Positions 1 through 64,000 of a DNA stretch of 64,000 nt are shown piece by piece (the first letter of the stretch is position 1; every line of letters starts with the position of its first letter). The notes beneath the pieces were generated by a model. It searched no databases. It was not told the origin of the DNA and was given only the letters and a program-made list of their open reading frames with translations. The stretch is from positions 72,001 through 136,000 of the forward strand of contig JAHLKD010000068.1 in assembly GCA_025526935.1 (NCBI GenBank). Reading direction: 5' to 3'. A program made the position numbers and the translations under genes. Source of the DNA: Cladochytrium replicatum (Eukaryota > Chytridiomycota > Chytridiomycetes > Cladochytriales > Cladochytriaceae).

Positions 1-117
1 GGAGCTGCCAGGACAGGCGAGAAGGGAGTAGGGATCAGGTTGCCAAATCGGGAAAGGGATTTCAGGTTGACGCACCTGTACTATTAGCTAGACTGTTAGC
101 TGATGTTCAGGTAAAAG

Positions 118-324
118 CTATTCGTATTCCAAGGACTATTCCAATCGGAAATGACGGAGACGAGGAAGAACGAGATTGTCATCGTTGATTTCGACAAATC
201 TACCATAACTCGTATGCTTGCCTTCGCTTTCTCCGGATCCTTGAGAGAAACGCCATCCCCGTTCATCCACTTCTCGTCACTAGAATTGCAAAGCAACATA
301 GGTCGTCCAGATCATCGGTGCTGA
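118..324 (+). pseudogene. BTB/POZ-like N-terminal fragment
   Basis: This open frame reads like the middle of a BTB domain. It has a short FQSEM-type stretch, then NEIVIVDFD, then a helix and strand ending MLAFAFSGSLRE, matching the BTB pattern of an exposed strand followed by a 'mL.F.YsG' helix. It has no proper start and stops after about 65 codons, before the C-terminal BTB helices. Those helices seem to lie on the opposite strand at 334-540. BTB domains mediate dimerisation and cullin-3 binding. A broken or rearranged gene is the simplest reading, but one exon of an unresolved gene is possible. The call rests on pattern resemblance only. Confidence 0.3.
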
Positions 325-333
325 GAAAGTCCG

Positions 334-540
334 TTAAAGAATAGTATCTTGAGCCTCCTTCAGAAGACTGTCGCTTCCGAAATGATCTGCGGCACGGATA
401 AGGTGGACAAGCTCCGAGATCGATGCGTTATGAAGTAGCGATCTATATAGGAAAGGCTGAAAGATCCAGGGGCGGCACATATGGCTCGATTTGGCATGCC
501 ATTGTGGTATCAGGTGGTCGTCAACTCTCGTGATCGACAA
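334..540 (-). pseudogene. BTB/POZ-like C-terminal fragment
   Basis: On the minus strand this stretch encodes SELVHLIRAADHFGSDSLL followed by KEAQDTIL. It resembles the last two helices of a BTB domain ('L..AA..F....L...c...l'). It opens with an ATG, but nothing resembling the BTB N-terminus precedes it on this strand. The complementary N-terminal half lies at 118-324 on the plus strand, facing it. The two pieces together suggest an inverted, broken BTB gene. The 541-820 interval next to it shows nothing else. Confidence 0.3.
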
Positions 541-821
541 AGATGATGAGGTCTGGGATTTGAGTGCTTTTTGCGGTCAAAAGTCCGTTTACCAGTTTTG
601 CTATAGTGGTAAATCGTTTGCATAGACAAAATATTGCATTATCTCGCCAGCAACCTCGCTGCTGCACCTTTTCTTTGTGACAACAGAATTGACCATATAT
701 TCAGACGTGCCCACCTAGCAATTTCGTTACGACGATGTGTTTGAAACACCGGTCTCCAAATGAAGAATACACCTTCAAACTTTATTCAAATTCTTCATAG
801 ATCAGTTTGGTGTGATCAATT

Positions 822-2394
822 TCATCCCATGAGGCAACCGTTGAAGTTCTTGCAGGAGAGACGGCACTGGGCAAGCATAAAGTTTGGATTCTTGTTGCAT
901 TCGCCCTGACTTGCCCATGTCGCACAGCTGCTGGCCGGCGAGTACGTGTCCCTACAGAACGATTGCGCCGAGCATCCCCTTCCTGATCGGAGCGGACAGT
1001 TGATAAAGTCTTCAACAACCTGTGTATTGGTGTTCACGACGGAGCAACCAGCCTGTTCTTTCAACTGGCTGCATTCGACGGCTGCGAAAAGTTCACGTCA
1101 GAATGGAATGGAGAACTGTCCAAAGTACTCACGGGCGCTCGGACAGGTATTGTAAACCTGCCTTGGGGCGCTTCCAATCTGCTCGAAGCGGGTGTAATGT
1201 GCCGTTCGAGATGGGACAATCTTGAATCTGTGACCCTCGGTTGACACGAAATTGGCGATTTCTCCAGGTTGCAAGGCTTTCTGGATGACCTCGGCGCCGT
1301 CATAGTTGATCCAGTATACCGTCGTGATCTCGTTGCAGTTGTTGACCAACCAGATCTTGCGCTGTTTTGAGACTGAAGAGGTGAGCGAATACCACTTTGA
1401 TCGGTATCCAGAGTCTTCGATTGTTGAAGTAGGTTAGTGAAACATAATTCCATATCTACCCAACTCACCCAATTTGTACAGCGTTTCAACGAGAACGCAG
1501 CCTGCTGGGTCCACACGACATAGATCGGGTCTTGTGTAGGGCCAGTAATCATTGATTCTGTTGCCCTCGTCAGCGCGACTGATCATTTTGAAGACAAAAG
1601 AATCCAGATGCTCACCCAAAGTATGCCTCAGTTAGTTCAGCAAAGTATTCGGCTTCGTTGGTGTTGCCATAGTGCGGCCCACCTCCCAGCTGCCCATACA
1701 CCATGCAAGTATCGATGTTGTCACATGTGGGGCTAACATTCACACGCCTGTACGCGGTGTTGGCATAAAAGGAAGGCCGTTTGGTATAAACGTCCCCGAT
1801 TGTAGCATAGAGGTTGTTGAACGCTTCGAATGCGTGAGCCAGCTCATGAAGGAACGCAGTGGGCTGGTCGGTGTAGTCGACGCAGTTGGCGAACACTACG
1901 ATATTACCCTGTTTTAAGGAACATAGAATACATGATCCTTGACATCTCCAAGCTTTGCACTTGCTGAAGTACCTGCTTCTCCGGATTGATGTTTGGGAGC
2001 ACGCTGGTACCTACAGGGTGAAACAGTGCACATGTTGATGTGCCCGTGTCGTTATTCTCAGGATCCACCCAGTACTAATGGAACGGAATTCGAGTTTCAT
2101 CGCGCGGTATCTCCGTAAGTATTAATGCTCACCGCAGTCGGAAGGCCGTCAAGTACAGGGATGGCAAGATCGGACACGACGTCAAGTCGCCCTTGCACCC
2201 ATGGCCTGATTACACCGAGATTCAACGCCTTGTGAAACAAAATGTTGCGGCCGCGATACGTTTCCTTTATGTAATCGGTGGTTGGCGCCCATCTGTTTCA
2301 TTGTTGGTCAGGAAACAGCACGCATTGCAGAACGATGCACCTACGCAAACGCTGGAGTAGCGAGGAAAGCCAGCAATGGAAGGGAAGGTTTCAT
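822..2394 (-). CDS. secreted HExxH metallopeptidase with VHL-beta-like and ShKT domains, copy 1
   Basis: A multi-exon gene for a predicted secreted zinc peptidase. Exon 1 (2394-2345) encodes a 17-residue signal peptide (MKPSLPLLAFLATPAFA) and splices to WAPTTDYIKETYRGR. The zinc site HELAHAFE is at about 1830-1845, and a downstream EYFAELTEAYFG supplies a likely glutamate ligand, as in gluzincins. Next comes a segment with YWINYDG, a LQPGEIA turn and a GHRFKI strand, matching the beta-domain pattern of VHL. The C-terminus (about 822-1000) is a six-cysteine ShKT module containing CATWASQGEC and CRLSC. It probably acts outside the cell. Signal, peptidase and ShKT are clear from sequence; the VHL-like call is inference. 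A paralogue with the same order lies at 33084-34649. The substrate is unknown. Confidence 0.7.
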
Positions 2395-2850
2395 GACTGA
2401 TACCAGGTTAAGATAACTTATGGCACTGTTGTGCTACTTATGCCACCGCTGACTGCTGTGCTACTCCTTTTTTTTGCAAGCTCGATAAAATTTTATAGTT
2501 CTGAGCAACCCACAAAACTTTTTGGTTGCAGGGAATCACAATCCTTCTGTTATTAATGTATCGAAAGACAAAAAAAACAATTGTCAAATGCATTAACTGG
2601 TTTGGGTGTGGTGGGCAGAAAAATAGGCGGAGCGCGCATTGTTAATCGGTTAGCCACTTATGTTCATCATTTGTGCACGGGGTGAATCAATTGCGCACAG
2701 GGTGAAGACTTTGAATCAATGCTGATAATGTGGACAAGGATTGATAATCTACAACAATTTGCAGCACCAGTAAAAACTGTGGAAGCGAACTCCCACACGC
2801 AAAAGCAGGGGAGTTGCTGTGTTCTGCAAACCTTCGTAGCAGCTTCTTTG

Positions 2851-3473
2851 CTAGTTGCTTCCTCGAAGCTTCCATGTGAAGCGTTTTACATTTCCAAAGT
2901 TCCAAGGCTTTAATCCATGAGGTTGCGAAACATAAACAAACGCTCTGGGGCCACCTCCAAACCGCACACTACTCGGTACCTCTAGCTTCTTCATTGATCC
3001 ACACAGGTCATCCATCGTCATGTCTTCTCCAGGATTGTTATATAGCGATTTCGAAGGGTTTGGGGCATCATCCGTTTCGCCACCATCGTCATTCTGCTGA
3101 AGGGGATATGGTTTTGGATGTTTCTTCTTGACACAGCTTCTCTTCCTGGGTTGTCAACGATGAGAAGTTGAGCATTCTATGATATGGGGGTGCAATTTGG
3201 GTTCCATGCCAACCCCATTTTCGTCGGTATTCATGGAAATCGAAGCACAATTGGTGTAAACATGTCATCCGTGGTATGCTCACCAGTGGGCATGTCCGCG
3301 GGACCAACTTGGCCACCACTCGTTTTATCGGCAGCCTTCTGTTCCCTCATCATCCTCCTACGCTCACGTTGATTTGTCCCAGCCTTTTCCTTTTTCCTTT
3401 GATAAAATCTTCGGATCCCGTATCGTTGGTTCATTGGTGAGTGATCCGTCCGTTCCTTTAGTTCCGTTCTCAA
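2851..3473 (-). CDS. hypothetical charged protein, probably two or more exons
   Basis: A frame of about 99 codons without a stop runs from about 3147 down to a TAG at 2851-2853. It is lysine-rich at its start (KRSCVKKKHPKPYP), then acidic (GEDMTMDDLCGSMKKLEVP), and ends KRFTWKLRGSN. An upstream open frame on the same strand (3473-3231) is rich in Arg, Lys and Gln (RRFYQRKKEK) and could be a preceding exon joined through the intron ending CAACCCAG. No family is recognised and the start is not settled. Expression data would be needed to call it real. The neighbouring 2395-2850 and 3474-4161 intervals show nothing further. Confidence 0.3.
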
Positions 3474-4161
3474 CCCTTTTGACTAGAGTGGCGTATGTCG
3501 TGCAGTCTCTGTGTTTCCTCGATAGTGGCGCGTCGGCAATATGAGCGTCAGGACCTTCTATGAAGTGCGCTTCCATTGGCATCGGTGCTCAGATCTTGTT
3601 CCACATCCAAGCACAACATCCCAGGAGGAAGCTGTGCATTTCGATCAAATGATATTTTCGCTCATGCACACTAGTGTTTTAAATGTACGGGGACATCAAT
3701 CCACAAAGCACTCGAACTTTTGAAAAATACTATTGCTGAGCGCAAATCGGAACCGTTGAATAACATAACTTACAGCTCTTCTGTTATGCTCAACAAGTGT
3801 GAATCGTGGCCTTCGGAGGGGTGGAGGGAGAGATAACGGTTGTTGAGGAGTCTGGGTGGCATATCGAACACATATGCCGGTGTTCCGAATCGCAATGAGC
3901 TTCAAACTCCCCGCTGGTATTAAAGAAGGTGGATCGACGAATCATCCTCCGATTTCGCACTCAAACACTCTAAGAATTAGCTGTTGAACGAAATAGTGTC
4001 ACTGTCGAGTTTTAATAAAATATCCTTTTCGCTGCTGCTCCGGCTCCAAGCAAGTAAACTTTGGAGAAAAGAAGAGTTGCTGGAGCGCAAAGTCTTCTTC
4101 CTCCACAAGTGCCTTTCACTTTGCCATCTTGTTCCCACCTCTTGTGTTCTCTCACCTCAAA

Positions 4162-5894
4162 ATGCTCGGAGCGGAGAGAATTCCGAGTCGCTCGGCGTCA
4201 CCGCAGCTGGAACTGCAAGTGCAACCTCAGCAAGCACCCGTGCGCACTGTCCGCTTCGACAGCACGGAGCGCTTCGAGGACACATTCGAGTTCGAGGAGG
4301 ACGAGGAAGGTCTTATCGCATACAGTGATAGCCCGGCCTCTCCTTCTTCGCCGCTACCGCCACCACGACAGCAAAAGAAAGCATGGAGCCTCTTCTCATG
4401 GAAATCATCCTCATCATCAACCGCAGCAGCCCAACTTCCAGAGCAGCAGCAGCAACCCCGACCTCTTTCTCCCCTTCCACCCCACAACTCGAAACCACTC
4501 AAAACGGCACTTAAAAAATCATCATCTTACCCACCGCAACATCATGCTCCGCCATCTCCTCCGCTTACTCCGAATTCCGATGACGACGATGACTTATTGG
4601 AAAGTGAAGAGATTGAAGATTTGCAAGGGGGTGGTTCGTCAAGGAGACGCATCGAGTTAACGGAGAGCTCGATTGCGGAGATTCGAGAGGAAATTGAGAC
4701 AAAACATGCTCATCAACCGCCAAGCTTATCAGCAGTTGCACCAAATCTTTTGAGCACCGCCCTCTCTAATCTGGTTTTGCCAGTCATTATTTATTACCTC
4801 ACCGTTTCTGTTTTCAAGGGCCATCAGGTAGTAGTGACGTGCTGCAGCTAAGTATTTTATATTGACTTGAATATTAGATTCTTGGGTTGGCGTTGTCGGC
4901 CGTCCCCCCGGCGGCGGAATCGCTCTATTTGCTGTATAGTCGTGGAAGGATGGACGCAATTTCCTCCATTGTGTGAGCATGAACTTTGCGGGCAATAGCG
5001 CCAGACTTTAACCATATTCTTGATTACAGTTTTATCTCAATCGTTTTGAATATGGCAATTCTCGGAATTACCAGTTCGACAACTGTCGGACTTCTCCGTG
5101 AATCTTTCGTGACTTCTCTTTTCGGCGCAGTATTCCTCCTTTCCATTCTCTACCCGCGACCCTGGACGACAGTCGGCCGTTGGCTCTGGAAGCGTATTAA
5201 CCTCCTCATCGGGCGACGCGTCTCCTTTACCCAATCGAAATCTCACGATGGAGTCGACGCTGAGTCAAATAACATTGCAGACTCGTGCTCCCCTGACCGA
5301 ATGTCCAAGAACCTCGCGTTCTACCTGGCTCGTGAGCTTGGCGGCACGAACGAGAAAAGACAAACTGTCTCCGTGCAAACAGCCGCACGGTCCTCCTCGT
5401 CTACTCGTACATCGACTACGCACGAGATGACTGCATACTTTGACCATCTTTGGGAAACATCTTACGGCTTCCGTATTGCGACCGAACGACTCTCGCGAGT
5501 GTGGGGGATCACACTTCTGATCGAGTCAATTGTTCGATGCGTGCTCGCGTTTGCGCTTCAGGACGTGTCTGTTGAGTGGTTTCTGATCGCTTCGCCAACG
5601 CTTTTTGCCGTGACTGTTGGAACCTTGGTGGGTGGCTCGGTGTGGTATTTGAGAAGAGTTGTTGAGGAAGAAGCTGCGAAGGCTTTGGCAGAGGCTGAGC
5701 TTGAACTGGGGGAAGGCACTGGTGTGGAAGAGAGGGGAGTCCGGGTAAGGCAGGAAAACAGAGGGAGGAGCTGGTTTGGATGGCTTCGAGACCGTAGTTT
5801 CAGTTCCGCTCCGATTCAGTTGAAAATGGGCGGTAGAGATAAGAGCTCATCCCTACCCTCTGGGACAGGACGATACTCCAAAATGGTTGGATAA
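4162..5894 (+). CDS. multi-pass membrane protein, VC0807-like
   Basis: Three exons (4162-4827, 4878-4972, 5030-5894) join in frame to 541 codons with GT/AG introns. The start is the ATG at 4162; an upstream open stretch has no ATG. The N-terminal 200 residues are low complexity, rich in Ser, Pro, Gln and Asp/Glu, and probably cytosolic. Hydrophobic segments follow: LSNLVLPVIIYYLTV, ILGLALSAVPPAAESLYLL, then two segments around FISIVLNMAILGITS and FVTSLFGAVFLLSILYPRP, and two more around VWGITLLIESIVRCVLAF and VGTLVGGSVWYL. The spacing and the 'RLSRVWGITLLIE' segment recall the VC0807-like family of bacterial and fungal membrane proteins, whose role is unknown. The gene model is strong; the family name is tentative. 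Confidence 0.6.
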
Positions 5895-6512
5895 TTCTGC
5901 AAACGATGGGCTTTATTGCACCCTTGGGATTCGTGCCACAACTTTGTTGATCTTCTTTTCGACTATTGTTGCTTTGCTTTGCCATTTGCCTGTGCCATTT
6001 TTTTGTATTCTTTTTTTAAATGTCCGACCAGGTTATATTCATTTAGTTTTGGTGTTGCTCTAAAATTATATTTCGTCCCTCATTTTGACCCTTTCACATC
6101 TTTGGTTTTGCTTCTTCCATTTCCTTTCCTTTTTTGTTCCTCCCCTGAGTGCACCACCATCGCCAATGTGAAAGAGGAACAACCAAAAATGGGCTTCCGT
6201 TGAACTTTTCGCTTCCTTCTTTCATTGAGCTGCAGTTGTGTTGTTTCCTACGAGCTTGTAGCAACGTTGGAAGAGCTTTGATTCTTCAACCGAAATGTAT
6301 AGAAAAAAGCAAATGTGGTGTCTTAACTAAATCATGAGTCGGTTCCAGTTATGATCCCACCAGTTGCCCTGCCGCCATTTTCGGACCTCCCAAGCCGAGT
6401 TCAGGTTCACTTCTGACTCTTTCTGCGACCAGGGAAGATCTTAATAAATAAGTAATTAAATTGGGAGAGCAAAGTAATTATTATCATTTCGCTCGATCCA
6501 CACTGTTACCCT
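5895..6512 (+). other. intergenic, T-rich 3' flank
   Basis: This stretch after the membrane-protein gene is T-rich on the plus strand. Its hydrophobic open frames (Phe, Leu, Cys-rich) are what T-rich untranslated sequence gives. It probably holds the 3' UTR of the upstream gene and the promoter of the first seven-helix gene. No RNA gene or repeat is visible. Confidence 0.4.
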
Positions 6513-8520
6513 ATGTCCACCGTTGTGGGGTGGGTGGTGATAGGCGTCGCTACTACGATTTCAGCGTTCGGAACACTGTACTCCGCGTATCGTGCGTCAA
6601 AGGAGCCAAAAGTGTTCAATTGGATTCTATCTGGGTCGTTTGCGTTGATGTTTTTATCGGATGTACTGGGGTTCGTTTTCGCATTGCTTCCACTCAACCC
6701 TGCGGCTTTCATCCGCTACCTGGTTATCTTTGACATGGCTTTATCGTTAAACATACTTGCTACAGCTGTCAAGGTATCGTTTCTCACATCCTGTCAAACA
6801 GTCAACGTTTCTCATCGCACGCATATAGACCATTTGCAATCTGGTTCGCTTCGAGGGAGTGTTCCACAGCATACTTACCACAACACGGTTCCCATATCGC
6901 ACCTGGATGAACCATGCGCTGGTCGCAATCACCACCATCATCACCCTCTTTGCAATCACGATTGCCTGGGTTATCGACTTTTATCCTTACTATCATGTCG
7001 GCAAGCAGCTTACTGACCTTCCTGCTCAGTTCAATGGCGGTGTGGTCGCAGGAGGTATCGCTTCGGTGTGGTTGGTTTCGGTCGACCTTAGCATCGCGAT
7101 TCTGAGTTTATTGGTTGTGCGGATGCTCAGGAAGAAGTGGAGGACTCTTAAGCAGAGGCGAAATATCCGGAGTGAGCGGACAGCGGGTGCAGGTCGCCCG
7201 TCGACAAGATTCAACTGGACTGCTCTTGGAATGCAAAGGAGTTACGTGGACACTCCTTCCAATACACAGAATTCTCGTCTCACGAACCATGGTGGGCTTG
7301 ATTCGCAATTGTCTCAAAAATCCGCTGCTTCGCTGAGAGAGTACCCCGAGCTCCAGTCATTCAAACTTTCTATGCTGGCTGACAACCTCCCCATGAAAAA
7401 TGAGTTGAGCTCTGGAGCGGATGAGGAGGAACTGGTTTCAACCTCGACAGACGTTTCCACAAATGAAAGCCCATCAAAGTGGGTGTTTCTCAACGCCAAG
7501 ATGCCAATATCTACACTTTTCGCACAGCGACAGAGAACATTTGAAATGCCGGAAAGGTCTGAGCCGAAATTCTCCCCGCTGGGGTCCATCCAGCCGTCCA
7601 TTCACGAGGAGCTTTCGACTTCCACCTCATCCGGGGTTTCTTCAAGATCCTCATATCCGCACCCACTGATTCATGTTCAAAAGAACTCGGAGCCGAAGTT
7701 CACTCAGCTTGGGTCGATCCAACCGTCCTTATATCCCCCATCGACAGCAATCTCATCTGGCGTTTCTTCCAGATCCTCAGAACCTCCACTCGAGATTCAC
7801 ATGCAAAGGCAATCTGAACCGAAACTCGCCCAACCATCGTTATACCCACCATCTTTGGTTTCATCTGCTTGGGGTTCCACCAAATCCTCATATACACCAC
7901 ACCAACCAACTGAAGTCAGCGTCGAAAGTACCGCTGCTAATTTGCCCAACATTGAAACTACCTCTGCGAATTTGCCCTCGGGAACGAATGAAATCGTACC
8001 CAGCGCGAAACGGACTCGATTCGATGGGCACGTACAAGAATCTCTGGCAAGGGTAAGAACACCTGTCCCGACTATCTACGATGATCGGTCAGAACGTGGA
8101 GTCCGGACTATGTACTGGATCTTCACATTCCAAATCCTCATACCTATCATCGTCGTTCCCTTCTTCCTTGCCTATTCCGCCAACCTATTCATAAGTGGTA
8201 TGTTGCGCCGCGCGTGTAATCGAGACACCCAAGTTCGCTCAACAACTTATTCAGGAATTACGACCATTTTCCTCCGAATCTACAATCTTATCATCTTGGA
8301 ATACATCTACCTGATTCGCACGGTAGTTCATTATACATCCATACAGGCTATGGACGAAGCGTCGACGGATAACATTGGCGTACCAAGATCAAAAACCAGC
8401 AATGGTGCTCATCGTGGACCTGTCGTCGGACACAACGATGATATGGCTATTGAAGAACAACGTGATACAAATGTGAACAGCGGTGATCAATCCGATACCG
8501 TGAACTTGTCGGTGAACTGA
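6513..8520 (+). CDS. seven-helix membrane protein, tandem copy 1
   Basis: Exons 6513-6773, 6829-8197 and 8255-8520 give 631 codons. Seven hydrophobic segments are visible: three in exon 1 (around ISAFGTLYSAYRAS, FALMFLSDVLGFVF and MALSLNILATAVK), two in exon 2 (after YRTWMN, and around IASVWLVSVDLSIAILSLL), one after DDRSERGVRTMYWI and one in exon 3 (YNLIILEYIYLIRTVV). A Ser/Pro-rich loop of about 310 residues lies between helices 5 and 6, with repeated IGSIQPS/SLYPPS units. A short N-terminus, a long fifth-to-sixth loop and a cytosolic tail resemble GPCR topology, but no known family motif is seen. Intron 2 is 57 nt without a stop, so retention would keep the frame; its position is set by the paralogues. 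A membrane receptor or sensor is inference. Confidence 0.75.
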
Positions 8521-9599
8521 TGGTAGGCATCATACTTGTATTTTCCTTTCTTTTGCTACCCGCAATCGGGGCAACAATTCCCTCGTGTAAGATAGTCCTA
8601 GCGAACTCCCGTCTCAGTGCACTCCTACCATTTGTCAGTGCACACTTTTCATTGTCTTCTTTGCAATATATGAGTCACATACATTTTGGTTGCACTCAAT
8701 CCTTGTTGTTTAAAGATAAAATCGAGTTATTTTTGGCAGGCAGATGACGCTTATATCAGTCCACACTGACGGCATCACTGACGGCATTTGACTTCCTTTT
8801 TTTCCGCTAAGCAGTTTCACGTACAAGTCAACTTGTCCATCGTCGTTTGTTGATGGTCCAGACTCTGAACCTTCAACTTTATCATTCCTCCTGGTTCAAT
8901 GCGTCCATGAAAGCAATTTGAAAAATCAATCGAGGACATGGACTTAAAAAATGATGTTCGACTTTTTGTAAGGGAAGTGGAAAAGTCTGTCAAGAATGAT
9001 CTATATAAGTTGATGCTTTCGTTTTCAAGCAGAGTCTGACTCGACCACTCAAATTGAGTGCTTTCTAACAACAATGTACCAGCAACATATCACCAATTGC
9101 AATTCCAATAGCAAACTTTCCCATCATCCATAATTTTCTTGCAGTGAGACAAATTTCCCAAATTTCCACATTATTTGATCCCCGTTTCGCTGGTTGATGT
9201 GCGTGGTGGGAAGCAGGATGGACCAGGGGGATGCTGTCGACTCTATCTTTGATGAATCCGATCGTCGTCGTTTTGATCTTATCTCCTGACTAGAGCTAAC
9301 AGAAGCACCTGGGTTTCGACCACCACAAAGTTTCTCATGACTTTTCTATTCTACGTGTATTCGTACAGCCTGCATTCATAGAGCACCACGGCCCGACATA
9401 ATCTTATTTGTATTGTGTAGCAGTATCAATCGCATACAGTTGGCAAATTTTGCGGTTAAGGAGTAACCGTGGGGGCCACGCGCGCGCTTCGTTAAGATTA
9501 TATTTTCAGCTGTGTGGCCGATCACCTCTGCCATTTTGGCGGTTCATCAAATCAGCAACCAGAAAACTCTTTGTTTTGTAAGCGGACCAGTGGACCACT
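8521..9599. other. intergenic between tandem copies 1 and 2
   Basis: About 1.1 kb without a supported gene. A short direct repeat (CACTGACGGCAT twice, near 8764-8788) is visible. Minus-strand open frames here show no domain and no splice-consistent partner. It probably holds the 3' UTR of copy 1 and the promoter of copy 2. Confidence 0.4.
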
Positions 9600-11360
9600 A
9601 TGTCCACGTCTGTCCGCGGATGGATAGTGCTCAGCGCAACCGCATTGCTCTCAGCATTCGGCTCCATATACTCTGCCTACCGTGCTTCCAGGTCCCCAAA
9701 AGCCTTCAACTGGGTACTGTTCGGCTCTTTTGCGTTGATGTTTGTGTCAGACATGCTGGCATTCATGCCATCGTTTCTGCCAAGAGAACCCATGACCACA
9801 ACAGTGGTTTTCAACATGGTAACGAGCCTAAATATCACGGCAACGGCGATAAAGGTACGCAATAACTATTTGGAGTATTCTAGAGATTGACTTTTCTTCC
9901 TTTGATATTTAGACGATTTGCAACCTCATTCGTTTCGAAGGTGTGTTTCACAGCATTATAACAAGCACAACCCGCATTCCATATCGCACCTGGATGAACC
10001 GTGTACTCGTTGCGATCACCTGCTTCATTGCTCTGTCCTCCATTGCTCTTCTGTGGATCATCGACATTTACCCATTTTACAACAGCGGCAAACAGCTACC
10101 TGGGCTTCCGCCGCAGTTCACTGGTGGCCGGACAGGAGGCGTTCCTGCTGCCATTTGGATAGTTACTTTGGACTGGCTCATCGCGATTCTCAGTTTGGCG
10201 GTCGTGCGTATGCTCAGGAAAAAGTGGGGTGTTATCAGACAGAAGCAGAACGTGAGAAGCACATGGACTGCGACCGCTGATGCGGAACATACGCATGTTC
10301 AGCATAGCTGGCCAGTATTTGGAAAATTCAATAGTGAGGGGGTTAACACGTCGTATACGCACAGCTCGAACTTTCGGGACTCGGGAATTCCCAATGTGCT
10401 ATTCTCGACGAACTCTGCTGCGTCTCTCAAGGCGTATCCGGAGCTGCAATCATATAAGCATCCAACAATGACTTACAAGATCTCGATGTCGTCCATGGGA
10501 TCGAGCTCAAACAACTTTCATACTGGGCCGCCAGCATCCCGTGTATATGGAAACCCCCCATCTTCAATCTACCAGCAAAATCCTTACCAGCAAAGATCGG
10601 ACAACAATGTACAGCAGGCACGGTCGGAGTATGACTCACAGATTGGGTCAATTCAACCGTCCTTATACCCACCGTCGTCAACTGCTGGAGTATGGGCACC
10701 TTCTCCTTCTTCGTATCCCCCACATGAGCTTGATGAGATCGATGCACATCCATCGAAGTATTCGACTGAGGAAACTCACGTCGGTTCACCATCGAAAAAG
10801 AGCTGGTTTGGCCGGAAACGAAGTCGAAGTAGAAGGCGAACTTCAACAACTAACGACGAACGTTCTGAGCGTGGAGTAAGGATCATGTACTGGATCCTCT
10901 CATTGCAAGTGCTTCTCCCCATCTGCGTCATGCCATTCTACTTTGGCATTCGTGACCTATTTGTTAGTGGTATGTAATCTATCAATTATGATTTATGCTG
11001 CTGTAAATTACGATTTATGTTGAAATATTCCTCATTTAAACAGCCATCACAAGCATGTTCATAAGAGTATACAACCTCATCATTCTCGAGTACATTTACA
11101 CTATTCGGTCTGTCGTACATTATGCGTCGAGACAGGCGATGATCGAGGGCGTCTCGTCGACGAGCAACACTGACGGCACTTGGTCAAAGTCAAACAACAG
11201 CATGCAGAGGGACGTCGTTGTCACGGGGTACCACGGCGAACCTGCACACCATCTCAACAACACCCATGGGCCCATCAATGCCAACCTTGCAAATCCGAAT
11301 AGTGGTGAAGGTGGGGATATGTATGGTGCATCGCTTTTATCGCTTTATGGGAAGCGATGA
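9600..11360 (+). CDS. seven-helix membrane protein, tandem copy 2
   Basis: Exons 9600-9854, 9913-10969 and 11044-11360 join to 542 codons, with both introns at the same sites as in copies 1 and 3. The conserved landmarks are YRASRSPKAFNWVLFGSFAL in exon 1, CNLIRFEGVFHSI and YRTWMN at the start of exon 2, LAVVRMLRKKW after helix 5, ERSERGVRIMYWILSLQ before helix 6, and YNLIILEYIYTI in helix 7. The long loop is shorter than in copy 1, keeps one IGSIQPSLYPPS unit, and ends in an Arg/Ser patch (RKRSRSRRR) that could be a phosphorylation or anionic-lipid contact. The family is unrecognised. Confidence 0.75.
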
Positions 11361-12092
11361 CATCAATCTTCAAGTTTTCTTATCTGTTTTGCACTCGTTA
11401 TCACTTGCCTTCATCTTCACGTCACGCATGTCAATAAAATGTGCGACCCATTTCCTTCAATCGTTGTCAATGCTATTCTCATCCCTTATTTTTGGGAAAC
11501 AATTCCTCATTTGCATCGTGCTCGAGCCCATGTTTGTTTTACCCAGTTTGTGTATTTTTTGTCATACAACTTCGTTTTTCTCATCGCATTCTTAGAAGAA
11601 AGAAAGTGTCAAGTTTGTGTGATTAAGTGGAACACTGTCAAGTGGTCGGGAGGTTATTCAACATCACCATCTCGGCAAACCTTCATCCGAGCGCCACCAC
11701 ATCTGCACAGGAAAATTTTAGGCTCGGCAGAAACGAGTTCTTTGCAGTTGTGAGAAGGTAGCCTCTCGATCCATGTTTTCCAGCTGACGGTGTATGGAAG
11801 ATACCTGGTGGATCCCCATATGCTCCTCTCGTTTTGAATCACCGGACAAACGTTCTTGTTTCTGCGCAGCTCGCTCCAGGAAATATTTTGCTCCGAGTGA
11901 TAAGAAATTCACATTGTGATTCGTGATGCAGCACCACGGGAACCAAGCCGTGGAGAATCAGCTGAACCCTGTTTATACATATTCCACGGTCCTGCCTGGC
12001 CCTGCTTACCCCTTTTTGGCGAATGTCTATCGAGTAAAATCAACACATAACAAAGTGAAACTGCCACTCTGAGACGGTATCGATACAACTCA
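11361..12092. other. intergenic between tandem copies 2 and 3
   Basis: About 730 nt with no supported gene. The plus strand after 11360 is T-rich and looks like 3' UTR. The open frames on both strands are short and without domain signal. Confidence 0.4.
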
Positions 12093-13995
12093 ATGTCGAC
12101 AACGGCAACCACTGAGGGGTGGGTTTTGCTTTCCGGAACGGTGCTAGTCTCGGCCTTAGCATCGGTGTACGCCGGCTACCGTGCTTCCAAGCTGCCAAAG
12201 GCATTCAACTGGGTTCTTTTCGCCTCTTTCGCGATGATGTTCACATCCGATGTGCTTGCTTTCGTTCCATCGTTTATCCCAGCTGAACCTAAAGTGCCTC
12301 CATTGGTGATCTATGACGTTGTACTCAGTCTAAACATACTTGCTACAGCCTTGAAGGTAACCATGTAGCGAGATAAAGAAGCATTCTGTTGAAATACTTG
12401 CAGACCGAATGTAACCTCATTCGTTTCGATGGGGTGTTCCACACTATTCTTGGAGGCCGCTTCAAATACCGAACTTGGATGAACTACACGGTCGCTGTTA
12501 TCACTGCAATAATTATCCTCGGCGCAGTTTCGCTCGCTTGGCTAATCGACATGTATCCGTTCTTCAACAATGGAGTGCAGCTAGCTGGGTTGCCTCCGCA
12601 AAACCAAGGCGGCGCAACTGGCGGTGCACCGGCAACAATCTGGCTTGTGCTCGTAGACATGATCATTGCGGCGTTCAGTTTGTCGGTAGTGCGGATGCTG
12701 CGATCAAGATGGCAGGCACTGAGGAATCGACAGACAGTGCGGAGCGGGAGCAGCGGATTTGGACCATACAGCAGCAGCTCTGGACTCACGAGTGGCACCG
12801 CAGTCGAAGTCTTGGCTTCCCCAGTCCCCAACCAGTCGTATCCCGTTGATGCTCGTCAACCGGGCATGATTATCGCTAAAACGTCTTCGGAGTCGCTTCG
12901 CGGCCATGCACTTGCCTCTTTATCATCTGTTGGAGGTAACCAACCGCTTGCGAACAAGACATCAACTGCGTCCCTACGAGAGAACCAAGTTCTTGCGACA
13001 AAGTCATCTGCAACGTCTCTTAAGGAGTATGGTGCTCAATTTCAACCTCTAAACTACAAGCCCTCAGTATCGTCGATAACGGGATCTCACACCGGGCCCG
13101 GCCAAATGAATTTGGTATTGCAACTAGGAACTTCACCGCAGCCTCAACAGGTTCAAGCGACACTCACGGCACGATCTCCCCCGACTTCGCCGTTCGGTAC
13201 ACTGCTGCACCACAATCCTTCCTACCCCCCGTACATGACTCCGTCCACAGCGGCTGCTGCGAATGGATGGCAAGGCTCTGCGGGGAACTTGCCCCCGACA
13301 ACGAACGGTTGGCATGGTTCCTCCCCCATCTCACCCACTCAACAGAACCCCGATGCAAGCCCATGGGCGGAGCCGCGTTCTCCTGTATCTCCTCGGTCTC
13401 CAAAATCGAGTGCGGAGTTTGGACAGCGATCCAACGGTGCCTCGTCGCGTGGGAGACGTACGACAAAGAAGAACCGCGGCGCGAGCGTGTTTGACGATCG
13501 GTCCGAGCGGGGTGTACGGATCATGTACTGGATCTTATCATTGCAGCTGGCTTTGCCTGTTTGCGTGATGCCATTTTTCTTCCTATTCCCAGGAAACCTT
13601 TACGTTAGTGGTGAGTGGAATAAGATCTCGCCGTTGAATTCCCACTTAGCAAAATTTTATGGGTTTGCCCCCTACCAGGAATTACGGGTATCTTCCTTCG
13701 CCTGTACAACTTGATCATCCTCGAGTTCATGTACACGATTGGAACGGTTGTGAAGTACACCTCCAAGCAGGCGAACATGGGCGGATCGACTACGAGCAAC
13801 AGCAACAGCAGTAACAACAACACAGCATTCAACAATAGTAAGCCAAGCGGCGAGTACAATGTGGCAAGCTATTCAAAACCTAGTGGCGAGTACAACGGTG
13901 CAAGCTATTCAAAGCACAGCGGTGAGTTTTATGGCGGAAGCTCCAGCCATTCAATGCCCAGCGGGGAGTTTTCGAATGGGGTCTATGGGAGATGA
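12093..13995 (+). CDS. seven-helix membrane protein, tandem copy 3
   Basis: Exons 12093-12356, 12404-13610 and 13679-13995 join to 595 codons. The helices and intron sites match copies 1 and 2 (YRASKLPKAFNWVLFASFAM, CNLIRFDGVFHTI, YRTWMN, LSVVRMLRSRW, DRSERGVRIMYWILSLQ, YNLIILEFMYTI). The loop between helices 5 and 6 is rich in Ser, Pro, Gln and Asn and has ATKSSATSLKEY-type elements also present in the other copies (SAASLREYPELQ in copy 1). The C-terminal tail carries a short Gly/Ser/Tyr repeat (KPSGEYN, KPSGEYNGASYSK, KHSGEFYG, MPSGEFSNG). Copy 3 has diverged most in the loop and tail, while helices and flanks stay alike. Confidence 0.75.
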
Positions 13996-14109
13996 TATTT
14001 CACCAAACAAAAGTGAATGTGGACAGTAAAGTACGACTGTGTAGTTTTGGAATGTTACAGTGGGAGAAAGGTGCACAAAAATACAAATATATAGATGGTT
14101 TGGATACTC

Positions 14110-16677
14110 AGAAACGCAATCACCAGCGCACTTAAGTAAACGTGGGGCCAAAGGATCCCACCGGCCGACATGATCGGCACCCCCCTGCCACTGTTGCAAT
14201 CTGAATGGATCGCGGGAAATCTTTCCGCCGAAACTGAAATCTGGTGGTCCTCACCGGCCCCCTGGAACATCCAGAGTCTTCAGGAATATCTTTAAGATAG
14301 AAATCAACAGTGACGAAGGTCCGGAATCCGATCGCGAGGAGGTTCATTTAAAACCATATGGTGGGCAAGATCGCCAGCGATCTGAGAAAATCATCTTCTA
14401 CCCACGTGCGGGAAGTTGTCCGCGGCGGCATCAGAGAGGATCCGCCTGAGCTGTTCAAAGATGGGAGGACAAGGAAGAATTTTTGGGGAGAAACCGCAGC
14501 ATCTACCTCAATCAAGTTGCGAAAACAATAAAGAATGGACAAAGCTAACAGATCATAGAATTTCAGCCCGCGAAAAGTCCATAATTGATCGGGAAAGCGT
14601 CGGTCGGGGTCGCGGGCATGCCAGTGGCGAACGTGCGCGTGAGTTTTGTGTAGACTTGCTGGTGTGCTTTGAGCGTGTTTGGACCGTACGAGGTCGCACC
14701 GCCCTCGAAGAACTGAATGCCGTATTCCTCTGTCGTGGTCACGTAGGAGGCGTAGCTGTTCGAGAGCCCTTTGATCACAATTTCGGCGTCAGAGTCAACG
14801 ACTTTGTCCGCGATCAGCTGGGCGAGGACTGTTACGGAGGCGACGCCCGGCCAAGGTGGAGATTTCGGTCGGGAGGCCAATGATTGCAAACTTGCTTGTG
14901 GTGACAAACCTGCCAGTGCCAAACATTAGATGTTGGTCGATTCAATAGAAGAGCAGTTAAGCATACAGCTGAATGGGTAGTTTGTGGGGCTGCCAGCTGA
15001 TGGGACAGCCATTTCTCCTGTGGAAAGTAAAATCTGCTTTGGTGCTTGACAATCAACCAGCTCTTTTGACGGAGTGGGGAGTAGGTTGTGAAGGAAGTTC
15101 CACAGAGCCTTGTTGTCGCCTTGTGGGTCATTATCGCCCTTGGTTGCTATGTGAGCATTGAATTGATTTCCTTACGTGTTTCGGCTCACCTGCCACGAGA
15201 TTCCACCGGTACCTGGGTTGTCCGTTGTTCCGGCAGCGAAGGCATGGCTGGCTTGCAGATCTTCGTGTTAGTTCCTTCAAGGTAAATCTTTGGGAACTCG
15301 ACCCAAGAGTGTCTATAGTCCGCATTTATTGCCGCCGAGTTGAGAACCTTTGTCGCAATCGGAGACTCCACGAGTGTCTTCGCTCTCAGATACTGCCTCT
15401 GTCCAATTACCTCGGCTGAACGCGTGTCGCCTCCCGTCTCGTACTCCGGACCCTCGAGAAACAAAGCTCGATCTTTCCACCACACAAGTCCTTGTACCCG
15501 TTGCACTCCCCATCCGTATCGATGCAATGCGCTCCCTCCATCTTCGGCGACACGTCTCCAGCATTCGACTGTCCAAAAGCTGCCACGAACCCAGTGTATC
15601 CAAGCTACTGGTGCTCGAGCTCGTACCGGTACGAAGCCTATCCCTTGTTATCGCCCGAAACTCTGTGGTTCGACACGTTCATCGAGGTGCCGTGAACGGG
15701 GGACCAGTTGACCATGTCGCGAAGGTGCCCGCCGTCAGCCGTGGAGATGGCCAAGAGAGTCATGTCTTGGTCCACCTGAGCGCGCTCGGAGGCGGGGTTT
15801 GCGAGGTCGGAAGCTTTTGAGCGGTTGATGGAGGCATTGGTGAGCGGACCTTTTGTGAGGACGAGTTTTCCCTCAGATATGTCTGCGTGGGCTTGGGCAA
15901 TGGCATCTGCGAGGCCGTTAGCAATGGCATCTGCGGGGCCGTTAGCAATGGCTTCGCGAGCACTGGGTGTGCGACCCGAGTTGGGAACCTGGTACAAGCT
16001 TGCAGATTATTGCGGTTAGATGTAACGTGTGAGACGATCAAAAGTTAAGCAAACAAATCAACTTGGAAACAACCGGGACCACTGTCGGTGTGCGTCGAGG
16101 AAATGAGCACGTTCTCGCTGGAGTAAAGCGCGGCGTCGGATGCCAAGAGACGGGAACTGAGGTACGAGATAGCAAGCTTCTTTGTTCGCACTGAAGAGAT
16201 CCCGGTGTCGGACGAAATGTAGACCACGCGACGCGATGGTTTGTCTGACGCAGCAAAGATGAATGCTACAAATGAGGTGTCTTCATTCACATCTGCGACG
16301 GAAATCGTCTTCTTGGGCCAGTACATCGTGCACGGACCCGGAGGTGAATTCCATTTGCCTGGTTGCTCAGATCAGCGTACCTTGCGAAATAAAGATAGCT
16401 CAATAGATTTCACACAGCGCAAGCAAATACTTTATCGCATCGAACAGTGCCAGCTCTCCAATCTGTCCAGTGATGTCCGCGCTGCCCACTCCAACCTAAA
16501 GCACAGTCGGATACGTTTTTGGACGCTCTCGAAAGACTAATGTCTCTAACCAGGAGCTTTCCCGATTGGTGAGTTTCCAAGATGTTGTGAGCGTCATTTT
16601 TCGATAAGTTGGTCGATTGGGCGACCCAGAAAAGCGACTGCTATCGCTTGCAGTACAAGGATGATCAGTGACCTCAT
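14110..16677 (-). pseudogene. neutral (non-lysosomal) ceramidase pseudogene
   Basis: Minus-strand exons carry neutral ceramidase hallmarks: a signal peptide (MRSLIILVLQAIAVAFLG) at 16677, VGVGSADITG, NGIHLRVRAR, the zinc-site segment ISSTHTDSGPG, NWSPVHGTSM, SGDNKG, FVAAFGQSNAGDVSP, then AFAAGTTDNPG and EEYGIQFFEGGATSYGP. Neutral ceramidases cleave ceramide to sphingosine and fatty acid. This copy is broken. The tyrosine after SGDNKG is a TAG (15638-15640) and a second TAG follows in frame (15605-15607). Frame changes are needed between LCFSR and GPEYETGG (near 15450) and between ICKPAM and AFAAGTTD (near 15245). The C-terminal domain is recognisable only as scattered pieces around 14130-14420. 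Substitution-type stops make sequencing error an unlikely full explanation. Confidence 0.75.
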
Positions 16678-16863
16678 TGCTCTAACTTTTTGATATCTGT
16701 GAGAGAGGAATCAAACAGGTTTGGAAAAGGTTTGATAGCGGAACTCCCGTTTATAACGTCCCGCCACCTAATTGCGAAACTTCTGCAAGGGGTGATAAAA
16801 ACTTGTCTTCCATTATAGGAAAATTGTATTGAACACCTAATGAAGATCTACCCACAAAATCGA

Positions 16864-17400
16864 TTACTTCATCGCGTTCGCAACCTCACAAACCGATTCC
16901 AGAATAGACCCATCGAAACCCCACTTCCGCTGCTTCTTTGCAATCGCTGGAACGTTGCTATCCCTTCCTGAGATCAGCATAAGCTGTGTCTATCTCGCTC
17001 CTGATCCAAACGTGTGAGCCACTACCCCGTTTCACTGTCCTTGAAAAATGGCCGGCTGAAAACGACTCCGCCGCTAAGACCCCATTCCTCGATGAAGTGC
17101 ATGGTGTATAGCCTGCCGCCCGGGCGTCGGCGGAGGCGACGACTTCCTCACCCGAGCAGGATAAGAATAGAGCAAAAATAGTTGATCTGTAGAGAAACAA
17201 TTTGAGTTTTTGCAAAAAGCGGAAGCAGATTTCGGGTTTCACACCTGTTTGTAGTGGAGCAGGAGGCGAGCTTCGGGATGGAAGGTCTCACGTCTCCCAC
17301 GATGGACTACTTCGAAGATGGATGTAAGCGTCGAGATCTGGCATGTACAGGTTGTCCGCTTCAGCTTCCTACGACAGGGGTATTTAATCTCAACCCGAGT
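16864..17400 (-). pseudogene. unassigned coding remnant or unresolved gene
   Basis: Several minus-strand pieces look like real protein but sit in different frames. They are NLYMPDLDAYIHLRSSPSW then ETFHPEARLLLHYKQ (about 17375-17255), LYTMHFIEEWGLSGGVVF then SRPFFKDSETG (about 17110-17020), and KKQRKWGFDGSILESV ending EVANAMK and a TAA at 16864-16866. Possible GT/AG junctions exist (for example GTGTGAAACC after HYKQ), so short introns may explain part of this. A TAG follows DSETG in frame. No family is recognised. The 17401-18113 interval shows nothing else. Confidence 0.3.
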
Positions 17401-18113
17401 TTCGGGTGGGGTTGTCTATGACAGAACGATTCCGAATACTTAGCAGAAAGTTACTAAATGAGTTCGGGTTGGCAGCCAAACCTCTAACGCATTTTCATTG
17501 AAAGCTTGGTAAAGACTTCCTGCCTTTCTAAGACTACTTTCTGGGATTGTTGGGGTCCCTTGATGCGGAAACTCCAATGCGTTCCGAAAAAAAGTAGAGT
17601 GGTGGTCAAACCTTAAAGACGAGGTGAGCGAACCTTGGAGTTGGAGTGCAGTGGAAAGCTGCGTACAATCATGATAATTGACCAAATTCAACAAACGATT
17701 CACCAAGCTTGAAAGACGATGCACCAAGCTTGAAAGCCGCGTCCATTGATAATGTGTTTTCTCCACTTGTGAGACCTGAGTTCGCACGCACCCCTAAACA
17801 GATTTCGCCCGAGATGCGAAACATGTCTGCTATGGGATCATTACAGCTACCCCACACAACTCACTCAACTAGATGCAATAAATTCTATGTCAGCAAAGTG
17901 CTAAAAAATTAATAAATAAACCACGAACTAAGCCTTGCGTATTTCTTCGATAGAACAGATGGGACGACGATTGGGGGTAACAATATTCGTATTGATATTT
18001 GGGATGTTCTGATCCGAGCGTGGTTTGATAGCCAACGCACTTCCTGCACTTCAGAGTCACGGAGCTGCCAGCTGCCCGCTCGTTTCAGGAGTTCCATTCA
18101 TCGGTACTCTACC

Positions 18114-19341
18114 TTGACTGGTGGCGAAATTTCAAATTTAGTGAGAATTGTTTGTTGGAAAGGTGTCTCAAGCCTGGCCAAAGTATCGACCGATCTTGAT
18201 TCCGCCTCCTCAGGTAGAAGTGCAGTGGATGAATTAGCCGATGCGAAGCTAAATTCTTTGAATTCTAGATTCACATGTAGGGAGTGTCAAACAGGAATGT
18301 CCGTTGGGAGGTTTCATCACTTCACTCAGAACTCTTCTCCTCTTCTTCTTGGACAACGAGGGGCTTCCAAAAGCCATCGATTGTTTGGCTAGCTTCAGAG
18401 AGGTGGGAACATTGGGTGGTGGTAGGTGCAATGTCAAACGTCATTTACTCACTTTCGAGCCAAGCAGAAGGCCGCAAGGCATGCACCAAACGGAGTCCAG
18501 ATGCAGTTCAAAGGAATCTCTGCTTTTAGTGGTCCAAAAGGGAACCGTGTCATCTACGCTGATCCGGTCTCCGAAGGTGGGATGACAAACGAACTCTTCG
18601 GACTAGTTGGTAAATAACTGGCATATGAACCACTTTTGAAACCGCGGTCTCAATTTATAGAATTAGAGCTGCTACAGACACACTTTGAGGAATGGGGCAT
18701 CCGCACCCAAAGCACGGACAATAAGACACACGTACAAGGGAGACGGAACGATCGTGATGCAAATGTCGTGATGTTGGAGGGGGAAAGTTCGCAGTGGAGA
18801 AAGGGAAGTGGTGACGCTAATGCGTCTTGGAGAAACACCCGTGGTGCTGATACGAGAACCTGGAGAACCAGCGGAGGAGGGGATACTAGACCATGGAGAA
18901 ACAGCGGAGGTGGGGGTACTAGACCATGGAGGAACTCAAGCGAAGGTGCATCGAGTGCATCGTGGGGAAGCGGTGGATCTGCCAACCAAGGTCAGCAATC
19001 CTTCGAGCATAGAGAGCCCGTCCAGCATGGAAGTCATCAAAGTTCGAGTGGCTTCACACCACACGTCACACTCGCCAAACTCTCCAAACGCTACGAAAGT
19101 GAAATCCCATTCATACCAAATGGCCTCTGGTCTGATTATGCGGGTAATGCTTAAACAGTCGCCTTTCGATCCTGTCAAGCGCTGAACGTGATTTTCCAAA
19201 AGATCGTGACTGGGGTACCCACACGTTCTCTGAGATCGTCCTGTCAAAAGTAGGCTCCAAGAATCCAGATGGCTCGCACGCGACGTTGGCGTCCGTTTGT
19301 TTTGTTGACAATGGCGGATCTTCGCCGATGGAGGTAGATTA
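18114..19341 (+). pseudogene. 2H phosphoesterase (AKAP7/ASCC1-like) gene with disrupted first HxT motif
   Basis: Plus-strand exons encode GLPKAIDCLASFRE, then (after an intron starting GTGGGAACA) GVQMQFKGISAFSGP and NRVIYADPV, then (after an intron ending TTTATAG) ELELLQTHFEEWGI, and finally FTPHVTLAKLSK with the second HxT motif. The tail PKDRDWGTHTFSEIVLSKVG runs to a TAA at 19341. This is the order of the AKAP7/ASCC1 2H domain, whose members hydrolyse nucleotide 2',3' or 2',5' linkages. The first motif is broken: RFH ends one frame and TSLRTLLLF continues in another near 18315, as if one or two bases were lost. A low-complexity insert (WRNSGGGGTRPWRNS) lies before the second motif. It is a pseudogene, or a gene with a sequence error. 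Confidence 0.5.
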
Positions 19342-21804
19342 AAATTCCTCTCCGCATCGAAAGCATTCAAAGTCAATTCCCATTTGGGAAAATGACAAAC
19401 TGCTTTTACGACTGTGAAATGTACAGAAGTTCATTAGATGCGGTACGGCCAGACGATTCTCCATATTATACCAGAGCGCAGAAGATATTTTTGCTGAATG
19501 ACTCTTGTCGTTGCATTCTGAAGAGACAAACAACTCTGTCTTCTAATCTGTCAATTTTATCTTGATCCATCTTTTGCCGGATGTTTTCAGTGAACGGAGC
19601 GAATAATATTAAGAAAACTTCAGAACCAAAAAATGAGATCCTTTCTGTACTAGCAAATAGGACCCGCATGGAGATCCAACCTTACTCGAACCACTTGATC
19701 AATCATAACGTCAGCACTTCAGCTGATCGTGAGATGATAGCGCATTAAAATTTTGCCTGCCACCTACTAGTAATCACAGACTCGACGTATGCTCTTGCCA
19801 GCGGCATTTTCGTTGACGGTCGTGCGCGTGTGTTGCTGGGAAGTGAGTTTACCCCAAAAGATATGACCGCCATGGTCAAGAGGGAGTAAAAGCAAAACTT
19901 CTCTTTTCAATCAGAATTTTGGCAAGATACGAAACCGAACGCTTTTTGTTTCGATTCTGAGCAGCTCAGCCGGAACTTAACTGCACCAAGTCACCCGTCA
20001 TCGTTGGTGAGAATTTGAAGTTTGCACAAGTTGACCTCGGAAGCCATTTGTGCCTACCACGTTTCTGGTGAAGAATAAAAAGTCTTTAATGTTCCTTTTG
20101 ATTTCTGCATTCTGCTGGATATTCTCATGGGCAGCTCTCACGTTCCACAGCACGACTCGGGCTTTAATGATTCTGTTCCCGTTCACGAAGAAGCGGTTCT
20201 TGTGGATGATAGTCGCAATGATGCTGTTTCTCCAGTTGGGCGTTTCTGTAGCAGCCTCAATATGCCGACATCCCGGACTTTTGGAATAAGCTGTGTAGGC
20301 ATTCTATGGTTCAAACACTCAAACATTCTTTGTAAAACGCCTTGGTTTTCCCTGTGAAGCTACAGCTAACGAGATCAATGTAAATTATGAAATCGTCCAA
20401 ATCGGTTGGTTTGGCTGTGTGGGTTTTCTATTCTACAAATATCGCACTCATTTACACCAGCTTTGGAGGTTTATTCGGATATCCAACTCAATTCTTTATT
20501 ATGCAGTACACGAAAATGCTGAACAGCGATAATATGATTTTTGCACTTCATTTAATTTGATCTTAAAATAACATGAAACACCATTGGCCTCCTTCCGTCT
20601 TACGGGATTTGCAAAGCTGATCTGCTCCATCTTCCACACTTGGGACCGTTGTCACCCTCCCAAAGCATCTGTAGAGACATGGAGCGATCATGCGTACACA
20701 GTCATTGCAAACATCGGAACGCTACCCTCCACACCACGCAAAGCGGAAGTACGTTCACAACATGATGGTATACGCAACGGCGTCCACTGCATGCCATGGT
20801 TACAACACTATTGCTACGACCTCAGATCGGACCAGAAGTACGAAGGATTTTGGCGTGACCACTTAATCGAATGTGACCGTGCAGAAGAAGAAGACGAACC
20901 CCACAGCACCGATGATCCACTGGAATCTTTGCAGGAACACGATCAAATGCAGACCACAATCGACGAGTGGAATGCCCTGCCCATCTACGAGAGGCCACAT
21001 CATCTACAACCTGCGCAGCTGTGCAATCATGTCTGCTGGCCCCAGTTGCAACAGCAGTCGTTGCATCGATCTACGCTCTCACATAACGGTTCCTCCTTCA
21101 AAGCATTTCAGGCTTTTGAATGCCACTGGAGCAACTTCGCCAAACACGTCACACCGAGCGACTGACAGAATAAGTGAGATCATCGATGCCACCAAGACCA
21201 TTCAGCATTCTAAGACCTTCTAGGACTCTCCTGACGACTTCTTTTGTATCATGGTTGCAAGAGAGCATTCCTGACGCAGTATCGAGCAACAACTTTGAAC
21301 TCACCTCTCTGTCTTTGTATGCAGATCTCACTGCAGCAGTTCATCCATCGCAAGCTACCGCACTGGAGTCGCTCAGCTTCCTGTAACGCTTGAATTTGAC
21401 ATGTGGGCTCTGCTTTGATCTGAAAGGTGAGTAATTTGGGGTCGTAAACTCTTTTTGGCGGAACGTGGAATGCGCGATGCTGTCGAAAACGATTTCGTGG
21501 ATTTGGGATTCTCGGACGGAATTGGAAGGCGTACAGGCTCGTCCTACACGCTTCAGCACGATCATTCCGTTTGATAGAGTTATCTCGTATGTGCATGCCT
21601 GAGGAAGTGTGGGCATTCACAAACAACGGAGATAGAGTGACTCGATCTGGTTTGGAGAACATTCGTCTGCAACTTTTTTGGTTGATTTTGACATTAGAAG
21701 CGAGTCTGAATGCCAGCTTTGGACCCTTCTGCCTCATGCGGCAAGAAGCTCCGGGATTCGGTCGCAAATCTCTGGTGGGAATGTCAGCATGTTTGGATCT
21801 ATCG
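19342..21804. other. no recognisable gene
   Basis: About 2.5 kb with many short open frames on both strands and no domain I can name. A plus-strand frame of about 190 codons ending at 21165 lacks an ATG and shows only a weakly protein-like run (DLRSDQKYEGFWRDHLIECD). A minus-strand stretch (21616-21341) contains YEITLSNGMIVLKRVGRAC but stops shortly before and after. It could hold decayed genes; nothing here is firm. Confidence 0.3.
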
Positions 21805-22773
21805 CTACCAACCCCTTGCAGGTCTAAACACCCTCATGAAAAGGAACAAGAAAAGCCAGACCACGCACACAAACGCAATGATTCCCATCGAAATCCAAAA
21901 GGTCCCCCACGTCCTCGCGCTCAACTTCTTCAGCTTCTTTCCTTCCTTTTCCAGCCTCGCCACGTTCCCATCCAGGCTCTCCGCAGCCGCATCGACAACT
22001 TCCTTGTCGAGCTGAAGCTGTCCAGACATTTTGAGGTGGTTCTCTTTGAGAAGTGCAGAGAGCGCGACGAGGCGCGCTGTGAGTTGCTCGTGGGTGACGT
22101 TTGCTGCAGGTTCGGTGGCGTTGGATGTCGAGCCGGCCCGGGATTGTTGGAAGGATTCAAAGCGTTGGCGGAGAGTTGGTTTCGGTGTTTCGGAGAGGGA
22201 GGATGATGGAGCGGGCGGAGGGTTTGAGGTGGGTTGCGGTGCGGGCGGTTCAGGTTTCGGAGAATGCTTTGCCCATTGTACAAGTGTAGCATCGACTTGC
22301 TATCAATGCGAAGTAATTGTCAAATATGACCCTCGATGTATCGATCCCAAACTGACCTCTCGAAGCGATCTCTCGACGTCCTTCATCTCCTCACGGCTAC
22401 TCCGTCTCACCAACGCCCCCGGCAATGGATCCACTACCACTTTCGCCTTTGGTTCTGAATTCAGCGCAGCGAATGCGGCCATCGATTCGACTTTCTCTTC
22501 GTACTTTGAAATCCGCGCATCGATAGCTTCACGTTCTGGCGACGCCGATGCGGAGTCTTGGAGTTGCTTTATGAGGGTTCTGAGGTAATCTACGAGCTAC
22601 CGAAAGTCAAGTCGGTATTTGGGAATGCAAGCAAGTAACAGTCAGAAGTGATGATAGCATACATTCTGGAGACGGATACGGTCCAGAGGTGATGTTGGCG
22701 GTTGGAGCGTCTGAGATGTGAGGATTCTGGAAATGACCCATTCGGCCGCAGCCGGTGTTGAGGTGGTGTCCAT
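21805..22773 (-). CDS. USE1: Use1-like SNARE
   Basis: Three exons (22773-22663, 22596-22357, 22299-21805) give exactly 281 codons. The C-terminal third has the Use1 layout: a heptad-rich SNARE helix (QLDKEVVDAAAESLDGNVAR), a lysine-rich linker (KEGKKLKKLSARTWGTFW), and a single hydrophobic anchor (MGIIAFVCVVWLFLFLFM) near the end. The middle is Pro/Ser-rich, and the N-terminal part has helices around DYLRTLIKQLQDS and REEMKDVERSLRE. Use1 is an ER SNARE that works with Sec20 and Ufe1/syntaxin-18 in retrograde Golgi-to-ER transport and is a tail-anchored protein. The family call rests on the C-terminal pattern and length. It is divergently arranged with the RanBP1 gene, about 260 nt apart. Confidence 0.75.
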
Positions 22774-23034
22774 TAAGGATCAAGCCACTAGTCGAAATTA
22801 GCTCGTGGCAGGGAAGTGGGATCGGATGGTGGAGCCAAGAACCTGCAGCAAAATGGAACTGTGGAATGGAGTACGTAATTGAAAAGTGTACATAGTTCAG
22901 AAATACAGAAATACAGAAATACAAAAGTACTAAAACATCAGCTCGAGAATACCAAATCTGTCGCGTCTCAACCAACCAGCCATAAATCTATCCACCTCCC
23001 ACCTCCGTCCATCCATCCATCCACAACTCAATCA

Positions 23035-23880
23035 ATGGCTGACGATGAACCCAAACCAGTCGCTCCCGCTCAAGAGGTATACCATACATCCCTAGCCGTT
23101 ACCATGCCAAATCGTTTCACACCAACTGACATCGTGGCACACCACCTTGTCCACAACTAGGAGGTCAAGAAAACGGAGGACGACGAGGAAGCCGCAGCCG
23201 TTGCCGAAGCCGAGGCCGAAGTCACTGGTGTCATCTTCGAACCCGTCGTGAAGCTCGAGCAACTTGAGGAGATTAAGAACTTCGAGGAGGACGAGGACGT
23301 CATCTTCAAGATGTAACGCGGAAAACGACGACGTCGAGATTTTTTTCTGATAAAATTGGCTTTTTTTTGTTGCAGGAGGGCAAAGTTGTTCAGGTTCGAC
23401 AAGGCTGGAAAGGAGTGGAAGGAGCGAGGAACCGGCGACGTGAAGCTGTTGAAGCACAAGGAGACCAGCAAAGTGCGGATTTTGATGAGGAGGGACAAGA
23501 CTCACAAGATTTGCGCAAACCACTACCGTATGTTATTCTGGTCAATGGATTCGAGTTTGCCTAATTTTTTATTCTCGACCAGTTTCTGCCGAGCTCAAGT
23601 TGACGCCCAATGTTGGCTCGGACCGTTCGTGGGTGTGGAGTGCTCCAGCTGACATGTCGGAAGGGTCTCCCCAAGCCGAGATGCTCGCCATTCGATTCGG
23701 AAATGCTGAGAGTGAGTGCTGGGATTTTTAGCAGTGGTTGCTTTGCTTATTGTACTCGTTCTGCCCGATTCTCGTTCAGATGCAAACTTGTTCAAGGAGG
23801 AATTCGAGAAGGCACAAAAGGCGAACGTCGAGTTGAAGGAAAAAGAAAAGGAAGCTGAGCATGCAAAGGAATCCGCATGA
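23035..23880 (+). CDS. YRB1: RanBP1 (Ran-specific GTPase-activating co-factor)
   Basis: Five exons (23035-23076, 23161-23312, 23376-23527, 23583-23711, 23780-23880) join to 191 codons. The protein has a short acidic N-terminus, then a Ran-binding domain: [57 protein letters not shown], and the [13 protein letters not shown] loop near the end. A lysine/glutamate helix ([20 protein letters not shown]) closes it. RanBP1 binds Ran-GTP and speeds GTP hydrolysis by RanGAP, releasing export complexes in the cytoplasm. The length and domain position match fungal Yrb1. The start is the ATG at 23035 in CAATCAATGGCT context. All splice sites are consensus and no damage is seen. Confidence 0.92.
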
Positions 23881-24273
23881 ACTATCAGCTTTCTTTGAGT
23901 CGGCGATGTGCTGAGGATGATGAAATGGTTTTTTTTTGTCTTTTTGCGACACATTCGCTATCTCCCCCTTTTCTTTTTATTGCCATTATTGGGTCGTTTT
24001 TCATTTTGGGTGTTTGACTTTTCTCTCGTCTTTGCCCTCGCACCACGTTTGTCTGGTTCTAGTGTCTCCCCTTTCGCATCACGTATTCCCTCTAATTGTG
24101 TGCTTTTCACGCATGTTCTCTAATCTTGTAACCCAGTAATACCCGTTTCCAACCCTCCTCACTAAATGATATAAAAAGAAGTTCGTCTGACAACAAGTGA
24201 ACTGCTCAAATGATCACGTTGAATATTTTTTACAACCACCGTGCATAAACTCTTCCCCCTACTTAACCATAAT

Positions 24274-24326
24274 TCCCAAATAACCAATTTACTATTGTAA
24301 TCCCAAATAACCAATTTACTATTGTA
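24274..24326. repeat. 27-bp tandem duplication next to the tRNA gene
   Basis: A 27-nt unit starting TCCCAAATAACCAATTTACT occurs twice in direct succession (24274-24300 and 24301-24326) just past the 3' end of the tRNA-Ala gene. The two copies are identical over the 26 nt that the second retains. No run of four T residues is seen on the tRNA strand within it, so it is not an obvious pol III terminator. Confidence 0.8.
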
Positions 24327-24329
24327 GCT

Positions 24330-24402
24330 TGGAGAACCGGGGTATCGATCCCCGTGCCTCGCGCATGCTAAGCGCGCGCTCTACCATCTGAGCTAGTTCC
24401 CC
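24330..24402 (-). tRNA. tRNA-Ala (anticodon AGC)
   Basis: Read on the minus strand, this 73-nt sequence folds as a standard tRNA. The acceptor stem GGGGAAC pairs with GTTCTCC (one G-U pair), the D arm contains TAGCTCAGATGG (the A box), and the seven-base anticodon loop TTAGCAT has AGC at its centre. The T arm is ACGGGGATCGATACCCCGG with the B-box sequence GGATCGATACC. No intron is present and CCA is not encoded, as expected for a eukaryotic nuclear tRNA. Confidence 0.95.
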
Positions 24403-24419
24403 AATCGCCAAATCCACTT

Positions 24420-25354
24420 CAAATGCTGAGGTTTTACGGTTTTTTAAGTTTCCTGACCTTCAGTTTCGGCTTCAATATCTGCAGTTTCAGATGTTTCAAC
24501 GTTGGCTGGATGATGATGCCCCTGATATGGTTCACTCTATGTTGTCATTCTTTCTTCACCAGGGAAAGCACTTTCGTTGTTCTCCTGTCCCTTTCAACAA
24601 TCACTTCCTCTTCCCGGCTGCAAATGTTGTAGTTCCCAAACCTTCTGATGTTATCGCAAATCACTTTCACCAAGTAGCCTCATCTGCCTATGGTTCTATA
24701 GCTGCTAGCTTTGCTCCCCTTGCATCTGCACACCCTCATGCGCTAGCAATTGCTCCTCCATGCTTCCCTATTTCGTCAATCTTGAGGCTTCTGCAGTATC
24801 GCCTTGGACGTTTGTTTTATCACCCCCGCAAGCAGTGTTGTCACTGCCGCACTGCAACTCTCTCTAGATCTCATGTTTCAGAATGTTTGCGTCTTGACCT
24901 ATTGTTGCCTCCTGTTCCTGTTCCTGTTTTACAACTTCCGCTTGACGTTGCAATTGATAGCCTTCGTCCACTTCGCATTGTCAACCCAGCGAATCTTGCA
25001 CCGTGGTATCTAGTTTTTCGTTGTCTCCATAAGATTTGGCTTCACTGTATGGGTCTGCCATTAGAAGTTTCCCCTCCAGACTCCCTCTTTGGCCCTGCAT
25101 TTGTGGATCTTTAACGTTTTCTTTTCTCATTATTTATTACTCACCTGTTTTTTGGCACCTTAGCAGTATCTGACGGGTTGCCACAGGTTTGAGTTTACAT
25201 TCTCTGTTTTGCTTTGTTGCTTTTCCTTATGCTGCGCGCGCTTCCCTATGTGCTGGTCCATGACCATCTTGTAAGGCACTTTGGGTGTTGTTTTTTGTTA
25301 TGCACTGTATCTGCAAAATAAATAATAATATTGTTAAAAAAAAAAAAAAAAAAA
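24420..25354 (+). mobile_element. 5'-truncated LINE, family A, copy 1
   Basis: This is the 3' end of a non-LTR retrotransposon related to, but diverged from, the full-length element next to it. The frame (KFPDLQFRLQYLQFQMFQRW onward) aligns with the region after the reverse transcriptase of the neighbour and includes a CCHC-like cysteine/histidine motif (CCHCRTATLSRSHVSEC). It ends FGPAFVDL and a TAA near 25113. A 3' UTR of about 240 nt follows, ending in AATAAATAATAATATTG and a poly(A) tail of about 18 nt. Sequence homology begins about 18 nt upstream of the tRNA-Ala 5' end. Confidence 0.85.
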
Positions 25355-25435
25355 TTCTCTCTCACTCTCTCTCTGACTCTCTCTCACTCTCTCTCACTCT
25401 CTCTCACTCTCTCTCTCTCTCTCTCTCTCTCACAA
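25355..25435 (+). repeat. (CT)n polypyrimidine tract at the 5' end of the full-length LINE
   Basis: About 80 nt of CT repeat with occasional A (CTCTCTCACTCTCT units) lie between the poly(A) tail of the upstream LINE and the ATG of ORF1. It may be the element's own 5' UTR or a target microsatellite. The stretch has no other content. Confidence 0.8.
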
Positions 25436-25439
25436 ATCA

Positions 25440-26828
25440 ATGCCGCCTCCCAGCGCTCCGCATGCGCAGCCGCCTGATGCGCCGCATGCCGCGCCGCCTG
25501 CCGCACCCCCCGCTGTGCCCCCTGATGGACTTTCTGGTGGCACCGTGATTTTTGAGGCCCGTTCGCACCCCCGTGCCTCCTCTGTTGAAAATTCCGCTCC
25601 ACAGCTTCCATTCTCTGCTCCTGCCTCTCCAATTCACTGGGCCGATGATGTGAATATGGGGGAGGATGAAAATGCCGAATCACGTGACTTCCGATCACGT
25701 GACCGACGCGCCAAAAGACCTGCTGAACATGAATTGCCCCGTGGTCGCTCCCGTTCTCGTTCCCGATCACATCTGCCGGGTGTCCGGGTTCTTGCTGCTG
25801 TGGCTGCTCCCTCGAGTGTTGCATCTCTGGCCGATCTCCGTGTCGTTCTCACTCAGATGCGATCTGTTTGTGCAACCTTTGATCCGTTGGCGATGCTGGA
25901 TCCTATGCTTGCACACTTGCCGAGGGACACTCCTGCTGAATTTTTTAGTGTTTGTCGTGATATGGCCGAGGATCTGGTGGGTCGCTTTGGGAGGCCGCTG
26001 CCTTCGCCTTCACCTCCGGTTGCCCCTGTCTCCCGCCATGATGATGCTGTGTGCCTTCCCCCTAGACAACTGCATGGTAATCCTTCAATTCAGGACGATC
26101 TTGGGAACTCTGGTGCTCCTGGCCCTCGCCCCCCGTCTAGTCGACCTGCCTCACGTGGACATCGTGGTCCACGCACTTATGCCGCTGCTGCTGCCAATGC
26201 CCGTGCCCGTGTGCTTGAGAGTCTCCCCACACTGAGTGCTGAATCTCGTACAGAAGCTGTCAGGACTGCCCTTGCTGGTCGTGACCCCACTTCGAATGTC
26301 AGCCTTCGTGGCCCTCGGCCTGTCGTATTCTATCCTCCGACCTCTCCGCTGCTGGTCTCCCCACCTGCTGATCTTCAGGCCCGTGTGGATGATTTGACCA
26401 CTGTGTACATCAAGGACATCATGAGACAGCGGCTCGGCTTTGTGCGGACCATGCTGAGGGCCCTCTTGGGCGATGAGGTGGTGCGTGGTATCCGCCACAT
26501 CAATTTCGTTGGTCGCAACATTGCTTCCTTTATCTGTATTCGCTCAACCGCAATTGCTCTCCGTGCGCACTTCTCCACCCAGGAAGCTTCCACTGACGAA
26601 TCAAACCGTGACTTTCTTCGCCGAGCCTCTACTCTGCCTTTGGAGCAGCGGGAGGCTGCGGTCAGGGAAGTTGTCCACAAGAGATATGCACATATCCTCA
26701 GTTCAGTTACTGATCCTGCTATTTTCCTGTATGTCGGTGGTCAGCTCCCCATGGATGCTCAGGAAACTGTGCTGGACTGTGCCCGCGGGATTGCGCGTCA
26801 GCCTCGCTCAACCCATCTTCGTCAATGA
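25440..26828 (+). CDS. LINE ORF1 protein
   Basis: 462 codons beginning at the first ATG after the CT tract. The N-terminal 50 residues are rich in Pro, Ala and His. A basic Arg/Ser stretch (RGRSRSRSRSHLPG) follows, which could bind nucleic acid. The C-terminal 170 residues look folded (RQRLGFVRTMLRALLGDEVV, then FVGRNIASFICIRSTAIALR), consistent with the nucleic-acid-binding C-terminal region of L1-type ORF1 proteins. No CCHC knuckle is seen in ORF1. Its stop codon overlaps the ORF2 start as ATGA, which suggests ORF2 is made by reinitiation. Confidence 0.8.
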   Translation: MPPPSAPHAQPPDAPHAAPPAAPPAVPPDGLSGGTVIFEARSHPRASSVENSAPQLPFSAPASPIHWADDVNMGEDENAESRDFRSRDRRAKRPAEHELPRGRSRSRSRSHLPGVRVLAAVAAPSSVASLADLRVVLTQMRSVCATFDPLAMLDPMLAHLPRDTPAEFFSVCRDMAEDLVGRFGRPLPSPSPPVAPVSRHDDAVCLPPRQLHGNPSIQDDLGNSGAPGPRPPSSRPASRGHRGPRTYAAAAANARARVLESLPTLSAESRTEAVRTALAGRDPTSNVSLRGPRPVVFYPPTSPLLVSPPADLQARVDDLTTVYIKDIMRQRLGFVRTMLRALLGDEVVRGIRHINFVGRNIASFICIRSTAIALRAHFSTQEASTDESNRDFLRRASTLPLEQREAAVREVVHKRYAHILSSVTDPAIFLYVGGQLPMDAQETVLDCARGIARQPRSTHLRQ

Positions 26829-29800
26829 TTAGTGTTCGAGTTGGTACCTTCAATTGTCGCAATTTGAGCTTTGGAGTTCTTGATTCACTGTTTCGTTTTA
26901 TGCGCACAAATCACATTGTTTTTCTGCTCCTGACTGAAACACACCTTTTTCCTTTAGACCTGCTGCCTTCTCCAGATTTGATTTTTGACACTCGTTTTTC
27001 TCCTGGGTCATCGGGTACACGACGGGCTGGTGTGGGAGTCTTGATCAATCGCAGTCTTTGTAGAGCTTCTGATTTCCGTCTCGTTTCTAGTTATGGTGGC
27101 ACCTCTCTATGGTTTACATTTCGTGGGCTTTTGGTTGGAGGGTCTTATTTGCCTCTGTGTGGTATTGCTCAGGACCCCTTCCTTGAAGAGTTTATTGCTT
27201 CACTTCCTCAACATGTCCCGTCGTCTCCGTGCCCTGTTCTTTTGTTGGGCGATTTCAATGCCCGTTTTTTAGCTACTGGTGATCATTCTTCAAATCATAG
27301 GGGTAGGTTGTTTGAGCAATTTATTTCTGCCGCTAGTTTCTCTCTAGTTAAGCACCCTTCCTGTCATAACCCCACATTTTCTTCTCGCAATGGTGACTCC
27401 ATTATCGATTTGTTGTTTGTCAATCCTCTGCTTCAATGTGATCCTATTTCTTACATAGTTCATAGTCGTCTAGCCGACAGCGAGTTTATGCCTTGGGCTT
27501 CTGACCATTTTCCAGTTACAGCTGTTTTTTCTTTTGCTCCTCCCAATGCCAGCGCTCCCTCTGCTGCACCCCCCCACAAGCGCTGGGCTGCTCATCTGTT
27601 GCGTGAACCTGCTGTCTTTCAAGCAATGGAGGATGTGGGACATTTGTTTTTTGATCCCACCCTTGCTGATGTCAATGCTGCGCTCAATCCAATTTTAGAA
27701 GCTCCCGCCTTTGCCCAAATGTCTGTGGATGTTGCACAGGGATTTATTGACTCTGCATTGGATATTATTTTGTCCTTTGTTACTTCGTGTGCTGCTTGTG
27801 TCATTGGACCCCCCAGTTTAGTTCGCCGTCGCCCTGCCCTGCCATTGTTGCCGCCGCATTTAGTGGCCTTGCGACGGAGCTACTTACTTGCTCATAAGCA
27901 CTATTTAGCTGTTTCTTCCTGTGATGATCCTGATCCTGGTTTAGTTGAGTATTGCCGCTTGGAGCGTGACCGGCTATCGCGTGAGCGTGTCAAAGCTTTT
28001 CGTACTTGGTCTCTTTCTCAGCGAGCTCGAGAGGCTTCTGGCGACAATATGTTTAGTTCTTCTCCTAGTTCTTTAACCGAGGTTAGCAAAGTTCTTTCCA
28101 CCGCGCGTAGGTGTCATCAACGGCGCTCAGCTGCAAGTGGTTTATTGTCTGATCCTGCCTCTTTATCTCATTATCGCAATCACTTTGCCTCCGTTTATCA
28201 GACTCAGTTTGCACAATCCTCTGCCAGTGCAGAACACGTTCGTCTACATGCGCTGAATGATTCTGTGTCAGTTAGTGTTAGTGACTTTGTTTGTGCTATT
28301 CGTTCTTCCCCAAACAACTCTGCTCCTGGCCCAAACCATATTCCAGCTGAGTTATTTAAGCCGTTAGCTTCTGATGTTGCTATCCTTTTTGTTCAACTTT
28401 CAAACGCTATTTTCCGTTCAGGTTTGTCGCCCTCTGCCTGGAATGCTGGCTTGTTGTTACCTGTTTGGAAGAATAAGGGCTCCATAGGTGATATTAGTCA
28501 GCACCGCCCCATTACTTTAACCAATGTTGATAGAAAAATCTTTGAGCGTACCCTGCTTCCTATGCTTGTAGCTCATGTTGGTAAACTTGATCCCGCCCAA
28601 GCTGGTTTCCAGGCCAATCGTTCAGGTGTTGAGTGTGTTTTTGCATTAGATGCTACCCTTCGACGGGCTTCCCGCACTGCTCTGCCTTATTGTGTTACTT
28701 TCTTAGATATTAAAGCAGCGTATGATACTGTGCATAGGCCTCTTTTGTGGGAACATCTTCGTCAATTTCCCAGAATTCCAAACCGTTTGATCTCTGTTTT
28801 GATGAGTATGTTTGATCGTTGTTCTTCTCAGGTTGTTATAGAGAATCGTTCTTCTGATTTGTTTTCGCTTCCACGAGGTCTTTTTCAAGGTTCTGTTTTG
28901 TCTCCGTTCTTGTACTCAGTTTTCATCAATCCTTTAGCACAGCTCCTTCGTCGTGAATCTTCTCATCTTGCTAGGTTTTCTTATAACACTCCTGTTTTCA
29001 ATTCGTTGTTTTTTGCTGATGACATAGCTTTGTTTTCTGCCACCCCTGAGCAAGCCCAACGTGCGTTGAAAATTTGTGAAGATTTTGCTTTAGCTTCTCA
29101 TTTTGTGTTTTCACCTTCAAAGTGTGCTGTGTTATCTTCTCAACGGTTACCCACCCCCTTGAAGCTTCATGGCTCTGCCCTCCCTGTAGAGGTTTCATTT
29201 AGATACCTTGGTCACTATTTTACTATTGAAGGGTTTGATCTTGCTGCAACTATTGATCATCGCTTAGAGAAAGCTCGTGCCTCATTGTATCTTTTTGCAC
29301 CTTATGTCTCGTACTTTGGTGGGTCTGCTCCTCGTGTTGCCAGGTTGTTGTTTTTGTCTTTTATTAGACCTTCACTTGAGTTTGGTTTAGCACTTATTCG
29401 GCCTTCCACTGCTCAGCTTCAGGTACTAGAGCGTTTTTGTTATCATGCACTGTGTCGTCTGTTTTCGATAGCCCATACCACTTCGCGTGTTGGTTTGTTG
29501 CTGTTAGCGCAAATTCCTACTTTTGAGTTCAGGCTGAAATACCTTCAGGCACGTATGTTTGCTCGCTGGTCTAGTGATTCCAGCCCTCTGTTACCAGCTG
29601 CTGTGTTGCAATTCTATCGGTCATCTCTAGTCGGTTATGGTTCATCTCCTTATTTTTCCGCTTGTCACAATGATCTCATTGTTCCTATGCCTGCTGTGCT
29701 CCCACTTCATCCGTTGATGTTGCATTTTCAGTCTTTAGCTGTTGCGCATAATGGACCAATTGCAGTTTCGTTTGCCCCTGTCCGCAATTTGAAACTTCGC

Positions 29801-30205
29801 CACCCTTTGTTGCTACCCCCACACCAACATCTCCCAACAGTATGTCTTCGTTTGTTCCTGCTATATCGGCTTGGCCGCCTGTTTCCAAACCCCCGACCTT
29901 ATTGTAGGAACTGTCATGATGCCCCTGAAGTGTCGCGTGCCCATGTCTCTGTGTGTCTACATTTGCGTGCTAGTTTGTCCGCTAGTTTTGATTTAGGCCT
30001 GCCTGACGATCCCCGCCTACCTCTTGACATTGCAATTGATATGCTTTCACCACGGCCTTTTTATCCTTCCCCTGCTTTTTCCCAGTGGGTTCTTGTTCTT
30101 CGTGCACTTAACTGCATTTGGTCAAACTGTCTTGGTTATGAGTTAGTTTTGTCTCCAGCTCCTGATTCTATCTTGTCTGCTTTTGTTGATTTGGATATGC
30201 CTTAG
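26825..30205 (+). CDS. LINE ORF2: apurinic-type endonuclease and reverse transcriptase
   Basis: 1126 codons. The N-terminal 240 residues are an exonuclease/endonuclease/phosphatase domain: VGTFNCRNL, LLLTETHLF, LLGDFNARF, SIIDLLFVN and the catalytic SDHFPV. The reverse transcriptase follows with NSAPGPNHIPAELFK, PITLTNVDRKIFER, the LDIKAAYDTVHRPLL motif, PRGLFQGSVLSPFLYSVF and the active-site box FFADDIALFS. The C-terminus has a Cys/His motif (CRNCHDAPEVSRAHVSVC) typical of L1-like ORF2 tails. Such proteins nick target DNA and prime cDNA synthesis from the nick. The frame is intact and key motifs are present, so the protein could be active. Confidence 0.95.
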   Translation: MISVRVGTFNCRNLSFGVLDSLFRFMRTNHIVFLLLTETHLFPLDLLPSPDLIFDTRFSPGSSGTRRAGVGVLINRSLCRASDFRLVSSYGGTSLWFTFRGLLVGGSYLPLCGIAQDPFLEEFIASLPQHVPSSPCPVLLLGDFNARFLATGDHSSNHRGRLFEQFISAASFSLVKHPSCHNPTFSSRNGDSIIDLLFVNPLLQCDPISYIVHSRLADSEFMPWASDHFPVTAVFSFAPPNASAPSAAPPHKRWAAHLLREPAVFQAMEDVGHLFFDPTLADVNAALNPILEAPAFAQMSVDVAQGFIDSALDIILSFVTSCAACVIGPPSLVRRRPALPLLPPHLVALRRSYLLAHKHYLAVSSCDDPDPGLVEYCRLERDRLSRERVKAFRTWSLSQRAREASGDNMFSSSPSSLTEVSKVLSTARRCHQRRSAASGLLSDPASLSHYRNHFASVYQTQFAQSSASAEHVRLHALNDSVSVSVSDFVCAIRSSPNNSAPGPNHIPAELFKPLASDVAILFVQLSNAIFRSGLSPSAWNAGLLLPVWKNKGSIGDISQHRPITLTNVDRKIFERTLLPMLVAHVGKLDPAQAGFQANRSGVECVFALDATLRRASRTALPYCVTFLDIKAAYDTVHRPLLWEHLRQFPRIPNRLISVLMSMFDRCSSQVVIENRSSDLFSLPRGLFQGSVLSPFLYSVFINPLAQLLRRESSHLARFSYNTPVFNSLFFADDIALFSATPEQAQRALKICEDFALASHFVFSPSKCAVLSSQRLPTPLKLHGSALPVEVSFRYLGHYFTIEGFDLAATIDHRLEKARASLYLFAPYVSYFGGSAPRVARLLFLSFIRPSLEFGLALIRPSTAQLQVLERFCYHALCRLFSIAHTTSRVGLLLLAQIPTFEFRLKYLQARMFARWSSDSSPLLPAAVLQFYRSSLVGYGSSPYFSACHNDLIVPMPAVLPLHPLMLHFQSLAVAHNGPIAVSFAPVRNLKLRHPLLLPPHQHLPTVCLRLFLLYRLGRLFPNPRPYCRNCHDAPEVSRAHVSVCLHLRASLSASFDLGLPDDPRLPLDIAIDMLSPRPFYPSPAFSQWVLVLRALNCIWSNCLGYELVLSPAPDSILSAFVDLDMP

Positions 30206-30360
30206 TGTTTTGAAACATTTTACTTTTCCTACGGCTCGCACGGCTCCCCATGTGCTGCCAATTTACGTGTATTTTTACACTTGTATTTGGATTTTGCACC
30301 AGCGGGTGATATGTATTGGTTGGACAATAAATACATATTATGAAGTTCAAAAAAAAAAAT

Positions 30361-30848
30361 CACTAGATCTCATGTTTTAGAATGTTTGCGTCTTGACCTA
30401 CTGTTGCCTCCTGTTCCTGTTCCTGTTCCTGTTTTACAACTTCCGCTTGACGTTGCAATTGATAGCCTTCGTCCACTTCGCATTGTCAACCCAGCGAATC
30501 TTGCACCGTGGTATCTAGTTTTTCGTTGTCTCCATAAGATTTGGCTTCACTGTATGGGTCTGCCATTAGAAGTTTCCCCTCCAGACTCCCTCTTTGGCCC
30601 TGCATTTGTGGATCTTTAACGTTTTCTTTTCTCATTATTTATTACTCACCTGTTTTTTGGCACCTTAGCAGTATCTGACGGGTTGCCACAGGTTTGAGTT
30701 TACATTCTCTGTTTTGCTTTGTTGCTTTTCCTTATGCTGCGCGCGCTTCCCTATGTGCTGGTCCATGACCATCTTGTAAGGCACTTTGGGTGTTGTTTTT
30801 TGTTATGCATTGTATGTGCAAAATAAATAATAATTGTTAAAAAAAAAT
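30361..30848 (+). mobile_element. 5'-truncated LINE, family A, copy 2
   Basis: This copy begins abruptly after the poly(A) tail of the full-length element, at a point corresponding to the Cys/His motif region of copy 1 (CTAGATCTCATGTTTTAGAA). It is nearly identical to copy 1 from there to the 3' end. It has one more GTTCCT unit in the PVPVPV stretch and an altered tail (AATAATAATTGTTAAAAAA). The coding part ends GPAFVDL as in copy 1. Confidence 0.85.
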
Positions 30849-31776
30849 AATGCTCGAGCGTTTTTGTTATGAAGCACTGTGTCGTCTGTTTTCGCTAGCC
30901 CATACCACTTCGCGTGTTGGTTTGTTGCTGTTTGTGCAAATTCCTACTTTTGAGTTCAGGCTGAAGTACCTTCAGGCACGTATGTTTGCTCGCTGGTCTA
31001 GTGATTCCAGCCCTCTGTTACCAGCTGCTGTGTTGGAATTCTATCGGTGGTCTCCAGTCGGTTATGGTTCATCTCCTTATTTTCCGCTTGTCACAATGAT
31101 CTCATTGCTCCTATGCCTGTTGTGCCCCCACTTCATCCGTTGATGTTGCATTTTCAGTCTTTAGCTGTTGCGCATAATGGACCTATCGCAGTTTCGTTTG
31201 CCCCTGTCCGCAATTTGAAACTTTGCAACGCTTTGTTGCTACCCCCACACCAACATCTCCCAACAGTATGTCTTCGTTTGTTCCTGCTATATCGGCTTGG
31301 CTGCCTGTTTCCAAACCCCCGACCTTTTTGTAGGAACTGTCATGATGCCCCTGAAGTGTCGCGTGCCCATGTCTCTGTGTGTCTACATTTGCGTGCTAGT
31401 TTGTCTGCTAGTTTTGATTTAGGCCCGCCTGACGATCCCCGCCTACCTCTTGACATTGCAATTGATATGCTTTCACTACTGCCTTTTCATCCTTCCCCTG
31501 CTTTTTCCCAGTGGGTTCTTGTTCTTCGTGCACTTAACCGCACTTGGTCAAACTGTCTTGGTTATGACCTAGTTTTGTCTCCCGCTCCTGATTCTATCTT
31601 GTCTGCTTTTGTTGATTTGGATATGTGTTTTGAAACATTTTACTTTTCCTACAGCTCGCATGGCTCCCCATGTGCCGCCAATTTAAGTGTATTTTTACAC
31701 TTGTATTTGGATTTTGCACCAGCGGGTGATATGTATTGGTTGGACAATAAATTCATATTATGAAGTTCAAAAAAAA
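30849..31776 (+). mobile_element. 5'-truncated LINE, family B, copy 2
   Basis: Begins directly at the tail of the preceding copy with CTCGAGCGTTTTTGTTATGA, matching family B from about position 29427, and runs to the family B 3' UTR and a poly(A) tail ending at 31776. It is close to identical to the full-length element. One T is missing in the TCCTTATTTTCCGC run (near 31080 versus 29655), which breaks the ORF2 frame. The last stop is also altered, so the frame runs into the 3' UTR. Confidence 0.85.
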
Positions 31777-33083
31777 AGTCTTGAACGATCAACAGCATTA
31801 TAAAGACATAACTTTGGTCATGTGATATTCCACTCTATGACATCCTCAGCCAAAGGTCAGCGAAAGTGGTCACGGGAATGGTTGGTTTGGTCTTTGTTTG
31901 CAGGTCTTGTTGTTTGAATTCCAAACTCTTCCTCCCTATCTTGGCTCAGTGTAGAACATGTATCCCTCTATTCTAATCCTTATACTTTCTCCACGTCCTG
32001 AGCAGTCCAGAAGCTCCCATGTTGTAAAAAGTCGCCTCCAAAAAACGCAAAATGCGCAGTTAAAAGTAGCTGATTCTATTCATTGGCTTGCGTGGGTTGC
32101 ATTTGGTCCTGGTCCGACTTTCCTTTTCTGGTCGAAATAAACCCATGTTTATTGTTTGTTTTGATTTAACTTTTGATTGATTTTTCTTGAACTACTTTTC
32201 TAGTTTTAGTTTTCTTTTCTCTATAAGACTTCAGCCTTTCCACTTTCCATATCTTCTGTTTTGTTATCTGATTAATATTCATGTTTTGAACCATCTCGAA
32301 CCTTGAATATCGCAACTAATGATCTGGTAAAACATTGAATCCTTGCACCAACTTTCCATCTTAACGACCGGGTTGCACCAACGGGACTCTGGCAGCGGAT
32401 GACTCGCACAGAACCACCCTGAACATCTGCACCTGAACGAGCTCGCCAGCCCAACCTTCTTTCTGCACTGCACTGCACGGTGTGGGTGCCGCAACACCTG
32501 ACCCTCCCCCTTGCGAAGTTTTCATCATCGTCGTCGTCGGCCCCGAGCGATTGAACGAAGTGAGGAAGTGCGTCATCGGTGGAGGCGTCGTTGGCGTCCT
32601 TGTTGCTTGTTGTGCTGTCGGAGCTTGCTTCAGTGGCAGGTTTGACACTCTTTCGTTGCACTTAGCGCGATGAAAACGGCGGTCGCTCCGTGCTCGGCGG
32701 TTTCGCTTCCATCACCCTCGGCCCACCTTCCTTGACTTCACCCTCCCTTCACTCCCACGCTCTTCCTCGCCGCCTTGGCATTCTTTGACTACGAAGCAGA
32801 AGACGGCTGCCTGCTACGTACGTGCACCAAACCAAACCGATCTCAGGCACACCAACCCGGCGGTTGCAGGCCTTGTTTCAGATGCACCACCATTGACACC
32901 CCACCGAGTTCCTTGTTTGCATCACCGAGATCGCCGTCGCGGGACGCTGCTTGCTCCTTGGCGTGGACGGGTATTACGCGGGCAGCATGGACCCGACCCC
33001 TCCCAGAGTGTCGCCGGGAACTGGAACCCTTCCATACCTTTTATGCCCAACCATTAATTTATTGAACAGACTCATCCAAATTT
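31777..33083. other. no firm gene
   Basis: About 1.3 kb. A minus-strand frame near 32660-32510 has an acidic, Ser/Thr/Asp-rich run (ASSDSTTSNKDANDASTDD) that could be a small exon, but no partner or domain is seen. The rest shows short open frames on both strands and no RNA gene. Confidence 0.3.
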
Positions 33084-34649
33084 TCACCCCATCACGCAAC
33101 CACCGAAGCTTTTGCACGACAGGCGACATTCCACAAGCATAAAGTTTGAATTGTTTGTGCATTCACCAGAAGCACCCCACGTCGCACAGCCAGCATTGTT
33201 GTCTGTGCAGTAGGACTGAGCCGTGCATCCCTTCCCCGTTTTCAAAGGGCAGCTGATCAGATCGTCGACTTTCTGAGAGCTTGATGCCACAGCGGAGCAG
33301 ATGTCCGGTTCGATCAGTCGTGCACAGTCGACGGCTAACGTTCGTGATTATTATGAGCCCATAATCCGAAGCGGAGCTCCTTGGGGTGCTACTTACGGGA
33401 TGCTGCACACGTATAGTACACTTGTCGGGGAGCCATTCCCACCTGCTCGTATCGGGCGTTGTTTGGGGCACTCGATGGCACAAATTTGAATCGATGGCCT
33501 TCGTACGATGCGATCTGTGCGATTCCGCCTGGAGCCAAGGTCTGAGTAACCACTGTTACTCCCTCGTAGTCGAGCCAGTACACGGTCGTAGGTTCGTTGC
33601 AGTTGTTGATCGCCCAGATCATCCGCGACTTTGGCACGAGCGACGCTAGCGATCCCCAGGTTGGTCTGAAGTTGGGGGCTTTTTTGATATTGTTTAGCGA
33701 TGAAATACAAACCCACAAACAACGTCCAACCTACCTAGTTGGTAGAGATTCTCGAGCAAAGAACAGCCAGCTGGATCCATACGGCATAAATCCGGTCGCG
33801 TGTAAGGATAAAAATCATTGACCCTAATTAACTGCCGTATTAACTCCAAGAACGACACAAAGGAGGGGTCAAAACGACGGCACTTTTACCCAAAGTATGC
33901 TTCAGTGAGCTCAGCAAAGTACTCCGACTTGTTTGTATCACCATAATGCGTTTCTCCCCGCGTACCGTACACCGCGCATGTGTCCAGATCGCCGCAGGTG
34001 GGACTGATCAAGCCTCGTCTGTATGCTTTTTGTGAGAAGAATGCGGGACGATTGACCCACACGGCTTGAATGGTCGCGTCAAGGTTGTAGTACGATTCGA
34101 ACGCGTGCGCGAGCTCGTGAAGAAACATCGCGGGTTGGTCGGTGTAGTCGATGCAGCTGGCAAAAGCTGCGATGTGGGACTTGTTCAACAAGAAATTATC
34201 GCTCAGTAATCGAAATGGCCAAAATCAGTTGGGTGTTGGAGTACCAGCTTTTCGGGGTTGATATTATCGCGCACACTGCTGTTTGGAGGATGGAACATGG
34301 CACAGTTTGCTGAACCTGTGTCGTTGTTAACAGGATCCACCCAGAACTTCACAGGTTTTAGATTGAGACAATCGCAGAACCAAAACGGTCATACCTGGGT
34401 TGGAAGGCCATCGAGCAGCGGAATGGCCAGATCGGAAATGACATCGAGTCGTCCCTGAACCCATGTTCTGACTTTTGCAAGGTTCAGCGAGTTGTGGAAC
34501 AGAATGTTACGTCCGCGATAGGTCTCGCGAATGTATTCGCTGGTTGGTGCCCATCTGGATTCCATGTCAGCGAGATTGCAATCAATTGGATTGTAGACTT
34601 ACGCAAGAGCTGGGGCAGCCAAAAGAGCTAATGCTAGAAAGCTCTTCAT
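33084..34649 (-). CDS. secreted HExxH metallopeptidase with VHL-beta-like and ShKT domains, copy 2
   Basis: Paralogue of the gene at 822-2394 with the same exon plan. Exon 1 encodes a signal peptide (MKSFLALALLAAPALA) and splices (GTAAGTC ... ATTCCAG) to WAPTSEYIRETYRGR. The zinc site is HELAHAFESYYNLDA, with the downstream EYFAELTEAYFG glutamate. The VHL-beta-like segment has YWLDYEG, TLAPGGIAQIASYEGHRF and KFVPSS. The C-terminal ShKT module has six cysteines (CATWGASGEC, CRLSCKSFGGC). No disruption is seen. The pair lies on the same strand about 31 kb apart with the LINE array between. Confidence 0.7.
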
Positions 34650-34989
34650 CGCAAGTGAAAGCGTGAAGTGCTTGTGAGACAACTGTGTTGGACCACATCA
34701 AATTTCAAGTTAAAACCAAATTTGAGACACACGGATGAGCGCAGCATTTTTGCTGTGCTCAGCACATAGTGAGAGCATACCTGAATTTGAACAAATTTTA
34801 TATCTCGACTCTGAGTTTGTAAGTGACGCTGAACTTCTCGCAGACTCGGGATGTTCTAAGTAGGAGCAGCCCGATTAGTAAGTGTGCGAGTGATCATTCG
34901 CGGTTCGTTGCTTCCCAAAAATAGAGCTAAACTTGCTCACGGAAGGAAAACAGGTATTGTCTGCTCCATTGTATCCGTTCGCTCTCCAC
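34650..34989. other. upstream region of metallopeptidase copy 2
   Basis: About 340 nt without a gene, presumably the promoter and 5' UTR of the minus-strand peptidase gene. No motif is firm. Confidence 0.35.
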
Positions 34990-35614
34990 CATTCCACGCA
35001 TGTTTAGGGCACAGATGAGGATCTGATGTCAGTTTTCAAGTACAGCCCACTTGCTCTCTACCGTTCAAGCACTGCACCCTGTACGCACAGCTTGCATTAT
35101 ACAGTGCTTCATGTGAATTCCACTTTGATTCCACCACTTCATTACATTAACATCACCAGATTCGTCCATGGACCACAAGAGATCCAAGCCGCTGCACTTC
35201 CTCCAGTCCAAGACAGCAATGAGACTAGTTCGATCCATGGAAGACTCGGTCCAGCGACGCCCCAGCCCGCTTTCGTTCCCACCACTCCAAGACTGAGACA
35301 CGTCCACAGAAACTGGCATAGTCCATCATCCGAGAATTGTACTTAAGATCCAGTCCAATCTGTTTCCATCATTCCAGCACTTGGACATGACCCATTAAGC
35401 TGGCATGCGGAATTGCATTGGAGTCGTACTTCAGCTCTAGACCACTCAGCTTCCACCATTCTAACGCTGCAACGCGGCCGTTCTTACTTGCGTCGTTCAT
35501 TACGTGCCGGAGTACTTTGACACGACACTGCTTGTTTTCCACCACTCCAATTGATCGTAAAGGTACTCGAAAATAGCAGCCTGTTTCAAAACTTTGCTCC
35601 ATCTTATTTTTCAA
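34990..35614 (-). pseudogene. ankyrin-like repeat protein, pseudogene
   Basis: The minus strand encodes degenerate repeats of the type 'vLEWWk.SGLelKYd..Am..AS..Ghv', an ankyrin-like unit. Units seen include AALEWWKLSGLELKYDSNAI, HASLMGHVQVLE, GLDLKYNSRMMDYAS, GRVSVLEWWERK and VMKWWNQSGIHMKH. The frame is broken. The first W of one EWW box is a TGA (35369-35371), a frame change is needed between KTSSVVSKYSGT and MNDASKNGRV (near 35515), and another follows after the WWERK unit. Ankyrin-like repeats bind proteins; this copy looks non-functional. The 5' end is not found. Confidence 0.6.
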
Positions 35615-36609
35615 TATAGTCGGTCACGGTGTGGTGACGTTCATTCTCCCGGAAGACAAGAAGACTCTCCAAGCTGCGATCCTTGATACGTCGGGGAGTT
35701 TACGTACGACCGTCACATTGTGAAGAACCGTAGAGTGGTCGCGTTGCCGGGGAGTTTGTCTTGAAAGTAATATGTCACTTGCATTTTGTCTTCAAAGTAA
35801 TATGTCGACCATCTTTAAAAGTGTAGATTTCAACAGAGAAACATACCTAGACGGAACAAACAAACACAATCAGCAACCTTGGGCCTAACTTCATTTTAAT
35901 TCCATCGCTTATAAAGTTCGCAGAGGTTCGCTTGCAACTGGAAGTAGTCTCTAACATCCATATGTACGAAAGAGCACGTCCTTTCTGAATGTCGGTGTAT
36001 TGGAAATAGCCTCCAGCCCAACAAATTTCATCACTCACCAGTTTGCTTTACTGCAACGATGTTACCTCGGATTACACAGCACCATTCTTCGACAATCTTT
36101 TTCCAACGGAAAGGCTGGCCAGAATTGAGTGTTTGGTTCAAGCAAAGCTCATTCGGCAAAGTGTTGAGCGATCTCCAACTCGATGGAAGCATTCCGGTCA
36201 TTTAAATACAGCGATTCCTTTTAAAAGGATTAAGCGATTCTACAGAACACTGCGACAGTTAGTGTATTCGACCAAAGTAGTTTTAATACGTAATAATACA
36301 GAATTATCTATCGAAGAACCTCTTCTTGATGTATGCTGCTCATTGCTCATTGTGCACCTCCATTTTTCGTTTCCACTAAACCCCAACGTTTTGTCCTTCG
36401 ACGTCGCGGATTCTTCGCGTCACAGAATCAACCTCAATCACCCGTCACTGCAAAAGGTATCATCGCGGCCTTTCGTCTTGGGCCTGACTGAAACCTCTCT
36501 GCTCCGCATCTGCTGTCGATCATCCTTGGCCCCTCTCCCATTAATCAGCAAATCAAGTCACTGCCGCCGCTCATTACTTCCCTTGTGTTCTACAACCTTC
36601 CAAACAACA
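35615..36609. other. no recognisable gene
   Basis: About 1 kb between the ankyrin-like remnant and the SYLF-SH3 gene. A plus-strand frame of 227 codons (36043-36726) runs through most of it but overlaps the true ATG at 36610 in another frame, has no domain and is probably chance. The last part is likely the promoter of the downstream gene. Confidence 0.35.
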
Positions 36610-37886
36610 ATGGCTGCCTTATTCGAGAAAATCAAGCTTAACAACCCGATTCCCTTCGAGAGCCTTGCTGCTGAATGCCAGAAGTGCTCTTCGATTCTCG
36701 GTATGTGCTTCAGCCTGCTGCATTGAGCTTCGCCCGTTTGCTCACCCCTTCAATCGCAAACAGACCACTTTATCAAAGGCAGCAACAAGGTGGATGCAAC
36801 ACTAATTCCACCAAAGATCATCGAGAACGCTAAAGGCGTCGCTGTTATCACTGTAATTAAGGTATGACATAATCTTGCCCCCTGTTTTACATAGCTGACA
36901 TCAAAGGTGCGCAAGGCTGGGTTCGTATGGACAGGGAAGATCGGTAGTGGACTAGTAAGAAAACGGATGTTTATACATTTTTGCTTGCTGAAAGGGCGCA
37001 CAACAGGTTGTTGCAAAATTGTCAGACGGCCGTTGGTCCGCACCGTCGTCAGTTGCTCTCACCGGTGTCGGTTTCGGCGCACAGATCGGTGCACAACTCA
37101 CAGATTTCGTTTTCATCCTCAACACCTACGATGCCGTCAAAGCATTCTCACACGGCGGAAACGTCACACTCGGTGCACAGATCGGTGTTGCCGCCGGCCC
37201 GATAGGTCGTGCCGTTGAAGGAGCTGGAACAATCATGAACCCGGCGCCCATTTACGCCTACAGCAAAAACAAGGGTCTCTTCGCCGGAATCTCGCTCGAG
37301 GGCTCCGTCGTCATGACCAGAAACGATGCCAACGCACACTTCTACAACCGCAAAGTCACCGCACGCGAGCTTCTTTCAGGCGAGGTCGATCCACCCGTGA
37401 TCGCAGAGTCGCTCTACAGAGCTCTCAACGTGCGCTTCGGAAGCTTTAGCGCTGCGGCGGCCGGGGCGGGTGGGACACACTACGGCACATCGAGCCTCGA
37501 CCGACCTGCGCAGAACTATACATCTTCGACCGCTGCTGATCGCCACCAGACAGGCCCAGGCACCGCAAGTCTGGATAGGTTCAACGCAACCTCGAACTCG
37601 TACAAGGCTCCGCCGGCGCCTCCGCGTAACGCTGGGACCGGTGATACGACTGCGACCGCGTTATACGATTTTGTCGGGGAGCGGCCCTCGGATCTGTCGT
37701 TTAAGAAGGGAGACCTCGTTGTTATATTGAAAAGCACTGCAAGCTCAAATGACTGGTGGACTGGACGTGTTGGGTCGAATGAAGGGGTATGTTTATAAAA
37801 ACGAACTGGGTCAGTCTGTGAGCCAGCCTAATTCCGCTCTCTTCTAGGATTTCCCGGCAAATTATGTCCGCCTCAACAAGCCTTGA
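36610..37886 (+). CDS. YSC84: SYLF-domain and SH3-domain actin-patch protein (Ysc84/Lsb3/SH3YL1 family)
   Basis: Five exons (36610-36700, 36764-36861, 36907-36954, 37007-37786, 37848-37886) join to 351 codons. The SYLF domain fills the first 220 residues: IPPKIIENAKGVAVITVIKV, KAGFVWTGKIGSGLVVAKL, SAPSSVALTGVGFGAQIGAQ, FVFILNTYDAVKAF and SKNKGLFAGISLEGS. A Gly/Ser/Pro linker leads to a C-terminal SH3 domain (ALYDFVGERPSDLSFKKGD, DWWTGRVG, and FPANYVRLN in the last exon). Ysc84-type proteins bind actin and phosphoinositides through SYLF and Las17/WASP or other proline-rich partners through SH3, acting in endocytosis. Length and domain order match the family. No damage is seen. Confidence 0.93.
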
Positions 37887-38042
37887 TTACTGCCCTGTTG
37901 TTCGTTTTGAGTAACCCTTGTCCAATCGTAGTTTCCTGTACCATCCCGTCTGAAATCTGCATGTTTGAACGATGTGATCCATGGCCAATAACAATAATGT
38001 TTTGATCTTTTCGGAATTCTGCCGCGTCCCGCCTCCCAGCCG

Positions 38043-40251
38043 ATGTCCCTAAAGGTCTCGATTCGCACCCCCAAGCGGGAGACACTTGTCGGCCGATTTG
38101 AGCTTCGTGGACAGCATGCCTCAGCGCTGGGGGTATCAGACGAGAAGAATGTCAACCCCATAGTCCTCGACTCGTCTGGTGCGGTTCTCGAGCGACCGGC
38201 CGGTGTTGCATCGGATGCAGTCAATGATGTTCTCGACGGTCGCGGACGCCCCGTGGTTCTCATTCTGCATGGTTACTGGGGTCACAAGGACTACCTCTAT
38301 CAGAAAGCGCTCGCCAAAGCGCTCGAGTATCCGTCGTTCCGTTTCGATTTCCGGTCAAACGGAGAGAGCTCACATCCGGAAAGGACGAACGATACCTTCA
38401 AATATTTCAGGGTTCGTCCCAAACTCAGCTGAGTTAAGTTATTGCTGATGTATCACGCACAGGAGGACACTGAAGATCTCAACGTTGTGATAGACGTGTT
38501 GTTGAGCCACAAATGGAGGATCTTTGCTATGGTTGCTCACTCTCGTGGTACTTGGCTTGTAGCAGGGGTTTGCTTTTTACTTGCGCTAACCATTCCTATT
38601 CTCCGCCGGAAATCTAGGTGCGGCGATCATGTACAGGGCCGTCTTCCCACGTCCACATATCTGTCGCTTCCTCGTGAACGTCTCTGGTCGCTTCGACAAC
38701 GCGAATGGATTCCCAGAAAAGTATCCGGGTATTCATGAAACCATTTCGAATCAGGTACATCGATATAACGATGACCAACAACCGTCCTTGAATACACTGA
38801 CGCATTTGTCCAAAAGGGCTATTATGAGAAGGTGGACACGTTGCGAAATGGGGCTACTCGTGCACTTAGAATGACAGCCGAAACTCTAGAGCTCTGGAAA
38901 GAATGGGATACGTTTATGGGGCCAAAATGTGCGATACTGAACTCCAATATAGCTACTCTCTAACCTCTCTTGGACTTTCAGTGAGAGCTTTACCACGAAC
39001 CCTACCGGTCTTGACGATTCATGGAACGGAGGACGATGTAAGGTTTTGGAGGGAGAGGATTTCTGGATCGGTCTGAGTGATTCTTCTCAGGTCGTTCCGG
39101 TCAGAGATTCAGCGTACTTTGCCACCATGATCCCGAATCATACCCTCCATCTTGTCAGAGGGGCAAATCACTTGTTCTTGAACGAGCACGGGGAAGACTT
39201 GATCTCGACAGTGACGAAATGGTTGCGTGACCAAACCGTCACTATGGGCTCGTTCTATCGGGCCCACTGCATCACTCCACCAGTGTTTGGAGCGGGTCGA
39301 TCAAGGATCGGAAAAGAATTGGCTGGAACTGGTGCCGACGGAGGTGTGCCGTCGAGTTTGGTCGAGGGCGTGCAAAACTTCAGGGATTTTGGAGGGTATC
39401 CTGTAAGGGACGGTCGAATTGTTCGCTGGGAGTTCCTGTATCGATGCGGAAAGTATGATTTGGGAATGGGTGATCAAAGGCTCAAACTGATCCTGCAGCA
39501 CTTGATAGGCTCAATGCTATCACCGAGCGTGGAAAGAAACAGCTGCTTGCGCTGGGTGTCACGCACACGATCGACCTCCGTTCCACTCAGGAAGTAGAAC
39601 GTGAAGCTACACCGACAATCGACTCGGTCGATAGAATTTCGTGCCCAGTCTTTGTGGATCAGGACTACTCTCCAGCAGGTTGGCGTAACAGCTCAGACCA
39701 CACATCTTACAATTCTCCCTTTAGAGCTTGCCAAACGCTGGAAACTTTACACCACCGGCGGCGAAAGCGGATTCGCACAGGCCTACATGACCATCTGCGG
39801 GACCGGTGCAAAAGCATACGCGCTGTACTTGCGTCACATGCTTCGCACGAAGCAGCCAGCTGTTCTTCATTGCACAGCCGGAAAAGATCGCACCGGTGTG
39901 TTTGCCGCACTGCTTCTCAAGTTCCTCGAGGTCGACGAGGACCTCATCATACGCGATTACGCGCTGACCGAATCGCTTCTGTTCTGGTCGGATGAGGAGC
40001 TGCGCGGACTGATCGAGCATTCGAACGGGGCGCTAACGATGGACGGTGCGAGGCAGATGTTGTCCGCTCGAGCTGGAGCCATGCGGCTGTTTTTGGAAGA
40101 CTTTGGCCGGGCATATGAGACCGTTGACAAGTACTATGTGAATTTTTTGGGAATGTTGAAAGGGGAGTTGGAGGAGCTGAAGGAACTGCTGGTCGTACAA
40201 GCTGATCAAACCTGTCCTCCGCTTCCTGAAAGCCTGAGATCCCTGCTATGA
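38043..40251 (+). CDS. alpha/beta-hydrolase fused to an atypical tyrosine phosphatase
   Basis: A multi-exon gene. The N-terminal half is an alpha/beta-hydrolase: PVVLILHGYWGHKDYLYQKA (oxyanion loop), FDFRSNGES, the nucleophile elbow AHSRG, GTEDD with VVPVRDS (acid), and GANHLFL (histidine). The C-terminal half is a Y_phosphatase3/IphP-like domain: NFRDFGGYPVRDGR, TIDLRSTQEVERE, and the catalytic P-loop VLHCTAGKDRTGVFAALLL (Cys-x5-Arg). The junction lies in one exon (39046-39597), so the fusion does not depend on splicing. Catalytic residues of both halves are present. The elbow has AHS rather than GHS. The C-terminus is helical. A lipase or esterase role coupled to phosphoinositide or protein dephosphorylation is inference; substrates are unknown. 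Confidence 0.8.
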
Positions 40252-40803
40252 TCTGCTGTGCAAATGTCAATGTTGCAGAAGGTCAATCTATTCAATTCAA
40301 GTCAGTCAGTCCACGGCATGCGCTCAAATCACTTTACAAAAAATTCAGTATTGGAGTGCTCGTATACGGACGCACGGAACGCTGATCACGTCCGTCGAGC
40401 TGAGTGAATAGATCCGTCAACCTTGAGACAGACTATTGCGACGTGATCTGGGCATCGCTGTAGGACAGCCCGTATTTGTTTGGCCATGCTGTACTGCAAA
40501 CCTGTCCGTTGTAGCCAGTGCCCGCCATCTCCCGCTCCCTCCCTCCCATTGCCCTCCATCCGTCACCTGAATTAAATCAAACTAAATCAAACTAAATCCT
40601 CCCCATTCTCACGTGCGTTCCGTCACAATCTCACATACAACCCGCTGGCTCGTCCCCTGAAGCACCGACTGGACGTGCTGCCGTTGGCTGATATCCAGAG
40701 TAAGCAATCATCACCAGAACGCTTGTCTGCACTTGCATGGCTGACTCTTTACCTCCCTGCTTACAGCACACCATCATCATATACCATTTCACAGTCTCTC
40801 ATT
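40252..40803. other. intergenic, promoter region of the kinase gene
   Basis: About 550 nt. The open frame upstream of the kinase start has no ATG before 40804. A TAAATCAAAC repeat lies near 40575. No gene or RNA is visible. Confidence 0.4.
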
Positions 40804-43135
40804 ATGTCCACAAATCCCCGTATCCGTGGTGCGCATGATTCGGGCGCTACCAGCCGTGTCAACTCTTTGTTCCACTGGTCTTCAAAACACAATGGAGCAT
40901 CACAGCAACAACAACACGCATCGGGAATCAAGCAGAATTTGCTGCATGGAGTGAAATCCTCTGGATCGCCGACAAACTTCATCACCGGCCTTTTCTCCAA
41001 ACGCTCAAAAGTCCCTAGCCGGCAGCTGTCTGCTCCAGACAAGTCAGCCTCTCCATCTTCGCCCATGTCTTCCACGACTGTCGACACCGTTGTTTTCACA
41101 TCCCCGTACAGCACCATCGATCGACACGAAAACATATTCTCCGATGCAACTTTGACTCGGGTAGCATCGCCTCCACCACCAGAATACCACCACACCCTCC
41201 CGCACTACCCACACAACCGAAACGATTCGCTCAGCCGAACACCTGAGCAATCATACCTTGCACAGGCACGATCACTCCCAGAAGTGCACCAGCTCGGACA
41301 AACGGACCGGTTTGCAGATTTCTCTGCATCGAGCTTGTTTGATGATAAGCCATCGAAGAGCGGATCTGGGTCGGCCTCCATTAAAAGAACAAAGTCGAGT
41401 GGTTCAAAGTCATCAAAGGGGAGGCCACTGTCTGCTTCGTCAGATGACACCGTCATTGGAAGGGAGAGCCCGGAGCATGGACGCAAGCCATCGTGGAAAA
41501 AGACTGGCTCGTCCTCGTTTGGATCATCAAAGTCAAAGAAGTGCTGCGAGGACTACGTGCTTCCAGAAGCTTTTGAGGACAAGTACATTCTTATCGACCA
41601 AGCCGGGTTTGGAGGGCATGGTCATGTCTTCTCTGCCCGCCGCCGAAGTGACAATTTCGAAGTTGCAGTCAAGTATGTATTTCTGATCCCCATTCCATGA
41701 TTTCTTCGAGTTAATTTGTCCAATAGGTTCATGGAGAAGAGCCACATCCACTCCTCGAGCTACATTGTTGATTCTGATCTCGGTCTGATCCCCACTGAGG
41801 CGTATATTGTCAAGAATGTGAGGCATCCATCTGTGATCGGGTTTGTTGACTTTTTCGAGGACTCGCGATACGTCATTCTTGTCCAAGAGCTCTTCGGCAC
41901 CGCTTGGTCGGAGTCACCTGCCGTTGACCATACGGAATGCGCAGATGGTCAGCAACCTGGAGTCATGGGGACCGCCGCACGTCCACCACCGCTTGGCTCG
42001 TTCAAGCCAACCGTACACCGGAGCATGGATCTCTTCGACATGCTTGAGAAGAACTTCTTGACCGAGTACGAGATCCGCACCGTATTCGTCCAGGTAAATT
42101 CGTTTAGAATGGGTCGTTTTAAGATGTGCATGACTGATTTGCAAAACAATTTAGGTGGTCGAGGCAGTCTACGCACTAGTTCGCAAGCACAACATCGTCC
42201 ACGGCGACATCAAAGACGAGAACGTGCTTGTCGACGCCAACTTGAACATCAAGCTCATCGACTTTGGCGGCGCTATCCAATTATCACCCACTCCCATGCT
42301 GGACGCCTCCGCCCAAGACAGCAAGCCAGTGCGCTCCGGACGCGCACGCGCAGGCTCCGTCGCCTCTATCACCCACGCTATCTCCGAAGCCTTCCACAAG
42401 AACGGCGCACCCTCCCCAACACTCGCCTCCGCCCCAGCACCATGGAACCCCGAACGTCGCCGTCGCAGTGTGGTCTCCGAGACCCAAGGCCGATCCTCCC
42501 AAGTCCGCCGATCGCTCTTCAACGGTACGATTGCGCTCTCCGCGCCTGAGATCCAGCGCACAGTCCACGCCTCCACGGCCGACGCCCCGCTCTTCTACGA
42601 CGCCGAGAAAGCCGAGGTCTGGACCCTGGGTATCCTGCTGCACACCATGCTCTTCCGCACCTACCCCGATAGCGTGCAGAACTTCCGCAACGGCAAGCTG
42701 CCCTCGAAGGAGATGCGCGCGTTCAGGGTCCGGCTGGTGCGGGAGGCATGGAGGCCGAGGGCGGGGTCGAACCAGGGCACGGGCATCTGGGTCGACTTTG
42801 CGTCCGAGGTGCCGTCTTCGAGGGCACCAGCGAAGGTGATCAAGCGGTCGAGCTCGGCTCACGAGGGTCGACGCGGGGAGAGGAACGTGCCGAGCGAGAG
42901 GAACGGTGATAAGACTGAGTCTGGGGAAGAGAGCGCGGCGAGCGGGAGGGTGAAGGTTGTTTCTACACCTTGCGAAGCGAGTGAAGGGTCGAAGCACTCT
43001 GGTTTCGTGGTGGTCAGGAGCCTCGATGTTGCGTGCGTGCAGTTGCTGCACAAGATGCTCGACCCGGAGCCGTCAAAGCGTCCATCGCTCGATGATGTGT
43101 TGCGGGATCCATGGGTCCGCTCGATGCTTTGGTGA
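40804..43135 (+). CDS. serine/threonine protein kinase, PAS-kinase/PIM-like, with HGD catalytic loop
   Basis: Exons 40804-41672, 41727-42093 and 42155-43135 join to 738 codons. The first 260 residues are Ser/Pro/His-rich and lack PAS domains. The kinase domain follows: glycine loop GFGGHGHVFSARR, VAVK with the ATP lysine, AYIVKNVRHPSVIGFVDFFE, the catalytic loop VHGDIKDENVLVD, DFGG, and APEI. The catalytic loop pattern is that of PAS kinase and PIM kinases, but HRD is replaced by HGD, making this a non-RD kinase. The activation segment from DFG to APE is about 90 residues, with a Ser/Arg-rich insert, and another insert sits before helix D. The C-terminal lobe closes with LDPEPSKRPSLDDVLRDPWV. 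Likely an active cytosolic regulator; substrate unknown. Confidence 0.85.
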
Positions 43136-44607
43136 ATTATAGGTCGCACTTTTGGGACATTTGCAAGTTTTTGGATACCTCTTCTGGCGGTCAAATTTTT
43201 TGTTTCGCCTTTTCCACAATCGTTTTGGTATTTTCTTTCTTCGGCTTTTCTGTACTCGTTAGATTTTTTGTGAAGGTTTTGGGGGGAACGGAGAAGGCAC
43301 CCTTGCTCGTTCTATTAATCGTTTCGGAGTTCGCAAAAACATGCATTAATTCACTATCATCATTACATATTATAGATTTTTATTTTCATCCCATCTTCCT
43401 CTTCGTGAAGTTCACTTCTTTTCTACAAACAAGGCGGTTCGACTCGCGGTCTGTTTTCTCTCCTTTTACAAGAATCTCACTCATTCTTTGCAGTATACAG
43501 TTTGGCAAAGGAACACAAATTTCTTCTGATTTTTTTTTCCTCTCCTAATTTCTATTGGGCTCTCCATCCTTTGAAGTTTGGTTCGTTCAGTCCTTCAAAT
43601 TTAGTTTTAATAGTAGTTCTAGTGGTTGGTCATGGTTCGATTTTGGTCTGCACTAGTAGCAGGACTACTTTGGTCTCCTTTGTGGTATTGGTATTATTCC
43701 TTCTAAAACAAGTCGTTTTTCTCTTTGTTTCCGCTCCATTTTTTTAGGTCAAAGAATGGCAATGCTTGGACAGAGTTCACGGTTGAGTTTCACGCTACTT
43801 TGAATTGGTTTGATTGCTCTCTTTTCATAGATTTTCTCCGGCAGTTGTTGGCTTTTTTGTGGCCTCAAAGACTGGAACAGTATTGGAATGGACACAGCTT
43901 ATTGTTGCATGCCTTTTTCTCCTTATAGATGGACTCTTTGTTTTTCGACCTCATCGGACTTTTGTTTCTCACTTCTCATTGTAACGCAAATCGTTTTTGT
44001 TCACGGCTTTGTTTTGTATTATTTTCCATAAATCGAAATTTTTGGGAATTCATAGAAACTAGGGCCCTTCATCTTGTTTACAGCGGGAGTTTGAAGCAAT
44101 GTTCGGGGATTTTTTGGTCCACTTTGTAGCTAAAACATCAGGCTTCACTAATATCACACTTATTACTTTTAGTACTGTTGAATGTTAATCATAACTTTGA
44201 ATATGAGTTCCTGCGATTATCGTTTGTGTACGATTCGTGCGGCTGCATTCATTTTCTTCTCAGCTGTTGAGTTCGTTTGAGGCATGTTTTCAGGCTTCCT
44301 TTGAGATTGTTTCTTAGAGTTATTCTTTTTTGCGATCATTTGGCGTGATAGCGATATGTGATCTCCTCACTACACGCTACCACTGACACGAAGAGTATAT
44401 TAGGTGATTGATCGTTTGTGCTTTTCCCTTATCATGGACTTTATCGATGGTTCTGACCAACATATTCCCATCTCTTGGCACTACCACCGCGCCGAGCGGC
44501 AACTCCGAGGAAGCGAAGAGGAGAATTTCAGAAGTCGGCGCCCAGCATGCATTGCGTTTCCTCCTTAATTTGTTTTACGAGTGGACCACTTAACCCTCAA
44601 TTATTAC
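43136..44607. other. T-rich intergenic region
   Basis: About 1.5 kb downstream of the kinase gene, strongly T-rich on the plus strand. The Phe/Leu/Ser-rich open frames here are what such composition gives. No RNA gene, repeat or exon is supported. Confidence 0.4.
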
Positions 44608-45700
44608 TCAAAGAACCTCGCCATTGCTAGCCCGCCGGGATTGCCGAATCGAGTTTGCTGCAGTCGAACCTGGCAGACGCTTCCCTTGCTCCGACGCCTG
44701 AGCCTGACCCTTCTGTCTTCCTTTCAAGAACTGAGTAACAAGTCCAATGATGCAGTTCACTCCTGGGTGCAGGAACATGAACGAAGTAATGAATACCTTT
44801 GCTGGGTTGACGATCACCACGACATTGTAAAGGCGGTGGACGATCATGGGTGCCCAGAGTATAATGAATGCAACTGAATATCTGTGTGGGGATTCGAGTG
44901 TGAGGGCTGCAGATATCAAGCAGGGATCATTAACATGGCAAGAAGGAGCATAGATCGGAACAGGCGATCATTGTTGCGAGAGGTTGATTTGGAGGTCAGT
45001 TTCGAGGTTTGGGCATGGTGCTGGTCTTTTGAGACAATTTGGTTCACTGGCTCTTTCCGGAGTTCCGTGTGATGTTCCTTGGCTTTCACAACGCTTGAAC
45101 ATGCGGATGATGCTTCTTTGGCGATTGTGAAGCACACGAAACAGAACCCCATAACACACCTTATCACAATCATGCATAGATTGAGTCAAGCTAGGGCAAC
45201 AAAATCATCGGTATGGATACCAACGATCATGATAACGTGCATCAACTGAATGTTCACTATCTCTCACTTACACTACTAGAGTTCACTCACCGAAACGCAT
45301 GTCTAAGATCATCTTGATGAGCAATTGAGAATATGACTCGTTCTTCTTTACTCAAAAGGTTGCAAGAGGAAGTGGTGCCCAGAAATCCAGCACCATGTAC
45401 CCAAACTGATGTATCCCACAGCGACTTGTGCAGTGATCGGGGTACAAAGAGAAACACAATATATAGCTCGGAGTATGTACCAGATGTTCTTCGATATGGT
45501 ATCGATAACACCAGCGCTGTTTGTCTTTTGCTGCAATCATGGGCCTAAAGATCAGTTTCCAATGTCATCAAACGCTGGGAACCACGCTCACCATCAAAAC
45601 CGAACTGGTCGTGAGACTGATGACCAACAAGGTATAATCCAAAGCCGGCATCCACTGCGTTATGAATCCAGAAGCCAAGCTCCCGTCGCCAGATATATGC
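44608..45700 (-). CDS. GPCR-like protein (cAMP-receptor-type), 5' end unresolved
   Basis: Minus-strand exons encode helices that fit a cAR-type GPCR from helix 3 to helix 7. They are GFITQWMPALDYTLLVISLT (helix 3), joined by a GTGAGC...TTGCAG intron to a helix 4 segment ending GYISLGTWCWIS. The WCWI motif is characteristic of the second extracellular loop in this class. A cytosolic loop and SMLLLAI follow, spliced (GTTAAT...CACACAG) to YSVAFIILWAPMIVHRLYNV (helix 6) and helix 7 FMFLHPGVNCIIGL. A Gln/Ser/Arg tail ends at 44608. The helix 5 region needs unresolved splicing, and helices 1-2 would overlap the plus-strand gene at 45662. The gene may be truncated. Such receptors couple to G proteins. 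Confidence 0.5.
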
Positions 45701-46333
45701 AACCTGAGTTCACCGAGTCGATCAGCCCGCTCACGAGGATCTCCCTTGCGATCATCTTTCGACGAATATTACATGGCGAACAAGGTGTGTGCCGACGGAT
45801 ACTACCACAGAGCTAAAGATTGCGAAAGCTGCTGTGACTTGATAGGTGGGGTAAGAAGACCTTCTGCACTTCACCTTTCGTCTGGAAGCGAGGCGAACGA
45901 TACGCCAGTGCAGTTGCCGTTCACGGAGTGGAAAGTTCAAAACATTTGGCCTGCTTCGCGCGGTTTCGGATTTTATATTGGCGAACGAGTAAGGACGTAT
46001 TTCGTGGGTGGGAACTGTGGCTGACTGAAGTATCTCCAGCGCTCGCTCGCACAGGTTCTCGTTGAGAGGTCTCGGATCCAACTGGAGGTATTGAAAGCCA
46101 GGGACGAAGAATTGGGGCGATCGAATTCTTCAGAAGAGCCTCGTAACGATCCGTTCCTGCTTATGCTGTATAACGATGGATTGAAGCTGCTATTTGACCT
46201 CGAGCGACACTTTGAGGGCTCATACGCCATTGGGATCATCCGAAGCAAATGGGATATGGTTCTTGCCATGGTTTCTGTCGCATCTCTCTTCATTATCAAC
46301 GAGATAAGGTATTTTGGGATGAACGCTTTTTAA
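45662..46333 (+). CDS. hypothetical protein, two exons
   Basis: The frame starts at ATG 45662 and crosses a consensus intron (GTAAGG near 45990 to CTCCAG near 46039) that joins FYIGER to RSLAQVLVERSRIQLEVLKA in frame. The second part is helical and hydrophobic: DPFLLMLYNDGLKLLFDLER, then SKWDMVLAMVSVASLFII. The N-terminal part has a Cys/Tyr-rich patch (ADGYYHRAKDCESCCDL). A further donor near 46307 may extend the gene slightly. No family is recognised. It overlaps the likely 5' region of the minus-strand GPCR-like gene, so one model may be incomplete. Confidence 0.45.
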
Positions 46334-46718
46334 TACTATCTGAAATTGAGCACCTGTTTTAAGGCGACAGCGATGAAGGAGCGGACTTTGATGAATGGGA
46401 CTTATTTATGATTTTCTATGCTGCACTAGGTACTCCACAGACATTTGGAAAAATAGCGCATTTCCTTACCTGTTTTAATATGTGTTTTTAAAGCCATGCC
46501 TTTTTCAATTCAAAACTTTCTCTGTTATCGCACAAACATTCCCCGCCTATTTGCATCCATTTGATTGAGTGACTCCTCTTCACAATTGTTTTGTTGGATC
46601 TCTCAGATCCATCGAGTTCCCCAGCCATGACAGGAATGGCTGCAGTGATCGCAAAAATTGGCCTGTCGGCACCGGAATCCGTGAACTTGATTCCTTCATG
46701 CGGTGTGGTCTTGTCCTT

Positions 46719-47269
46719 TTATGGTTCCTCAATCTGCACCGCGTCATTGAAGTCTTCCACGTCCAAAACTGAGTCCCACGCTGCCCGAGCCGCTCGTTCT
46801 TCCAATATGCTCATTGCCCACGCACACTGTGCTTTCACCTCGCGGACGCGAGCGAGCGCATCTAGAACAGAACGCTTCAACTCGCTAACGTCCACCAAGC
46901 ATGAATCAAGGTCGTCCCGATGAGTGCTTGTTTCGACGGTTACAGAGTCCTCGATGTCATCGTCGTGGAATCGGGATCTAGGTGGCTCGTGTTTTGCACT
47001 TCATTGTGGGTAGGTCGGTTCATTGACGTGTTGACATGAAGCTGCGGCGGCTTACGGGCTGCAGAAGACCTCCTTCGTAACGCAGGGATTGAGGACCCGG
47101 CGGAATGTTTGGTGTCGACCACCGTAGACTCGTCGTCCGAAGATTGGTGCGGTATATGAGACGTTTGATCCGGCTCCGACTCCACATGAGAATGTATTGA
47201 ACGAGGGGGCTGCTTGTGATCTTGCTCCTCAGAGACATTGTGTGTTCCCATAAGCTGATGTTTATGCAA
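46719..47269 (-). CDS. hypothetical protein with coiled coil
   Basis: The minus-strand frame from ATG 47269 encodes a low-complexity, Ser/His-rich region (SSDDESTVVDTKHSAGSS) to about 46940. A second frame continues with DIEDSVTVETSTHRDDLDS and a helix (VSELKRSVLDALARVREVKA) to a TAA at 46719-46721. An intron or frame shift near 46960 would be needed to join them; CCACCTAG is a candidate acceptor. The C-terminal helix looks like a coiled coil. No family is recognised. Confidence 0.3.
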
Positions 47270-48211
47270 GGTCCATTGCAGTTGGTGGATATTTAGCGAT
47301 CATTTTTTTACGACTTCGAACATTCATGAGAATAGCTGGGGCACTTTGGGAAGCTTTGCACTTCTCGAAAAGGACTCACTGAACGGTACCAGCTTATATT
47401 GGCAGTTACAACTATGATTTCCACTGGTCTCTTCATAAGAAAAACGAAAACACAAATACGGATACAAATAAGTAATTCGCGGCGAACACTTTGTCAGGGA
47501 ATGAACATAACGGGTACAAATGGAATGTAAAACCAAACCAGACATAACACCGAGCCGTTATTTTCTCTTTTGCACCAAGAAAACAAACAACAAAACCAAA
47601 ACATTCAAGTGCGAAACGAAAAGTTGGCCGTTGTCCAAGTCTGCAATCTCTGATATAAAACCAGTGGACCATCCAACTGCTTATACAAGTAGATAAAAGA
47701 TCAAGGTATGGAACGAAAGGACAGTCTTCTCTCAATCGGCAACCAAAACACAACGTAAGTTGGGAAGGAAGGAAAAGAGGACGGGTTGAAATAGCAATGA
47801 TAATCCAATGGCAACGAGAAACAAAAACAAACGAGAATAGACAATAAACAAAAAGGGAGAACAAGCGTTTCGTGGTCAATAGCGAACCATATAAAAGAGA
47901 GCGGTAAAATGAGCATATGTCGATCCGTAAGAGAACTATCAAGAAGTAAACGTTAAGGGTAATGATTTGATCCCGTTTGAGTCGGAAGAGGTAAAACAAC
48001 AAGAAGTCGACGGAATTCTCATACGGGCAAATGAAACTCGAGAAGACTGGGAGGGATAAAGAGAACAAGTAAACAAAGTAAACGAATCGTTTCAACACTT
48101 TCCGATCGATCAAAACCAGGCAATATTGAATGAAGATAAAACTGAATGTACGGGGAAGTTAAATGGGGTATCTTTGCCAAGCGAAGAGTCTCTAAAACAA
48201 AGGAAGGGGAG
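47270..48211. other. intergenic and 3' flank of the APSES gene
   Basis: The minus-strand open frame here is Phe/Leu/Cys-rich and reflects T-rich 3' UTR sequence of the APSES gene. No domain or RNA gene is visible. Confidence 0.4.
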
Positions 48212-49718
48212 TCAAACTCTCCAATCTCCATAGGGATTAACTGGAAGGTCCCGCAGTTCCGTGGAGCAGCCGCCAGTGCTGCTGGCCTCGTCGTCCGTGG
48301 AGGACGAAGCATCGCCCCCCGCGTTCCACCTCGTCGCCGCAATCGCTGCGCTGGCTTCGGCATCGTACAGATGCTCGTCGGGTGTGTCGGCGAGAATCAT
48401 CTCAACAAGAGGGTAAATGTTGTGGGTGTATGCAAGCGCACGTGCACGTTCAAGCTCGATCCTTTTTAAAAGAAGGCAGAGTGAAGAGAGTCAGGATTGG
48501 GCGAATAATTCAAATTAAGAATTTCAGATCACGCAGAACCCACCAGACGCCTTTGAGATGCATCGCACCATGCTTGATCACTTCCCGTGGACGTTCATTC
48601 TTGAGGATCCCGTCGCGCCTACCTCGAGTCAAACCCTAATCAAAGACCAGATCAGCATATAATGTGAAACTTTTGTTGTGCGAAAAACAGCTGCCCCCAC
48701 ACTGTACTTCTCACGGGCAAAGTTCCGGGTGCTCCACCCAATTAAAATAAAAACAAATCAAAGTACTCACAGCAATATTAAGGAGCTTGGTGCCGTTGAT
48801 CCTGTCATTATCCATACGTCTGGTGAGCAGCACGTCTTTCACCTCTAGCTGGTACACGTTCGTGTGCTCATCTTCCCAAGCGCTTGTCGACAATCCTGGG
48901 GTTGCGCCACTGCTTTTCGGAGACCTCTGCTTACGCGGAGCGGGAGAGACCGACGTGGTGGAACGAGGTCTGTCATTTATCTTTGGAGACCCCTGGGGAA
49001 CCGACAGATGGTGGTTCAGCAAAGTAGGCCTCGGTAAATTGATCTCACGCAAGGGTGGGATGTGCGGGTGCGAGAGGCCGAATGAAGGAGTTTCGGTGGA
49101 GAATGGAGGGGAGGAGTTCGGCGTCGGCAGGAGTGAGCCTGGCTGGGACCAAGTTGTGGGCGGGAGCATAGAGCTTGTCGTCACGGAAGGAGGGTATGGA
49201 AGGTATTGCGCCGTACTTGAGCTCACTGGATTGGCGAACATAGCTGGGCTGAACATTGAAGATCCCACATTGGCAACCGTGACCGGGTAGGTGTTGTATG
49301 AATTTTGGGTTAGACTCGGCAGAGGCAAATTCGTCGTCGACAAAGCCTGCTGCTGACTATTTTCTGCCACGGGATTGAACGAGAATGCCTCGGGAATGTC
49401 GCCCATACTTGAGGTAAAACCGCCGCCAAAGCCGAAGCCACCATTGCCCATCTGCGAAGTATCACTGTATTTCTGGTGCGATAAGCCATCAAACGAAAGA
49501 TGGTGTACTTGTGCTGCAGCCGTGTTCGAGTAGTGATACTGCAGGGAACTCGTGCCCGGTTGGGCAGAACGCGGGAGTGTGGACATTGCGGTGTACTGGT
49601 GGGGGAAGTAGAGGATGTGCGATTGCAGCGAGCCTGAGGCTGAAGGAACGACGACGAATCTCCGATCAGTCGATTCGGAAGAAAAGTCGATGTTGTGGTG
49701 ATAAGACTGAGGGTCCAT
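48212..49718 (-). CDS. APSES-domain transcription factor
   Basis: Exon 1 (from ATG 49718) encodes a long Ser/Pro/Gln/Asn-rich region and the start of the DNA-binding domain ([20 protein letters not shown]). Exon 2 (about 48640-48550) gives [20 protein letters not shown] and LKGVW. Exon 3 gives [20 protein letters not shown] and an acidic tail, ending at 48212. This is the StuA/Phd1/Efg1-type APSES helix-loop-helix domain, which binds MCB- or StRE-like sites and controls morphogenesis and development in fungi. Here the domain is C-terminal and no ankyrin repeats follow, unlike Swi4/Mbp1. The family is certain; the orthologue is not. Confidence 0.9.
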
Positions 49719-50471
49719 GATTGAAAACGATAATGATGGCGACAGACAGATCTGTGCAGAGATAATAAGTTCTGGAGATGATCGTCAGGCCGAGATAGGC
49801 CGGCAGCTGCGAGAGAACGAAGCGACAGCAGGCTCAAGGAAAGGCACTGATGAAAAGTTTGCGTGTCGTAGTTTTTGTTGGGGGCGGGGCAGCAAAAATC
49901 CGGTTCGGATTTGAGAAAATTGAGGAACGGGGCGCGTAGGAGCGGTAGGTGTGGTGTGACCGGGGCGGGTGCGGCTGGTGGTAGGTAAGAGTCCGTGCAC
50001 AGCACACAGACCAAAGATCACGATCAGATCGACACTTGTGTGACAGACAGTGCTATCTGAAATATATGTTGGGTGGTGGTTGATGCGTGAAGGCGCTTGT
50101 TGCGATATGAGTCTATCTGCAACAGTATAAAGATCTTGACTTTCCAGGCAGGGGTAAGCTTGAGTGGGACTGGCTAGGCTGGGTGTGCCGCTTTGACGTA
50201 CGGTTAATGACGCACATCCCAGGTGCCACCTCATTGTGCGGCCCGGGTTCGTTGATCAACTGCAGGCAGAGCGACTTCTTTAATCCAAAAGTTTATTCAA
50301 AAACATAGACCTGCCGCAGCTACAACCAAGCAGCCCTGTATGTCGCCCTCGTGTGCGGAGATCGAAAGAGCAACTGCGTGCAGTTTTTGCAGGGGTCGAA
50401 GGATCAGAGGCTTTGACATGCAGATCTTAAGTTGTTTACTAGCATCGTTAGAAGCCACACCCTGATTGTAT
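49719..50471. other. divergent promoter region, APSES factor and PEX2
   Basis: About 750 nt between two divergently transcribed genes, presumably holding both promoters and 5' UTRs. Open frames are short and without domains. No regulatory motif can be named with confidence. Confidence 0.4.
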
Positions 50472-51716
50472 ATGGATTCATCGCCGACGTCAGATTCATG
50501 GCTGTTCACAGCTGCAAGAACGCTACCTTCAAAGGCGCCTCCTGCTCCAGTCATGAGAGTACTCCAGCTCGATGCAAACCTTCTCGACGGAGAACTAGAC
50601 TCGATGATGAAAGAGCACCTGCTGGACAGTCTCAAGTTGTTCAAGGTAGAATATTCATCCGCGCAAATGACAACCAGTCTAATAAATCAATAGTCTAAAA
50701 TAAGGGAACGCTACGAGCCTGAAATAGGTGCTTTTCTGCGCTTGATTCTCTATAGCTTACCTGTCTATGTCAATGACGCAACCTACGGAAGTCAACTCCA
50801 AAATTTGCAATACGTACGGTCAGCATGGTGGATCGCGTCGAAATCAGACTCTGCGATACTCGAACGGCCACCTGCAAAGTGGCAGAAGGGTTTGCACGGA
50901 CTTGTCCACGTTGGAGGATGGTGGTGCTGGACTAGACTGAATGTTCATGCCACGAGGAAAGGATGGAGTGAGCTGCCAGAGGTATAAATTTCGCTCTTGC
51001 AACTGTTCCCCTTCTGATTAACAGTGACAGAATGATTCACGACACCGAGTATGGATGCTACTTCAAAAGGCAGAAACATGTTATCGAGCGGTGTCACTGT
51101 TAAACCTGCTTGTGTTTCTGGTAAAGGGAAGGTGATGGTTTGAGATGCTGAACATTTGCAATCGAAACTCACATTTCGGCTTTAGATATCGCTCAATCTG
51201 GGATCGTTTGCTCGGCATGCGGCTTATGTACGCACGACGCGAAACCACTCGCCAAGTTAGCTATGACTTCATGAATCGTCAGCTTGTGTGGAACGCATTT
51301 ACGGTACACACTCGAGTATCTTTTTGCAACGGCCTTGTCGTTCTCAAAGCATTATCTTTTCCCTTTCAGGAGTTTTTGCTATTCCTTGTCCCCTTGGTCA
51401 ATCTCAACCGGATCCAATCGCAGCTGCAAACGATGCTCTCCTTTGGAACAGGATCGAAGTCTAGGCTCTCCCTGCCACCGAATATGTGTGCAATCTGCCA
51501 TCGAGACGACGTCAGTCCTGCGATCGCACACACACCATACGAGACAAACTGCGGGCATGTGTACTGCTACTATTGCATTCGGTTTGTCCCAAAAAACTTG
51601 ATTTGCCGCCATATTTCTTACATTTTTCTGATAGGACGGCATTACTGCAGGATCCATCATTTGCATGCCTGCAATGCGGGCAGCAGATCGAGAGCATTCA
51701 GCAGGTTGTGAAATAG
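50472..51716 (+). CDS. PEX2: peroxin-2, RING E3 ligase subunit of the peroxisomal import machinery
   Basis: The multi-exon gene starts at ATG 50472; the codon upstream in the open frame is TTG. The Pex2/Pex12 N-terminal region is recognisable: VLQLDANLLDGELDSMMKEH, then (after the first intron, 50646-50693) YVNDATYGSQLQNLQYV, WQKGLHGLVHVGGWW and YRSIWDRLLGMRLMYARRET. The C-terminal RING has CAIC, NCGHVYCYYC and, after a last intron, FACLQCGQ. Pex2 is an integral peroxisomal membrane protein that forms the Pex2-Pex10-Pex12 ubiquitin ligase recycling the import receptor Pex5. The frame is continuous to TAG 51716. The importin-11-like gene begins 86 nt downstream on the same strand. Confidence 0.88.
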
Positions 51717-51869
51717 GAAACAAGAATAAATCTGAATTGTTACCATACAGTTTCGTGAAGTGCTGTGGCACAAACAAACCATTTGTCCGAAATACTGTGA
51801 AATGGGCAGTTGTTCTCCAGATGCAATTCTCGAAGCTGTGCGGGCAGCTACAACACAGGCCCTTCCACC

Positions 51870-51870
<1 letters not shown>

Positions 51871-51904
<34 letters not shown>
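51871..51904. repeat. 34-nt poly(C) homopolymer in the importin-11-like first exon
   Basis: An uninterrupted run of 34 C lies between LPP and LHIKQARL of the predicted exon 1, encoding polyproline. Keeping the frame across it needs 32 or 35 C. Such runs are prone to slippage in replication and in sequencing. Confidence 0.95.
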
Positions 51905-51907
<3 letters not shown>

Positions 51908-54900
51908 TCTCCATATTAAGCAGGCCCGACTGATGCTTAAAGCCTGGGAAGCAAACGCGTCATACTACCACACAGTTTTGCAGGTGAGCCCACCTTTCCG
52001 CTTGCAATGGCAGAAACAAACGCTCATGCTGATTTATAATTAATCTCCATCGAGAGGCTATTGTAACGAACCCAGATATAGAGCCGGAATGTCGACAGAT
52101 CGCGGTAACCAGCTATTTCACGGGATCCAATATCGATGGCGTAAGAGATGTTCGAAGTGAGCGAAAGAATGTGGCGGGAGAGGAAATTTCCTCCATCTCA
52201 GTTTCGTTTTGTAATGCTGGAATACTCATGATCATGATCGAACTAGACCCATTTTGCCTGATGACAAGTTGAAGATTCGCGGTGGATTGCTCACTTATGG
52301 AGGGGAAATCCGAGCGGTGAGTGCATTCAGGATGGGGATTATTTCTTGGGGTGTTGACTTGCCGGTCGGAGGCTTTAGATGCCATTATTTTGGGGAAAAG
52401 ATGCAGATCGTGATGGTTCACACCGAGATCAACAAACACGTCGCTGACTGCATAGCGAAGATCGCAAGTCAAGATGTAGCTGGAAACGGTTGGTCGGTGA
52501 AACTGCAATGAAGGCCTCCACTTTCTCTGACAATGTCAACGCACGCAGGCCCGAGCTTTTCCATCCAATCTTCAGTGCGCTAGAATCTCAGCCCCAGATC
52601 GGATCAGATACGGAGCGCGTCGGAAGACTTCAGAAGCAAGCTTTCTTACGCTTTACCGTATTTTAAAGGAGATTGGAAGCCGGCCTGTGTCGCCCGCTCT
52701 TACCTTCGTCGACACCGTAAGCATAGATAGAACTGTGTGCAATTTGATTTGAACCTCATGATTGCTCAGTGTCTAGATTGTTAACGATATTCTTTCATAC
52801 ACTACAACGGCGCGTTATAAAAGCACTACGGCGGCGATCTCGGCGCTTGAGCAGGGCCAGACGGTCCCACAAGAACTCATTATGGCGGCAAGAGTATCGT
52901 TGAAGTGCAACAGGGTGATGATACTAAGCATGAGCAAATCGTTAAACTCTCAGACAGTGTGGGTGAGTGAACAGCACATTCTGCCATTTCAACTTTTCTT
53001 GCTTCGTCTCCTCTTACACACTTCATTCCTTCTATTAAAGGCGTTCCTGTCGTTTATATCGGACTGCTTGGCGACGTTGATGGGCTCACATTCGGAAGCA
53101 GTTGTGGACAATCAGCAGCTTGGCAAGTTTGTTCAACATATTGGGAAGATCTACGTCAATGAGATTCTGGAGAAGTTTGTTTTGTGCCAGTATCTGATGT
53201 CACCCCAGGAGCTGGACGGGACCGGGACGAACATCCCGGATTGAAGACTCCAAGGATCTATTACGAGATGTTGGTCAGGCTACCTCCAGGTATTAATCTA
53301 TCGACCCAGTTTTTGTTTCATGAAATTTACCGTTCCCGGTCTAGACGAGGACAAGGTGGTATCAACGGTGTTGATGCAAGGGATGCTCTTCCTCAGGCAG
53401 ATGCTAGACAAGAGTTCATATGTAACAAAGGATCAGGGTAAGTCCCACTTCCCATTCGATTGATGTTATTGAACGGGATCGATAGCCCAACGCACATTCT
53501 TCGAGCGATCTCGGCAGTTCGTTCTTGAAAGAGCGTTCACTCCAACACTAACCCTGGGGCTGCTGATGACAAAATACGTACCGCTTACTGCGACGGATCT
53601 GGAGGAGTGGGAATGCGAACCGGGATTAATGATGATGGACGAGGCAGACAAGAACACGACACAGTCGCTCAATGTGAGTTCAGCACAATGATTTTGTCAG
53701 GAATGCCACACATATTTATTATATAAAAGGGCTTGTGCTAAAGCTTTTGTGGTGGAACTGTTCAAACACAATAACCAGATTCTTGGCCCGCAAATCACGG
53801 AGATGATGAGAGTTGCAGCAGGTGGGTTATTACGGATCTCAGATTGCCCGTTTCATGATTTCTTTGCATGACGGAACAGAAAGCCCAAGTTTAGACAGTT
53901 TGAATGCGATCATCCAACAAGATGCCGTGTACAGCATTTTGGGAATGCTGGCGGATGAGCTGCATGAGGACGGCCGATTCGAGGCGTTGTTCCGCGGCCG
54001 GCTTGCGCAAGAAGCTACCTTGCGGGGACTACCAGGAAACGATGGGAGGTAAGTTATTGCACTGTACAGATAACTAACGAAACCACTAATGCTGCTATTT
54101 TTCAGCTACCGTATCATTCGGCGTCGAGTCGCTTGGTTGCTCGGTCAGCTGATGCGACCGCTTGGGCAACTGGAGGGTGCAAGTATGGAAGCCGCAGTCT
54201 ACTCCTCGCTCGCGCAGCTCCTGCACCCATCCGAGGACATTGTAGTGCGGTTCATGGCGTTCCAGAGTCTCAGCCAGTGCTTTGATGATATGGATGCCAG
54301 CGTTGACGCGCTCCTGCCTTTCGCGGGGGACGGGATGGAGAACGGGTTGCAGTTGCTTGCACTCATTGACGACCCGACCCGACAAACGTCGGTGTTTCAC
54401 CATCTGAGTGGGATTCTGGCCAAATTGGACACAAAAGCGAGACCATTTATTCCGATGCTGGCTGAAGCTCTTCCGAGACATTGGGCGGGAAGTGAAGAGG
54501 TGGCGATGGATGATTTGTTTATGATCCGTTCACACTTGCTCAATATTTCCCACATCTTGGTCAAGGTGAGAAAAAATTAAATCCTTCTGGACCCAATGTC
54601 AGTTCTGCAAGCATATGCGATGCCCCTTTTCGGGAGCCTTCGAGAGCTGACTTTGGGTTCGAGTTCTGAAGAGCTTTCCCGACCGTCGATATCGAGACTA
54701 GACCCCGGATTTGCGAATGCAATCACGCGCACGATCGACACGACAGCCCAGGCTTGCGGTGGAGCGAACTCATTCAGAGCACTTATAGATGCTATGGTCT
54801 CGACAGGAATGTTGGTGCGATAGTCGGTGTGGCGCTGATGGAAGGGAGCGAGGAAGATCGAGGAGATGTGACCTATCTGGACGATTTGGAGTCCGGATCA

Positions 54901-55282
54901 GGGTTCAACGGGCTGCCTGCTCGTGTGAGAGCGCGTTTGCGACTTTGTTGGCACGTTTCATGGTGTACGACATTGAAGCCGTCGGTGGCTATTTGGATAC
55001 AGAGTTGTCCAAGTCTATAGGGCTACAATGGCCGAGAGCAGTGATCCGAGCTTCACTTGATACCGTAAGTGGAAATTTATGAACCCTAAATGGCGGGCAG
55101 TATCATCTGATCCTGATTTGCTGTACGACTCTCACACATATAACCTACCAAGATATCTGTCTGGTATGGCTGTTGCGACCCTCATGGCAACCGGAAACGC
55201 TTCCTTGTTTGAAAATCAGAAGAATGTTGTCAGGCTTGTGGGCCTTGTTTCGGGCATGCTTGCAATCGCAATGAACTCTGAT

Positions 55283-55346
55283 GACGATGGGTAAGTTTCC
55301 AGCCTATTATGGAGACGATGGGTAAGTTTCCAGCCTATTATGGAGA
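55283..55346 (+). repeat. 31-bp tandem duplication containing a 5' splice site
   Basis: A 31-nt unit (GACGATGGGTAAGTTTCCAG and 11 more) is repeated directly at the end of the last-but-one exon of the importin-11-like gene, giving two identical GTAAGT donors 31 nt apart. Only the proximal one joins in frame to LLQTYVPPDF in the last exon. Confidence 0.9.
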
Positions 55347-55790
55347 CCCTCTCCCGTAACTTGAACGTTCATTGATTTCTTTTAGGCTTCTCCAAACATA
55401 TGTGCCTCCCGATTTCGATGAGGATGACAACACACCAGCACGACGACGACAACTGGAATTGCAAGAGAAGGATGTTATGATGTTGCTCGGTGCACTTGAT
55501 TACATAAGGGCACAACTCGGAGTTTGTGAGACGAACCTTGGTGGACCAGCGGTATTCCGAGAGGTTATTCTTGACCGGGTCGATCCCGATTTCGCTCGTA
55601 CTCTGTTGAATCCTGTGGTATCTGTCAGCAACGGGATCATGTAGAATTTGGATCCGAATCACAGATTGACTGATCGATGTTTTTATCGGCCACGCGTAGA
55701 TCATGTGACTGCATGGCTCGAACACGTGTTTAGGCACGGGGGGAATTTTCGCACACGCGGCAAAAAACGTAAAAATTTATCGCACCAAAA

Positions 55791-58700
55791 ATGAACTTGG
55801 CAACACTCCCTTCAGACTTGCAGGTGCTCGTTGACCTTTCCGTCGCCGTAACATGTTCCATTCTCCTACTCCTTGGAATCATCCTCTTTACCACCCTCCC
55901 AATCCATGTCTTCAGTCGGATGCATGGCCAGACCAGTCAGCCAAGTGCAAGCGCGGTTGAAGAGGAGGCCGCTCCACTACTCCCGCAAGTGGTGAAGCCA
56001 GTGACTAACCTAGAATCTTCGATTCCCGTTATCTCTTCGGGACTCTCCATCGGCCTTCATGTTTGCAGCACCTTGCTTGAGTGCGCTTTGTTAATGGCCT
56101 TGGTGGAGTTTGACGGATCGGGTGGTGGGGATGAATCCGATGGGGTTTCGCTCTCGTATCTATCGTTTGCAACTGTATCTTGGATCATCGGATGGCTCTT
56201 GGCGACCACTCTTTCCGTCATTGCGCTTGTATTGCAACGGCGACCTGACTTTAGCTCAGCTCCTCGACGACGCTTGCTTGCACTCGTTGTCCTGTTGAGT
56301 GTGTTCCACCTCTCAAGCGCGCTGGCCAACACGTTTGTTTTCTCGAATCATCGTTCGAGCGCTGGGAACCGAGACGAACCCGTTGGCGGTGACGAGTTTG
56401 GAGATGACTGGAAGTTGCGCGCTAGCATCTCGACTACGCAGATCATCCTCTGCTTGATCTTGCTGTGCATCGATGGTGCCACATACGTGCGCGTGAAGAG
56501 CTTGGAAGTGGGGGACACGATCAAACCCACCGACGCACCTGGATATGGGGGAGCTGGTTGGTTATCGAAGGCTTCATTCGCGTGGGTCACCCCGATTGTA
56601 ACGAAGGCAATTGATAACAAGCTCACCATGGAAGATTTGTGGCCGCTCGGCCCGCGACAACGTGTTGCTCCTGTTTTGAAGGAATATCGATCGATTGCGC
56701 GGTAAGTTGTCATCTTCGACGAGCTTTGAGACATGTCGATTCACTTTTTGTTCCTTTCTATTTAAGTCAAAGCTCAAGCAAAAGGTGGACTTTGCTCAAT
56801 CACCTCCTCCTGAACGTTCGGATGCATGTTGTTCATTTGGCATGTGTGGTGCTTGCTGGTCTTCTTGCATTTACGGGACCCTACTTCCTCAACAAGATCA
56901 TGTACGAGAAAGAATTAATTATGGCTCGAGGAAAGATTTTGACAATGAATTCAATTCACAGCTTGTTCATCCAGCGTCCCGCGGAAGAGAGGAACTCGAT
57001 TGCGGAAGGAATGGCATACGCCATTATGCTGCTCTTGATTTCGACAGTTCGAAGCGTTGTCGAAACACAGGTAAATCACGATGCATTTTTGGCGCGTTCT
57101 ATTTCAATGTAACTGTGTGCTCAATAGGGTGGGTTACTCGGAAGTCGTATCGAGATTCGGTATCGCTCTGTGCTTGTGAACGAGATCTACCGAAAAGCGC
57201 TCACGTGTGTCTTGAACACATCGTCCACAGAAGATGGAATATCAACCTCCTCGACCGACGCAAGCGACGAGGCGACAGTTGGAAAGATCACCACCATCAT
57301 GTCGATCGACGCTGAGCGTGTTGCACGGACTGCGGCATTCATTCCTTTTATTGTAATCACTCCACTCGAGTGCATTATTGCTGTCGCCGCCTTGGTTACT
57401 GTGCTCGGACCCGTTCCTGCGATTGGAGGAGTGGCGGTGATGGCATTCTTTGTTCCGCTGACCATCCTTGTTGGTCGGGTGTCTGCAATTGTCCAAGAAA
57501 AGGTCATGGGTTGCACGGATCGCCGAGTCAATTTGTTGAACGAAGTTCTTCAGGTAAGAATTATCCCACTATTATCTGCATTGTTCTCACCATCTATTTT
57601 TGCTACAAAGGGAATCCAAATTGTGAAAAGGTAACATTGTTATTGGGATACTTAATAGGGTTAACCGTGGATTCTATCAGTTTCGCGTGGGAGCCTCGAT
57701 TCCTTGAACGCATCTCTGCGCTCCGAACTCAAGAGCTTTCTCACATTGCTCGTCTCTTTGCGGTTAATGTTCTCGCACACCTCACATGGCATTGTATTCC
57801 GATTACAGTCTCACTCGCTTCGTTCACTCTGTTCGCCTACTTCCCACCTCAACTGCGGGATCCAGAAACCGGTGCGCCCTTGCCAGAGAGCCGCCATCTA
57901 GACGCAGCGGTAAGAGTTATTCAGAGCAGTTTTTTGGTGGCCGATTGACTTTATCAAATGCCAAGTCTGCGTTTACAGCGATTGCGCTTTTTGGTTTGGT
58001 TCGAGCCCCGCTCGTCGCCTTCCCACAGATCATTGTCCGTGTCCTGCAGACTGTTGTCTCTGCGAAACGTATAGGCTCATTCTTGGACCGTGAGAATGTT
58101 GATAAGACGGGTCGAACTACTTCGATGCAGCAATCTTCATCTCCGACAAACAAGCTCCGTCTGATCGAGGCCTCATTTGGCTGGGCCACAGGACAGCAAA
58201 GTTTAGCACAGCGACGGGACAGCCATTCACTGGAAGCAGGAGGACGATTGAGCTTCATACTCAAGGATGTGAGTGTGGAGTTCAAACCAGCAACCGTTAC
58301 GGTTGTCCTCGGCTCGACCGGAATGGGAAAAACGAGTCTTTTGCAGGCGTTGCTGGGAGGTGAGCTGGTTTCTACAAGGTCACGATTTGTTTTTGATGCA
58401 TGAGCCACTGTTGTTCAGAGATGAAGCAACTGACGGGAACCACTGTGTACCCGACCGAGACAACCGTCAATGAAGCTGGCACAACTGTGATCACGCCGTC
58501 AGCTTTAGCATACGTCCCTCAGACCGCTTTCATTGCCAATGGAACAATCCGCGACAACATTCTTTTCGGCTTACCTTACGATGTCCTCCGATACCGCCGG
58601 GTCGTCCGTGCGTGTGCACTCGAACGAGACTTTGAAGTCTTCGGCGAGTCGCTCTTGAAGCAGGCTGGTGTAGACGTGGATCGGATTGGAGCTGGATCCA

Positions 58701-61700
58701 CGTCGATGACTTCAGAGGGCGAAGACGCGACGGTTTGGGACGAAGATGAAGAGAATCGCAGAGCGACAAGACGGAAAGTGTTTGCGCGATGGATGGGAGA
58801 TCTGACGGAAGTTGGCGAGAAGGGAATTGGACTTAGTGGGGGGCAGGTAATATGTATTGCTCCACCACCCATTACGAGACGACTAAACACACGCCCATGA
58901 TTAGAAACAACGGATTGCTTTGGCGAGAGCTGCGTATTCGAGCGCACCATATGTGTTGTTGGACGACTGTCTTTCCGCGGTCGACCCTCCCACTGCCCAC
59001 CACTTGTTCCACAGATGTATCCGCACAGAAATGGAAGGGCGTACCGTCGTTCTTGTGACACACGCGGCATCTCTCGTCGTTCCGTTTGTAGACAACATTT
59101 TCGAAGTTCGAAATGAAGGCCATGTTGTCAGAACGACTCCCGACGAAGTCCTCGGTGCGATCTCATCAACTCCCACCTCTCCAACCACAAAAAACAACAT
59201 CCGAGTCGACTCAGAGCTGGACGAAAGCCCTTCGATTGGCGAAGAGATTTCAGAAGATGAGATCCAGTGGGTTCAAGAGGTGGCGCTACGTGCTGGGCAG
59301 TTGGTGCAAGCGGAGGGGTCCAAAATTGGAGCTGTTTCGATGAAGACGTATGGAGAGTATTTCACTGCTGCGGGGGGAGGTGACATGTCGCAGTTTGCAG
59401 CGGACACGGATGGACGGAAGAAGGAAGGGAAGAAATGGTGGCCCTTCGCGGCGATCGGGTACTTGAGCTGCTACTTTTTGACGCACGGAACGTTCAGAGG
59501 AATGGGTGTTACCAACGACTGGTGGATCCGGGAGTGGGCACGGGCTTACGACAGGGTTGATACTGGTGCGACTATTGCCGCGGTCAACATGACCACGACT
59601 CAATTTCCACGTTTTGTGCCTGGCTCAGTTTGGGGGATTACTCGGGCTGACGCCATGACGATTCCACTTTGGCGCTCCTCCCCGCATGTCTTAACTGCCT
59701 CTGCGGACACCATGTTCACGGGAAAACAAACTGTTCTTTCGGGGAATTTTACCGCTGAAGTTGATGTCACCTTCTACGTTCGAATTTACGCCTTCCTGGG
59801 CCTTCTGTTGTTGATCTCCGCTGTCGGTCCATACGCTACTCGAGTCCTCGGATCCTTTGCGGCATCAAAACGGCTCCATGAACGTATGCTGAGTCGGGTA
59901 CTCAACGCACCGCTCTCCTTCTTCTCCGTCACGCCGATTGGGAGAATCATTGTAATTTTTTGATATTACAGTAGTACGTATTGGATTGGAACTCAATGTA
60001 TTTCCAAACAGAATCGATTCTCGAACGACATGGCCACGTTGGACATTGAAACCATGTTCACTGTCGAGGCGACCCTCGACCATGTCACTCAGGCGTTCTA
60101 CGTCGTTGGGGTGATTTTTGTGGCCCTCTTTATCGGCGGCGAAGAAGAAATTGTCGGGGCTGGCTTTGCACAGTCGCTCCACAAATTGTGGCCTAGTCCG
60201 ACAATGATTCTGGATACAACGGTCGTGATCGTCGTATGGGCTATTACAGTAACGGTTCTGTGGTTTGTTCTGCAGGTCTACATGTGGGTGGTACAGGGGT
60301 ACTTGTCGGCTGCGAGGTCTCTGAAGCGGCTGGAGAGCGTTGCGAGGAGTCCTATCTATGCACTGGTTTGTTTTTCGTCCATTTTCTGGTCGTTCGCGTT
60401 CTAATCTTTTCCAACGCAGTTTTCGGAGACGCTGATGTACGTAATCCGATTCCTTCGCTGTTAAAGCGACGGTCTTATTTGTTTCGTGTTATACTTCATA
60501 GTGGGGCATCAACGATTCGAGCGTACTTGCAAGAACCCCGATTTGTAACCGAGAATGAAGTTAGGGTCGACCGAAACAACCGAACATGGTTCTACATTGC
60601 TTGTGAGCTGCAAAGTCGATGCTGTTTTGTAGTTATCTTAAATTTTTTCCCAACACAGCTGTTAATAGCTGGCTTAAGTTCTATCTGGAGATGATTGCTA
60701 GTGCTGTTGTATTCGTGACTGCTACAGCGATCATTGTTCTTTCAGCTCCAGATCCAGAAAACCCGAACGGGCAGCCACGCATCGACGCAGGTCTTGCCGG
60801 TTTGGCACTGGTGTATGCTCTGTCGCTCGTCGACGAGTTCTTGGCTATAGTCAACTTTTACGGGCAACTGGAGATGAACATGAATGCCGTTGTGAGTACT
60901 CAGATTCAAGCGGTTCTAATCTTCTCAAGTCCAAGCTTGTTTTACTCTAGGAGCGTATTCAAGAGTACACGGAGCTCGAGCAGGAGCCCCCGGCCATAAT
61001 TCCTGAAGCTCGCCCTCCAACAAACGTAAGAATGAATCAAATATCGCACATTTGGATTTCATATTTTCGAACAATCACACAGTGGCCGAATCAAGGACGA
61101 ATTGTTGTCGAGAACTTGTCTGTAAAGTACGCCAAAGATGCACCAATAGAAGAGCGAGCGAGCTTAGAATCTGTGTATCACGAAGTGGCTCTTCGAAACG
61201 AACTGAGGAAAAAGAGGAACCCGAGTATCCTCAAAAATGTCACCTTCCAAGTTGATTCCTTCCAAAAAGTTGGTGTTGTTGGTAGGTTATCATAATATGA
61301 TGCTCGACATCGATTTATGTGTTATTTTTAAAGGGCGAACGGGGGCAGGGAAAAGTACACTCTCGCTCGCTATGCTCCGGCTTGTTCCTATCGTTGGTGG
61401 TCGTATCATTATTGACGGCGTCGACATCTCGCAAATTGGAATTCAAGACCTGCGCTTGAGGGTGACGATCATCCCGCAGGACCCCGTCCTGTTCTCGGGG
61501 ACAATTCGGTCGAATCTGGATCCATTCAGCGAGATCCGAGACGACGCAACGATCTGGAATGCCTTGAGAAGTGTTTACTTTTTGGAGACTCTTTCTACAT
61601 CGAGTAGCGACTCCTCCGAGGCAGACACCGGGGACAAGGGTGGTGTATTCACCTTGGAACATCCTGTCAGCGAAAATGGGTCCAATTTCAGCCAGGTTTG

Positions 61701-62190
61701 AACATTTGGAAACTGTGGATACAGTTTTCTACAACTGAATCTCTGTCCATCAGGGTCAACGGCAGCTTCTCTGTTTAGCTCGCGCATTGCTTCGAAGAAG
61801 CAGAGTCGTGATCATGGACGAGGTTGGGACCCCAATAAGAGCTCTCAACCGTAAATCTTAACTTTTACTCTCTAACAGGCAACCGCTTCTGTTGATGCAG
61901 CCACCGATGCGCGAATTCAGAGGACCATTCGCACCCCTCCATTCTCCACACAGACCACCGTAATTACAATCGCACACCGATTAAAGACTGTTGCGGACTG
62001 CGATCGGATCTTGGTGCTCCACCATGGTGCGGTCATCGAGTTTGGGAGCCCATTGGAGCTGTTGTCACGAGTTGGAACGGGGGCTGAAGGGAGTGGACCC
62101 TTCAGAAGAATGTGTGAAGAAACCGGGGAGATGGAATTGATCATGCAGATTGCGGAGAGCGCGGCGAAAGAGAGAGCGGCTTACCAATAG
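55791..62190 (+). CDS. ABCC/MRP-type full-length ABC transporter
   Basis: A gene of about 20 exons that can be read in frame throughout. An N-terminal TMD0-like region (VLVDLSVAVTCSILLLLGII onward) precedes two TMD-NBD units. NBD1 has Walker A GSTGMGKTSLL, signature LSGGQ and Walker B VLLDDCLSAVD. NBD2 has Walker A GRTGAGKSTLSLAML, Q-loop IIPQDPVLFSGT, the ABCC-style signature NFSQGQRQLLCLARALL, Walker B VVIMDEATASVD and the H-loop TIAHRL. ABCC proteins export glutathione conjugates and other organic anions, at the plasma membrane or vacuole. Splice junctions tested include two microexons of 20 nt (57611-57630) and 17 nt (60420-60436) that restore conserved segments. The gene follows the importin-11-like gene by about 150 nt on the same strand. 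The substrate is unknown. Confidence 0.92.
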
Positions 62191-62372
62191 CAATAGGCTA
62201 TGAACAGAATCACCCATATCACTCGATTAGCAAGTTAACTTTTTTACCGCCACTACTACTTTTCGTGGTTCCCAAGTATTTCTATAATAGCAGCAGTGTC
62301 ACCCCAAATACAAAAATACCGCTAATCTTCACTGAAACTGTCCGCGTTTTCACCGTTCCGCCACGTCTATTG

Positions 62373-63785
62373 ATGCCCTCAACTTTTCTCAGGGCCTTTT
62401 CGTGCGTGTCACCGAGAAAAACATTCTTTTTTAACTCGACGACTGCTCGCTTTGCACGTCGCACATCCTCGGCAGCTCTACCACTATCTATTTCAAACGC
62501 AATGGCTGCGTCTACTCCGAAAACTGTATCAGATCCACTTCGCGAACCACTCAGTGCTCACTACTCCACTCTCAGGAGCAGAGATGCCGCTACCACGTCT
62601 TCCAAATTAAATCCCCCCGACATACCAGAGCTCATGATCCCACAGAGCGCATACGACGCGCTGTACGGAATGTACGGCGAGGAAATCGGTGCAAGGCTGA
62701 AAGTATTCGAAAAACAGACCGATGCAGCGGTTCCACCGGAGAGTATGTACGTGATCCGTCTCGATGGCGTCGCTTTCCACACGTTCACGAAGGGACTGAA
62801 GGCGCCGTTTGATGATCGGCTGACTGATAGCATGGTGCGGACGACCGTCGATCTTGTTGCAAAGTTCAATGCGTGCATGGGATACTGCCAGTCCGACGAG
62901 ATCTCGCTTGTATTCCCGGCCGCGATCGAAACCGAGGTTGTCTCGCCGGGAAGTTTGGCGACGGATCTTGAGACAGCTCAGCTGGGCGACAGTGCTGTTG
63001 CGGAGCCAGATGGACAACCGGGAGACAGCGAGAGGAATCCGAATAAGCGGCCGGCTGAGGAGATTCTTGGCGGAGACGAGGAAGCTGCCTCATCCAGTGA
63101 CGGCAATCCTGGTTCGAACCCAAAGAAGAAAGTGAAGAAAGAGAAGCACATGAACAAAATCCACGCCTACTCGGGACGGATCCAGAAACTCGCAACCACA
63201 ACCGCATCCTATGCAACCGCACGCCTGAATTTTTACCTGAGCCGACACGAATTCTCCGATCTAGCCCCACACGTCGCCCAACGGATGCGTTCGCACATCG
63301 CCTACTTTGACGGCCGCGTAATTCCACTTCCGTCTGCAAAAGACGCGATGGAAACAGTATTTTGGAGGTCGAATCTCGATGGAATCAGGAACGCGATCTC
63401 CGCGATGGCTCAGGCGAAGTTCTCTGCAAAACAGCTTCATAAGAAAGGTTGTAAAGAGAAACTGAGGATGCTGGCCGATGCTGGGGTGGACAGCTGGATG
63501 ACTTACTCCCCCAGAGCTTTCTTTGGGACGTGGGTCAAGAAGGAGTCTTATGTGCTAGAAGGCGCAACGGATCCTCGGACCGGCCAACCTGTCCCAAACG
63601 AAGTGATACGAACGCGCGTGAGGACGGGCACGTTTAATTGGGCGGACTGGAGCGTGGAGGATAGAATCCGATTCATGTTGGATAAATATTGGCGTCTTGA
63701 GGACGGACATCCTGGGATGGATCCATTGGAGGGCGTAAGATCAAACTATGCGGCGGGCACATCAAATCCTGATTCAAATACATGA
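62373..63785 (+). CDS. Thg1-like 3'-to-5' RNA polymerase (TLP), possibly mitochondrial
   Basis: A single-exon gene of 470 codons from ATG 62373, or 427 from ATG 62502. The catalytic region has VIRLDGVAFHTFTKGLKAPF (metal-binding Asp), GYCQSDEISLVFP, then after an insert GRIQKLATTTASYATARLNF, FDGRVIPLP, VFWRSNLDGIRNAISAMAQ and KFSAKQLHKKG. Family members add nucleotides 3'-to-5' to tRNA 5' ends. The HINNLYN-type motif of canonical eukaryotic Thg1 is replaced by WRSNLDGIRN, as in Thg1-like proteins that repair 5'-truncated tRNAs. The long form begins with an Arg/Ser/Phe-rich, acid-free stretch resembling a mitochondrial presequence. An acidic insert with a basic run (PKKKVKKEK) sits between conserved blocks. 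Dual targeting by two starts is inference. Confidence 0.82.
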   Translation: MPSTFLRAFSCVSPRKTFFFNSTTARFARRTSSAALPLSISNAMAASTPKTVSDPLREPLSAHYSTLRSRDAATTSSKLNPPDIPELMIPQSAYDALYGMYGEEIGARLKVFEKQTDAAVPPESMYVIRLDGVAFHTFTKGLKAPFDDRLTDSMVRTTVDLVAKFNACMGYCQSDEISLVFPAAIETEVVSPGSLATDLETAQLGDSAVAEPDGQPGDSERNPNKRPAEEILGGDEEAASSSDGNPGSNPKKKVKKEKHMNKIHAYSGRIQKLATTTASYATARLNFYLSRHEFSDLAPHVAQRMRSHIAYFDGRVIPLPSAKDAMETVFWRSNLDGIRNAISAMAQAKFSAKQLHKKGCKEKLRMLADAGVDSWMTYSPRAFFGTWVKKESYVLEGATDPRTGQPVPNEVIRTRVRTGTFNWADWSVEDRIRFMLDKYWRLEDGHPGMDPLEGVRSNYAAGTSNPDSNT

Positions 63786-63934
63786 GCACAAGCGTTTGAA
63801 CAATGAAAAGAGGTGCACTAGTCAGATCATGTATTGCGCACAACAAGCATTCACTTTGTCCGAATCATTTTAAGCTTGTCCGCAGAGTACTGGAAACAAA
63901 TAAATGAGCAGTAGCACAACATTACACCACGCCC

Positions 63935-64000
63935 TCATACCACAAAGTTGTCGGCATACACCTTCTTGCGGAACTTTGGCTCCTTCGGCTCGTCGACCCA
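63935..64000 (-). CDS. C-terminal end of a gene cut by the window edge
   Basis: The minus strand has 21 codons in an open frame from the window edge to a TGA at 63935-63937, reading WVDEPKEPKFRKK then VYADNFVV. The charged, regular composition and position, tail to tail with the Thg1-like gene, suggest a real 3' exon. The family cannot be judged from this piece. Confidence 0.4.
   Translation of the reverse strand, partial: WVDEPKEPKFRKKVYADNFVV

Follow-up and report, generated by a model that had tools for sequence, protein, structure and literature searches.

The means by which zoosporic fungi detect attractants, hosts and mates are, to our knowledge, largely an open question. One survey (PMC3251606) reports that reliable homologues of Ste2, Ste3 and Git3 were not found in Chytridiomycota. 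Three adjacent genes of Cladochytrium replicatum, located at positions 6513-13995 of the window (the whole stretch of 64,000 nucleotides that was analysed), encode seven-helix proteins of no named class, and raise the question of whether these proteins are receptors, and if so of what kind.

Gene structure and predicted topology

The three genes, termed g1, g2 and g3, are intact, have three exons each and stand in tandem on the + strand. g1 (6513..8520; exons 6513-6773, 6829-8197 and 8255-8520) has 631 codons, g2 (9600..11360; exons 9600-9854, 9913-10969 and 11044-11360) has 542, and g3 (12093..13995; exons 12093-12356, 12404-13610 and 13679-13995) has 595. Rebuilding the genes gave exon models identical to those of the first-pass annotation, which had described a tandem trio with these codon counts. 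All six introns have GT...AG borders and are 47-74 nt long. The first intron is in phase 0 (6774..6828 in g1, near the cytosolic end of helix 3; 9855..9912 in g2; 12357..12403 in g3), and the second is in phase 1 (8198..8254 in g1, where it is 57 nt long, open in frame and located at the start of helix 7; 10970..11043 in g2; 13611..13678 in g3). The two intron positions, already described as common to the trio, fall in identical alignment columns and phases, at column 93 for intron 1 and column 616 for intron 2 in all seven intact members of the family described below.

Hydropathy gives seven hydrophobic segment groups in each of g1, g2 and g3, with overlapping peaks joined by eye. AlphaFold2 models of contiguous pieces of g1 recovered three helices from exon 1 alone (low overall confidence, pTM 0.35) and the end of helix 3 together with helices 4-7 from exons 2-3 (low confidence, pTM 0.29). 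The N-terminus is short, with 5-10 residues ahead of helix 1, and the loop between helices 4 and 5 has 23 residues. Lys and Arg were counted with helix ends placed by hand on g2 and, for long loops, at the ends only; each of the seven members carries 2-3 in loop 1, 3-5 in loop 3 and 11-14 in the two ends of loop 5, and just 0-2 in the N-terminus and loops 2, 4 and 6. This distribution predicts an extracellular N-terminus and a cytosolic helix 5-6 loop. Hydropathy, the charge rule and the partial AlphaFold2 models together give the topology of a GPCR, seven helices with the N-terminus out and the C-terminus in, and the proposal that the proteins have seven helices and a long cytosolic loop is borne out, as a prediction, by hydropathy and the charge rule. 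The C-terminal tail is ambiguous in charge: over the first 20 residues it has 1-4 Lys/Arg and 0-3 Asp/Glu, which we count against the receptor reading.

The helix 5-6 loop spans 316 residues in g1 (7132..8079, + strand), 212 in g2 (10219..10854, + strand) and 263 in g3 (12704..13492, + strand). The g1 loop is predicted to be cytosolic, by the charge rule, and mostly disordered, with pLDDT <50 across most of its length in the partial model. Ser, Thr and Pro make up 34-36% of the loop in g1-g3. The very long Ser/Pro-rich loop noted in the first-pass annotation is a feature of the trio; it does not stand as a hallmark of the family, since loop length ranges from 98 residues in one member to 316 among the seven intact members. 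Long cytosolic helix 5-6 loops are found in several fungal GPCR classes.

Duplication, selection and the conserved cytosolic face

Probing the C. replicatum genome with a single query (E up to 10) revealed four further intact copies and one relic beyond g1-g3, and the resulting seven intact genes are a lower bound. A block on contig 43 is an old duplicate that contains two intact genes, copies of g1 and g2, together with the relic; two more intact members stand as single genes. Given that the contig 43 copies of g1 and g2 retain reading frames and introns, with core dN/dS of 0.11 and 0.09, respectively, g1-g3 are genes beyond chance. Across three close pairs, dN/dS is 0.11, 0.09 and 0.23 in the core, and 0.37, 0.12 and 0.52 in the loop. 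The close pairs are under purifying selection, most strongly in the helical core. These data agree with the earlier description of a duplicated family in which loop and tail diverge while the helices are kept: duplication is seen in the contig 43 copies and the introns common to paralogues, and loop dN/dS exceeds core dN/dS in all three close pairs. Searches of viral contigs (two scans) and prokaryote genome contigs (one scan) returned 7, 54 and 46 pattern matches, none of them a relative; fungal genes are unexpected there, and these scans are uninformative on lineage spread.

The cytosolic face of the family is better conserved than the extracellular face. Inner versus outer column identity is 0.644 versus 0.537 for four representatives (permutation p 0.008) and 0.673 versus 0.548 for all seven members (0/5000 permutations). 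The conserved cytosolic motifs are YRAS..P[KR].FNW, YR[TS]WMN, VVRMLR and SERGVR, and also invariant are an Arg where helix 3 reaches the cytosol (NL[IV]RF[ED]GVF) and a Glu at the foot of helix 6 (SERGVR). The motifs first listed for the trio are present, but two of them vary in wording: NLIRF reads NLVRF in g1, and ERSERGVR is exact in g2 only, with DRSERGVR in g1 and g3. Charged residues are also invariant within the predicted helices of all seven members, namely D51 in helix 2, K85 in helix 3, D172 in helix 5, and R245 and E253 in helix 7 (g2 core numbering).

Comparison with known seven-helix families

None of the three full proteins or the seven cores reached a Pfam cut-off, the best GPCR-family match below cut-off being that of 7tm_3 to g3 (E 0.12), and the family profile had no hit among PDB chains up to E 10. 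The initial impression that the proteins lack the signature of any named GPCR class is thus upheld, and the same Pfam comparison gave no confident match to a known non-receptor family. Foldseek and VIA-align found no match for the larger partial g1 model, a result that is uninformative at a pTM of 0.29. We found no account of the family in the open PMC library, a weak negative for proteins that lack a public name under which to look them up.

The proteins share seven helices with fungal GPCR classes 1-17, as set out in PMC12842992, and have Pfam matches over cut-off to none of them. Section 3.5 of that source counts 141,666 unassigned seven-helix sequences in 1969 clusters from 1357 fungal species; since such proteins are plentiful, an orphan 7TM family is by itself unsurprising. 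Another orphan seven-helix fungal family, the DUF6534 proteins of Basidiomycota, is put forward as a new GPCR class in the same paper, where the consensus predictions are confined to Agaricomycotina (PMC12842992). DUF6534 was absent among the Pfam matches of the three full proteins and seven cores, and the DUF6534 model had no match in the C. replicatum genome, which is not proof of absence. DUF6534 proteins may resemble our family in an acidic residue of helix 5 and in helix 7 as a whole, a likeness we treat as a lead only.

Class A and cAMP-type receptors are small 7TM receptors, like the putative receptors of the family. However, the class A hallmarks, DRY at helix 3, NPxxY at helix 7 and the extracellular disulfide, are missing from the seven-member alignment, in which RF[ED]G closes helix 3, the helix 7 motif is Y[NM]LI[IV]LE, and no extracellular cysteine pair is common to the members. 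Neither 7tm_1 nor Dicty_CAR gave a Pfam match in the family proteins or cores. One other protein of this genome, L001, is slightly under the 7tm_1 cut-off; kinship with it was rejected, the core score (9.6) being lower than that of the reversed control (11.8). Opsins have a retinal-binding lysine in helix 7, whereas predicted helix 7 is free of lysine in all seven members.

The family could also be a highly diverged branch of the class C (glutamate-type) GPCRs that lost its extracellular binding domain, which we regard as very improbable. The core profile aligned to three of the genome's own class C sequences with an hhalign score of 25.0 and helices 4-5 in register, a score reached by 0/450 column-permuted nulls (best null 24.7; reversed control 16.0), and this region stayed in register when the class C set was widened to seven sequences under '-M first' (score 18.1, E 0.1, no null run). 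Yet a two-sequence class C set scored just 16.6, and with the seven sequences and '-M 50' the best match shifted to another stretch (15.7), equalled by 51/150 nulls. Beyond its weak match to g3, the Pfam class C model gave a match below cut-off (E 0.0068) to a consensus constructed for helices 1-3, but with its own helices 5-7, and we take this out-of-register 7tm_3 match as chance. Class C GPCRs have a large extracellular binding domain, in contrast to the few residues before helix 1 here, and the family also lacks a 7tm_3 match over cut-off and a common extracellular cysteine pair. As the similarity was unstable under wider class C alignment, we dropped class C homology as evidence.

A candidate receptor family and its alternatives

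The buried charges invite another interpretation, in which the family is a seven-helix channel or carrier, the invariant D, K, D, R and E lining an ion or solute path and the disordered loop being regulatory. We consider this unlikely, but the presence of these charges within the predicted helices of 7/7 members and the absence of a GPCR-family match count in its favour, as does tandem duplication, which is frequent among transporters as well. No Pfam transporter or channel was found over cut-off, however, and the better conserved side is the cytosolic face. A SWEET-type carrier (3+1+3 helices) was rejected, as helices 1-3 and 5-7 showed no repeat (hhalign 10.9, equalled by 49/100 permuted nulls). 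Alternatively, the family might be a non-signalling membrane scaffold in which the seven helices tether a long, disordered loop used for docking, perhaps at the plasma membrane or the cilium. Short motifs do repeat within the g1 Ser/Pro-rich loop, and a GSIQPSLYPPS-type motif is common to the g1 and g2 loops. Nonetheless, we find such a role improbable: the loop varies between 98 and 316 residues while the helices are constant, so the working part would seem to be the helices and not the loop.

We suggest that the family consists of orphan seven-helix putative receptors with GPCR topology, a reading on which our own judgment is evenly balanced, and that these putative receptors are probably G-protein coupled. 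For this reading we count the gene models with their shared introns, the predicted topology, the better conserved cytosolic face, the purifying selection in the close pairs, and the G-alpha, class C and Dicty_CAR-type loci elsewhere in the genome. Against it, besides the ambiguous tail, we count the missing GPCR-family and PDB matches, the absence of DRY, NPxxY and a common extracellular cysteine pair, the invariant charges inside predicted helices and the low pTM of the partial models. With the N-terminal domain almost absent, the binding site would lie within the helix bundle, beneath the 23-residue helix 4-5 loop, and its ligand would be a small molecule or a short peptide. Activation could involve movement of helix 6, and the helix 3 Arg and helix 6 Glu might form a latch akin to the GPCR ionic lock. 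The common cytosolic surface would then engage a heterotrimeric G protein, for which several G-alpha subunits are encoded, and the disordered loop and tail may carry regulatory phosphorylation sites. A bolder version, a new GPCR class confined to zoosporic fungi that has a short N-terminus and its own G-protein-facing surface and senses chemoattractants or mating signals, strikes us as quite doubtful. These conserved and duplicated 7TM genes, whose products have a well-preserved cytosolic face, offer a concrete set of candidates for zoosporic sensing. With neighbouring matches merged by hand, the C. replicatum genome has heterotrimeric G-alpha genes at nine places, class C GPCRs at about 15 and Dicty_CAR-type matches at 6, and it also encodes a ciliary radial-spoke protein.

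A tandem gene family and its duplicated block

In the 50.5 Mb genome of C. replicatum (198 contigs, the window being part of contig 68), three tandem plus-strand genes, g1 (6513-8520), g2 (9600-11360) and g3 (12093-13995), encode orphan seven-helix proteins. Our rebuilt models of this trio (6513-13995) are identical to those of the first-pass annotation, with 631, 542 and 595 codons; each gene has three exons, and every intron reads GT...AG. A protein search of the genome with g2 gave 25 matches (E up to 10) and, as a lower bound from this single query, at least seven intact genes. The others are g1' (622 aa) and g2' (545 aa), both copies on contig 43, and two single paralogues, C139 on contig 139 (507 aa) and C101 on contig 101 (379 aa). 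The common intron positions described for the trio hold in 7/7 intact genes, with intron 1 at alignment column 93 (phase 0) and intron 2 at column 616 (phase 1). In an unrooted tree of the cores, the helical parts of the proteins, g1 pairs with g1', g2 with g2' and C139 with C101.

The window from 115 to 17410 is collinear with contig 43 from 283085 to 297868, a block of approximately 15-17 kb in which DNA pieces, non-coding ones included, are 69-82% identical; the exceptions are matches that cross from one paralogue to another and a single short piece in inverted orientation. A relic of the g3 copy (L028, G000:C43:294512-295035), missing from the g2 match list, surfaced in a local search next to g2'. 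It retains approximately 130 bases from the start of the coding sequence, plus the helix 7/tail region, while the middle of the gene has been deleted and the neighboring g1' and g2' are intact. Given this collinearity, we infer that the trio is older than the block doubling and was already assembled when it took place. Further gene pairs lie beyond the block (C139/C101, and G-alpha genes on contigs 62/99 and 59/35), and together with the block they may reflect a doubled or hybrid genome.

As had been proposed, the long loop between helices 5 and 6 diverges while the core is kept: pairwise identity among g1, g2 and g3 is 57-62% for cores versus 21-34% for loops. Nei-Gojobori ratios are 0.11 (g1/g1'), 0.09 (g2/g2') and 0.23 (C139/C101) for cores, and 0.37, 0.12 and 0.52, respectively, for loops. 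Judged from these sequences, the genes look functional, with greater constraint on helices than on the loop, except for g2/g2', where the loop is almost as constrained as the core. Across the seven members the loop spans 98 to 316 residues and is 29-36% Ser+Thr+Pro; in g1 it is modeled as mostly disordered.

Topology and a possible mode of action

Hydropathy gave seven clusters of hydrophobic segments in each of g1, g2 and g3, matching the seven segments first noted. AlphaFold2 placed helices at 2-28, 32-58 and 63-86 of g1 exon 1 (mean pLDDT 65, pTM 0.35), and at 2-16 (the end of helix 3), 23-50, 73-120, 419-463 and 471-513 of the contiguous exons 2-3 stretch, where block pLDDT is ~70-82 in the centers of the last four helices (overall mean 48.5, pTM 0.29). 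With helix ends chosen by hand, the seven members have Lys+Arg counts of 0-1 (N-terminus), 2-3 (loop 1), 0-2 (loop 2), 3-5 (loop 3), 0-2 (loop 4), 11-14 (both ends of loop 5), 0-1 (loop 6) and 1-4 (first 20 tail residues). The predicted N-out/C-in topology follows from the distribution over the loops, the tail by itself not being decisive. Conservation is 0.644 for inner halves and loops versus 0.537 for outer ones among four representatives (permutation p 0.008), the fairer comparison, and 0.673 versus 0.548 among all seven (0/5000 permutations); these p-values are rough because positions along one helix are not independent. The cytosolic surface appears to be the most conserved surface of these proteins.

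Since only 5-10 residues precede helix 1, ligand contact would be confined to the bundle and the 23-residue helix 4-5 loop. In class A receptors, an ionic lock is located at the end of helix 3 and the start of helix 6. The family has an invariant Arg and an invariant Glu at these sites, which by analogy could form a similar lock. Possible partners would be the G-alpha subunits of the same genome, matched at nine places (neighboring matches merged by hand). A channel or carrier is a less probable alternative, which the invariant charges predicted to lie buried within helices 2, 3, 5 and 7 would also suit. No internal repeat of the carrier type was detected.

Comparison with named receptor families

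The absence of a named GPCR class signature was borne out. None of the three full proteins (g1-g3) and none of the seven cores exceeded a Pfam-A cut-off, the four paralogues outside the window being scanned as cores only; 7tm_3 against g3 (E 0.12) was the sole receptor model listed (E up to 10). A PDB profile search with the family gave no match at E up to 10, and in the alignment of the seven members there are no class A motifs, no extracellular disulfide common to the family and no opsin lysine.

Class C receptors are present in this genome, yet similarity to them was not stable. The family core scored 25.0 against three of these sequences (best of 450 permuted nulls, 24.7), 16.6 against two others and, against seven, 18.1 in one setting (in register, without a null run) and 15.7 at a different place in the other (51/150 nulls equally good); an unrelated neighboring membrane protein scored 13.2-14.4. 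As scores shifted with sequence set and setting, we do not propose class C kinship. When a consensus was constructed for core helices 1-3, it hit Pfam's class C model at helices 5-7, under the cut-off (E 0.0068) and probably by chance, with a circularly permuted relation possible. Elsewhere, a GPCR-like locus (L001, G000:C152:24721-25197) with a Gln-rich tail reaches 29.9 bits with 7tm_1 (cut-off 30.5).

In PMC12842992, fungal GPCRs fall into 17 classes, beyond which are 141,666 fungal seven-helix proteins in 1969 clusters, and DUF6534 proteins are put forward as a new GPCR class. With so many such proteins outside known GPCRs, the family is one well-supported orphan among many, and it might form a receptor class of its own.

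Genome context and neighboring features

Published work also reports that reliable Ste2, Ste3 and Git3 were not found in Chytridiomycota, where several animal-like GPCR families are present (PMC3251606), and that anaerobic gut fungi have ~100 class C GPCRs (PMC5168858). Because the genome has a match to the radial-spoke family, which belongs to motile cilia, this organism probably forms flagellate cells; its short introns and numerous class C receptors are in keeping with a zoosporic fungus.

Upstream of the trio, 3997-5894 is perhaps one two-exon gene. Its Pro-rich part gives a weak PRCC match that falls slightly short of the cut-off, and its membrane part shares 87% identity with the corresponding part on contig 43. 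A possible metallopeptidase fragment (1615-2010, minus strand) has a HELAH motif and a weak M90 match under cut-off. Just downstream of g3, two minus-strand open frames (14566-16006) match different parts of neutral/alkaline ceramidase, and Use1, a membrane-fusion protein, exceeds its Pfam cut-off at 21808-22299 (minus strand). A LINE-type retrotransposon (26714-30205) has endonuclease and reverse transcriptase domains in a single 1163-codon open frame; the frame just upstream (25377-26828) may be its first ORF, and the region spanning it (24001-32000) has strong AT skew (-0.31 and -0.35).
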